This document shows positions 1 through 64,000 of a stretch of 64,000 nt of DNA, one piece after another. Every line of letters starts with the position of its first letter. Position 1 is the first letter of the stretch. The notes beneath the pieces are model-generated. The model searched no databases. It was not told the DNA's origin and saw nothing but the letters and a program-made list of their open reading frames with translations. The translations under genes were made by a program, and so were the position numbers. The DNA is from Salminus brasiliensis (taxonomy: Eukaryota; Chordata; Actinopteri; Characiformes; Bryconidae), in the NCBI RefSeq assembly GCF_030463535.1, contig NC_132896.1:31304023-31368022 (forward strand), written 5' to 3'.

Positions 1-575
1 ATTATTACCACGGAATTAACATACTAACCCTCTTTTTTATCTTCTAAGGAAGTGATGTAGGGATGCTATGCCCACATACGTCACTGCAAGTTCTCCAGCT
101 TTTGCTGCACTGGCATCTTTATCCGGCATTTTTTTTCTAAAAATTGTTCCAGATGTGAGTAGCTCCTCCCTTTTCTGTTTCACACGACATTTTGGGATGA
201 TAGTGTCCACTGTAACCACTGTGTATCGTGGATATTTGAATATACTCGACTTTGTCTCTTGACTGAAAGACTAGTTAGTATCAGTTATTAGTATGCACTT
301 GTTTAGACCAATCTAGCCCTCTTCTTATTAGCTTTGCTAACTTATTTTTAACGGAATGTTTGGGAACATCTTTCTGTGTCCTTTATTTCAGGTCCACACT
401 GAAAAAAGTGAAATGGCTGTGCCATTCATTTGGAGTGTATTTTTATGTCTATGTGTTTTATCTAATTGAAAAACACGTGAAGCTTGGACATGTCTGTTAA
501 AGTCTATTGTACCTAAAACTGGATACATCTCACATTACTTAACAATTTTGAGTTGAAGGAGAATATTTGTTATCA
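1..575. other. No gene recognised
   Basis: AT-rich sequence with only short chance ORFs (60-64 codons) on both strands and no recognisable protein motif or repeat signature. Probably intergenic or intronic. Confidence 0.5.
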
Positions 576-1087
576 TTTACCAGACTCGTCCGACACGCGA
601 CACTTCCGCTCCTTGTAGTCTCTCCACTGGCGTTCCACAAGGCTCGGTTCTTGGTCCTCTTCTTTTCTCACTCTACACTCACTCTCTTGGTAAAGTGATC
701 TCCTCTAATGGATTCTCTTACCACTGTTACGCCGATGACACTCAACTCATGCTCTCTTTCCCACCGTCTGACACACAGGTTTCTGCCCGTATCTCAGCAC
801 GTCTCGCTGACGTCTCTTCTTGGATGGCGGCTCACCACCTCAAACTCAACCCCAGCAAGACTGAGCTGCTGTACATCCCGGGAACTGCTGGACCAAAAAA
901 CGATCTTGCCATCACCTTTGAGAACTCACTGGTCACTCCTTCTACAGAAGCTGGAAGTCTTGGTGTAGTCATGGATGATCAGTTATCGTTCTCAAGCCAT
1001 GTTGCAAACGTAACTCGGTCCTGCAGATTTCTCCTGTACAACATCCGGAGAATTCAACCCTTCCTCTCTAGAGAGGCCGCCAGGTAG
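576..1087 (+). mobile_element. LINE reverse-transcriptase fragment (L2/CR1/Rex1-like)
   Basis: An open reading frame runs through the fragment without an ATG. It carries the RT palm signature [19 protein letters not shown], then [16 protein letters not shown] with the catalytic YADD box (about 718-770), then a thumb-like stretch with [12 protein letters not shown] and [11 protein letters not shown], and [17 protein letters not shown] near the end. This order ([21 protein letters not shown]) is typical of L2/CR1/Rex1-type non-LTR retrotransposons of fish. The frame stops at a TAG just after REAAR, where intact elements continue with a LV.AL..SRLDYCN segment. Only about 170 codons of RT remain; endonuclease and 3' tail are absent, so it is a dead fragment. 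The exact clade is inferred. Confidence 0.85.
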
Positions 1088-1931
1088 TGTTTTTGTGAGA
1101 GGATCGATTGTTTGATCTCAGTGTTAAAGGCTGTGAAAGCTCTTGTGTTGCTGAGTGTAGCAGTGTTAACTCTCATTAACACACAGCTGTTCTTGGCAGG
1201 TTAGTAATAGTTAACTAAAAATACAATACAATCTAAAGCTAAGATATTAACTCAGAAGGTTCAATTAAAGTAATAAGGTTTTTTGAGTTGTTCCAACCTA
1301 CTTTAGAAAGTTTTAGGTTTTGAGCAAAGAAAATAGATATAATTTTAACAGTTTGTACTGAATCAGAAAGCTAACAAAATTAGTGTTTTACTTCGATTAT
1401 TCCAAAATAAAAACTATACTTGGTTGTAGTAGTTGTAATTAATTTGCTTTTCGAACCAGTTATCGAGGCCAAACAGCCTTTTCTTTGCCAAAGCTACTCT
1501 TTATGATGCTCTCTGCTATTGCCATATTTTTCCACACCCTACCTGAGAAAAATGCCAGTCAGCTGCCTGAACCACTGGATGAGCTAAGGGTTATTTCACA
1601 AAGGGAAACGTAGATATTTCCCTATTGTATGTATATACTGTATTTTAAGATATGATAAGATAGCACTTCATTAATCTCGAGGGAAACTGCAGTGTCACAG
1701 TACTGTATATATTGCACACGGGAATAGGCACACATTATTAGAATAAATACAACAAAGGTTACAGACAATAACATTCAATAACAACAAACAATAATAATTA
1801 AAAGAAAGTAAGATCGATGTGGGTATATGAAGCATGTACAAGAGCTGCATATGTATTATTGCACTATAGAGATACAAGGTAGTAAGGCTATATTCTACAG
1901 TGATACATAGATAATGTCTTCCACTAGTCTA
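1088..1931. other. Non-coding spacer
   Basis: AT-rich with no supported gene. It includes one arm of a short local duplication (1,482-1,627), described separately. Confidence 0.4.
1482..1627 (+). repeat. Local duplication, arm 1 (partner 2,672-2,812)
   Basis: About 145 bp, from CTTTGCCA.AGCTAC through TTTATGATGCTCTCTGCT, GAGAAAAATGCCAGTCAG, GAACCACTGGA and ending near TATTTCCCTATT, recurs 1.19 kb downstream in the same orientation with scattered mismatches and small indels. It may be a diverged segmental duplication or two copies of an unclassified repeat. No coding content. Confidence 0.7.
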
Positions 1932-2130
1932 AAGTGTTAGTGGTTGGTGTGGAACACCATGTGGGAGACTGGGGTTTGATTCCTGGTCTGGGTGACTGTG
2001 CTGTGCTACACCAATAAGAGTCCTTGGGCAAGACTCCTAACACTACATTGGCCGACCTCTGTAATACGAGTTACCTTGTAAGTCGCTCTGGATAAGAGCG
2101 TCAGCTAAATACCATAAATGTAAATGTAAA
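1932..2130 (+). mobile_element. tRNA-derived SINE
   Basis: It begins with a GTGGTTGGTGTGG head and has a pol III B-box-like GGTTTGATTCC. The body reads GGGCAAGACTCCTAACAC and the 3' tail GTAAGTCGCTCTGGATAAGAG followed by ATAAATGTAAATG repeats. The same family occurs at 17,400-17,630 (more complete), and head pieces occur at 25,764-25,845. This copy lacks the stretch between the GCGCAAC A-box region and the ACACCATGTGGGAG segment, so it is internally deleted. The family name is not certain; the tail resembles the V-SINE/HAmo-like tails of teleosts. Confidence 0.8.
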
Positions 2131-2671
2131 TGTTACCTTAATATGGAATATGGTGCTCTAGCTTCAACCACTGAAAAATGAAAAACATTTTAGACTACCA
2201 TTGCAGTTTGTAGATCAATATCTGTTGTAAAATTATACATTTAGGGTGTCGATTGACTAAAGTTAAGCATAGGTCATTTAAAAAGCTTAGGATTTACTAC
2301 TTAGTCCATTGCATTGGCCTCCAACTCAATGTAAAAAACAACAACAGATGCTTACCCGTGCTGTTGCTCTCGCCCTTACGCCTCCTCATGGTGACTGCAG
2401 ACAGGACTTAGCTGGGACTACAGCCACCAGCATAGTGGGCAGCAGCCTTTATTTGTCTCCAACAACTCCACTCACAGCAGGAAGGAGCACAAAGCAGGGA
2501 AGGGAAGCAGGGAGGAAGATGTAGGTGCTGCTTAACCTTTCCCTGAGGAAGCACTGTCCTCCAGAGGTTTGGGCTTTGATGTTGGTCCAGCAGCTACAGA
2601 ATGTCATCCTTAATTGCATCCCAGATCCATCTCCCACTGTGCTCGACTAGCCAGCCTAGGAGGAAGTGTTC

Positions 2672-2812
2672 TCTTTGCCACATGCTACCCTTTATGATGC
2701 TCTCTGCTGTTGCCATTTTTCCACAACCTAGCTGAGAAAAATGCCAGTCAGCAGCTTGAACCACTGGACGAGCTGTTAGCTCACACAAGGAATGGTAGGT
2801 ATTTCCCTATTA
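2672..2812 (+). repeat. Local duplication, arm 2 (partner 1,482-1,627)
   Basis: Second copy of the roughly 145 bp block, sharing CTTTATGATGCTCTCTGCT, GAGAAAAATGCCAGTCAGC and TATTTCCCTATT with arm 1. Same orientation. Confidence 0.7.
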
Positions 2813-2899
2813 TGTTATGATGTAGTTCCACTGGACGCCATACTTAACCCTGTCAGATGATCTCAGAAGCTTTGGATAATGAACCCTTCCATCTACCCA

Positions 2900-3045
2900 C
2901 CTTGAGAGAGCCAGGTCAATTGTGCTCTCACAGGCTCCGGCTGCTGGTGGCAGGCAGCATAACTTGAGATTTGAGACAGCATTGTTCAGATCATAGTGGC
3001 AGTGCCTTAGTCCATTCTGGTCTTGCTTTATCTGGTGTTGTTGAG
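2900..3045 (-). mobile_element. Degenerate SINE (same family as 57,530-57,820)
   Basis: Shared blocks with the better copy at 57,530-57,820 are CAATTGTGCTCTC, a GGCTGCTGGTGGCA / AGCTGCTGATGGCA stretch, and ATAGTGGCAGTGCCTTAGTC corresponding to ATAGAGGTAGTGCATTAGAC. Similarity is weak and only part of the element is visible. Confidence 0.35.
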
Positions 3046-4439
3046 CTTGCTGGTGCATTACCTCTTCTTCTTAAGAGTGCATCCAATTGTTGATATGGCT
3101 GCTCCCAAAGTTTCTGCTATCTTCCTGATAGGTTTGATGGCCTCCTTCACTTGCATTGAAACCATTGGACCACATATTGGGAGTTCCAGAGTCCCAAGTG
3201 ATTGGCAACCAAGAAACATCAGGGATTGAATGCGAAACTGGAGATTGGCATAACCAAAGGTAGGCCCATTGGTGAGATTGGTCAGGTTTCTTCTCTGGAC
3301 CAAGTTGGATACTGGAGCCAGTCCAGTACTGGGGAATAGGAAAGTCTTAGGCCTGACTCTGAGGAATAATAACGCCTACAGAAAAGCTGCATAGCTATAT
3401 GTAGCAGTGGTGATGATTAATTTTCTACTAATTTTCTATTTTTTTTACTAATTTTCAGTTTTAAAAAAGACCCTTGCTTATACCTCCAATACACTACAGG
3501 TAATGGTGTGGACGAGTTGGGTATAAATAACCATGTGCTCACTGTGGTGCCCGCTGTCTGTCAGTTCGATTTAATTCCCCATTAAAATAAGCGAGTGTGG
3601 GCGCTGAATGAATCGGCCCCATTTCAGCCTTTCTCTCCCTCATCTCACGGTTATCCAGCGGACTCATTAAATCTGTCAAATACTTGGCCTCGCCTGGCAG
3701 GCTTTCTATTCGCCGCTTATGGCTTTAATGAATACCTCTGCCAGTGCATGATAAGCTTCTGATAGTGCTAGGTGTTTGGTGGGGTCAAAGTTGGAGGAAA
3801 AATAATGTGGCTCATTATAGTGATACAGACTTGATGAGAATCACAATGCATCTGAATTATAGCGCACTAATAGCGGGAAGTAACATATGGGGAGGTAAGT
3901 AATAAAAAGGTTTCAATTAAATTAGAATATTACACATGATTACAATCATATTTTTTTTGCTTTTTTATTTAATTAACTGCAGTGAAAATAATGATTTGTG
4001 TTAATAATACATTTTTTTTAATAGTATAATTATCCAACCACGTTACTTTACCAGTTTAAGCTGTCTGCTGATCTGATAAGGTTAATTGATACACCACTGC
4101 ATACCAGTCAGTAAGAAAATTGCCTTTGCTAAAGTTCCATTTCTATTATTACTGGTCCAGGCTGGTGTTTCACTGTCTTTACTGTACTCTAGTATTCAGT
4201 AGTATTGAACTGGCCCAGATAGAGGCTTATGTGGTTGAATCACTAGTAGTGAAGTCAGCAGGGAAGCTCTCCAGGAAGCTCTCACCGGTGAACGTCCACA
4301 TTGTGGGTCACCATCTCCTGTTCTTATGCATTATTCACTGAAGTAGAACAGATAATGGAGTCTCATTCTTTACTCCTTGTTGAAAATATTCCACAATGGC
4401 GCTCACCGCCCCACAACACAGCATGGGTAGATTTTTTTT

Positions 4440-5395
4440 CAGAAGGTGTACAAAGAGCTGCTGTTTACAAAGAGTTCTTATTAAAGGGTGTACAAGGTTC
4501 TTTGGGCAGTTTTCTCCTATAAAAGCTGTACAAAGTTCTTTACAAAGGTCTTCATCAAACGGTGTACTAGAAAGTCCTCTTGTGTGCAAAGGGTTCTCCT
4601 TCAAAAGCTCTACAAAGTTCTCCTGAGTACAAATAGCTCTCCTTCTAAAGCTCTACAAGGTTCTCCTGAGTACAAAGAGTTCTCCTTCAAAAGCTCTACA
4701 AAGTTCCCCTGAGTACAAAGAGTTCTCCTTCAAAAACTCTACAAAGTTCTCCTGGGTACAAAGAGTTCTCATTCAAAAGCTCTACAAAGTTCTCCTGAGT
4801 ACAAAGATGTCTCCTTCAAAAGCTCAATAAAGTTCTCCTGAGTACAGAGTTAACCTTCTAAAGCACAAACAAAGTTCTCCTTAGTACAAAGAGTTCTCCT
4901 TCAAAATCTCTATAAAGTTCTCCTGAATACAGAGTTAACCTTCTAAAGCACAAGGTTCTCCTTAGTACAAAGAGGTCTCCTTCAAAAGCTCTACAAAGTT
5001 CTTCTGAGTACAAAGAGTTCTCATTCAAAAGCTCTAGAAAGTTCTCCTGAGTACAAAGAGTTCTCATTCAAAAGCTCTAGAAAGTTCTCCTGAGTACAAA
5101 GAGTTCTCCTTCAAAAGCTCTACAAAGTTCTCCCATGTGCAAAGAGCTTTCCTTCTAAAGCTCTATAAAGTTCTCCTGAGTACAACGATGTCTCCTTCAA
5201 AAGCTCTACAAAGTTCTCCTGAGTACAGAGTTAACCTTCTAAAGCACAAACAAAGTTCTCCTTAGTACAAAGAGGTCTCCTTCAAAAGCTCTACAAAGTT
5301 CTCCTGAGTACAAAGAGTTCTCCTTCAAAAGCTCTACAAAGTTCTCCTGATTACAAAGGGTTTTCCTTCTAAAGCTCTACACAGTTCCCCTCCAA
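4440..5395 (+). repeat. Minisatellite, about 43 bp unit, about 22 copies
   Basis: Imperfect tandem repeats built from two related half-units, GTTCTCCTGAGTACAAAGAG and TTCTCCTTCAAAAGCTCTAC plus AAA, giving a period of about 43 bp. Copies carry point changes and small indels, such as GAGTTAACCTTCTAAAGCAC variants near 4,850, 4,933 and 5,225. Short ORFs on both strands here are products of the repeat, not genes. Confidence 0.9.
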
Positions 5396-6690
5396 AAAGG
5401 GAAAGCATTTCCAAGCCTGAGAGTTAAAAACAGAATTTGGACTTTTGGCATAATCTGGAAAAAAGTGTAGCTTTGAACTCATTTTATTTAAATGTGATTA
5501 AAGTATGACCAGTGGGTTGCACCCACCAACACAATCACTGTCTGTAAACATGCGTTTTTGAAGAGCTGTGTTGATGTAATATACTTTATTTATGTGCAAC
5601 CACTGACCCATATTTTAAACACAGAAAATTTGAAGACTTGTTTTTTCTGTAAAGAAGCTTCAAATATCTGGTATAACAGATTTTTACATGATGATTCTTT
5701 AGAAGTCGGTCCTCTCCAATCTGGTCCTGAATGATTATGTTGATCCCTGCGGGGGGTAAATAAATAATGTGTGAATAAACAAAAATCTTGGATTTTGGCT
5801 CCATTTTTGCTTTAAGCACAATTCGTTATTGGTTTTGCACTCGTTTGAACTATTTCTCAATGAAAAATGGAACCAGTTGTGTAGAAGAACACACTGCATT
5901 TCATAATGAATACAGAGGCGTCCTTTGGCCTACTCCAACTGAAGCCTATAGAAACAAATAAAAGACTTTACTGGATAATGTAAAACTCAAACTGTAGGTA
6001 TTAGAGAAGAGTCTATCTGTTACTTAAGTATTTCCACTCATAATCAAGACAGTTATTTTACTGTGTTTTATCCATATCCATAACCTCTACTTGTCCTTGT
6101 ACTGTCATAATCACTGGCTTTGTTAATTAGCGCTGGAAATAAAGCTGTGCTTGCTATCTGACAGACTGTTGTTTCATGAATATTATGCCATTTGAAATAC
6201 CAGCAGCATATTTAAAATGAGCCCAGGCTAATCCACCGGTTGTCAATCAGAACATGTGACATTTAGGCTTGGACTTTGAGTGAGCTTCCAGGCTAGATTG
6301 AATTCATTATAATTCATAACAATGAGGTCCAGCGTGGCATGACTACTGGCCGTGATATCTTATTATCAACCGTGACAGGGAGAGACAAGCCTGCTAATAC
6401 AAGAAGACTAATGAAGCAGACCACCAATATGGCAAAGACAAGCAGATCCAATCCCATGACATTTCACAATATCTGCTCATATAGACTCAGGAGATCCCAG
6501 AGTGGTTCTCTGCTGGAACTTGGCAAAAGAAAAAATCTGTTTAGTTTTGTTGGTCTTAAAATAGAACACAGCAACGAAACTGAACACCGTCCTGAAATAA
6601 AAGTCACTTTAAGACCCATCCATTATTCCTAGATTGTCACAAAGCTTCTAAATATTAATGAAACATGAAACCATTAGCGTTCAGCTTCTC
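5396..6690. other. Spacer, nothing recognised
   Basis: AT-rich single-copy-looking sequence. A 97-codon plus-strand ORF at 6,339-6,632 has no recognisable domain and is treated as chance. Confidence 0.4.
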
Positions 6691-8610
6691 AAAACCCTAC
6701 ACCACCTATAACACCACGTTATAAATGTCGGTGGGTCTCAAGAAACTGAACAGCATTCAATAAAACAACTGTTTAAACATTTTTAGGAGCCACCATCCTC
6801 CATAAAACCAACCGTGGTGTTTTAGAAGATGGTGGGTCTCATTGTTGAACATTTTATGAATGTATACAACGTCCTGAGACCCACCATCCTCCAAAATACC
6901 ATGGTTTGTGTTGTGGAGAATGATGGGTTACAATATTGTGCTTTGTCCCAATGTAAAATTTTTGTTATGCACTGGACTGCATGGATTTAGAAGCTTCCTG
7001 AGACTCTCCTCCTCTATAACACCAACCGCAATATTATGAAGAAGTCTGGTAACGTGGGTACCATGTTCAACTTCTTCAAACCCACCGTGCTTCACAACAG
7101 TAGGAGGCAGAAATAGAGGTCAGTTTACTTGTGTTGGTCTCAAATCAGAACACATCAATAATATGTTTGCCTAAACCCAGTCACTGCCCAGGAATCACTT
7201 AGGACGTTTAGCTACTGTCCTTAGAACCAATGACCAGTGGATCATCACCACCACAAAGTTTTGCTAACCCAAATGCAATGCAAAGACGGAGACATTCAGT
7301 TTTCTAAAACGGTGGAATGAGATGATGGTGGGTCTCAGGAAGCTGAGCAGTATTCAATAGATTACTTTTGTCCTTGCATTTCATATGGACTTAGAAGCTT
7401 TCTGGGACCCACCACCCTTCATAAAGCCAACACTGAGTTTATAAACAAGGAAAACGGTTCTGTTATATACTGTTCAACTTATTGGTTGGTAATATAAAAC
7501 TAAACACTATATGGCAGCACTTAAACGTTGTGTTCTGGGTTGTGAAACTTTCTGAAATCCAACAGCTCTGTAACATCAACCATTGTGTCGCAAAGAAAGC
7601 TGGGTCTTCATGTTGTATATAATCCCAACGTACAATGTTCTTATTGGGTAGCATTAAACATATTGAGATCCACCATTCTCCATGGCTGGTATTCTGGAGG
7701 ATGGTGTGTCTGATGAAACTAAACAACATATTATAGCAATCAAGCTTCATGTTCTGTATGAGTTCCTGAAATCCACTATTCTCCATAACATCAACCATTG
7801 TTCAACATTCTATTGTGGGGTGTTCAATGTATTGAAACCCACCATTCTTCTCAATGATAAGAACTGGTTTTATGAACCTAAGCAGTATATGATAGAATCT
7901 CAGTGTTTACGTTTTCTATGGATTCAGAAACCCACAGTCTCCATAATGCCAAGTGTTATGGAGGATGGTGAGTTCCTATTACGTTGTCCCAATGTTAATG
8001 TTCCATTGCATACTATTTAACTTTTTGAGGACCACCATCATTTATATTTGGAGGATGGTAGTATTCAAGAAGCTGTACAGTGCATGATAGAATATCATCT
8101 TAGTGTTTCATATGGGTTTAGATGCTTCTTTAAAACTACCATTCTGCATAACATTCTGATTAACCTAAGCAGTATATGATAGAACTCAGACTTCACGTTT
8201 TGCATGGATTCAGAAGCTGACTGAAACCCACAGTCTCCAGAACATCAAGCATAGTATTATGGAGAATGGCGAATTCTTATTACATTGTGCTAATGTAAAA
8301 TGACCTTTTTGAGGCCCGCCATCTTTCATAGAACTATATTTGGAGGAGAGTAGTACCCAAGATGCTTAAAATTGTATGATAGAACATCACCATCTTAATG
8401 TTTCATATGGGTTTAGAAGCTTCTCAATATCACAAAGGTGGTCTTATGGAAGATGGTGTGTCTGAGGGCGTTTCTAAATGAATCGTATGCTGTATTGTAT
8501 TGTATACCAATTACATTGTGCACTGCTTGGCTCTCTGAGACCTACCGTTCTCCATAATACCACCCTGGTGTTAATGCTCATTAAAAACACATTCCCAAGT
8601 TTGAATGCTG
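6691..8610. repeat. Field of degenerate near-palindromic repeats (CCACCATCCTCCATAA motif)
   Basis: Across about 1.9 kb, variants of ACCCACCATCCTCCATAA and its reverse complement TTATGGAGGATGGTGGGT recur. Between them lie variants of CATATGGRTTTAGAAGCTTC and stretches like ACATTGTGCTAATGTAAAATG. Examples are 6,790-6,840, 6,880-6,925, 7,680-7,710, 7,930-7,975 and 8,220-8,275. Many pairs face each other over 10-25 bp, so each could fold into a hairpin. Divergence is high and no strict period is visible. ORFs of 111-112 codons in this field are repeat by-products. Confidence 0.75.
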
Positions 8611-8671
8611 TGATGACCTCAAGGAAAGAAAATGAACAAATGTACGTTGAGGCATGTTATTGGCAAATCGT

Positions 8672-9205
8672 TTGCATTTACATTTATGGCATTTAGCAGA
8701 TGTTCCTATCCAGAGGGACTTATAAAAGTGCTTTGTTGTTCATTCAGAAGATATCTCTCTAGCTAGTCCTGGAATCTAAAGATACCCTTGAGCTGAGATA
8801 CTGCCAGATAAAAAGAGTCAGTGCTGGTGCCTGGATGCAAACAATGCACATAAAATAGTCCATGAGTGCAATTACAAGACATAAGTGCAAGCTAAGCGTT
8901 CATTTAAAAGCCTCACTATAAGAAGGGACTTCAGTCAGCATTTGAAGATAGAGGTGGACTCTTTTAAAACACCCAGGGGGAGTTTGGCCCACCACCTGAG
9001 CTCCAGGACAGAAAAAAAAACTCTGGCTTCAAAGATGTCAGTCAGGGATTTGAATCAGGTATTGTGGGATGCCACTGAAGTGTACAAAGCAATAGAGTGG
9101 CATAGGTGAAGTTGGGAAGGTTGACGACAAGGGCTTGATGGAGTGTAGAGTAAGAGTAGCTAGGACTGGACAAGCACATGGATTGCTTTCCTAAAGACAA
9201 AGGGT
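8672..9205 (+). repeat. Interspersed repeat, TTTACATTTA..GGCATTTAGCAGA family (copy 1)
   Basis: It starts with TTTACATTTATGGCATTTAGCAGA and GGACTTATAAAAGTGCTTTG, and later has GACTTCAGTCAGCATTTGAAG, ACACCCAGGGGGAGTTTGGCC and CCAGGACAGAAAA. The same ordered blocks occur at 13,731-14,130 and 57,226-57,505. The first 50 bp are the reverse complement of the SINE tail seen at 2,080-2,130. Class is not known to me. This is the longest and most diverged copy. Confidence 0.6.
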
Positions 9206-9474
9206 CAGTTAACCCAAAACACTGCTTGTTCTATATCTTCTAAATGTGGAATATATAGAATATAGAATTTAATTGTTAAGTAATATTTAGTGTAGAAATA
9301 ATAAAAGTAACTCTGGGGTGAAAAATGCTCAGATGCAGTTTTACAAGCCTATTTACCACCCTGTTATTAGACCTCAGAATGAAATATTTCCGTAAAATGA
9401 TGAAGTTTTAAGTACATTTTTTGTGATCAATTTAATAAGCTCTAATTGGCTGGGTAATGTCACTGTGACAGCTG

Positions 9475-9725
9475 CCTGGAGTTAAGCTTTTAGCTTAGCA
9501 CAGATACCTACTGTGGTCCTTTTTCAAGCAGTGCTTCCCTCAGCTGGCTAGGGTTTGCTTTTAGTCTAGCACAAACACCTAAAATGGACCTTCTCTGAGT
9601 GGTGCTTCTCTAGTCTGCAAGAGTTAGTTTTTCCTCTGAGTTGGCTAGGGTTAGCTTTACCCTAACAAGATGTGGCCCTTCTCAGAGTAGTGCATCCCTG
9701 ATCAGCTTTGGTTAGCTTACAAGGG
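9475..9725 (+). repeat. Degenerate minisatellite (about 70-75 bp unit), cluster 1
   Basis: Three to four imperfect units of the form GGTTAGCTTTTAGCCTAGCAC, AGATACC.A.., TGGCCCTTCTC.GAG, GTGCTTCCCT..GCTGGCTAG. The same unit reappears at 10,010-10,125 and 11,271-11,465, so the array has been split by intervening sequence. Confidence 0.7.
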
Positions 9726-10009
9726 TAAGCCCTGCAACACTCAATCTATTTGCAGTCAGCAGTTCAGAAAACATTTGCTTGTTTGCACAGCCATCAACAC
9801 TGAGGCCAGACAACCATCTTTTACATAAATTAATATAATTAATGGCTGCTATTCTAAAAGAAAGTAACCTGGGGGGAACGACCACACGGTGACGGCGACT
9901 GAAGGAGTGATCTGAAGTGACGTCATGAAGTAAAAATAATATTTCCGTAAATTGATTACTTTTAAATTCATTTTTTAAAAAAGGAAACCATATTTGCTTT
10001 TAGACAAAC

Positions 10010-10125
10010 CAAGTTGACTAGGATTAGCTTTTAGCTTGGTACAGATACCAATGGCAACCCTTCAATGAGCAGCGCGTCCCTGGATGGACTTGAGTTAGCT
10101 TTTAGCCTGGCACAGATACCCAATC
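10010..10125 (+). repeat. Degenerate minisatellite, cluster 2
   Basis: About one and a half to two units matching cluster 1: GACTAGGATTAGCTTTTAGC, ACAGATACCAATGGCAACCC, TTCAATGAGCAGCGCGTCCC, and a second GAGTTAGCTTTTAGCCTGGC. Confidence 0.65.
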
Positions 10126-11099
10126 ACTTCAGTATTCTCCTGAAGTAGCCGTGTCACAGCGTTGAATAGCGCTTGAACAGCTTTTGGAAGTGGGCTGGCT
10201 GTAAATCGTAAAAAGGGTGTAAAAAACAACCTCGTTTTTGTTATTGACACATTAAACCGCCTTATTTTGCTTGTGCATGATTTTCTTTGGAAGGAGGACA
10301 CAACAGTGTTTGGGGTTCATGGTTTGTGGCTTCCATGTACCTAACTCTCATTGTTCAGCTATGTTTACTGTGTAAACACAGTTTTCTATTCCAGGACACC
10401 ATTCATTTAATAATTATGCAGTGAAACAATACAGTTCAGAATCTGTGTCTTCTAAATTCATATGAAATATAAAGGCGGAGATGTTCTACTGTATACTGTG
10501 GACACTTGTGTCCTCCCATTCCCATTCAGATGACAGGTCACATCCCTCACTTTAAAGTTGGTGATTGCAGCACAAAAGAAGGCCCGCGCCTGATGGCTCA
10601 ATTTCAGTAAACTGCGTCAATGACTCACAGAACGTTATTGAGATAGAGTCACATTAGCATAGGAACGTCTGTGTCTTTGCTGGCAGATGTGCGTGATTTA
10701 GAAGGCAGCAGGCTGGGCTTAAATAGCTGCATTGCTAAAAGGATCCAATTACTACCATTTAGGAGTAATGCTTAACTATCTCCGCATGGGCTCCCAGTCT
10801 CAACCCTGGATTAATGAAGGAAACACGCCACTCTGCGTCTCTCCTGTGCCCTGGCCCAGTGATGGGCTACTTCTCCTCACCTCATTATGAGCGAGCAGTG
10901 TGAACAACATGCTAATAAGGTAAATTAGCATTGTGTTAATTTGGTAAAGCTTCCCTAATACTGAATTTACTGAAGAGAGAAAGGTCAAAGTACTGAATTT
11001 TCAGCTGAACTGGAATAAATGAAAAATGCTGAATCCAGAATTGTGATTTTTATAATACATTTAAACTTCATAATAAGATAAAGAGAAAATAATATTAGT
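10126..11099. other. Spacer; possible conserved non-coding block
   Basis: No gene. The stretch at about 10,561-10,990 is repeat-free and of balanced composition, with several TAAT-type homeodomain-like cores. It could be conserved non-coding DNA, but nothing in the sequence proves it. Confidence 0.3.
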
Positions 11100-12255
11100 A
11101 TTTAGAACTGAGTTGGTCCCTCATGTGTTTGAACATTCGAGGCATGGACTCCACAAGACCTCTCTGAAGGTGTCCTGTAGTATCTGGCACCAAGACGTTA
11201 GCCTCAGATCCTTTAAGCCTCCATAGGTCACATGAATGAGGCTTAGGTCACCAGATCACCGGTTGTGGTTAGCTTTTATCCTAGCACGAATGCTCACAAC
11301 AGGCTTTCTCCCTGTGGTTCTTTCCCAGGTCGACTAGGGTTTGCATTTAGCCTAGCATGCATACCCAGGACGGCCTTTCTATGAGTGGTGTTTCCCCTAG
11401 GGTTAGGTTTTATCCTGGCACAGATACTCACAGTGGCCCTTCTCCAAGCTGGCTATGGTTAGCCTAATAATTTTTTTCTCAAATTATATTCATGATTTTA
11501 TACTCTTACATTTTGATTTAATTTCCATCTAAATATTTTCCTTTACCCAAAGACAACAAAACAACATTCAAACAATATAAAAAGTTTTAATATAACAACC
11601 ATAACTGTCTTTTTCACTTTGTTACAACTTATCTAAATAAAAAACAATTTGTACTGAATCAGAAAATTATTTTTTTCCAAAAGAATTTTTTTTTTTCTTT
11701 TATTATACCTTAATCAAAGTATCTTATTTGGTAACAAGTCTAAAACATACTATATTAGTTTAGGTAAAGCATTAAGAATTAGGTCCCTAATACTTTAACT
11801 AAATCTCATGAGTTAACATAATCCAAAATCTCAATTGAACATAAGGAATGTCACACTTCTTGAAGTTTAAGTTTTTATAATTTAAATAACATTTATTAAT
11901 CCTCTACCAAAAATACTGATCTTAAGCTTGTGGTAATGCAAGAGTAAGTGTTGCAGAGCTTAATCTATAAAGTGTCACCAGATCACCGGTTGTGGTTGTG
12001 GAGCATTTTTGGTAGGTACTGACCACTGCATACCAGGAACACCCCACAAGACCTGCCTGATGTTTTGGAGATGTTCTGACCCAGTTGTCTAGGCATCAGA
12101 GTTTGGTTCTTGTCAAAGTAGCTTAGATTTTTAGGCTTGCTCTTAACACCTTTAATACCTTCAATAACTGTCTGTTCCTAATATATGTGCTGCCTAATAT
12201 ATCCACCCCTCCACAGCTACAGCTGTAGATGAAGATAATCAATGTTATTGCTGAT
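11100..12255 (-). mobile_element. Decayed Tc1-like element (GATCAGCC..AACATTAAAACC family), interrupted
   Basis: Minus-strand remnant of a Tc1-like transposon. 11,100-11,230 corresponds to the end of the transposase (GAGGCATGGACTCCACAAGA, GAAGGTGTCCTGTAGTATCT, CACCAAGACGTTAGCC). 11,998-12,255 corresponds to its beginning (GGTAGGTACTGACCACTGCA, ACACCCCACAAGACCTGCC, TTTTGGAGATGTTCTGACCC, then GTGCTGCCTAATATATCCAC). The middle is replaced by about 700 bp of other sequence flanked by a 24 bp direct repeat (11,247-11,270 and 11,974-11,997). Other copies of this family are at 27,010-27,295 and 51,638-52,320. No open transposase frame remains. Confidence 0.75.
11271..11973 (+). repeat. 703 bp insert inside a Tc1 relic, including minisatellite cluster 3
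   Basis: Begins with two to three units of the 70-75 bp minisatellite (AGCTTTTATCCTAGCAC, GCATTTAGCCTAGCATGCAT, GGTTTTATCCTGGCACAGAT), then about 500 bp of AT-rich sequence. It lies exactly between two copies of a 24 bp direct repeat. The block TTTGTACTGAATCAGAAA inside it also occurs at about 1,353-1,370. Confidence 0.6.
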
Positions 12256-12359
12256 CGCTGTATAATTGAGAATAGGTAGTCTGCAAGTTCAGCCCATGCC
12301 ATTGGAGTTTAATAGGGTAATGGAGGAGACTGTAGGGTAATGGAGGAGACTTCCTTTAG

Positions 12360-12480
12360 TTTAATACTGTAAATAATCTGTTCTGTGTTTTTTGTTACTT
12401 GTCATATGTGTTGCTCTCACCAAGACAAATTCCTTGTATGTGTAACATACCTGGTGAAATAAAGAGATTCTGATTCTGTA
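12360..12480 (+). mobile_element. LINE 3' tail fragment
   Basis: Contains TTGCTCTCACCAAGACAAATT, CCTTGTATGTGTAACATACC, TGGTGAAATAAAGAGATTC and the terminal TGATTCTG repeat. This arrangement is characteristic of the 3' ends of several teleost non-LTR retrotransposons. No coding part is attached. Confidence 0.6.
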
Positions 12481-13484
12481 GGAGGGAGAGAACTCTGAGA
12501 ACCTGGGCTGAACTTCAGACAGCAATGCTTTGAACTAGAAGTCCCAATAATATTAGAAAGGTTCTCAAAACTTCAAAAACATTAATTGAGAAACCAAAAG
12601 TGTTTCTTCTCTGGCATTTCTCTAATTAATCCTTTTTTTTGGAATCCTGGTCCTTGTCCATCGCAGTACGCTGAGACATTCCAGCCAGTCGGACCACACC
12701 ACAGTCACAAGGGACAGCCAGGCATTCATCATTCCTCTCCAAGCATGACGAGACGTTTAATATCTCTGCATGGTCAGTAAATCGAATAAAAAGACACAGC
12801 AGCAGGCTTCAACTGAGGAAAAGCATGGCGTCATTGCCGTCTCAGACGGGCGACCCACTGCTCCGAGGTTGTTCCAGACATAGAAACCGCATGGCGTAGA
12901 AACAAACAGAGGCAGTGCATAAATAAAACAAGACAGCTTAATCTGTGAATGTCACACAGTTTGCACTTGTCATATATTACAATATCGGTCCTGCCAGAGG
13001 TCAAGCGTAAAATACATTTCTGTCAGGCAACTTCTATTTCCAGCTTTAAAAAGTGCTGGTGTGTGACAACACTGGGCAGGTGAAAGTGTAATGGCTTTCC
13101 CTCTGCTTGATATACAGGCTGAATGAATCCGTCTCCTCCATCTGGTTCTGCAGGCCGATTCTCGGTTCAGGTGTATCTGTAATTGTCTCAACTGAGAACA
13201 CCAGGGGCTGGGATTCAACTCCTACCACCTTCAGATAAGCTGAGAAATAACAGCTGTGGTTCTGAAGCTTAAGGATCATAGGAACAGAGTTATTTCCTCC
13301 TATACGCAAACCACCTCTTCTCAGCAGATGTAAATGATGTAGCTTATTGAACACTGTGGCAGCAGATGTGGGAGGATAGCTTTTAAATTGAGATGAGAAA
13401 ACTAGATGTAGATGTCACATGTTGTGTAGACCACTGAAGTCGGGGTTATGGCCATAACTCAAATCACATCCAGTACAGTCACAT
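12481..13484. other. Spacer, nothing recognised
   Basis: No gene or clear repeat. Overlapping minus-strand ORFs of 82 and 102 codons at 12,970-13,354 show no domain and are treated as chance. Confidence 0.4.
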
Positions 13485-13690
13485 TTATGTGTGTAGCGCC
13501 TTTTACATCTGATATTGTCACAAAGCAGCTTTACAGGAACCCAATAACAAGACAAAAGATCATCAAAATATAAAAAGTCCTGGTGAGCAAGTTAAAGGTG
13601 ACAGTGGCAAGAAGTTGGAGGAAGAAACAAAGACTCACAGGGGAGGATCCTTCATCCTCTGGTCAAACCACTTATTATTAACAAGTATTG
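13485..13690 (+). repeat. Interspersed teleost-type repeat (TGTCACAAAGCAGCTTTACAG)
   Basis: Contains TAGCGCCTTTTACATCTGAT, TTGTCACAAAGCAGCTTTAC, GAACCCAATAACAAGACAAA, AGGTGACAGTGGCAAGAAG and CTCACAGGGGAGGATCCTTC. I recognise this block order as a common unclassified interspersed repeat of fish genomes. Confidence 0.55.
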
Positions 13691-13730
13691 ATTATAATCA
13701 TTGTACCACCACATAAGACCTCATAATATT

Positions 13731-14130
13731 TACATTTACATTTACATTTAAGGCATTTAGCAGACGCTCTTCTCCAGAGCGACTTACAAAAGTGCTTTGC
13801 TATTTACCCAAGAAAAACCTCAGCTAGTTAAATAGACTAATAATTCAAAGATGCCTCTAAGTTTAGACTCTACTAAACACAAGTCAGTAAGGAGACCACT
13901 CTGCTATTCGCCCATGTACTCTCAGAAGAGGAGGGTCTGCAGTCTGCGTTTGAAGACAGCGAGCGACTCTGCCGTTCGGACACCCAGTTCGTTCCACTAC
14001 TTCGGTGCAGATTGGGCAACTAGTCCGAGGCAGATAGCAGTAGCAGGAGGGTGGACAGCTGTTCTGGCTAACAGGAGAGCCCGATGGTCAATCTTCCATC
14101 GGTGTCAGGCCAGACAGGTGGGTAGTCATT
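13731..14130 (+). repeat. Interspersed repeat, TTTACATTTA..GGCATTTAGCAGA family (copy 2)
   Basis: Shares with 57,226-57,505: AGACGCTCTTCTCCAGAGCG, ACTTACAAAAGTGCT, CTAAACACAAGTCAGTA.GG, TCAGAAGAGGAGGGTCTGCA, GTTTGAAGACAGCGAGCG and GTTCGGACACCCAG. The 93-codon ORF across it is not a gene. Confidence 0.75.
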
Positions 14131-14838
14131 AACTTAGAAAAAGAGAAAGATATAGAATTAGTTCTCATTGGCCTTATGTAGTAGAGAGAATGTGAACATT
14201 AGAGTGTGACTAATGACTAATGATAGATCTGACTGTAACAGCCTAACTAAAAGGAGAGAGCCAGAAGGTAACACAGACATGGGAGCACCCTGAAACACTG
14301 GCAACAGCTCTACGCATCCATCCACTAAACATATGAACCCAATTTAGTGTAATTCCAGCTTAGACCCTTAGTGCCAAACATGCCACCACCACCTAAATGA
14401 CCTAAACTTCAGAGGTCCATCGCCATGAAGCAAAATGACTCCATATTTATTATTTATGCTGTTAAAACATTGAGGAACTTCAGGTTGAAACTGTGGAGGA
14501 ATGTCTTAAGGTGCTCTTAGGAATATTAAAGGAGCATTTTTACTCTAAAACCCTTTTCTTGAATGTTCCTCAAAGCAGTGAATTTAAACAGAGCTGGCTA
14601 AAAGACCACTAAAACTTGGAATCAGTGCATGAAGGAACAGTCACACCATGTTGAGAAGGATTGATCGAGGATTGGCAAGAACATCACTGAGGTCCCAAAG
14701 ATGGGATTTTTCCATGGGCATCTTATTTATGTAAAATCAGAACTACTAAGGCTTTATGAGAACATTTACTGTTAATGTGGTGGAGCACGTACTGTAGATG
14801 TGGAGTCCCCAATTCAGTTATTCTTAGGGCCGCAAGGA
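14131..14838. other. Spacer, nothing recognised
   Basis: No ORF with domain content and no repeat signature identified. Confidence 0.4.
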
Positions 14839-15257
14839 AGGCTAGGACCAGTCCAGAAATAAGACCTACCGTGATATCCAGTTGGAAACCAACGGGCAAG
14901 CTGATGGCAGATAATAGGGCTTATTAATAACCAACAATGAATACTGTAATATGATTTGCATATGGATGACACAGCTTGATTGTGGTTAAAGCCCACATTC
15001 GAATGAATCTATAAAAAGCTGAGATATAGAAGTGTTACAGTTTGGAAGTTCTGTATATTAAGAAACTGCTCAGAGCTGGTTTGAGTCCAGAACCTCTGTT
15101 TCCATTTTTTTACCCTGGTCTTTTAATTCTCATTCATTCCACTGACTCGATAAGTCCCCCGTCGCCCCAGTCCTCACAACAGATTCTCTAGGATGGAGGG
15201 GGAGGAAGGATAAGATGGCATTATGCACTTATTTCCAAGCTGAAGCATTTGCGCCAC
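14839..15257 (+). repeat. Segmental duplication, arm 1 (SINE-free; partner 17,346-17,991)
   Basis: About 420 bp, from GGCTAGGACCAGTCCAG to AAGCTGAAGCATTTGYGCCAC, is repeated about 2.5 kb downstream in direct orientation with only scattered substitutions and a small indel at 15,153-15,172. This arm keeps the uninterrupted sequence GGAAACCAACGGGCAAGC, the pre-insertion site of the SINE found in arm 2. Confidence 0.9.
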
Positions 15258-15722
15258 TGGTAATGCATTTACAAACATGCTCACCTAGGGTCCCAGGGGA
15301 TGTTAAGGCTCAGCAATTACACACTAAATCAGTTGATGTAGCACTGTTTATAGTGTTTAGTGCTGCTTTCTTAAACAAACAGTAGGCCCAGGCTTGGCCT
15401 ACAAAGGATTTTTAATGATAAATAGTCAGTAATGCAGCAGTCTAGATCAGTACCATCATGCATTAAGTCATGAGTAAATGTTATAAACATCTTCAGTGTG
15501 TTCTTTGTCAACTGAATGGCACAAGTCCTGGAAACTGGTGAAATCCATGACACCTAGGCTCTTCCCTTCAAAACAAATCGCAGATCTTTCAAACAGGAGG
15601 AGACACTAGACCTCTGGATCTCAATCACAGACCTACCCTGTGTAGGAGCTTTAATCTGGCCTTAAATGTTTAGTCTTAACCTGAATGTTGTCCAAAACAA
15701 GCTTGAGTAAGAGTATCTAAGA
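15258..15722. other. Spacer, nothing recognised
   Basis: No gene or clear repeat identified between the duplication arm and the MITE. Confidence 0.4.
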
Positions 15723-16367
15723 GGCTGTTCGCACCTGGCATTATCAGCATTGCTGGTGATCAGATCATGCTCAGATTTCACTTATCTGCATGAAAAGCCA
15801 GGTGTAAAGTAAACACCACTAGGATGCATTGTGATCGGATTACGATCGTATCACTCAAACCACGTTCAGAGGTGGTCAGAGACGGATCTCGTCCTCATTT
15901 AATACAAGAGTAAACAAAATGTGATCCATTTCTCTGATCTCTGATCAGATTCCATCAGGCAAGCGGAAATACTGTACGCCATCTCTCTCCCGCTTGCTCT
16001 CTCTGCTTATTTACCAGCAAGTGAGAGCAGTATTACATAGTTTGCTCCCTTGTGGATTAAATAGTCCATCCTATTTTCTGATAGAGCCGGTGCGGGAATG
16101 TGGGAACCATCTATTGTTCCACGGCAGTGTAGAACCCCCTACCGTTCCTCTAAACTGTTCCCAGTCTCTCAGAGAAACCATTAAAACGAGTAAAACGACT
16201 AAATGAGGTACGTCTGAATGTGTTTTTTACACGGCTAAGTAAAATCAGATCTCATCTGATCACACCGGAGACACATTTTAATGCCAAGTGTAAACAGAAT
16301 CCGGTCAAAGTAGATCCAGATACAATCCGGACACAGAACGCATGATAATGCCAGGTGTAAACATGCC
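15723..16367. mobile_element. Non-autonomous DNA transposon (MITE-like, about 645 bp)
   Basis: The ends are inverted: GGCTGTTCGCACCTGGCATTAT at the left, and at the right ATAATGCCAGGTGTAAACATGCC, which reads GGCATGTTTACACCTGGCAT on the other strand. Subterminal sequences are also partly inverted (TGATCAGATC-type blocks near 15,755 and around 16,255). No transposase. Target-site duplication is not evident, so the superfamily (hAT-like or other) is undetermined. Confidence 0.65.
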
Positions 16368-16719
16368 AACTTCACCACATTGTTCTTAGACTCCAGTTAC
16401 TTTACAAAGCACAAACTGCTTAAGGTTCACGGTACTCAAGGAAGCAAAAGTAGAGCTAAATACAGGATAACGCCATTAAAGTGTGAGACGGGCTTGGAAA
16501 AACCCAGCCATGAAATCCAAACCCAATCCAGGCCTGATAAATGTCTGAAAAGTGATCATTGAACCTGTCAAAAAAGCTTGTGTCTCTAACCTTTAGGTCA
16601 TGGCTGCAAGCTCTACTTCATCATTAAAAGCTCATTTCTGCTCAGTGTTAAATACAGAGCCAGAGCCTACTGTTTACACCGTTTACAGCCATTTACCCTG
16701 GTACCTATTTCATTTTTTG
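16368..16719. other. Spacer, nothing recognised
   Basis: Contains only a 60-codon ORF without domain content. Confidence 0.35.
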
Positions 16720-16870
16720 TATTAAGCACATCATCACAACCTCCTCTACCTGCACCATGTTTGATGTTGTCAGACACTTTGGACTCTGAACTGCCCCCTA
16801 GTGGATGTATTGCTTAATATCCATGCCAGTGTAAAGGACGCATAGAAGTATGTGGGCAGTGACGGTATAC
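16720..16870 (+). repeat. Unclassified dispersed repeat, copy 1 (partner 60,855-61,010)
   Basis: Shared blocks with the copy near rapgef2 are ATCACAACCTYCTC, CACCATGTTTG-type sequence, TCTGAACTGCCCYCTAGTGG, GTATTGCTTAATATCCATGC aligned with the corresponding ATTACTGCTGAACATCCCTG, and ATGTGGGCAGTGACGGT. About 150 bp, moderately diverged, same orientation. Confidence 0.6.
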
Positions 16871-17345
16871 AAGAAAAAATGTCTTTAGAGTGTCCCCTGT
16901 ATTTATCTGGCACCCAGTTCAACAAAGGGAAGGCTTGTTAAAAAGCTGAGAAGTTGGATCATGTATTTTGTGAGCAGGGAAAACTCTAAAAGGGCAAGGA
17001 ACTGGAAAAGACTACATTACACACAGCCAACTCTCAACTCTATGACATTGCTGGTCGGGCTTGTAAGACTCTAGTCAAGACGCTGAAAGGTTGATAACTG
17101 GTCAAGATTCAGTTGAAATAAGAGTAAGACCAAGTCCAAATTAAGATGGCACAGGATCAAGTCAAGACCAAGAAGCCCAACCAGCCAAGTGTTCTTTAAA
17201 ACCAAGCTTTAGCAAGTTTCCTACTGCTTCAGGTCCAGTGAGTGATACTCCTGCAGAGTCCCTACAGACAAAAGAATTGCTATAACCTTCCTTTTTACAA
17301 TTCATGGTACAACAGTCCAATAGTGTTGGTCAATTTCCAGCACCT
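16871..17345. other. Spacer, nothing recognised
   Basis: No gene or repeat identified. Confidence 0.35.
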
Positions 17346-17991
17346 AGGCTAGGACCAGTCCAGGAATAAGACCTACCATGATATCCAGTTGGAAACCAAT
17401 GGTTGGTGGTTGGTGTGGCGCAACAGATAACACCACTACCTACCACTGAGCTACCACACCATGTGGGAGGCTGGGGTTCGATTCCCGGTCTGGGTGACTA
17501 TGCTGTGCTACACCAATAAGAGTCATTGGGCAAGACTCCTAACACTACACTGACCCACCACTGTAATATGAGTTACCTTGTAAGTCGCTCTGGATAATAG
17601 CGTCAGCTAAATGCCATAAATGTAAATGTAACGGGCAAGCTGATGGCAGATAATAGGGCTTATTAATAACCAACAATGAATACTGTAATATGATTTGCAT
17701 ATGGATGACACAGCTTGATTGTGGTTAAAGCCCACATTCGAATGAATCTATAAAAAGCTGAGATATAGAAGTGTTACAGTTTGGAAGTTCTGTATATTAA
17801 GAAACTGCTCAGAGCTGGTTTAAGTCCAGAACCTCGGTTTCCATTTTTTTCCCCTGGTCTTTTAATTCTCATTCATTCCACTGACTTGATAAGTCCTCAC
17901 CAAGTCCTCACAACAGATTCTCTGGGATGGAGGGGGAGGAAGGATAAGATGGCATTATGTACTTATTTCCAAGCTGAAGCATTTGTGCCAC
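17346..17991 (+). repeat. Segmental duplication, arm 2 (contains SINE)
   Basis: Same sequence as 14,839-15,257, but split by a SINE at 17,400-17,630. Sequence identity resumes with ACGGGCAAGCTGATGGCAGA directly after the SINE and continues to AAGCTGAAGCATTTGTGCCAC. Confidence 0.9.
17400..17630 (+). mobile_element. tRNA-derived SINE, full-length-looking insertion
   Basis: Head GGTTGGTGGTTGGTGTGGCG with an A-box-like TGGCGCAACAGATAACACC, B-box GGTTCGATTCC at about 17,475-17,485, body GGGCAAGACTCCTAACACTA, tail TTGTAAGTCGCTCTGGATAA and terminal ATAAATGTAAATGTA. Comparison with the empty copy (14,839-15,257) defines both ends. The flanks overlap by only about 2 bp (AA), so a long target-site duplication is not present. 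Same family as 1,932-2,130. Confidence 0.9.
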
Positions 17992-19205
17992 CTCACCGTT
18001 AATCTAGGGACCCAGTTTCAGCTGTAGGATCTGTCAGCAGAGCTCTCTCGTAATTGACTTTGGTTGTTTATGACTTTTCCGACTCAGTGCCTCCAGGCTA
18101 CATGCTCTTTCTCCCCTCCCTTCCTGTCTGTTTCACACATTTGACCCATAATTAGATGCCATGTTGTAATTCAGATGTTCTTCCGACAAGCACTTCCCAA
18201 CATTAGGCCCACAAATGAGATTGCGCACATCCGACACACTGCCGATCATTCAGCCCCCTGTCTGAAGGATAGCCTGCCACAGTAAAACACAGCATTTTAA
18301 TTAGATCTGTTGAAACTGGAGGTCAGCGCTGGGGAAGCATACTGCAGATAATCCATCATATCTCCTCAGAGGGACCTTAGGAGGATTTGGGGGGCTTAAC
18401 TTTTTCCATTCGAGGACCTCCAGGGCAATGATTAGGGGGGCTCCGCAAACAAAGACGACTTCTTTAATCCTCAATGCCATAGCCGAGTCTTTCCTTGGGA
18501 GGTGACACAGCGGCAGGGGACGGCGGGAAGCTCAAGTGAAGCTACTACAGGAGAGTGTTCAAGGGGACAAAATACAAGATGGACTTAACAACTTAATCAA
18601 TACTGTGCTGCGCTTCAACATGTGTGAGTTCAGGGGGAATTAAATCTTGCTCGACTGCTGATTGAATTTTACAGCCCAAGCTTTCAGAAAAGAGACGAAT
18701 TGTAATTACCTCAATGCTGGAGCAAGCCGAGTGTAAAGGAGCGTCAGGGAAAAAGAATCAGAATGAATGGCCAGGCCGCTCTGCGCTTCTTCACTTTTCA
18801 GAGCATCCTGTGGGGAGGGGAGAACGATAAACGCAGAATTGAGCCTATGATCCGTGCTGACCTCCATGCCAGGGGAACACTCGCCTCGCAATTTAGCAAC
18901 CTCCTGCTGGGCTGAAACAGAGGCTAGGGGGAGGACGGGACGGGGGACGGCTTTGATGGATGCAAATGTGGATGTGGCTTTTCCCTGTTTGGCTAGTAGG
19001 GCTGGGTATTGGCAGCAGCAGTTTGATATGCGTTGCCAATGTTTACCTTGATATTAGAAATTAAACCTACAGTAATAATTAAAAATAAATAAAGCTGGCG
19101 AGAAATAATGCTTTTTATAAAGTCAGTCCCAATTGATTGGTATTCGCTTTATAGATTGTCTGCAGATGTTCAAATTATTAACAAACTATTTGGTTGATAT
19201 ATCAT
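17992..19205. other. Spacer, nothing recognised
   Basis: Relatively GC-balanced sequence without ORFs of interest or repeat signatures. It may include conserved non-coding DNA (for example 18,290-18,520), which cannot be tested here. Confidence 0.35.
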
Positions 19206-19950
19206 ATGGATATAAGTCCAAATGTTTGTGGACACCCCTTCTAATGAATAATAAGTTGCACCCATTTCTGATACAGATGTGACACTATACCCCTCTAGCC
19301 CAAGCCTAATGCCAGGTGTGGGCTAGAGAAGGGGTATAAAGCCCCCCAGCTTTGAGCTGTGGAGCAGTGGAGCAACTGTGTTCTCTGGAATGATGGATGC
19401 TGCGCCATACAATACTTTTGGGATGACTGTGGGGTTGGGGATGAGGTGGGGTGGTGATACATTCAACATCCTGACCTTACTGACACTCTTGTCGCTGAAT
19501 GCAATCAAACCCTCACAGCAATGCTCCTCCAAAATGTAGTAGAAAGCCTTCTTCCCTGGACAGTAGAGACAGTTACTCCAACAAAGCACAGTTGTCTACA
19601 GGGCAGTGGTGGCCCAGCAGTTAGAGCGCCAGGCTATTGATTATGGGTTCGATTGATTGTGGGTTCGATTCCCTGGCTCGGCAAGCTGACACTGTTGGGC
19701 CCTTAGGCAAGGCCCTTTAGCCTCTCTGCTCCCCGGGTGCTGGAGTTGGCTGCCCACCGCTCTCGGTGTTTATGTACTCACTGCCCCTAGTTCACTAGTG
19801 TGTGTGTGTGTTCACTACCACAGATGGGTTAAATGTGGAGGACACATTTCTCTGAACAGTGACAAATACATTCACCTTTAAAAGCAGGATATACTCTTTT
19901 AAATACCCTTAATGTTGGAAGATCAGCAGGTGTCCCAAAACTTTTTTTTT
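19206..19950 (-). mobile_element. Tc1-type MITE with nested SINE
   Basis: One end reads TCCAAATGTTTGTGGACACC, the other GCAGGTGTCCCAAAACTTTT (TIR of the TATGGACAAAAGTATTGGGA family). Between them are blocks shared with the copies at 53,157 and 58,716: GGAATGATGGATG, CATTCAACATCCTGACCTTA, TCGCTGAATGCAATCAAA, CTCACAGCAATGCTCCTCC, GACAGTAGAGACAGTTACTC. The element is interrupted at 19,589-19,880 by a SINE. No transposase reading frame. Confidence 0.85.
19589..19880 (+). mobile_element. tRNA-derived SINE nested in the Tc1 MITE
   Basis: Has a tRNA-like head GGCAGTGGTGGCCCAGCAGT with TTAGAGCG, a partly duplicated B-box (GGGTTCGATTGATT then GGGTTCGATTCC), and the body GTTGGGCCCTTAGGCAAGGC. It is bracketed by a 6 bp direct repeat AAAGCA (19,583-19,588 and 19,881-19,886), consistent with a target-site duplication. 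The MITE sequence continues across it. Confidence 0.85.
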
Positions 19951-20980
19951 TTTTAAGGCACACTGGACCTGCCCTTATGATGCTCAATCCAAACAGCCCC
20001 AGATTTGTTTTTAAATACGTGGGCTAGTCAGGCAAACTTTTTCGTGTGTGTTTGACGGTGTGGTTTATGAATTGCTAGCATGATAGCATGAGTGGTAGTG
20101 CCAGATTTTACGGCAACAATAAAATATCTAGTTGGACTGCCAGTAATTCTCATTTATCAGAATGAAGAGCAAACATGTTTCTGTGATGCTTCTTTTTCCT
20201 AGCGTTAGACATAATTAATAACTTTATCATGATATATATAAAAAAATCCTTTTTTGTTTCAGACATACTGTAAATTCATACAGTTGTCAACTCAGCATTT
20301 AAGCGCTTGCCTTAAAGATTGCCAAAAATTCACAATTACTCAGGTGTGTCCAAACCTTTGGTTGATACTGTACATAAAACTGCTTTGGCGGCACTGTAGT
20401 GGCCTGTCAAACAGAGAAATATATTGGTCAATTATAAAGTGCTGCAGTATACATTATGTTCACTTCTCCGGGGATCTACAGCGAGCAATCGCCGTTGAAT
20501 ACAGCACTTAACCTCAGACCCAGGGGTTCTGCATGGTCTCCCCTACCCCAGCATGGTGCCCTTGAAAACGAGCAAAGACTGCTCAGTGGGTCTACTGTGA
20601 TTAAATAAAGCTTGAAAAAGATGTAATGATTACCATAATGCCTATTAACAAACATCACACCATTAGCATTTCTGAACCACAAATTAGCATTTGCCTTATA
20701 GCCACCCAATGAGGAGCGACTAATATAAAATCACACACTCTCAATACGACATCTGATTAGACAACTACACAAAAGTACTGAGTAAATCCCATACATTTCA
20801 TCATAACTGTGCTCTGACTTACATTAGCATACTGATGACTGCACCAACACCGGTGTGGTGGAGCACCCAAAAGTGGGAGTAATTAATGAGAGCTTATCTT
20901 TAACGAGTTACAGTGCAGTAAAGGCATCAGCCTGATGATGGATAGGCACTGCAGACAGCAAATTGAAAATTCCTTATCAG
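19951..20980. other. Spacer, nothing recognised
   Basis: Short chance ORFs only (77 and 85 codons near 20,254-20,709). A T-rich tract marks the MITE border. Confidence 0.4.
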
Positions 20981-21609
20981 CGTCTCAGGCTTTATATACT
21001 TGTTCGAGCTAAGCCACGGTAGCTGGACTCCGCACTTCTTGAGAATTCAGCTTCAGAACGTTTGGGAAGATTGGAGTTCCTCAGGGTTCAGTGCTCAGCC
21101 CTTTTTCGGTTGGATCTTCAACACTGGACACAAGAAGCATTAACACAATCATTTTACAGCACATGTGGCTGATATCTAAGGTGTGAAACCCAATAATTAT
21201 GCCTGGGAAAGTGGTTCAAATCAAAATTCAGATGAAGGTCATTCTAACAGTGTTTCATTTTAGCCTGTTTACCTTTGAAATGGTATAACTTTGCAGTTAT
21301 CCTGCTCTTCAGATGGCTGTAGCTCTGTTCTGAAATAAAAGCAAAGCAATTTGTATTTTTAAATAATTAGTTTATTTTATATCCTTAACATCAAACAGAA
21401 CATTAAGAACATCCAACTGCAGATTTTACTGGCATTTGTAAATTTTTCAGTGCTTGTAGTCCTTGCAGAAGGTCTGTAGTTATGAGATATGCTTGGCTAT
21501 TCCTGCATGAACAGCTTGTCTAAGGTCTTACCATCACACCAGCAGTTTTCTCCAAGGGTTTTCTAGGTCTTTCAGATCTCATCTTGACCTCCACATTCTT
21601 CTGGTAGCC
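20981..21609 (+). repeat. 630 bp duplicated block A (partner 24,015-24,640)
   Basis: Shared ordered blocks with block B include CGTCTCAGGCTTT, GGTAGCTGGACTC, CCTCAGGGTTCAGTGCT, GTTGGATCTTCAACACTGGA, CACAAGAAGCATTAACACAA, TCATTTTACAGC, TCAAACAGAACATTAAGAAC, AGGTCTGTAGTT and CAGCTTGTCTAAGGTCTTAC. A stretch near 21,072 reads [12 protein letters not shown], resembling a LINE RT palm box, but the frame is lost immediately after, so the origin is uncertain. Confidence 0.85.
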
Positions 21610-22904
21610 TTTCACTGCCTGGTGGACATCGATTACTTTAGTTCGAGCAGTTGACAGTTGCTTGAGCCCATGTTTGATGAATGTTAGCACAAGGTTTCAA
21701 CAATCAGAGAATGTCTAAAGCATTGTTCGATTTAGGATTCGATTCAGCTGAGAGTTTCTAATTATGATTGGGCTGATTTGCTAATCAAGGTCTAAGACCT
21801 TGTCAAATAAAAGTCTTGTAGGATGGCCAAACTTTGTGCACAGGCTTCCCTGCATCTCCAGAGGAGATGTGTTTTATCCACTATGCTATGTGTTTTATCC
21901 ACTATGTTCCTTTAAGTTCCTTCAGGTCCTTCAATAATTTATTATTCTTATTTATTTACTTATTTTATTAAGCAACCCTTACTGCTGTATACTTACTTCC
22001 AACCTCTTTAGTCTTTGTTTAGTTAAAAATAACCACATTATGCCACAAGATGGCTAGTTGACCACCTTGGTCATACTGGTGATCTAGTTTCGTCAGGTTA
22101 ATTATCCTACTAAACCATCAAACTCAAACAAAAACATACCATATGCTGGTCAAGAGCTAAGCTGGGCAACCAGCTTGACCACCTCGAGCTGGCCAGGCTG
22201 TATTTTATTAGTTTTTTTAACCTTGGAGGGATATTTACTATCTTAGCCTGAATTTCCTACCTCTGCATTATGCAATACGACACTTCCTTGATAGTATCAG
22301 TAGTGCTTTGCTGGTGGGATTTCCAGTGCTGCTCTGATGACACATACATTCGTGACAGGTCAGAGTTACTGAGAGCAAATCTCCACAGGCCCCAGCACTG
22401 CACCAGAGAGGACACCCAGGAGCAATGAATATTTCTTGGGCAAGCCTCACTTGCAGTTCAGCTCGCTGAAACAGTTCCTGAAGAATGATCATACACTTGT
22501 ACAGCCTGAAAACAGAGAAGCATGGGCTGAAAGCCTCCCTTGGGGCATATCTGTGCATGTGCCTGAACGTCAGGATAGCCCATTCTTCCAGAGCCTTATT
22601 ACTGGGTCGCCAATTCAACCCATCTTCTGTATCCACATGGGCTCTGGCTGCTGTCATTTGGCAAATGGTGCTGTGGCATCTGGTCATACCAACTACCCAA
22701 CGACAGATTATATGATCAAACTATCAGACTGCTCAAGCCATCTCACCCAAACCCATAATCTCATTCCCCCACACTGTCACTTTAAAACCGATTTGAACTG
22801 GTTTTGATGATGGACTTCACGAGCCATTGGCACTGTCCACTGTCTACTGGACTTTAATGTTTACTGTCTGTACGGACATTAAACTGTCTCTCTGTATAGT
22901 CTTA
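21610..22904. other. Spacer with unrecognised overlapping ORFs
   Basis: Contains a minor patch of GCTGGTCAAG/ACCAGCTTGACC sequence (22,037-22,210). At 22,268-22,807 there are overlapping ORFs of 139 codons (minus) and 123 codons (plus) with no domain I can identify. The plus-strand 3' portion (about 22,700-22,900) has the look of a LINE 3' UTR, but this is only an impression. Confidence 0.35.
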
Positions 22905-23995
22905 TACTAGTAAATGGCCTCTTATGCTGAAAAATCCAGCTAGTTTCAGATGGTCTAAGCTGGTCTTTGATGGTCAAGGGTGTTGAATCTCATCATCCAG
23001 GCGAAAACATAACCTATGCTGTTAAGCCAGTTGGATAAACTGGTCAACCAGCTTAGCTCTTTACCAGAATAAAATGGTTAATGGACTAGTTTAATCAAGC
23101 TGGTCATACTGGTTGACTAGTGTGGAGTTAGTTAGTTAACATCTGTTGACCAGTTCGGTCAGACTAGTCATGCTGATCAACCAGCTTGGTCATACTGGTT
23201 GACTTACTTGGTCAGGTTAGTTACTCTTGTTCGACCAGCTCAACCATCAACCTTAAATGAAAGCATACCCTATGCTGGTCAAGAGCTAAGCTGGTCAACC
23301 AGCATTGTGTATGTTGCACAAGCCAGTTGCTTACATGACCAAAAGATCAAGCTTGTTGAGTAGCATGACCAACAAGACCAAGTTGGTAGACCAGTATGAC
23401 CAGCATTACCAAGTGCAACATACACTATGCTGGTTGACCAGCTTAGTTCTTGGCCAGCATAGGGTATATTGCACCTGGGAATGCTGGTCAAACTGGGCGA
23501 CCAGCTTGGTCTTATTGGTCATGCTACTCAATAAGCTTGGTCTTTTGGTCCTGTGGGCAACTGGCCTGGTCATGCTGATCATGCCAGTCAACCAGCGTGG
23601 TCTATCTTGGTCAGGTTGATCATGCTTGTAGATCAGCTAAATCATCCAACCCAAACAAAAAAAATACCCTATGCCGATCAAGAGCTATGCTGGTCAACCA
23701 GCATACTGTATGTTGCACTTGGTCTTGATGGTTGGTCAGGTTGACCATGTTGGTCTTATTGGTCATGCTACTCAACGGGCTTGGTCTTGCTGGTCATGCT
23801 GATTGACCAGCTTGGTCTTGTTGGTCATGCCAGTGGACCAGCTTGATGATGCTTGGTCATACTAGTGGTCTAGCCTGATTAGGTTGACCATGCTTGTAGA
23901 CCAGCTAAACCATCAGACTCAAACAAAAACACACCCTATGCTGGTCAAGAGCTAAGCTGGTCAACCAGCTTAACCAACTTGATGACCACCTCTTT
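22905..23995. repeat. Degenerate array of GCTGGT / ACCAGC near-palindromes
   Basis: About 1.1 kb composed of variants of ATGCTGGTCAACCAGCTTGG and TTGGTCATGCTGGTTGACCA, with longer recurring blocks such as CAAACAAAAACATACCCTATG followed by CTGGTCAAGAGCTAAGCTGG at 23,256, 23,650 and 23,918. Units face both ways, so many segments can pair with neighbours. Flanked on both sides by the 630 bp duplicated blocks. ORFs of 60-104 codons here are repeat products. Confidence 0.85.
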
Positions 23996-24014
23996 CATTC
24001 AGCAGGCCTTTTGT

Positions 24015-24640
24015 CGTCTCAGGCTTTGTAAACTTTGCTTGAGCTAAGACAGGGTAGCTGGACTCTGGACTTTTTAAGAAATGTTTGGCAAGGTTGGAAT
24101 TCCTCAGGGTTCAGTGCTTAGCCCCGTTTAGGTTGGATCTTCAACACTGGACACAAGAAGCATTAACACAATCATTTTACAGCGCATATGGCTGATATCT
24201 AAGGTGTGAAATCCAATAATTATGCATTCTAGCCTGTTCACCTTTGAAATGATCTTCTAATCTAATGATGTTTTAACTAACCAGAGCTTCAGCACTGGTC
24301 TGTCACAAATTGGTCCATGCAGTTAACCTGCACTTCAGACGACTGTAGCTCTGCTCTGAAATAAAAAGAAGCAAAGCAAATTTGATTTTTAATTAATTAA
24401 TTTATTTGACATACTTTACATCAAACAGAACATTAAGAACATCCAGCCCTACATTTTATTGCCACTTCTTTTTCAAGTTTTCAGTGCTCTTCCTTGCAAA
24501 AGGTCTGTAGTTCTGAGATATGCTTGGGTGTTCCTGCATGCACAGCTTGTCTAAGGTCTTACCATCATACCAGCAGTTTTCTCCAAGGGCTTTCTTGGTC
24601 TTTCAGATCATCATCTTGACCCCCACATTCTTCTTATAGC
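24015..24640 (+). repeat. 630 bp duplicated block B (partner 20,981-21,609)
   Basis: Second copy in direct orientation, moderately diverged, with an AT-rich expansion near 24,385-24,410. It is followed immediately by CAACCAGCTTAACCAGCTTG, a further piece of the GCTGGT/ACCAGC repeat, so array and block probably moved or duplicated together. Confidence 0.85.
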
Positions 24641-25763
24641 CAACCAGCTTAACCAGCTTGACCACCACATCTTTTTTTTTCCATATTTTCCATATTGCTA
24701 GGCTAATTTCACTATGTACTATGCTCAGGCCTCTCTTTATATAATGTGACACATTAGTCATTCCAGCCTGAACAGTTGTGTTCCCTGAAAGGGACTCTGT
24801 ACACAGTGTCGTATCACAATGAATAAAACGAATAGAAGAAAAATAGAATATAATAAAGCGACAGAAGAGCAGGGAGAGAGACTATAATATCCCTTTTTAA
24901 ATTCCAAGGAAATACAGACACATACAAACAAATTGGCAAGTGTGTGACCACATGCAGAGTTCTAAGCAGCATGGATGAGTCAAAACATTGATCACACTCT
25001 TTTGCTTTTACGGTTATTCCGGCTGAGGATCACAGCAGCTCAATTCTCAACTCGTTTCTCTTTCTTCTTCACCGTGCACCCATGCATATTTCTATCACAG
25101 AGCAAATCACACAGCCGTTCAGGTCAATAAGACACAGAGTTCCTCTGCAAATGAGCTCCCATAAATGGAGGTGTTACTGAAGTAATGTTTAATGTACTGT
25201 GGTCAGTGCAGCTGCTGGCAAAACTGCCCTGATGGGTGTACATGCTGAAGGTTTGGGACAATTTTGTGCTCTCTTATTATCTTCATTTTTTTATTTTAGG
25301 CTTGCTAGCAGTGACACCCCACCTCAAAACATACTTCTCACAAACATAATATGAGACCATGTTAGCCTCTTTTCCCTGTAGGCCTAAATAGTTCTAAGTA
25401 TGATGAGTAACGTTTAGCATTACCACACAAACAAAGCAGTTAATGACGGAGCAATTTGTTGAATATTTATGCTGGTATGCTTAAATATCAATCCATAAAA
25501 TTTCATAAAAAAAATACCTGTTAGCTAAGATGATTGGCGTTAGCTTAGCTGGGGTTACCTCTTCTTACCTTTCTGGCTAACAGAGGCACCACTGATGTAA
25601 TTTGATAAATCTAAGGGACTGAAATCGAGCGACTGGTGAGGGATGGACAGATGTAACAGTAAATATACAGGACTTATTAGGTCAGGTCTAACTTAGTGTT
25701 AGATATGACAAAAGAACTACAGCAAGATATAGCTTTCAGGCTAGTAGCTGGCAAAAGGTAAGC
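24641..25763. other. Spacer, nothing recognised
   Basis: No gene or clear repeat seen. Confidence 0.35.
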
Positions 25764-25845
25764 GGTGGTTGGTGTGGCGCAACTGGCAGAAGGTAAGCGG
25801 TGGTTGGTGTGGCGCAACAGATAACACCACTTCCTTAACTTCCTT
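25764..25845 (+). mobile_element. SINE head pieces (two in tandem)
   Basis: GTGGTTGGTGTGGCGCAAC occurs twice, about 37 bp apart, the second continuing AGATAACACCACT as in the SINE at 17,400. The rest of the SINE is absent. Confidence 0.65.
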
Positions 25846-27009
25846 ATTTCCCCGGTTAAAAACAGAAGGGTACAGTAGATGTGTTTCGAGGGGTCATCAG
25901 GCCAGCCTGTGTTGGAGGTCAGATCTTTATGCATTATTAACAGCCTATTTGGAAAGACCTAAAGGGCTGTTGTTTACAGAAACAGGCTCTAGCAAACTAG
26001 ATGTGTGAAGGCTGGCCAAGAAATGGCAGTGTATAGTGTATAGTGTTGACTGAGAATGAGTGGGTCCGTTGTTGGGAGTGTTTTCAGGATGGTGTGCCTG
26101 AATAAAATGCTATGATACATCATAAGGTGGAGTTTATTGCCGAATATGTTTTCCCACATGAACTCCGAGTCGTAGAGTACGAGGTAATGATCTGAGTGTA
26201 GACCACAGAGCGAAATTTTCAGCGTCACACTTCACTCGTTATATGAATCAGATGCCCTTTTTTTCCCCCCACATGCCTTACATTCAGCTTCAAAAGCACT
26301 TCTTATCTGACAGCCTTTCTCTGTAATGGCAGATATGTGTGTATAAAAACTGCTTTTCATCTACTGCACTCGCTATCTCAAAAACAAGTTCTTTGGATAT
26401 TCGGTGCTGGCTTATGCTGTCAGGGAGGCGGCGGCGGAAAGAGTGAAGCTTATTATTGTGTAAATCACATCAGCATTGTTTACAATGCCAGCAGAACCTG
26501 AATAGATGTTCCTCTGCTGCTTCTTTCGAAAGCTGAGCAGATGGTACTATACACTGAGGTATTATGCACTTTGCATGTCTGCAGCTATAGGTTTAAGGGC
26601 ACCAATTAAGTGAAGTATGGCTTGTGCAATATGTAGAGGTACAAAAATACAATTACTACTTAACTGTGTGGGAGTTACAGGTTTAACAGTGTTGACTTTA
26701 GAGCTGGGATGTGAAGAATAACTGTTTAGGAACGAGGAGAAAGAAAGAAACAATGCCTGTGGTTCACAACTGCTTTACCAATCGATGAAAATCGACATCA
26801 GCTCACAGATTTGGGTAAAACACTGGCAGACAAATGAACTGGAGCAGTAATCTGTGGGCCAGCAGGTGGTTGCAGGGCTGATTTTGCATACCAATGTCTT
26901 GCTGCTCTCCACAGCCACCCTCAGGCTTTTCTAAGCCCAGATAAGAGATGTAACGTAGTGCCACTATGGCACAAACTAGCAGTGCGTCACACCAACTAAG
27001 AGCTTACTT
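25846..27009. other. Spacer, nothing recognised
   Basis: Only chance ORFs of 63-85 codons. No recognisable domain or repeat. Confidence 0.35.
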
Positions 27010-27295
27010 ACTACAACCACTGATGGATGAAGTTAATAACTCAGAGTATCTTGTTACAGTGGTACCTGCCTAGGCAGCAAGTGAACAGTCAGCTCTTCAA
27101 GGAAAAGCTGGGCTATACGACTGGATCAGAGCATCTCCAAAACACTGCCGGAATGCGGTGATCAGTACCTACCAAAAGTACTCCAAGGAAGGTCAACCAT
27201 CTGCCGCCTAAGGCTCATTGATGCAACCCATGGAGGCCCAACCTCAGAACGTACAGGACATAAGGATCTGCTGCTAATGCCTAAAAAGGTAAGGT
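27010..27295 (+). mobile_element. Decayed, internally deleted Tc1-like element
   Basis: Same family as 11,100-12,255 and 51,638-52,320. It begins AACCACTGATGGATGAAGTT, then GGCAGCAAGTGAACAGTCAG, ACTGGATCAGAGCATCTCCA, AGTACCTACCAAAAGTACTC, CTAAGGCTCATTGATGCAAC, then jumps to GGAGGCCCAACCTCAGAACG and GGATCTGCTGCTAATG from the far end of the transposase. Frame is lost. Confidence 0.7.
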
Positions 27296-28789
27296 GTATG
27301 GTTGATTTAAGGGTAAGGCTAAGGTTAGGGTTAGGTTTAGGTGCAGGGTTACATTCATCTTAAGGTTCAGTTGCATTTAACACATATTCAGTTGAACGTT
27401 GGTTGAATGTCAGGTGAGCATCTACAAGGCTTCTACAACTGACCATCCAAGGAAAGTGATACTAAACATTTAAACAGCATTAAAATGAGGTCTCGTCACT
27501 TCAAACATTCAGCCCTCTGGATCTGGAGTGTTGCGAAACACATGAATCGTCCCAGGAGTCCAAATGTGCAACCCGCTCTGCTTCATGTGTGTATATTTAA
27601 AAGTTGTTGTTTTTGAACAATTTCTTTTACATGTTAAATCGAAACATGGCTACAGTCCAAAGCAGTCCATCAGCATCTTCAGACAGCTCCACCACTGGTT
27701 TATGGCCCTTGGTATTGATCGACTTCATGGCACGACTCCCAACACATCTAAAGCTCTAGTGTCTTATAGATCTTATAGAAGAGAATGCTTTGCTAAAGTA
27801 TTGACAGAACAGACAGGCGGTGAGTTTAAAACATACTGTGAGATGCTGCAGAAAGTGTTGTTTCTGTTTACGAGTCAATCAGGGTGAGTCATGAAGGTGT
27901 CCATCCATGCATAGGCTATCCCACCTGTACACACATCCATACAGCTGGCTATATGCTAGCTGTAACCTCATGCATTTAAAACAAATGGACTCCAAGATGA
28001 CCTCAGGCACAATGGGCATTTCAGAATTTTACAACGTTTCGGACACAGCTGTCTATCTGACCTCGCTCTTTCTGGGTGGGTAGGGTGGACCTCCCTCTTC
28101 AACCATCACTGAGCTCTATCCCAGCCATTGTGGGCATCTGTTAGCTGATGTAACAGAACTGGCATATGGCAGTGTGTTCTCCTCTAAGTGTGTTGAGATG
28201 TTGATTCAGGGTTGGAGGGGACACCCAGGCCCAATTCTGAGCTTATATGGGAGAAGGTCTCGTTATCATTGGTTTGCTTTCACATAGAAGAATATCATAT
28301 GATCCATTGATTGCTTAATTTGAAGCGCCTCTTTTCAGTGTAAATTTTGCTAATTAGTAGGATGTAGGTTCATCTTTATTGCTATTCCTTATTTTCCTTG
28401 GATAGAAACACTCAGGCAGTGAAGTACAAACTACTGGAGCTACTGGAGTCATGGCATTTCACCATGCTGAACATCTGTAAACAAGGAGCTACTGACGTAG
28501 GAGAAGGTTTTTTTCGACATGCAGGAGACAGTTCGAAGCAATCACATGACAAAATGAACCAATCACACAACCCAATGCAAGACGCCGGCAGCAGACTGCA
28601 GCAGAGTTCACTAGAGGCAAACCCCACACCACCCCAGTCAATTTCAGGAGGACCAGAGATTGGTGCTCTGGACCACTCCCGGGCTCAAAAACAACTTTCA
28701 CACTTGACCAAAGGTACCGAACTCACAGAGCAAGCGGACCTGTGTCCAGAATACAAGCTCTAGTGTGAAAATGCCCTTCTCAGTCTTGT
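27296..28789. other. Spacer with two unrecognised ORFs
   Basis: A plus-strand ORF of 107 codons (27,564-27,887) and one of 121 codons (28,398-28,763) have no domain I recognise and no nearby splice or promoter support. The second overlaps a stretch (about 28,660-28,780) resembling interspersed repeats. Not called as genes. Confidence 0.35.
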
Positions 28790-29360
28790 CAGCCAAGAAC
28801 AGAAAGCTGAGGCTGCAGTAAACACAGGTTCCAAAACCAGACAGTGGAAGACTGAAGAAACATAGCCTAGTCTGACGATTCTCAAATTCTGCTGATTCAC
28901 ACAGATGGTTGGGTCAGAACTGGGTGCCAATAGCTTGAATCCATGGACCCAACCTGCCTAGTGGCAACAGTTCACGCTGGTGGAAGTGGAGGAATCTTTT
29001 CTTGACACACTTTGGGCTCATTAATACCAGTCTTTGCCTATTTGAGTATTGCCACAATTTACCCATCTTCTAAAAGCTACCTCCAGCATGATGATGCACC
29101 ATGTGACAAAGCAAAGCCTTTTAAACTGGTTTCATGAACATGATAATGAGTATGGTGTTCTTCACTGGCCTTCCCAGTCACCAGATCCGCATCTAATAAT
29201 CTCTCTTGGTAGAACAGGGGATTTGCAGCATGAACAGTCTTCTGAAACAATCTGCAGGAATTCCATGCTGCAATCATGTCAACAAGGGACCAGAGTTTCC
29301 TTGCCATGAAGAATTGAAGCTGTTTTGAGAGCAAAAGGAGGCCCTATCCAGTATTAGCTG
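28790..29360 (+). mobile_element. Decayed Tc1-like transposase fragment (DDE region)
   Basis: Plus-strand remnant of a Tc1-like transposase, from the Q-L-x-F region (GCCAAGAACAGAAAGCTGAG) through a catalytic-domain core reading YLQHDDAPCDKAK, NWFHEHDNEYGVLHWPSQSP and a frameshifted C-terminus, ending GCAAAAGGAGGCCCTATCCA and TATTAG. The HDD and WPSQSPD motifs surround the second and third catalytic positions of the family. Several frameshifts and stops; inactive. Same family as the relic at 32,960-34,360. Confidence 0.8.
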
Positions 29361-31811
29361 ATGACATTAATTGGAGTTTAGGCAACAAAATCTGTGGTAT
29401 TCAAATGATTCCAGCTATTCTTACTGATTAGTATGAAAGAGCCCATCACCAGTTGTGCAGTTGTGGCTAAAATGGCTAGCTGCTGCACTAATACTGCCTA
29501 ATAATTACACAGCTCTTCCTTCTTCATTCTTTAAGTGGCTGTCATAATCAATCATACCTCGCTTACTGCAGTGCCCCCAATGAAAAACAGCTTTAATTTT
29601 GGGCATACTCAAAGAAAATCACCCTGAAAATGGCTACATAACTGATGGTTTTTCAATCTCACTCTGGGGCAGAGCTCATTTGCTGGCAGATTAGTAGATT
29701 TTCCGAGTTCTCCATGCTTCTACATTCTGAGCAACACAATGTTCATGTAGATACAGATCCCAGTGAGATTTTTAAACCATGGCACAAACATGGCCAAGTG
29801 GGAAAAAACAGTGACTATGGAACCCCACTGCTGAAAAATCTACAACACTTATGGGCACAGGAAAGGTGTTTCGCAAGGTGACCTATGATCCCTAAACTCA
29901 GAGCTGGAGGAACCAGCCAGAACTGCTAGCAATGAGGACTACACTGCACATGTGGACCAACCACCAAAACGCCTTCATCTGTACATCCCCAGGATTGCGA
30001 CCTCCAGAGGGTGGAGATGGACGTTCAGGTGGGTGTTGCCGGGATGCTGATGCTGACTTGCTGAGCCAACAACACCGTTTTTCCTTCCTTTCTCTAGCTA
30101 ATAGTCACCTTATCTGTATGTCCATTGGACAGCTAGCTTTAGCTAACTAATATGCCAGCTAGTATCTCAGTGCTGTAAGTAATGCGAATGTGTGTTTTGC
30201 GAATGCGGACCACACTAGCTGAGGCAAGGAGGAGAACTCAAGAAATTTGGGTCGGAGTTCTGGGGGGGGCTTCGAGCTGATGGGACCCAAAGCCAGACCC
30301 CCCTTGCCAGGTAGAGGTGGAGTATGATGATAAGGAGGGGCAGGGGCGGTTGTGGGGTGCAAGTTTTCGTCACGAGAACGAGAAGGGAGAGGAACGGTTT
30401 TATAGTGTGTAGAAATGGAGGGGAGGAGTTTGGGCGTGGTCCTTTTCCCAAACTTTCAGTTATTGCATAACTTAGATGTGCGGTACCTCTGCTCATCACT
30501 TACGACGAGCAGTTGAGTGGTTGTGCCTGTTTGTCCGACCCCTTATCAAACTCAGAGATGCAAATTGATTGATTTGTTGCTAACACAACACGCTAATGTT
30601 AACTCCAGTGCCTGTACTACAGCTGATCTACATTTCCCATAATGGCATGTTGTAGGTTGCTTCGGCATGCAGTTTTCCAAGCCGCCTACGTGGCCGTGGG
30701 AGCACATAGCTAGCCGTATGTTTCAGTCGGTGCAGCCTTTTTATAGCTTGGTTACATTTGAGGAGTGACACCACGTGGTCAGGAGATTTTCACGACAGTA
30801 AAGTGAGTTGGGTGTATTGGTTAATATGACTTTTTGGGTACTTTGTAGATTCTGTGCCTTAGCCTTGGCTGTCTCTTATTGAAGATGGATAAAAATAGAA
30901 TTAATTAGGGTATATCAATATTGAAACCTTGAAATCTAATATCTCCAAAAGAGAAGGAAGAGACCTTCTTAAATGTCAATGGATGTTAGTACTGAGTAAG
31001 ATTCAGATTACAATAAAAAAAAATAAAAAATAGGGTTGAAAAACAAAGAAAACAGAGGTTTTGTGTGACCTCATATTGTGAAATGGCATTTTCATCACCA
31101 ATAACCTGAAATCTAAATAGTGTCAATTTTATTTATTTAGTAAGCAGATTTCATCTTGTTATCGCGACCAATGACAAGAATGGGACAGGAGGCCTTCTGA
31201 AAACACGCATTTCTGTCAGTCATTTAGTTGAAAAGGTTTCACTGCAGCTCAGGATTGACACAGTGTGAATGAAGGAGCTTCTCCATCTCCAGGTAGAAAG
31301 TAGGGACGACTCAAGCAGTAAAACAAATCTCCACTAAAATCCCACATTGGAATCTGGTTTCATCGATGCAGATCCCACCAGAGACATTTCTGCCACTATG
31401 CCAGTAAAAGATTTTCTATGCAGAAAACAAAGCCTATTTCACTTCCCTTAAGAAATGCAAATGAGATGTAAATGTGATGTTTACGTGTCGGAAATGTGTG
31501 CAAGCATGTAAACAAAAAAGTGTTCTGCGAGATTTGTTTTGAGCAAATGTAGTGACACTGTCTAAGCAGCCCATGAAGCAACCCCTGGTCTCGTGGAGGG
31601 GGTTTGTTTTTTTCAAGTGAGCAGTAGGATGGATTCAAGCCCACTGCAAAGCACAGGAACCGTCAAACCTGTCAGAGGAGTCCTCATACGACTGTCATCT
31701 AGCAGTCGGCACATGCACTTGTACTGTTGCTGGTTTGCAGACATTGTAACTAGCACTTCTATTGACTGTGGCTGTGCCATAGACATGGAAATGAATATGA
31801 GGTAAGAAGAG
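29361..31811. other. Spacer, nothing recognised
   Basis: Short ORFs only (60-94 codons), none with a domain. G-rich patches occur near 30,260-30,350. Confidence 0.35.
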
Positions 31812-32420
31812 AAACCAGTGGTTCCTCCTCATGCTCTTAGAGATGTTCTCATATAGACTCTCAGTTCTGCTCAGTGGTTCCTCCTCATGCCCTTAGAGAT
31901 GTTCTCATATGGACTCTCGGTTCTGCTCAGTGGTTCCTCCTCATGCTCTTAGAGATGTTCTCATATGGACTCTCGGTTCTGCTCAGTGGTTCCTCCTCAT
32001 GCTCTTAGAGATGTTCTCATATGGACTTTCAGTTCTGCTCAGTGGTTTCTCCTCATGCTCTTAGAGATGTTCTCATATGAACTCTCAGTTCTGCTCAGTG
32101 GTTCCTCCTCATGCTCTTAGAGATGTTCTCATATGGACTTTTAGTTCTGCTCAGTGGTTCCTCCTCATGCTCATAGAGATTTATTCATTTGGACTTTTGG
32201 GTCCTTGTAGTGGTTCCTTCTTATGCTCTTTCCATTACCTTCCAGAACTTTCCATTCTGCTCAATGGTTCTTCCTCATGCTCTTAGAAATTATTTCTATG
32301 GACTCTTGGTTTTGCTCAGTGGTTCTTCCTCATGATCTTGGAGAGTTTTTCATTTGGAGTTTTGGTTCTTAGTGGTTCCTCCTCATGCTTTCAAAGAGTT
32401 TCTCTGAGGTTCTTTTTTTC
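31812..32420 (+). repeat. Minisatellite, about 56 bp unit, about 10 copies
   Basis: Unit: CTCAGTGGTTCCTCCTCATG, CTCTTAGAGATGTTCTCATA, TGGACTCTCGGTTCTG. The first six copies are nearly identical; later ones (from about 32,160) decay. An isolated extra unit lies at about 32,915-32,962. Open frames through it reflect the period and lack of stops, not a gene. Confidence 0.9.
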
Positions 32421-32959
32421 TTCATGCTTTTTAAGTTCCCCTGGTTCTTCTCAACAGTTCTTCCTTGTGTGATTTGGGAGTTTTTTTGGAGTCTTGGTTC
32501 TTTTCATTCGCTAAACATGAACATTAGCCTGAGTTTGCTAGGGCAGAAGAAGTGCCTTGAGGTCTCTAATGGGGAGTTGACACTGGTTCTGTCAATGTGT
32601 TGCCACAGCCACCACGTTTGGGCCATCATTTAGCAAATTCTGCATTTCATTAATCAACCTGACGCACATCTGCTCACTGTTGAAGCAGACGCTGTGCACA
32701 CATGGATGTACTCCGGTCTTATAAATGACCAAAACCATTCAAATATAGTAGATTAATGATCCATTTAAATTTGGAAAAGAGAAGCCTAGCAAAATGGAGA
32801 ATCAAACCCAGGGTAGAAAACCAAAGAGAAGACAACATGAACAATGGAGAGATTATTCTATAGCCTTTATTTTCTCATTTTTATCATGGATGCCGATCAT
32901 TCTAGAGGGCTTTTGGGTCTTGGTTCCTCTCAGTGGTTCGTCTTCATGCTTTTAGAGAT
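32421..32959. other. Spacer
   Basis: No gene; contains the stray minisatellite unit near 32,915. Confidence 0.35.
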
Positions 32960-34360
32960 AGTGTTCCTAATATATATACACACACTAATCAAGACCTTTA
33001 TTAAGAACACTATACTAATACTAGTTTGGGCCTCATTTTGCCCTCAGAGCAGCTTCAGTTCCTCATGGGGTGAAATCGGCAAGATGTTGAGATTCTGCTC
33101 CATGTTGACATGACTGCACACCATTCCTGAGGCTAATGTTCTACCACACTCCGAAGGTGTTATATTGGATTCAGATCCAATGACTGGGAAGGGCCACTGA
33201 ATAACACTGAACTCATTGTCATGTTTATAAAACATGACACAGTTTGAGGCCATTGCTTTGGGAGGCGGTGCATCATCATGTTGGAAGTAGCTGCTGGAAG
33301 TTGTGGAGATTATGCACACCTTTTGGGAGAAGGTAGTTGAATATATCTTCTCTGTAAATAAGTCACACCTCCCCCTGGACCCTGAACTGCATTTTCTCAA
33401 TGGTGACTCAAGATGCTACACCATGGGAGGATACTGGGGAATATGGCTAGCTGGCTTAATTGTGGCAAAAAAAGCAATTGTACAGCGTTGGTTACCCCCT
33501 CGTAACCTCATACCCTCCAGATATCACTGGTTCCATACCCTACTGCATATCGTCGCTGTCCAATGAAAAACATGTATCTCCAAAAGGGTGGCTTTATAGG
33601 AGAAGGCAAAAATTAGTCCTGTTTACTCCAAGTAATTTAGAGCATTTCTATTGGTATGTTTATCCAGAACATCCATCTACACTGTGCACCTACAGGGACA
33701 AAAAACATGGACACAAATGGAGATACATGTTTTTCACTGGACAAAAGCGATATGCTTTATCTGGAATTATCCGCAAGAATGAGCAATGCAGCCCTTAAAA
33801 CTGGAATACATGGAATAATGGACTATCCAAAAGTCTCTTCTGTTTGTTTAAATATATGCTATGCTAGGATGTCAGTTTTTGGCTGCCCTGTGGTGTTAAA
33901 TCTCATGTGGGTGTGGGTAGAGGTTGGGATATTGGGTGTTTGTTCAATGGAAACAAATAAAAGAATGAATCACATAAAAAGAGATGCTAAATCGTGCTCA
34001 TGAAGGGATGCACATGGTCAGCAACAATACTCAAACAGGCCATGGCCTTCAAATTAACCCCCCAACACCATTACACCACCTCTACCAGTCTGCACTGTTG
34101 ACACCAGGCAGGTTGGGTTTATGGATTCATGATTTTGGCACCAAACGCTGATCCTGCCATCTGAGTGAGATTCCTTAGACCAGGATATGTCAACTCACCC
34201 GTGTTGGTGAGCCTGTGCTAAGCCACTGCAGCCTCAGCTTTCTGTCCTTGGCTGACAGAAGTGGAACCATACATGGATCTTCTGCTGTTGTAGATCATCC
34301 AGCTCTGGGTTTGTTGTGTTGTGCACTCTAAGAAGGGTTTCTAGCCACACATACTCACAT
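32960..34360 (-). mobile_element. Decayed Tc1-like element split by an L1-like insert
   Basis: Minus-strand relic of the same Tc1-like family as 28,790-29,360. The lower part (32,960-33,310) encodes a degraded C-terminal DDE segment with YFQHDDAP and KHDNEFSVIQWPF. The upper part (about 34,000-34,360) matches the preceding catalytic-core segment (GGTCAGCAACAATACTC, CACCATTACACCACCTCTAC, CTCAGCTTTCTGTCCTTGGC). The two halves are separated by about 690 bp of unrelated LINE-like sequence. Inactive. Confidence 0.75.
33310..34000 (+). mobile_element. L1-like LINE ORF2 3' fragment
   Basis: Plus-strand frame 33,303-33,566 includes HTFWEKVVEYIFSV, PLDPELHFLN, and WLAGLIVAKKAIVQRWLPP. This resembles the C-terminal region of fish L1-type ORF2, where a PLDP.LxLL motif precedes a small-residue helix and W(L)KP/PP. 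The 3' end has AAACAAATAAAAGAATGAAT, an A-rich tail. ATGCACA occurs just left (about 33,313) and right (about 34,008), a possible short target-site duplication. Family assignment is inferred from motif resemblance. Confidence 0.55.
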
Positions 34361-34680
34361 TTTTTAATAGTTCTTGTAAATGTCATGTTTAAAAAGATAT
34401 ATTAATGTACTGATTAAATAAAATAACTTACCATACCATGTAATGTATACCAAGCATTTCCCAAAGTGTCAATTAGAATTATTGATTTAATTATTAATTA
34501 AGCACATAAACAAGTTCTGCCCTAATATGTGTGAGGTCTGACTGACTGAGTGCCCTTAGCCCAGTTCTTATCAGTGGGCATACAGTGCATTTCAACATGA
34601 GTGGCCTGGGGTCTCTTTCACTGCATACTGGGTAGAATACAGATGGATGGGAGGGCTTGTAACACAGTCACATCACGTAG

Positions 34681-34725
<45 letters not shown>

Positions 34726-35404
34726 CATGTGTGTGTACAAACGGTTTCAGCCAAGTCATGCCTCAATAAAGTGTTCTTAGCAGGTCCAGGGCTAATTAAA
34801 TTCCAGCATGTTCCACTTTACTCTCACTCTTTCTCCCTGTGACAAACACACACTCACACACACACACACCCTCCCTTACACACTCTCAGGCACTTTACAG
34901 CATGCCAGCTAAGACGTGAAGGGCACTCTCTGAGTTGTACTACATGTGCCGTAGTCCCAGGCGTTTGCGCTGGTTTTCAGCATGGTCTGTACCTCAGATG
35001 CCCTTCAGGCCCAGTTCAATTAGGCTTTATTAAATGTCCTTTTTCCAAACTGGTGCCACATTTTACGCCGTTTTCAGTTCATATCTCCGTACAAATTTGC
35101 TTATGCTGAAAATTTGCCTGAAATGAATCAGTTGGTCATGGTGGAAATGAACTACGGGAGGTCACACGTAACCATTCTTCTCCCTGCCTCTCTTTATCTA
35201 TTTATCTCTTTCCCTTGCCGCCCATTCTTTGCTCTAGCGCAGCGCTTTGACTGACAGGCCGGAAAAAAAAAGACTCAAATGTTATCAGCTGAGAACAGAG
35301 GCAGAGGCAGAGGCAGTGCGCTAACTCTGGCTAAACTCCCAGTCTGTGCTAAACAGGAGAGCTGCAGAAACGTGTTGTTTTATTGCTGATATATAAATTA
35401 TCCT
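34361..35404. other. Spacer with microsatellite
   Basis: Contains a (TG)n tract at 34,682-34,734 and (CA)n near 34,845-34,870. Otherwise no gene or repeat seen. Confidence 0.4.
34682..34734 (+). repeat. (TG)n microsatellite
   Basis: About 18 uninterrupted TG units followed by interrupted ones. Confidence 0.95.
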
Positions 35405-35975
35405 TTGGAATCACCACAATTTCTAATAAAATGGGGTCTGGTTGTGCATTTGTGCTAGATGTGCCACTTTTGTCTCATCTGTCAATAGAGCATTTTCCCA
35501 GAAGCAGCGTGGAGCATCCAGGTGGTCTTGGGCAAACCTGAGATGGGCTACATCTACTATGAACACAGTTTCCTCTCTGCAAAGGGGTTTGAAGTTTGTA
35601 GATGTTCTGCAGATGTTTTGGTGTTACCTTTGGGTTCTTCCTTACCTCCTTCAGGATTTCCAGTTGTGATCTTAACAGGACACCCACTCTAAGGCACAGC
35701 AGCAACAGTCCTATTTTTTTTTTTCATTTGTGGACAATTTCTTATAGTGGATTGAAATACACCCAGATCTTTAAGAATGCTTTTGTAGCCTTCTCCAGCA
35801 TCAAGCATCTCTATAACATCTACCGAGGTCTTCTAAAGGGTTTATTCAATGAGTAGAACACCTGTGAAACCCACATCTGCAATCTTATCTCCATAACTGA
35901 AGCATCTTTTGTCATTAAGGGCTTGGGGATTTCATTAACACAGAGGTCCACTTACTTTTTCTAGCCTGCACTGTG
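35405..35975 (-). mobile_element. Decayed Tc1/mariner-like element (third family)
   Basis: On the minus strand a frame includes LEILKEVRKNPKVTPKHLQ, resembling the EVKKNPRVTAKDL segment of a Tc1-type transposase. Plus-strand text TTTTGTCTCATCTGTCAATA (the LWTDETK region reversed) is at the left. The right end reads CACTTACTTTTTCTAGCCTG and CACTGTGG, matching a terminal region known from fish Tc1-type elements. Multiple frame breaks. Confidence 0.65.
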
Positions 35976-38900
35976 GATGTTTACTCAACATGCCCACTAA
36001 AGACATGAGCAGTGGAGCTGTTTATTTGTTATAGGTTTAGACAAGTTTAGACTTTAGTTACCAATGACTTTTATCTTGACTTAATTATTAATAAGAAATT
36101 AGATATGGGTTTTTGCATGATGATGTTACTAATACCATCATTTGTAGAGATCCAGTGATGAAAGGACATGAAATTAGCTGAAGAATGCATACTGACTAGT
36201 TCAGGACTCAAGACTTAACTTCATTGTCTGAACTTTAAATTTGTGACGTTTGACTTACAACTCAGAGACTTGCTCCTAACCTTTGGGTAACCTTACGAAG
36301 AAAGGGCTTACAAAGAACTTCTCATTACTGGATGGTTGTTTGTGGCACCAGCTTTGGTCTATTAACTGAAGAACCATTAACTGAAAGGATCCTTAGGGCA
36401 CCACAAGTGGTTTCCTCAATAACATTGTTCCACATAACTCTTTTCTTTTGTTCTATTTCTACAGCTTTTCCTATTTTATTTGGCATTAAATGATTTACCT
36501 CCTTATATAACTGCCCGTATGCTGGTATACATTAGTTATAGGAGAGGACAAGCTCGTAATCTAAATGTGACAGTGCTGCAAAGCAATTTCTCCCTAGGGT
36601 CTAATAATGTCATAAAGGAGCACATGTTACAAAGAGCCTTTTGAATAACAAAAAAAAAGAGTTTTAGGTAGAAATCAATCACCCAGTACAGCGCTCTCTC
36701 CAGCCTCACTGGTTTAGTGAAGGGCCTGAAGAAGCTAATAGAAGCTGTCAATCATGGCAGAAGCTTTGTAAAGATCCACCCAAACTGTGAATAAAAACAA
36801 ATCTGCACCACAGACACTGTATGGATTTGTTAAACTCCACCAGCAGCTTATGCAATGACTGATACCATGCACACTTAGTTTACAGCAGTATTTTAACCCC
36901 TAAAAAAGCGTAAGGACCACCAGCAGGCCCAAACTTCCTATACCAGGGAATAGCCTCACCAGTCTGTACAGAAGTTCCTGTAGTTACTGAGTAATACACC
37001 CTAGTGTGTGATAAGCCTTGGAGTGTTAAGGGGTTAAAGGGCTGACTTTCTAACCTCTATTCAGTAGGAGAATCGTCAGCAATGCTTTCAGTAGCTCCAG
37101 CCTTTTATGTCCCCAGGTGGGCCAATGCAAGAGGCACTCAGTGGTTTAAGTAGGACAGAGTGTAACATGTCCCACTAAATAATGGCACAGGCTCATAACT
37201 ATCAGTTCCTGTTGTAAAATGATTCATTAGTCCTGACAGTAATGGTAAACGATCCTTTAGATTGAATTAGTAAAGGATCTGGCAGTGAGGCAACGTCTAT
37301 CTCGCATCAGAATAAATGTATGTATCAGTAAAGCTTCGTCTATAATAGAGAATATGATATTTTTGGTCTTTTGGCCTTTATGGTCCTTACACTCATACTG
37401 TTCGATGACCTTCATTCAGGATAAATCACACTTCTGCTGTTTTACATCTGGCTATTGCGCCCCCAAGTGGTTGAAAATCCAGTTCTGTTGGATCTCATTT
37501 CAATTGATGATGAAATAGGGGGAATTTTCCCTCTGTTACATAGCCGTGAGAGGCAACCTTCTCGATGTTGACGCTCCCACTGGCCACTGTATTCAGCATG
37601 CTTTTTTCGAATGTGCAGAGAGAGCTGGAGATCTGCTGATATTGAGGCTGGATCATCTCTTTAAAGACCTTTAAAGCCTTATGACAGGGTTACACTACAA
37701 TTTACACTAGGATTGTTGTCCTGCTTCTCAGTCTGGTTGAGTCTGTGCTGGTTAGCTGTAGCATGCAGATTTGTTTGAGGGGCGCAGACTCCGATTAGAC
37801 TAGTCTAGTAGTCTAGGATACTGGTCAGTGACTCAGTTTGGTCCCGCCAGTGAAAACTGAGCACAAAAAGATGCAGATTTCAGGCAGTTTCTTGTTTACA
37901 TTTTATGCTCCACCTTAAATGATGCAGCAGCTACACTCTGGCACTTGTACATGTCTAGTAGTTCAGCAGCAGGTTGAAGTCGTGTAGTGGATGATCCCTA
38001 GTCGTTTTGTGTGATTGACAGTTTTTCATTCACCATAAAAATCTGCTAAACTCAGAGGAGAAGTGTGAGATACTCAGTCTTTTATAATCTGCTACGACTT
38101 TTAAAGTCCAGTAGTGTAGACCCAAGGCTTTAGTGGACCCGCAGCCCTGTGATCAATAACCCAACCTACTGCTTTTTGCAGAACCTGAACTAAAGAAGAA
38201 AGCCCTGTTGGGCCTCCCCTCGCCTCAGCCAGGGTCACAGGGACATCTTTTGCTGTTGATTGTCAGTAAAATGCTGACAGACAGTAAACACCAACGTATC
38301 ACAGTGTGGAAAAATGACGCTCTGTTAGCTACTGTAGGCAAACTTTCGGCTCTTCTGGCATATGTATGTGTCAGCCAATAGGAGCCAACATTTGGCTGGG
38401 CTTAAATGGAGGAGAAATGAATGAATCCCTGTGGCCAGAGACATCCAGATAAGGATACTGCAGGACTGTGACCCTCGCTTGCACACAAAACACACCCACA
38501 ACAAACGACCAACACGTATCATTGTGGTACTGGATCGGAAAGCCTCCCTCGATGTGGTGATCGTGTCCTCGATGGACGCCTGGTCTTGTGAGACCAGAAA
38601 TAACTGCCCGTCGCTGTTGCTCCGGCGGCCCCCGATTGAACAGGCGTGCCTATAAGGACTTTGGTATAACTCAGTAAACAGTCTCTACCTGACTGAGACC
38701 TGGTTAGACCACTGCTCACATTCACAGACAGTCACATACAGTGTGTACAGTGTGTAGGACGTCCAGGAAGCCAATACTGACATTTTTGGGTCCCACTGTA
38801 ACTTCCTAATTACGTTTATGGATAAATCGAATTTCTAGCATTTACTGTCTTTTGCCAGTGTCAGTCTTGGGCAGACCTTCTGGTGTCTCCCTATTTTTTG

Positions 38901-39126
38901 ACACCCACTCCCACCCTCCACCCCCCAACCTCTGTCTGTCTCTTTTGGACTGTGTCTTTCCTCGGTTGTGGCCCAGTGCTGCTTTTCTCTGTAGTCTTCC
39001 TGAGGGACAGACACTAATCGGAGCCCTTTACAGCTTTGAAACACTGATTTGCCCCAGTTCTGACCAAGAGTGCTGCATATCTATGTGTAAACACACTGAC
39101 CAGCTGCGAGCACTAGATAAGCCCTA
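35976..39126. other. Spacer, nothing firmly recognised
   Basis: No supported gene. Near 38,660-38,720 the plus-strand frame reads SLYLTETWLDH, which resembles the LTETWL endonuclease motif of LINEs, but the surroundings are not alignable by eye. Short ORFs of 60-77 codons are chance. Confidence 0.35.
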
Positions 39127-39129
39127 TAG

Positions 39130-39178
<49 letters not shown>
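39130..39178 (+). repeat. (GA)n microsatellite
   Basis: About 20 GA units, immediately before the relic lectin exon region. Confidence 0.95.
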
Positions 39179-39184
<6 letters not shown>

Positions 39185-39185
<1 letters not shown>

Positions 39186-39525
39186 AACTCTTGTAAAACA
39201 CTGCACTCTGCTGGCAATCTGGACAATATCACACCAGACTGCAGGACAACACCTTGCTTTCCTGCTTTATTAGGTTGTGTTATTTATGCAGATATTCTTC
39301 CTTTCTTGAAGCTTCTTGCAGATGAAGATGCAAGTGAGCGTATCTTCAGTTTCTACCACAGACAAATGGCTCGTTTGGCCCCTTGTAGTGCAAGGGGCAT
39401 CATTCCATTGGTGAAGACCTGTGGCCACAAAGGAGATGAAAACAGGACAGGCACTGAGACTCTATCTGCTCATGTATGAAGCCTGAGCATTTAACTCCAG
39501 CCCTGAGTTTCGTGGTTTCTCTATT
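39185..39525 (-). pseudogene. Relic last exon of a C-type lectin gene (copy 0)
   Basis: This stretch aligns throughout with the 3' end of lectin gene 1 (40,345-40,685), including an AATAAA-type site and the acceptor region. The exon-like part is 39,346-39,418 on the minus strand: after a CCACAG acceptor it encodes LHQWNDAPC, with the conserved WND calcium-ligand motif, and in a second frame PFVCGRN and a stop. The intact genes have 12 bases between the cysteine codon and the PF codons; here there are 20, so a net gain of 8 bases shifts the frame. No matching exons 1-5 are found in 39,526-39,964. A dead, truncated fourth member of the cluster, more diverged than copies 1-3. Confidence 0.8.
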
Positions 39526-39964
39526 ATCTCGATTTCTTTATTTTTTTCCTAAATGATTGTAATTTGTTACATTTTGAAGTGAACTTCTCAGAATTTAAAG
39601 CACTCTGTGCACAAAAGTGCTTTAAAGGGATCCCACTGGGAACCATGTTTGTCATGAAGATGTGTGAGTGTCCTCTGCTGGCTGCTGGAATAGGTGTGGC
39701 GAGCAGATGAGAGGTGCAGTGATTAGGCGATCCAGGGTCGACTCCCAGGAAAGATTGTAGATCTTGGCTCCCAGGATGTAGCTTGGATTGTTGTAATTTT
39801 GACTTTCTGACCACTTTAATTTTAATCTTTTTAGGAGAGGAAGTTTTTTTTTTTTTTAATGTTGAGATTGTAATGTTAATTTAACATCTATTCAATGACT
39901 GATTGCTATCTGGGAACCGAGAACATGAACTCCACGTGAACTGCCATTATTCAACTATTATTTA
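39526..39964. other. Spacer between relic exon and tandem array
   Basis: A 96-codon minus-strand ORF (39,524-39,814) shows no lectin or other domain. The left border of the tandem repeat unit lies at about 39,965 (GGTAGATGCAGTCTTCCATT). Confidence 0.4.
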
Positions 39965-40433
39965 AGGTAGATGCAGTCTTCCATTCTAGGTTTTCTAATC
40001 CTGCTTGTTCAGTTAGAAATGAAGTCAAAATCTAATCAACAACAAGGGTGGGTTACAGGAATTCAGTGCTGAGAGGGATCACAAGGGGGAGCTGCCTGAG
40101 TGTCAGTCATTTACTTAGTTAGTTTGTGAGCATTTCTTTTGGTCATTTGTGTATTTACAACCTGAACTACTTCAACTAGTGCTGAGATGTTACACGTCAG
40201 TATGAAGTAATATTTGACCTCAAGAACAACTGAAATTTTGACTCAGCAAAAGCTGAATGAGTATGACCGGCCTGATATTATCTTCAATTTGTGGACACTG
40301 TCGGGTAACGTCCGTCAGGGTTATGCAACCTGTGTATTAATAACTGTAGAAATTCTTGTAAAACACTGCACTCTGCTGGCAATCTGAACAACATCACAGA
40401 TCAGGCTGGAGGACAACACCTTGCTTTGCTTGC

Positions 40434-40439
40434 TTTATT
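40434..40439 (-). other. Poly(A) signal, lectin gene 1
   Basis: AATAAA on the minus strand about 70 bases after the stop codon. The same hexamer is conserved at 44,295-44,300 and 48,182-48,187. Confidence 0.7.
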
Positions 40440-40509
40440 AGGTTGTGTTATTTAGATCAGATTTTTCTTGTTTGAAGCTTCTTGCAGATGAAGATGAGTG
40501 AGCGTATCT

Positions 40510-42231
40510 TCAGTTTCTGGCACAAATAAACGGCCTGGATAAATTGCAAGGGATATCATTCCATTGGTTAAGATCTGTGGCAACAAAGGAGGAAAATACA
40601 GGTCAGGCACTTAGACTCTTCATTCTCATGGATGAAACCTAAGCATTTAACTCCAGCCCTTAGTTTTGTGGTTTCTCTAATACGCAAAGGGGTTTAAAGG
40701 TCTAACGAACTTTATAAAACCAAAAGTAGTTATTTTATGGCATCGCTCGTCTGAGCATGAAGTCTTCAGTGGAAGAGAAAACGAACCTTTTTTGTATAGA
40801 GTCATCAACCTGGTTAATGTCAAAGCTTAGACTCTTTACCTAGAACTGGTTCACGGATTTTTGGAACTCTGAAACTTTCTCTTGTTTATTTGCAGGTTAA
40901 AACGACAGAATTCAGGTTATAAATGTGGCTCAGACTTTTTGCCTCACTGTAGATTTGACATATTTCACTGTAGAAATAGGAAAGAGACTGCAGCTATCAG
41001 AAGCCATAGTGAATGAGTACCTCCATAGTTCATTGTCATGCAGTGTTCTTTATTCTTGTAGTTACTGGGCTCATTCTTGCTCCAATCATGGAAGTCCATT
41101 CTGGACCCATCGCTCCAGAGCCATGTTCCTTCCTGTGCAGAGAAACAGTAGAGTAGTAATACATGGACAAATTCATGGAGTTATGTTGGAACCTTGCAGC
41201 ACTTACTGCTACAGCATCGTGGCCACCTATCCAGGTGATCATCAGAGAGCCGGTGTCTTTTTTAATGAGATCCTGTAAAAATGCATTTTCTTTATGGCTG
41301 TGCACTGAAGCAAGATTCCCACTGTTCTTCAAACACTCAGTCTAGAACAGAACAGAAGGTAAATCAGTTGGATTCAGACTGCTGTTCAAGCTTTACTTTA
41401 CTCTCACACCTACGGTCAGTGTACCTCTGCATCAACCCATTCAACTTGGGGCTTGAAGAACTTGAAACATCTGTTTCCATATTCAGTCCAGTCAGGTGGG
41501 CAAGACTTATGCACTGTGGGAAATGGAAAGCTGTAGGACTGTGCTTCTAAATGACCATAATACCATTAGCTACAGTGTCATGAACTGGATGAATACAACG
41601 TAAAATAGGAATCTTACAATGCTCCAGCCCTCCAAGTGCTCCATCTACAATCAATAAAATAAATGGGTTCTCATCAGTTAGTTAGTCATAGGTATCACAG
41701 TAGGTCAAACTTAACCACTGTCAGTGGCCTTAAGATAATCTACTGACATGCAGTTTTGGCAGAATTGTCTTTAAACTGGATCCTGATACTGACTACCAGT
41801 TTTCAGTACTCTAACAGTAAAGGTTTTCAAATAAGGAAACTCACAATTCAAGATTTGTCATCATATAAATTATACAGAGTACAGAACATAAAGAAATACA
41901 ATGGACTCCTGAAGTTACAGATGGTCCATCATATAAAAATAGATAGAGGAAGAATACAGGAGGCGAAAAACACAGTACAAGAAGACTGTTGCAAATACAA
42001 GACATGTCCACAAAACAAAAGCTACACTAAATAATAAGCAATGGTTTAATACAGTAAACAGGGCTGGCTGGCAGAATATAGTGAGAATAAAAGTAACTAG
42101 TTACCAGTTACAGGTTCTAAGTTCTCAACATAAACCCAGAGCAGGAGTCTAATAGAGGAATTTATGGGGCATTCATTCTTACCTGTGGCCAGCAAAAGCC
42201 CAAGAAACAAAGGCACAGTCCAGATGGCCAT
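40510..42231 (-). CDS. Secreted C-type lectin (ladderlectin / l-2-like), gene 1
   Basis: Spliced minus-strand gene, coding exons 42,231-42,183, 41,513-41,425, 41,341-41,207, 41,132-41,021 and 40,574-40,510. All have GT-AG borders and compatible phases (1, 0, 0, 1). It makes a 149-residue protein. Residues 1-16 (MAIWTVPLFLGLLLAT) are a signal peptide. One C-type lectin domain starts at CPPDW (21-25). Six cysteines (21, 32, 49, 122, 138, 146) fit the long-form CTLD pairing 21-32, 49-146, 122-138. The WIGGHDA motif is at 83-89. Calcium site 2 positions read EPS (112-114) instead of EPN or QPD, with E120 and WND (133-135) kept, so the sugar preference is unclear. The protein ends PFICARN. By family it is a secreted carbohydrate-binding protein of innate defence. 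A non-coding first exon ends at 42,335. No defect is visible. Confidence 0.88.
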
Positions 42232-42247
42232 TGCACTGAACCAAACA
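42183..42247 (-). other. Signal-peptide exon of lectin gene 1
   Basis: A pyrimidine-rich TTTCTTTCTTTGCAG acceptor precedes 42,247, ATG is at 42,231 and a GTAAGAATG donor follows 42,183. A longer in-frame read-through upstream of this ATG would cross the intron, so the ATG at 42,231 is preferred. Confidence 0.85.
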
Positions 42248-42420
42248 CTGCAAAGAAAGAAAGAAAGAGCAAGGCTTTCTAAACTTTCAGGCTCCAAGGC
42301 TTATTTACTTTTTCTCTGAAAATTCTCATCCTACCTGGCAGATCCTGTGTTTTTTGCTGTGGAGTCTTTGAGTAACCAGTAGATACTACCAGTAGCAGTA
42401 ACCGGCTGCAGGAGTTGACT

Positions 42421-42430
42421 CAATAAATAG
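42421..42430 (-). promoter_or_regulatory. TATA-like box, lectin gene 1
   Basis: CTATTTATTG on the minus strand, about 90 bases upstream of the first-exon donor at 42,335. Transcription start inferred at about 42,395. Conserved at 50,101-50,110 (gene 3) and altered to CTATTAATTG in gene 2. Confidence 0.5.
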
Positions 42431-42489
42431 ACCCTGTGTGACTGCTTAGTCACTCTGTGACTCTGTTCAGTTGTAGAATTGAGCAATCA

Positions 42490-42567
42490 GCTCTTTTTAA
42501 AACCCTTAATTTCAGAAGAAACATTAATTGAGCAGGTGTCCCAATATTTTTGTCCATATTATGGATT
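42490..42567. mobile_element. Tc1-type TIR scrap upstream of lectin gene 1
   Basis: GAGCAGGTGTCCCAATATTTT and TGTCCATAT form the outer terminal repeat of the TATGGACAAAA..GGGACACC family (compare 53,157 and 58,716), preceded by its subterminal TTAATTTCAGAAGAAACATT. No opposite end is found. The lectin promoter lies immediately inside it. Confidence 0.65.
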
Positions 42568-42719
42568 CATTTTGTCCAGTATGTATGATCATAAGAATTG
42601 AGGGTACTAATCACTCTATAGGGTAGTGTATAGGAAAATAAATAAGCAAAAATGAATAGAAATTCTATGAAAATGAACAAATGAAAATCCAATTGATTAT
42701 GAACCATGCTTCAACAGAA

Positions 42720-43800
<1,081 letters not shown>

Positions 43801-44294
43801 TGTGTCTGACCTAGCAAGTCATGACAGGTAGATGCAGTCTTCCATTCTAGGTTTTCTAATCCTGCTTGTTTAGTTAGAAATGAAGTCAAAATCTAATCAA
43901 CAACAAGGGTGGGTTACAGGAATTCAGTGCTGAGAGGGATCACAAGGGGGAGCTGCCTGAGTATCAGTCATTTACTTAGTTAGTTTGTGAGCATTTCTTT
44001 TGGTAATTTGTGTATTTACAACCTGAACTACTTCAGCTAGTGCTGAGATGTTAAACGTCAGTATAAAATAATATTTGACCTCAAGAATAACTGAAATTTT
44101 GACTCAGCAAAGGCTGAATGAGTATGACCGGCCTGATATTATCTTCAATTTGTGGACACTGTCGGGTAACGTTCGTCAGGGTTATGCAACCTGTGTATTA
44201 ATAACTGTAGAAATTCTTGTAAAACACTGCACTCTGCTGGCAATCTGAACAACATCACAGATCAGGCTGGAGGACAACACCTTGCTTTGCTTGC

Positions 44295-44300
44295 TTTATT
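44295..44300 (-). other. Poly(A) signal, lectin gene 2
   Basis: AATAAA on the minus strand at the position equivalent to gene 1. Confidence 0.7.
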
Positions 44301-44383
44301 AGGTTGTGTTATTTAGATTGCAGATGCAGATCAGATTTTTCTTGTTTGAAGCTTCTTGCAGATGAAGATGAGTGAGCATATCT

Positions 44384-46115
44384 TCAGTTTCTGGCACAAA
44401 TAAATGGCCTGGATAAATTGCAAGGGATATCATTCCATTGGTTAAGATCTGTGGCAACAAAGGAGGAAAATACAGGTCAGGCACTTAGACTCTTCATTCT
44501 CATGGATGAAACCTAAGCATTTAACTCCAGCCCTTAGTTTTGTGGTTTCTCTAATACGCAAAGGGGTTTAAAGGTCTAACGAACTTCACTTTATAAAACC
44601 AAAAGTAGTTATTTTATGGCATCGCTCGTCTGAGCATGAAGTCTTCAGTGGAAGAGAAAACGAACCTTTTTTGTATAGAGTCATCAACCTGGTTAATGTC
44701 AAAGCTTAGAGTCTTTACCTAGAACTGATTCAGAACGGATTTTTGGAACTCTGAAACTTTCTCTTGTTTATTTGCAGGTTAAAATGACAGAATTCAGGTT
44801 ATAAATGTGGCTCAGACTTTTTGCCTCACTGTAGATTTGACATATTTCACTGTAGAAATAGGAAAGAGACTGCAGCTATCAGAAGCCATAGTGAATGAGT
44901 ACCTCCATAGTTCATTGTCATGCAGTGTTCTTTATTCTTGTAGTTACTGGGCTCATTCTTGCTCCAATCATGGAAGTCCATTCTGGACCCATCGCTCCAG
45001 AGCCATGTTCCTTCCTGTGCAGAGAAACAGTAGAGTAGTAATACATGGACAAATTCATGGAGTTATGTTGGAACCTTGCAGCACTTACTGCTACAGCATC
45101 GTGGCCACCTATCCAGGTGTTCATCAGAGAGCCGGTGCCTTTTTTAATGAGATCCTGTAAAAATGCATTTTCTTTATGGCAGTGCACTGAAGCAAGATTC
45201 CCACTGTTCTTCAAACACTCAGTCTAGAACAGAACAGAAGGTAAATCAGTTGGATTCAGACTGCTGTTCAAGCTTTACTTTACTCTCACACCTACGGTCA
45301 GTGTACCTCTGCATCAGCCCATTCAACTTGGGATTCGAAGAACTTAAAACATCTGTTTCCATATTCAGTCCAGTCAGGTGGGCAAGACTTATGCACTGTG
45401 GGAAATGGAAAGCTGTGGGACTGTGCTTCTAAATGACCATAATATCATTAGCTACAGTGTCATGAACTGGGTGAATACAATGTAAAATAGGAATCTTACA
45501 ATGCTGCAGCCCTCCAAGTGCTCCATCTACAATCAATAAAATAAATGGGTTCTCATCAGTTAGTTAGTCATAGGTATCACAGTAGGTCAAAGTTAACCAC
45601 TGTCAGTGGCCTTAAGATAATCTACTGACATGCAGTTCTGGCAGAATTGTCTTTAAACTGGATCCTGATACTGACTACCAGTTTTCAGTACTCTAACAGT
45701 AAAGGTTTTCAAATAAGGAAACTCACAATTCAAGATTTGTCGTCATATAAATTATACAGAGTACAGAACATAAAGAAATACAATGGACTCCTGAAGTTAC
45801 AGATGGTCCATCATATAAAAATAGATAGAGGAAGAACACAGGAGGTGAAAAACACACAGTACAAGAAGACTGTTGCAAATACAAGACATGTCCACAAAAC
45901 AAAAGCTACACTAAATAATAAACAATGGTTTAATGCAGTAAACTGGGCTGGCTGGCAGAATATAGTGAGAATAAAAGTAACTAGTTACCAGTTACAGGTT
46001 CTAAGTTCTCAACATAAACCCAGAGCAGGAGTCTAAAAGAGGAATTCATGGGGCATTCATTCTTACCTGTGGCCAGCAAAAGCCCAAGAAACAAAGGCAC
46101 AGTCCAGACGGCCAT
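44384..46115 (-). CDS. Secreted C-type lectin (ladderlectin / l-2-like), gene 2
   Basis: Coding exons 46,115-46,067, 45,395-45,307, 45,223-45,089, 45,014-44,903 and 44,448-44,384, same lengths and phases as gene 1 (49, 89, 135, 112, 65 nt), giving 149 residues with no stop. Differences from gene 1 that I can read are I3V, K37E, P38S, V43A, S61C, D75G and I81N. S61C adds a seventh cysteine in the first long helix of the domain, which could stay free or support a disulfide-linked dimer; that is inference. Calcium-site residues (EPS 112-114, E120, WND 133-135) and the six framework cysteines are unchanged. The first-exon donor is at 46,219. Intact in sequence; expression unknown. Confidence 0.87.
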
Positions 46116-46304
46116 TGCACTGAACCAAACACTGCAAAGAAAGAAAGAAAGAGCAAGGCTTTCTAAACTTTCAGTCTCTATGGCTTATTTACTTTTTCTC
46201 TGAAAATTCTCATCCTACCTGGCAGATCCTGTGTTTTTTGCTGTGGAGTCTTTGAGTAACCAGTAAATACTACCAGTAGCAGTACCTGGCTGCAGGAGTT
46301 GACT

Positions 46305-46314
46305 CAATTAATAG
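46305..46314 (-). promoter_or_regulatory. TATA-like box, lectin gene 2 (variant)
   Basis: CTATTAATTG on the minus strand where genes 1 and 3 have CTATTTATTG. The single change may weaken TBP binding relative to the other copies. Confidence 0.4.
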
Positions 46315-46599
46315 ACCCTGTGTGACTGCTTAGTCACTCTGTGACTCTGTTTAGTTGTAGAATTGAGCAATCAGCTCTTTTTAAAACCCTTAATTTCAGA
46401 AGAAACATTAATTGAGCAGGTGTCCCAATATTTTTGTCCATATTATGGATTCATTTTGTCCAGTATGTATGATCATAAGAATTGAGGGTACTAATCACTC
46501 TATAGGGTAGTGTATAGGAAAATAAATAAGCAAAAATGAATAGAAATTCTATGAAAATGAACAAATGAAAATCCAATTGATTATGAACCATGCTTCAAC

Positions 46600-47690
<1,091 letters not shown>

Positions 47691-48181
47691 GTCTGACCTA
47701 GCAAGTCATGACAGGTAGATGCAGTCTTCCATTCTAGGTTTTCTAATCCTGCTTGTTTAGTTAGAAATGAAGTCAAAAACTAATCAACAACAAGGGTGGG
47801 TTACAGGAATTCAGTGCTGAGAGGGATCACAAGGGGGAGCTGCCTGAGTATCAGTCATTTACTTAATTAGTTTGTGAGCATTTCTTTTGGTCATTTGTGT
47901 ATTTACAACCTGAACTACTTCAACTAGTGCTGAGATGTTAAACGTCAGTATGAAATAATATTTGACCTCAAGAATAACTGAAATTTTGACTCAGCAAAGG
48001 CTGAATGAGTATGACCGGCCTGATATTATCTTCAATTTGTGGACACTGTCGGGTAACGTCCGTCAGGGTTATGCAACCTGTGTATTAATAACTGTAGAAA
48101 TTCTTGTAAAACACTGCACTCTGCTGGCAATCTGAACAACATCACAGATCAGGCTGGAGGACAACACCTTGCTTTGCTTGC

Positions 48182-48187
48182 TTTATT
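48182..48187 (-). other. Poly(A) signal, lectin gene 3
   Basis: AATAAA on the minus strand at the position equivalent to genes 1 and 2. Confidence 0.7.
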
Positions 48188-48270
48188 AGGTTGTGTTATT
48201 TAGATTGCAGATGCAGATCAGATTTTTCTTGTTTGAAGCTTCTTGCAGATGAAGATGAGTGAGCATATCT

Positions 48271-49894
48271 TCAGTTTCTGGCACAAATAAACGGCCTGGA
48301 TAAATTGCAAGGGATATCATTCCATTGGTTAAGATCTGTGGCAACAAAGGAGGAAAATACAGGTCAGGCACTTAGACTCTTCATTCTCATGGATGAAACC
48401 TGAGCATTTAACTCCAGCCCTTAGTTTTGTGGTTTCTCTAATACGCAAAGGGGTTTAAAGGTCTAACGAACTTCACTTTATAAAACCAAAAGTAATTATT
48501 TTATGGCATCGCTCGTCTGAGCATGAAGTCTTCAGTGGAAGAGAAAACTAACCTTTTTTGTATAGAGTCATCAACCTGGTTAATGTCAAAGCTTAGACTC
48601 TTTACCTAGAACTGATTCAGAACGGATTTTTGGAACTCTGAAACTTTCTCTTGTTTATTTGCAGGTTAAAATGACAGAATTCAGGTTATAAATGTGGCTC
48701 AGACTTTTTGCCTCACTGTAGATTTGACATATTTCACTGTAGAAATAGGAAAGAGACTGCAGCTATCAGAAGCCATAGTGAATGAGTACCTCCATAGTTC
48801 ATTGTCATGCAGTGTTCTTTATTCTTGTAGTTACTGGGCTCATTCTTGCACCAATCATGGAAGTCCATTTTGGACCCATCGCTCCAGAGCCATGTTCCTT
48901 CCTGTGCAGAGAAACAGTAGAGTAGTAATACATGGACAAATTCATGGAGTTATGTTGGAACCTTGCAGCACTTACTGCTACAGCATCGTGGCCACCTATC
49001 CAGGTGTTCATCAGAGAGCCGGTGCCTTTTTTAATGAGATCCTGTAAAAATGCGTTTTCTTTATGGCTGTGCACTGAAGCAAGATTCCCACTGTTCTTCA
49101 AACACTCAGTCTAGAACAGAACAGAAGGTAAATCAGTTGGATTCAGACTGCTGTTCAAGCTTTACTTTACTCTCACACCTACGGTCAGTGTACCTCTGCA
49201 TCAACCCATTCAACTTGGGGCTTGAAGAACTTGAAACATCTGTTTCCATATTCAGTCCAGTCAGGTGGGCAAGACTTATGCACTGTGGGAAATGGAAAGC
49301 TGTGGGACTGTGCTTCTAAATGACCATAATATCATTAGCTACAGTGTCATGAACTGGATGAATACAATGTAAAATAGGAATCTTACAATGCTGCAGCCCT
49401 CCAAGTGCTCCATCTACAATCAATAAAATAAATGGGTTCTCATCAGTTAGTTAGTCATAGGTATCACAGTAGGTCAAAGTTAACCACTGTCAGTGGCCTT
49501 AAGATAATCTACTGACATGCAGTTTTGGCAGAATTGTCTTTAAATTGGATCCTGATACTGACTACCAGTTTTCAGTACTCTAACAGTAAAGGTTTTCAAA
49601 TAAGGAAACTCACAATTCAAGATTTGTCGTCATATAAATTATACAGAGTACAGAACATAAAGAAATACAATGGACTCCTGAAGTTACAGATGGTCCATCA
49701 TATAAAAATAGATAGAGGAAGAACACAGGAGGTGAAAAACACACAGTACAAGAAGACTGTTGCAAATACAAGACATGTACATGTATGAGAATAAAAGTAG
49801 CTAGCACAGTTACAGGTCCTAAATTCATGGGGCATTCATTCTTACCTGTGGCCAGCAAAAGCCCAAGAAACAAAGGCACAGTCCAGACGGCCAT
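48271..49894 (-). CDS. Secreted C-type lectin (ladderlectin / l-2-like), gene 3
   Basis: Coding exons 49,894-49,846, 49,282-49,194, 49,110-48,976, 48,901-48,790 and 48,335-48,271; 149 residues, frame intact. Relative to gene 1 I read I3V, D75G, I81N, R102K and S109C. S109C places a cysteine two residues after the central Trp (DWCKNEPS). Many fish ladderlectins also have a WC.GEPN arrangement here, so this may be the ancestral state lost in genes 1 and 2. The six framework cysteines, WIGGHDA, E120 and WND are kept; the EPS triplet is as in the other copies. The first-exon donor is at 49,998. Predicted secreted, like its neighbours. Confidence 0.87.
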
Positions 49895-50100
49895 TGCACT
49901 GAACCAAACACTGCAAAGAAAGAAAGAAAGAGCAAGGCTTTCTAAACTTTCAGTCTCTATGGCTTATTTACTTTTTCTCTGAAAATTTTCATCCTACCTG
50001 GCAGATCCTGTGTTTTTTGCTGTGGAGTCTCTGAGTAACCAGTAGTTACTACCAGTAGCAGTAACAGGCTGCAGGAGTTTGTTTTCTGGGTGTTTTGACT

Positions 50101-50110
50101 CAATAAATAG
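50101..50110 (-). promoter_or_regulatory. TATA-like box, lectin gene 3
   Basis: CTATTTATTG on the minus strand. About 20 extra bases (50,078-50,097) separate it from the first exon compared with genes 1 and 2, so the start site may be shifted. Confidence 0.45.
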
Positions 50111-50158
50111 ACCCTGTGTGACTGCTTAGTCACTCTGTTCAATTGTAGGTTTGAGCAA

Positions 50159-51637
50159 TGCATTCAGCTACTTCGAGTTACAGTGGAACTGTGTTCTTGG
50201 GAATAATGGACGGTGTTCCGTCCATTTCTCAATTATACGTTAATTAATCACCTCAGCTGTCCTATATTTGATTCATAACTGACCCTTTGTTCTCTTTAAA
50301 ACAGACCGATATCAGATAACTAGGTAGCTGGCTAACTAGGCTAACCTCTAAGTGGTAGAGATTGTAAGTGTATTCACCTAAACCTGTCACTGAGAACTGA
50401 TAACATGAAATAATCATTTAAAAAATGTTACTTTGCTGTTTGAAACAAATCTACTTTAACAGCTAGATCTGCCACCAGATATGGACAAAATCTACGTTCT
50501 GAGAGAAAATATGGCCCTTTCTAACATTACTTTCATGTGGTTTCAACTTGTTATTGATTGGTTACCCTTTGTCTGCCAACCAGACACCTGCACTGGCGCT
50601 TCCTCTGGCCAGGCCTTCTCCGAGCAGTGCTACACACAGTCAGCTAATGTTAGCCTCGAAGGCCTGTTGTTAGTGGACTGGGACTGGGAACATCCTTCCC
50701 CAGAGAAATAGCTCGATATGAAGCTCTGGTAAAGCGGACATGATGGGTACTTGTAAGGCTATCAGGTAGGATGTTAGCCTAAGCGCTAACCTACCTAAAG
50801 CCGGATGTTTATGCAGATTTTAGCCCCAATGGTTTGGTTGTTGGTTGAGTCCGAGTCTGTGGTGGTTGGATCTAGCATTTCTCACCAGTTGAAGTATATC
50901 AAACGTTGAATTTTAGGGCCCGACTCATCGACCTGAGGTCAGTGACTCAGTCTCAATGGCCCTGTCAATAATCTTCCCTTCCAACTTAAATGATTCAGCA
51001 GCTGCAGTCCGAAGCATTTAAGGTGGAATGGAAATTAGATTAAGCATCTGCCACGTCAGTATACTGGCCTCCAATATGTGATGTGCTCCTCACCGCCCCA
51101 TGTACCTGAGCTCCACACGGACTCTCCTTATTTACCCATGCCAAGGTCAACACAGCTCTCCATTCTAGGGCACCTTCGAACATTTTCTTGTGCCGCTTGC
51201 TTTTCTTGCTGCCCCACATGATTCCCATGTTTGCAGCCTGAAGGGTTGGTTACAGAACTAGCTGACTAGCAGTACAGTCTAATGAGCAACACGAATGCTG
51301 ACTTGTTGAACTTACATAGAACTCTGCCTCAATATGTGAGGAAACTTTCCACTAGAATGAACCTGCTTGTACATTTTGACTCTACAGAAGCAGAATCAGC
51401 AGCAGGCAGTGGTGACCTGATAAGATTTTATCGTTCATACACGAGAATCAGTTGTGAAAGCATGATTCCTTCATAAAACACGTATTTGGCAATTTCTGCT
51501 TTTATTGCATATTAAGACAAACAGCCTCAAATTTACTTCTCCACATTTATTATAGCGCGGCCGAAGCATAGACACTGGCCGAGCTTCATTATCACACAGC
51601 TGCCAGCAGACAGCATCCCAAAAACCGACAGTTCTAA
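50159..51637. other. Spacer upstream of lectin array
   Basis: No gene. A short Tc1-MITE scrap lies at about 50,175-50,225 (CAGTGGAACTGTGTTCTTGG, AATAATGGACGGTGTTCCGT). A 76-codon ORF at 50,481-50,711 has no domain. Confidence 0.4.
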
Positions 51638-52320
51638 CCATACATCAACCATTATGACCACTGAGAGATAAAGTTCATAACACACTGATCATCTCTTCAT
51701 CACGGCACCTGTTAGTAATTTCATCGAAAGGTTAAAGTGTCAGGAGCAGAACCAAGCTGTGATGTTCTAGACGACTGGGTCAGAACATCTCCAAAACATC
51801 AGGCAGGTCTAGTAAGGTTTTTCGGGTATGCAGAAATGCTTATGGAGGTCCCACCTCACAACTTTTAGGACAACAACTACAAAATCTGCTGCTAATGTTA
51901 GTCTTGGTGCCACAGATACAATGGGACACTTTCAGAGGTCTTGTGGAGTCCATGCCTCAATGGGTCAGAGCAGGGTCAGTCAAAGGGTCAGTATTAGATT
52001 CAACTTTATGATGAGCAGTTGGAGCATCCTACAGTTTATGCAATAACTACAGATATGAACAGAATTGCAAACATTAATAGTATATATATATATATATATT
52101 TGGGTAGGTCATATAGTAATACTATAGTGTACAGTACAGTACAGTGCAGTGAGTGCAATAATGAGTAATAATGAGTGACGGAGTGGAGTTCAGCAGGGTC
52201 ACAGCTGAGTCTGTCAGCCGAGTCTCCTGTAATGCCTGCCTAATGGAAGGAGGGTAAAACGTTGATGATGCTTCTCGACCTTCTTAGGCGGGTGGTTTTA
52301 ATGTTATGGCTGATTGGCGT
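51638..52320 (+). mobile_element. Decayed Tc1-like element with both ends recognisable
   Basis: Left end ACATCAACCATTATGACCAC, then ATCATCTCTTCATCACGGCA, GACGACTGGGTCAGAACATC, a jump to GGAGGTCCCACCTCACAACT, CAGAGGTCTTGTGGAGTCCA, GCCTCAATGGGTCAGAGCAG, and the right end GGTGGTTTTAATGTTATGGC and TGATTGGCG. The transposase core is missing. A stretch around 52,000-52,260, including (TA)n, is foreign or decayed. Same family as 11,100-12,255 and 27,010-27,295. Confidence 0.75.
52078..52100 (+). repeat. (TA)n microsatellite
   Basis: About ten TA units inside the decayed Tc1 element. Confidence 0.9.
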
Positions 52321-52723
52321 AAATAGCTATATATACCTTGGTGCCGGATTGGCCGCTTAGGCCCACCATATTGGTGTATGTGAAGAAGTGTCACTTTTTT
52401 ATACAGTGGAAATGTCTTTTGGTGTCCCCATTATTTGAGCTTTTTTCTGTGCTCCAGGTCAGACCACAGCTTGTTCACGTTGCCATTTTAATAATGATTT
52501 ATTAGACATTAAAAATATCTAATAACAGACCACCATTGGAAGGAATGCAACAAAAAAAAAAGTCAGCAAGTGCAAATCAAATAGTGAGACACTGGCATCA
52601 GTGAGCCTTAGCAACCATCCATACACAAGAATATTTAGCTGCACTCTTACCTTCTATTATGTTCATAGCAGAGTACTCAGATGAGCCAAATATGTAGTAC
52701 TTATTACTAGGTACTATATATGG
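52321..52723. other. Spacer, nothing recognised
   Basis: No gene or repeat identified. Confidence 0.35.
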
Positions 52724-53070
52724 ACTAAAGTATTGGGACACACCTCTTAATCATTAAATTCAGTGTCATTGTCACATGCGCATTAAACCTAGCCCTTAGT
52801 CATGCAGTCCGCCTTTCCACACATTAGTGAAAGAACAGATGGTTCTAAAGAGCTCACTGAACTCCAGTGTGGTTCTAATATAGGAGCCACCGCTACAAAA
52901 AGAACCTCAGCAGGTGAAATTTCCTGCCTTCTAGATTTTCCACCATCAGCAGTGAGAGGTATTATTAAACCGTGGAAGTGTTTAGGAACTAGTGTCCTTA
53001 AGACCACATAGTTACAAAGCTGGGTCATATTAATAATGCTTAAGTGTCCCAAAACTTTTGTCCATAGTGT
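52724..53070 (+). mobile_element. Short Tc1-type element with residual transposase N-terminus
   Basis: TIRs: TATATGGACTAAAGTATTGG (left) and CCAAAACTTTTGTCCATAGT (right). The internal plus-strand frame 52,802-53,011 stays open and reads FPHISERTDGSKELTELQCG, later EISCLLDFPPSAVRGIIKPW and KCLGTS. This fits the N-terminal helix-turn-helix of Tc1-like transposases (KELTEFQRG....EIS.LL..P.STV...I..WK.LGT). The whole catalytic domain is deleted, leaving about 345 bp, so it could only move with help from another element. Confidence 0.8.
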
Positions 53071-53156
53071 ATTAACTTAAACTACTGGATGTACTAATGT
53101 TAATTTTGGTCACAGTACAGTTTGAACCTAAAGGAGAAAATAATATAAGATCAACT

Positions 53157-53611
53157 ATGTGGACAAAAGTATTGGGACACCTCATTCATATATTGTATTG
53201 TATGGGTATTAAAAGAGTTGATCCTGCTTCTGTTGGAGTAACTGTCTCTACTGTCTAGGGAAGAAAGCTTTTTACTAGATTTTGGAGGAGCATTGCTGTG
53301 AGGATTTGACTGCATTCAGCGACAAGAGCATTAATGAGATCAGGATGTTGGATGATCACCACCCCAACTCATCCCAAAAGTATCGGATGGAGCTCCACCA
53401 TCCATCATTCCAGAGAACACAGCTCCACTGATCCTCAGCTTAACACTGGGAGCCTTATACAACTCTGTAACCCACGCCTGGCATTAGGCAGCATGACAAT
53501 AGGTTCATGTTTTTCTGCTCGAGGGAGTCATAATCTTTTGGCAATACTGTGTGTGTGTCTGTACACATTTGCACAGTTGTGTCAGTAGCTGAATGTGTTC
53601 ATTAGAAGGAG
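53157..53611 (+). mobile_element. Tc1-type MITE (3' end missing)
   Basis: Left TIR TGTGGACAAAAGTATTGGGA, then GTTGGAGTAACTGTCTCTAC, TTTTGGAGGAGCATTGCTGT, GATCAGGATGTTGGATGATC, CATCATTCCAGAGAACACAG, GCCTGGCATTAGGCAGCATG and TGAATGTGTTCATTAGAAGG. The usual end TGTCCACAAACATTTGGACA is absent; the sequence departs at about 53,612. Confidence 0.85.
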
Positions 53612-53748
53612 TGGACCATTTAAAATACCTGAGAAGACTTACCTGAAATGTGGCTGTTCTGCCTTTCAGACCAGAGAGGGAACACCCGGCTATCCGTCAG
53701 TGATGAAGACACTCGTATAGAGGCACAGCCAGTAGGTATCGATGTCTT

Positions 53749-53754
53749 TTTATT
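53749..53754 (-). other. Poly(A) signal of rapgef2
   Basis: AATAAA on the minus strand, distal site of the predicted 3' UTR. Confidence 0.55.
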
Positions 53755-55911
53755 CATTCTGACGTACATTTGTCAGTTAAAAAAAGTTATGAGATACACA
53801 TTTCAAGTTACTTCCATGTCTTAGCTTGTGCAAACACTAGATGGTACCAGAGGTCATTTAAAGTAACAATATTCCAAAGAGAAAACCATCATGGGGGTAG
53901 AGGCGGGGGAGGGGGGCAAAAAATAAGTGCGTTTGAAACCTACGAGCGGATTCCTTTTTGTCGCATTTATTGATTCCCAGCTTCATATAAACTGGATGTT
54001 GAGGCATAAACATAGTACATTTCTACAATTCAACAAAAATAGAACCAATATTTACAATTATTGTATTAAAAATACAAAAAGAAAGAAAGACGGAAAATAA
54101 CAACTGATACGTACTCCACCAATTGTCTTTGTAAAAGACGTACAGGTAAAAGTAGTCAAGAATGAGAAACTCTTCACCAGCTAAATGTACACTTCTCACT
54201 TGACATCACACATCAAACAAAGTAGCAGCGCTACCTACTACAATTTTATCGTATGCTTGTACATTTTGTGCAACTTATTTTTCGAAATAGGACTCCACTC
54301 AGCTCGCCAAAAAAGCATGACTAGTTCCAAAAATTCAAATGGAAGTGAATGATTTATAGAACCACTGGTTTACAAATGTGATCGAGTCTTTTTTTTTTTT
54401 TTTTTTAACTTTTTTTTTTTTTAAACGATTGCAACCATTACAAAACCCAAAGAAAAATTACAGCAAGAAGAAAAAGAAACATTGAAGTGATATTACAGGG
54501 TACAGTGGAAAACACTGCAATCTTTTTGCCCCGCCCCCACCCCGCCCCCTCAAAGTCTATCATTCCTAAACAACTGATCAATGTGATCAGCTTAACTCAG
54601 TGATTAAAAAAAAAAAAACGATAAAAGTGACTGGTTCTCATCCGTCGGTCGAGTTCAGCTTGGCAGCCTTTGGGTCGGTCAACATGTTCCCTACCTCCCC
54701 CCTCTCCCCTCACCGGAGTCTCAGAGGCTGGAGGAAAGTTTGTTGTCAGTCCTTTCGTCTGTTGAGCGATTTTGGTCCAGTCCAGATCCCTTCTGTGCGA
54801 GTTAGCAAGGTGACACGAGCATGACTTGAGCCTTCATGAGACCTACTTATGATAGCACCACAAAAAGCCACCCCAGGCCGGTCGAAAATAACTGTCTCAG
54901 GACACCTGACAGGTTGAGGTTGGTTCACGTCGGTAAGGAAATTGCACAACTTCACTGGCTGGACTAACCTTCGTCTTCATGTCGACCGTCCGCACCAATC
55001 AAGCGGGTAGGAATGACGTTAATGACAGAGGTTTTGTTCAGTGGATTTGGAAAAGTGAGTTCAGGGACACGAAAATGACCATGCTGTCTGCTGGAACATG
55101 GTCTAGTGGCTCGACGTCAGGGAAAGCATCTGGACCAGCATCTGCAGAACTTCCAGGAAGGGATTCATTCGGCCCGTTCGGAATTCCACTCCTATATGGT
55201 TGACTCTGAGACGCCTCTCTACTCTGGCTTTTTTTCCCAGGTAGAAAAGGTGACCACCTGTTTTGAATATGGATGGAGACGCCAATGGAACTGCCTCATA
55301 ATCTCACGTCTTTAAAGACGGCAAAGAACAACAGAGATCCACTGAGAGCGAAGACCGGAGGTGATTGGCCAAGATCGAGCTTCTTACCAAACTGCAGTGA
55401 AACACCTCCCGAAAAGGAAATGTTGGCAACTCTATTAACAGGTCTTGCTTTCCTTGCTTCGCTTCCTGGCGAGACAGTAGTGGGTGGAGTATGAGGATGA
55501 GAACGAAACTTGAGAGGATTTACGAGGAGTGAGGAGATGACCCAAAAAACCTTGCCTGTGGGCTGCTGGTTGTCCGAGCAGCTCTCTGAGTCTAGACTCC
55601 AGTCAAAGTACCGTGGATGATAAACGGACGCAGTGCCTGGTTTTTCCACTTTGCTCGATAAGTTTAAAGCCTTCAGTGAAGCTGTGCTGCTTTCTCCCTC
55701 TGCTTTTAGCAAAGGCATGTTGGGCCATTCTCTACGACCCCCATACACACTGTATGCACCGCCGAGGAGAAGCAGTCAGCTGAAGAGCTCCAGGATGCTC
55801 CCAAAGACAGTCATGCCAGTGTGCTTCCATTCCTCCTTTAGTGCAGTAACATCACCTCACACACTGCTCTCAGCAGTCCGACTGTACAAATAATACTGCA
55901 ACAATGATAAA

Positions 55912-55914
<3 letters not shown>

Positions 55915-55949
<35 letters not shown>

Positions 55950-55982
55950 CACACATACATACACACACACAGGCACACACAC
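55915..55982 (+). repeat. (AC)n microsatellite in rapgef2 3' UTR
   Basis: Interrupted CA repeat, about 30 units. Confidence 0.9.
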
Positions 55983-56612
55983 CGGAGTGTTCTGACGCTC
56001 AGGCATTTAAAGATAGAGATAGAGGGATAGACTTGGTGTAATTGTTGGGAGTTTGTGGGAAAGTGTGGAGTGTGTTAGAGAGTGTGTGTTCCAGAGTGAG
56101 ACGAGAGCGAGAGTGTGTGTGTGTGTGTGTGCATTCTGTTCCCATCTTATAAAACCAAGTTTAAAAAGTGCAGGCGGAAACAAAGCGGCTTGTGGCGCTG
56201 TGCGAAAAGAGGGGAGGGGTTGTTGAGGAGCGTGGTGTCTGTCGGTTACCGTCGACGGCAGTTTCGTCTCTGTGTGAATGTCGCACCGCTGTGTTCGTTT
56301 CAAGTTCAGTTTCAGTCTGTTTTTTTCGGAATAGTACGATTTTCCAAAGTGCCAGGTATGTTGCTTTTCTTCTGTTCGTTTATTTTTTCATTCTTCTCCT
56401 TTCTTCACAGTATTTTAGCATGCAGGGCAACAAAACCCCTCATGATGATTTAAGGCAGGGAAGGGAGATGAATCCACCACTGAGGAGGGAGACAGGCAGT
56501 GCCGCTGAGATGATGATTGGTTGCTCTGGCTGTCTGTCTGCCTCCAGAGGCCCTGTACTAGACCTTGGGTCACTGTGCCAAGTGTCCAACAGTAGAGAGC
56601 GCATTCTCCCCT

Positions 56613-58618
56613 TCAAACGGCTGACACCTGTTCATCCTCTGGAAGCAGGAAGAAAGAATCTTGGTCAGAAAACAAACACACACACACACACACACTTACA
56701 CACACACACACACATAATTATATATAGATAGATAGATAGATAGATACATGTATAATAGGACTGGCCTGAGTCTCTTTTATTTTGGTTGTTATGTTGGTAT
56801 TTAGACCTCTGTTTCATTTGGACAAGTCTTAAATATTATGCATCCATTCATTTAGGTCACGCAAAAACCTTGTATTTCCAAAATACAAAAACTTTACAGG
56901 AGAGGAAAAAAAAACTCTTTCTACAGAAGTCTCTGCAAGATTCACATTATGTCAGCAAGCAACAATAGGGTAAATGTACCTGGACAGGTTATAGACTATT
57001 ATGGACAAAAGTATTTAGACATACTTTCTACTAGATTTTGAAAGAGCATTGCTGTGAGGATTTGATTGCGTTCAGCAACAAGAACGTTAGTGAGATCAGG
57101 ATGTTGGATGATAATCACCACCCTATCTTATCCCCAGCTCCTCAACTCATCCCAACTGTATTGGATGGAGCACCATTTATCATCCCCAGCTCAATGCTGG
57201 GGGGCTCTAGACCCCTCTAGCCTGGCATTTACATTTACGGCATATGGCAGACGGTCTTCTCCAAAGCGACTTACAAAAGTGCTGTTTACCTCAGCTAGTT
57301 TGAATAGACTAAAAATTTAAAGATCCTCAAATCATAGACTTTACTAAACACAAGTCAGTATGGAGACCATAGTACTCTACTATTTGCTTCAGTACTCTCG
57401 GAAGAGGAGGGTCTTCAGTCTGGGTTTGAAGACAGCGAGCGTTGGACTCTGCTGTTCGGACACCCAGGGGAAGTTTGTCCACCAATTTGGTGCAGGACAG
57501 TAAAAAGCCTGGATGTTTGTCTTCTTGCCACCTAACCCACCTGTCTGTAAGTCCCCCAAGCACTAGCAATGCTCTACCCCCCAGCACTAGAAGGGTAAGG
57601 ACTTGACACACGTGTCCTCCGATACATGTGAAGCCAGCCACCACCTCAAACCGGCCTGTGCCGACTAACAACACTGAAGAGTCATGAGAGAGTGAATTGT
57701 GCTCTCTCAGGCACTAGCTGCTGATGGCAAAGCGGTAAGGCTTGGGATCCGAACTTGTGAACTTGTGAACCCCTGGCAATAGAGGTAGTGCATTAGACTG
57801 CTGAGCCACCCTGGGCCCTGCCATTCTTATAAATGTCTTCCAGTGTTACCTAAAGATTCTTTTTCTCAGGAAAGCTTGCATGAATTCACCCTCTGTCCTT
57901 TAATAAAATTCAGTTTTTCTTGAGTGTAACCGCTGTAGCTTTTAAGGTAAACAAACAAAAAAAGAAGCAATAATGTATTCAAAGCCTGTAAAATGCTGTT
58001 TGGGCCAGCCCTAATGTATACGTAACATACACGCAACACATACCTTGTACTGGTCTTACCACGCCAGTGTCAAACAACGCAAGACAGACTTGAAATACAG
58101 TGCAGTCGTAAAAAAATACAGGTGTGCTGCACAGCGACTCAGCTAAGGTGAACAATTACGTCACATTCAAAACTAAAGCATCTGTCTCAGGAACTAGACA
58201 TGCACTGCTAACTGGGCTACGACAAACAGTGGTAAGAAACAGGGCTCTTCAGCACTGAACAGTCACTTCAGTTCCCTGAGGACGGACCTCACACGTTAGC
58301 TAGTATGAAGGCAAGCATTAATAGAGCTACATGTTCTACAGGACAGCACTGATGATGAGAGTGCCAGCACACACTGCAGAGCAGAGGGTGATGGGAGGGA
58401 AGCTGCCACGGCGGTGGTAGAAGGCCATCTCCATGGCGTCGCATGCACTGCGAGAGATGGGGGGGGGTGGTAGTGGGTGGTGGCGGGTAATGGTGATGGG
58501 GGCTGTGGATGAATTGTGATTTCTTAGCATGCAGTGCAGGCTCGTGGCCAAGAGGCACACGCAGTGTACGTGAGTATGTGTGTGGAGCAACGTGATTATG
58601 TGAACTTGTGTGTTTGTG

Positions 58619-58653
<35 letters not shown>

Positions 58654-59352
58654 GGTATGCACAATATATCATTTGTAACTACTCATCACGATACTGGCCT
58701 TCATGATACACTGATACACTATATGGACAAAAGTAATGGGACACCTGCTCAGTTTATCCAGTCCAGGAAAGGCTTTGTACTAGTTTTTGCAGCTATGAAG
58801 ATTTGATTGCATTCAGCGAGAAGAGCACTAAAGAATTCAGGATGTTGGATGAGTCCAGAGAACACTGCAGTTCCACTGCTCCACAGCTCAATCCTGGTGG
58901 GCTTTAAACCCATCTAGCCCATGGCTGGCATTAGGCAGCATGGTGCCAATAGGTCAATGTTTATCTGCTCCAGAGAGTCCTATTCTATCGGTAGTACGTC
59001 TCTACCAGGACCAGAGAAGCTGTGTTTGTGCATTTGCACATCTGTGTCAGCAATGGATGCAATTTAAAGTAGTTGAATGCATTCATTAGAAGGGGTGTCC
59101 ACAAACATTTGGACATATAGTCTACCCATGTCCAAACAATGGTGCACCAGCTTTGCATCTAAGATTGTATTCCATGGAATGATGGACAATTTCTATTGGT
59201 TTGTTCGGAGTGAAATTTTGACACAATATTAAGCACGGTGCAAGGTTTTGTTTAGACAGAACAAGAGCCATACTACCAGGAATATAATCGCAATATATAT
59301 TGTGCAGCCCTAATACATACATATATATAAATATATATAAATATGTATCTGT

Positions 59353-59383
<31 letters not shown>

Positions 59384-60659
59384 GAAGAGTTGGAGTTTGG
59401 GAAGTTTTACCTGCCTGCCGGGGTGGTGTGTGTAACTCATGGCCTGGGGGGCACTGCTGTGTGTGGGCCTCTCCTCCTCTGAGCTCTGAGTTTGGGAGAC
59501 AAGCACTCACCCTCCTCTTCAATCTCCTGGGCCTGGTCCTCTGCTGGGCCCCGGGGGTCCGGTAGCCCCGGCTTGCCCGCGGCAGGAGGCTGCTGGGAGT
59601 CGGGCGAGTGTGTGACCAAACGGGAGCGCTGCAGGGCCGTGGTGTAGTCCGGCGGCCTCCGGCCAGCGTGGGCCACCCCCTCAGTCACGTCCGAGATAGT
59701 CAGTGCCGTATAGCCCGGAGGTGTGGGCGGGGGGTCACGGTACCGGCCATCTTTACGTGCTAGGTCGGGGGGGAGGGAGGTGGAGAGGTAGTCAGTACCT
59801 AGTACAGTCCAAAAAGTGCCACATAAACACACACACTAAACACTTTCCGACCCCGATTATGAACCCCAGAGGAAGGCATGATCCTTACTAATGACGCCCT
59901 TGGCATTCCCAGCGGTGATGGGTGATGGGCGTCGGCTGTGCTGTTTGGACTCCTCGGAACCCGTGGAGGTGATACTGCTGGTCTCGGGGTCAGCGCTAAC
60001 GTCCTTTCCCCCTCGCCGCTTGATGGTCCCCGTATCGCCCTCGGAATCCTCGCCCCAGCAGGCTGCCGACGAGGATGAAGACGAGCAGGCCGACGCCCAG
60101 CTGCCACGACCCGCCCAGAGTCCAGCCCCTTCCGCTAGCACCTCCCAGCTGCGGCCTTGCTGCATGGTTTGGATGTTATCATGGGAACCGCTGGAGCAGG
60201 ACGTCCAGCTGCCGCGGCCTGAGTCTGCGGCGTCCAGAGAGACACGGTCACCCTGGTCCTGGGTCAGCTCCTCTGAGCTGGGCGAGGAAAGCACGGTCGC
60301 TCCGGCATACACACCCCTACAGTCCTGCATGGACGAGTACGACCTGAGGATAGAAGCAAATGAAAGCTAAGACTGAAGAGCTGTCTTTGAAGTGTGTCTT
60401 TGTCCAACCCAGCTCAGAAAGCGGGGGCAGAGCACAGGGCAGAACACTGGAGTTACTCACCCTAAGCTATACTGGTCTGGATCGGCTGTCGCCCTGCGCT
60501 CCAGCCGGTGAACCCCACCATGACCCTCACCACCTCCTCCATAACGGTGCCGCCTCTCGTCCTGTCCCATATCCAGAGAGGAGGTGCTGACCAGGCTGGA
60601 ACGGGACGATATCTCGCTGTGGCCGGAGTCAGACAGGTTGTCACCTGCTCGCCCAAAAC
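56613..60659 (-). CDS. rapgef2: rapgef2 (PDZ-GEF1), C-terminal coding exons; 5' part outside window
   Basis: Minus-strand exons 60,659-60,461, 60,343-59,889, 59,759-59,511 and 56,638-56,613, GT-AG throughout, phases joining cleanly (2, 1, 1). They encode the Ser-rich tail of a Rap1/2 guanine-nucleotide exchange factor: [22 protein letters not shown] joined to [98 protein letters not shown], and an acidic end reading EDEQVSAV. The final SAV is a class I PDZ ligand typical of RAPGEF2/6. [20 protein letters not shown] and the [20 protein letters not shown] block favour RAPGEF2 over RAPGEF6; which fish paralogue is unknown. cNMP-binding, REM, PDZ, RA and CDC25 domains must lie in exons beyond 64,000. 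Confidence 0.92.
56671..56745 (+). repeat. (CA)n and (GATA)n microsatellites
   Basis: CA repeat 56,671-56,714 followed by TAGA/GATA units 56,725-56,745, just inside the last rapgef2 intron. Confidence 0.9.
56746..56998. other. Intronic spacer (last rapgef2 intron)
   Basis: AT-rich, no feature recognised. Confidence 0.4.
56999..57225 (+). mobile_element. Tc1-type MITE, truncated by another repeat
   Basis: TTATGGACAAAAGTATTTAG, GAAAGAGCATTGCTGTGAGG, GATCAGGATGTTGGATGATA, CTCAATGCTGGGGGGCTCTA and CCCCTCTAGCCTGGCA, then abrupt change to TTTACATTTACGGCATATGG. The second half of the MITE does not resume. Confidence 0.8.
57226..57505 (+). repeat. Interspersed repeat, TTTACATTTA..GGCATTTAGCAGA family (copy 3)
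   Basis: Same ordered blocks as 13,731-14,130: TTTACATTTACGGCAT, CTTCTCCAAAGCGACTTACA, ACTAAACACAAGTCAGTATG, GAAGAGGAGGGTCTTCAGTC, GACAGCGAGCG, GTTCGGACACCCAGGGGAAG, TTTGTCCACCAATTTGGTGC. It has interrupted the MITE at 57,225. Confidence 0.75.
57530..57820 (-). mobile_element. tRNA-derived SINE (second family)
   Basis: Read on the minus strand: AGGGTGGCTCAGCAGTCTAA (A-box-like), then AAGTTCGGATCCCAAG (B-box-like), CATCAGCAGCTAGTGCCTGA, GTTGTTAGTCGGCACAGGCC and GTATCGGAGGACACGTGTG. An older copy of this family may be at 2,900-3,045. Confidence 0.7.
57821..58715. other. Intronic spacer (last rapgef2 intron)
   Basis: No exon found. G-rich run at 58,460-58,505 and (GT)n at 58,621-58,652. ORFs of 84-127 codons here are low-complexity products. 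Confidence 0.4.
58621..58652 (+). repeat. (GT)n microsatellite
   Basis: About 15 GT units. Confidence 0.95.
58716..59125 (+). mobile_element. Complete Tc1-type MITE (about 410 bp)
   Basis: Left end CACTATATGGACAAAAGTAA and TGGGACACCTGCTCAG. Right end GTGTCCACAAACATTTGGAC and ATATAGT. Internal blocks CATTCAGCGAGAAGAGCACT, GGCTGGCATTAGGCAGCATG, AATAGGTCAATGTTTATCTG and GCATTTGCACATCTGTGTCA are shared with the copies at 19,206, 53,157 and 56,999. No coding sequence. Lies in the last rapgef2 intron. Confidence 0.88.
59312..59383 (+). repeat. (AT)n/(TG)n microsatellite
   Basis: Compound ATATATAAAT and TGTGTG tract, about 130 bases downstream of the donor at 59,511 in sense orientation. Confidence 0.9.
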
Positions 60660-60854
60660 CTGCAGAAGCAGCAAGTTAGTCTTCACTTGGTCAGATTAAG
60701 GACACAAGACCATGAGGCTTGATTGGGCTCAACGGCAAATACGGATGTGGGCCGAGCCTTCTGTCCGTACTCTGTGTTCATTTCGTCCGTATTTGGGCAC
60801 GTTCTCTGAAAGCTTACGGATGTGGGCAGAACGGAGAAGTACCATTTTCTTTTT

Positions 60855-61010
60855 TAGCAAATACCTTATCACAACCTTCTCCATCATCTCCATGTTTGTT
60901 GCTGTCAGAAATACCTGACTCTGAACTGCCCTCTAGTGGAATTACTGCTGAACATCCCTGCCAACGTAAAAGAGGCACAGAAGCATGTGGGCAGTGACGG
61001 TTACGACGTT
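60855..61010 (+). repeat. Unclassified dispersed repeat, copy 2 (partner 16,720-16,870)
   Basis: Shares TCTGAACTGCCCTCTAGTGG, AAGCATGTGGGCAGTGACGG and neighbouring blocks with the copy 44 kb away. Same orientation. Confidence 0.6.
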
Positions 61011-61696
61011 TGAAACGGGTGTTTTCATTTTTGTATGTGAAGGGAGTATAAATGAGCCTTAACTCTACCTCACATTAAAGCAGATTGTGGAACTATATGA
61101 CCACCACAATTCATTATGGAGAAGCAAGCTTACACTGCAAAAAGGTGTGTGTCCATTTAACCAAAAAAAAGTCATGTATTAACAAGCAGATTAACTGATT
61201 TTACTTAATTTAAGGCATTTATTTAGCTTCACTGAACCCAGGTCAACTGCTTGTTACCACATAACAAATTACATTAGGATGAATGAATAAACCCCTTTTT
61301 ACAGTGTAGAGGAAAGACCTGTTGGTAGGGTCTGGGAAAATCCAGCGAGATCCACAACTACACTATAACTACTGATGCAGTGTGTGCTTTTTAGGCATTT
61401 TAATACACTGTTTTTTATGTCTAGATATGAGAGCTGCATGATACAGATGAAGCCTGGTTACGCTGTTAGAGCTGAACAGTGCCAGAACTGAAGAACTGTG
61501 AAGACTGAACTCTTAAAAATAAAGGTGCTTAAAATGGATCTTTGAGTGATGCCACAGAGCAGTACTTTTAATTCCACAAAGAGCCCTGTTTGCTATAGAG
61601 ATGTGTCTGAGTCTGAAGAACCTTTGCATTAAGTCACAAACATGGTTCTTATGGAACCAAAAGCAGTTCTTCTGTGGCGTTGCTCAAAGGCAAGAC

Positions 61697-61775
61697 AAGG
61701 CAAGTTTGTTTGTATAGGACCTTTCATTCACAGTGGCAATTCCAAGTGCTTTACATAAACAGAAATAATATACAA
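61697..61775 (+). repeat. Interspersed repeat (GTATAGGACCTTTCATTCAC)
   Basis: Contains ACCTTTCATTCACAGTGGCA and ATTCCAAGTGCTTTACATAA, a block I recognise as recurring in fish genomes; class unknown. Confidence 0.45.
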
Positions 61776-61874
61776 AAATATATAATTTAAAAAGCATGAT
61801 TTTTTAAAACAATTAAAACAAAATATTAAAATAAAAGAATAAAAAGATATATAGTTATAAAATATATATATATA

Positions 61875-63469
<1,595 letters not shown>

Positions 63470-64000
63470 TATATATATTGAAATGATAAAAAATTAAATA
63501 ATCTAAAAAATCAAAATAAAATATTTATAATAATAATATAAATACTATTTAAATATATGTATATAAATATAAAATATAAAATAATATAATAATAAAATAA
63601 TATAATATTAATACTATTTATTTAAATAATAATAATAATAATAATAATAATTACTGCTTCCTACTGGATAGCAGCCATAACTGAGAAAAGTTTAACCTCA
63701 AAAGTAAGACCAGCCTCTCAGCTGTTAATCAATCCTTGGGATACCCAACCTCCAGGAGTTAAAGGATAAAGGATAGCAAAGAAACATTTGAAGCACCTTT
63801 ATATTTAAAAGTGCGCGCAGTCAGCCAGCATCCCCTGAACAGGCGTTCTCCTATAGGTCTAGGTGTGCAGTGTTACTTGCTCCCTTCTATTAGACCTTGC
63901 AGATATTCGCAGTGTGTTTACTGTAAGACTTAGACTAAGCTTACTGCGATGATGATCGGAACACCACAACATCAGGAACCGCCCGGTAGAAATACAGTAC
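63470..64000. other. AT-rich tail of window
   Basis: Low-complexity AT sequence with (AAT)n at about 63,627-63,650, then about 350 bp of ordinary sequence without an exon or repeat that I can name. Confidence 0.45.

Follow-up and report, generated by a model that had tools for sequence, protein, structure and literature searches.

The window analysed here is a stretch of 64,000 nucleotides of Salminus brasiliensis DNA (C19:31,304,023-31,368,022) from an assembly of 1.07 Gb in 103 contigs. On its minus strand, from 39,965 to 50,158, lie three tandem copies of a C-type lectin gene, named G0, G1 and G2 in the direction of transcription:

48271-49894, minus strand: lectin gene G0, spliced and translated, 158 aa; Lectin_C E 1.9e-21; carries Cys118
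49894-49846, 49413-49387, 49282-49194, 49110-48976, 48901-48790, 48335-48271, minus strand: G0 coding exons
49998-50159, minus strand: probable 5' untranslated exon and upstream part of G0, recognised by eye
44384-46115, minus strand: lectin gene G1, 158 aa; Lectin_C E 1.3e-20; carries Cys70 and five private changes clustered in exon 3
46115-46067, 45526-45500, 45395-45307, 45223-45089, 45014-44903, 44448-44384, minus strand: G1 coding exons
40510-42231, minus strand: lectin gene G2, 158 aa; Lectin_C E 3.5e-21
42231-42183, 41644-41618, 41513-41425, 41341-41207, 41132-41021, 40574-40510, minus strand: G2 coding exons

Each copy has six coding exons of 49, 27, 89, 135, 112 and 65 nt, separated by five GT-AG introns of phases 1, 1, 0, 0 and 1, and the ten splice sites of these coding introns have the same sequence in G0, G1 and G2. 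Neither stops nor frameshifts occur in the coding exons, which yield uninterrupted products of 158 residues. The first-pass annotation had given a product of 149 residues, and this was wrong: the in-frame 27-nt exon 2 had been omitted, and leaving it out (computed on G2) gives exactly 149 residues with the frame kept. A 149-residue isoform lacking exon 2 is possible. The longest exon was correctly given as 135 nt, and the statement that no long open reading frame marks the genes also holds, as none of the listed frames (at least 80 residues, stop to stop) contains a whole lectin. The probable untranslated exon of G0 ends at 49998 (...CTGCCAG/GTAGG), and counterparts can be seen by eye upstream of G1 and G2. 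We infer the splicing of the three genes from their sequences. It had further been claimed that annotation would miss them, which is doubtful because the annotation of animal genomes is usually splice-aware.

All three products belong to the C-type lectin domain family by Pfam profile score. Their Lectin_C (PF00059) matches, at 77.2, 74.5 and 76.4 bits for G0, G1 and G2 against a curated cut-off of 22.6, are far beyond chance, and the motifs CPPDW, WIGGHDA, EPS, WND and PFIC named by the first-pass annotation are present in every copy. So are six cysteines (Cys30, 41, 58, 131, 147 and 155) and the W142-N143-D144 motif; the spacing of the cysteines equals that of three conserved pairs of herring antifreeze protein, as in the long form of the domain, with the disulfides themselves predicted. 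A tandem array of genes for C-type lectin domains with hydrophobic N-termini is well supported. One unpaired additional cysteine, with no evident partner, occurs in G0 (Cys118) and one in G1 (Cys70), and the products carry a sequon, N148-L-S150. When G2 was compared with solved structures (PDB), 229 distinct sequences matched at E <= 0.001; among the best 60 of these the top matches are multi-domain receptors, the best single-domain match is the herring type II antifreeze protein 2py2 (7.6e-28), and lithostathine is also found (1.7e-21). A Pfam match to UL45 (16-17 bits against a cut-off of 27) was set aside as reflecting a shared fold, and in NCBIfam the products matched only polycystin, at 31.2 bits where the cut-off is 1861.4.

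In the predicted gene, a first exon that is probably noncoding would precede an exon for the signal peptide, the 27-nt mini-exon and four exons encoding a long-form C-type lectin domain. Its product would be a small secreted one-domain protein, 158 residues long with the signal peptide still attached; it would contain the three conserved disulfides and a single Ca2+ site, of the EPS...E...WND type. The ligand set for Ca2+ includes E121, E129, N143 and D144, with Ser123 in place of the Asn or Asp of EPN/QPD. Binding of Ca2+ and sugar by the products is likely; with a serine at this third position, sugars may be bound differently or not at all. The proteins would most likely bind, in a Ca2+-dependent way, to sugars on the surfaces of microbes or mucus, possibly in an immune role, and immune copy-number change at the array would be plausible.

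The placement of three minus-strand copies about 3.88 kb apart at 39,965 to 50,158, proposed in the first-pass annotation, agrees with both the gene models and the repeat structure. Homology between the copies spans 39,965 to 50,159 when the window is compared with itself by BLAST. Start-to-start spacing is 3,861-3,887 in repeat families D3, D5 and D6, and in the 5' family D7 it is 3,884 and then 3,779. The segment 39,965-45,894 is 98.2% identical to 43,826-49,781, and 39,965-42,010 is 97.5% identical to 47,713-49,781, while 5' pieces involving G0 show 89.3-89.6% identity and contain gaps of 8 and 17 nt. At the outer edges of the array, G0 ceases to match the other copies near 50,159 and G2 does so near 39,965. 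Transposon relics and part of an older copy were also recognised:

46372-47712, minus strand: G0-G1 spacer with a Tc1-type transposase relic containing in-frame stops; the homologous frame in the other spacer matches HTH_Tnp_Tc3_2
42488-43825, minus strand: G1-G2 spacer with a copy of this Tc1-type relic, whose frame 43042-43518 matches HTH_Tnp_Tc3_2 at E 4.2e-18
39183-39526, minus strand: older-copy relic comprising the end of intron 5, the last exon and 3' flank, 81.6-82.7% identical

The two spacers, of about 1.34 kb, differ at 13 of 1,339 columns and by one 3-nt gap, and they share stops at codons 25, 80, 258, 280 and 285 of frame 0, one of them having a further stop at codon 239. Since these stops are common to both, the transposon was most simply already dead before the unit multiplied. 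The repeated unit would therefore be a gene plus a dead Tc1 transposon, most likely multiplied by unequal crossing-over. The relic beyond G2, whose last exon has an 8-nt alignment gap that breaks the frame, suggests earlier gain and loss of copies at this locus; in 30000-39560, BLAST with the gene gave no match that would represent exons 1-5 of this older copy. A Pfam scan of ten frames elsewhere in the window, one of which is a spacer relic frame, gave no match in six, and phmmer found no match for the frame 59857-60366.

We interpret the array as a single fish-type gene for a secreted, one-domain C-type lectin that was recently triplicated in tandem, with the predicted function described above, and give this reading a probability of about 0.82. 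The gene structure, the domain, the decay shared by the two transposon relics and the presence of three copies within this assembly are direct observations, and recent gene duplications of this sort are ordinary.

The most probable alternative, partly compatible with a triplication of this kind, is that the duplicates are relaxed or dying, with one copy or none in use and the others intact merely as they are young. Coding differences per 477 positions number 10 between G0 and G1, 7 between G0 and G2 and 11 between G1 and G2, corresponding to 6, 6 and 8 residue changes; by hand count, the 14 variable coding columns comprise 10 nonsynonymous and 4 synonymous changes, and pairwise dN is 0.016-0.021 and dS 0.011-0.045. 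Divergence is 1.5-2.3% in coding sequence and 1.3-1.9% in introns, and the proportions of variable sites (14 of 477 coding against 25 of 1130 intron positions, the latter denominator rounded) do not differ (Fisher P 0.38). Exons having changed at about the rate of introns, purifying selection between the copies is not seen, as would be expected of relaxed duplicates. Fourteen random coding changes are expected to create only about 0.67 stop codons, which makes the intactness of the three genes weak evidence for their use, and a degenerate relic of an older copy adjoins the array. The first-pass description of three intact genes accordingly stands at the level of sequence, but not as a sign of purifying selection between them. 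Two observations argue against relaxation or decay: the three pairwise comparisons contain no coding indel whereas introns and flanks hold several, and none of the ten coding-intron splice sites has changed. We regard relaxed or dying duplicates as the less probable outcome, though one to be taken seriously.

That the array is an artefact of assembly, with alleles of fewer loci placed end to end as false duplicates, seems to us unlikely. The long matches between copies, at 97.5-98.2% identity, are of a kind that divergent haplotypes might show. Nevertheless, one diploid locus can supply no more than two alleles and the three copies all differ from one another, each with changes private to it (23, 18 and 24 in 2,398 aligned columns, part of the G0 count lying at an alignment gap), and the outer flanks of the array are unlike the spacers. 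The copy count for the genome rests on a protein search of the assembly that scored 150 of 379 candidates and listed 143 matches; among these, matches of at least 82% identity fall only on the exons of G0, G1 and G2, and the highest identity outside the array is 53%, over a short stretch at C9:23,804,005.

Within the triplicated genes, the five private changes of G1 in exon 3 lie within 30 nt (permutation P 0.0012, for G1 alone and uncorrected for three copies). Either selection or a short tract of gene conversion could produce such a cluster. A second cluster, of seven private changes within 30 nt in G0 (0 of 5,000 permutations), borders an alignment gap in intron 1 and in our judgement is likely an artefact of that alignment. 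It is improbable, on present indications, that the copies are diverging in use, with Cys118 gained or kept by G0 on the rim of the Ca2+ loop and the exon-3 cluster marking G1; if they are, the array would show at an early stage how lectin copies divide binding or assembly properties among themselves.

Single-domain secreted C-type lectins of fish include ladderlectin, nattectin, lactose-binding lectin l-2 and the fish skin-mucus lectins, all of which consist of a signal peptide and one long-form C-type lectin domain. The predicted products of G0, G1 and G2 share this plan with the ladderlectin group and differ from it in having EPS in place of EPN or QPD. A ladderlectin label is plausible for them. 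Bacteria treated with active plasma are reported to retain a ladderlectin-like protein of trout (PMC10668809).

Type II antifreeze proteins, whose genes are known from herring, smelt and sea raven (PMC2440524, PMC3499448, PMC1891086), have the same fold by sequence match. These genes resemble G0-G2 in having five introns, and exons 3-5 of herring and smelt measure 80, 126 and 109 nt (PMC2440524), differing by multiples of 3 from the 89, 135 and 112 nt found here when exons are paired by length. In rainbow smelt a mini-exon lies within intron 2 (PMC2440524), and the 27-nt exon of G0-G2 is placed likewise if the noncoding first exon is counted. The herring protein has ten paired cysteines in five disulfides, two of them extra (Cys69-Cys100 and Cys89-Cys111), and an ice-binding site made up of Thr96, Thr98, Asp94 and Glu99 (PMC1891086). 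By residue spacing relative to the herring protein, G0, G1 and G2 all have counterparts of six of the ten cysteines; His130 and Gln141 occupy the positions of Cys100 and Cys111, no cysteine lies near the position of Cys69, and that of Cys89 is a cysteine only in G0, where Cys118 faces Gln141 at the partner position. Residues 123-129 read SNYKNKE and include no threonine. It is thus very improbable that G0-G2 are type II antifreeze genes, despite the similar gene plan and the herring protein being the best single-domain match among the best 60 of 229 PDB sequences, since both of the extra herring disulfides lack a full pair of cysteines here and no threonine corresponds to the ice-binding Thr96 or Thr98 (PMC1891086). 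Judged by their sequences, the products are lectin relatives and not members of the antifreeze group.

Fish genomes habitually multiply small secreted lectin genes, and arrays of this sort are usual. The lectin triplication described here adds one locus to that habit and comes with exact gene models, including an easily missed 27-nt exon; its importance would grow if individuals differ in copy number and these differences track disease resistance. Among the titles listed by a literature search on ladderlectin or lactose-binding lectin l-2 and tandem arrays, none concerned fish lectin gene arrays. Lectin expansion in bivalves was the subject of one title.

Across the assembly, Lectin_C has at least 149 matches at E <= 0.001 (150 of 753 candidates scored). 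A cluster of three lectin copies with split exons lies at C9:23.80 Mb, where the first copy has, by eye, the same boundaries of exons 3-6 as G0-G2 up to the last coding cysteine. Its proteins are 30-60% identical to those of the array per matched stretch and have QPD where G0-G2 have EPS. Two copies of the C9 cluster show a possible splice donor directly after the last cysteine codon, perhaps leading to a further exon, which G0-G2 lack, and in the second copy exon 5 ends differently.

A Tc1/Sleeping-Beauty-type transposase lies near the right end of the window, where an in-frame stop splits it into two adjoining frames with Pfam matches to HTH_SB (E 1.8e-27) and DDE_3 (E 5.8e-15). When the window was compared with itself by BLAST, alignments of 178-180 columns between this transposase and the Tc1-type relics in the two spacers between the lectin genes showed about 69% identity. 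It is listed here with the other features.

Further features in the window and one locus outside it
557-1087, plus strand: reverse transcriptase fragment (Pfam RVT_1, E 7.5e-15)
4567-5391: tandem array, 43-bp unit, about 19 copies
13747-13800, minus strand: UnaL2 LINE 3' element
31816-32389: tandem array, 56-bp unit, about 10 copies
59437-60366, minus strand: long frames
62091-63227, minus strand: transposase
L024:5557-6003 (contig C9, 6.93 Mb): pair of lectin exons with an EPN motif and adjacent cysteines

The long frames at 59437-60366 may resemble the C-terminal end of a Rap-type guanine-nucleotide exchange factor; a Pfam scan of these frames gave no match, nor did a PDB search with frame 59857-60366 alone. 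Elsewhere in the genome, no further lectin exons were found in the 9.9 kb locus L024 beyond the two listed. The UnaL2 element is the sole Rfam match at gathering score within the window.
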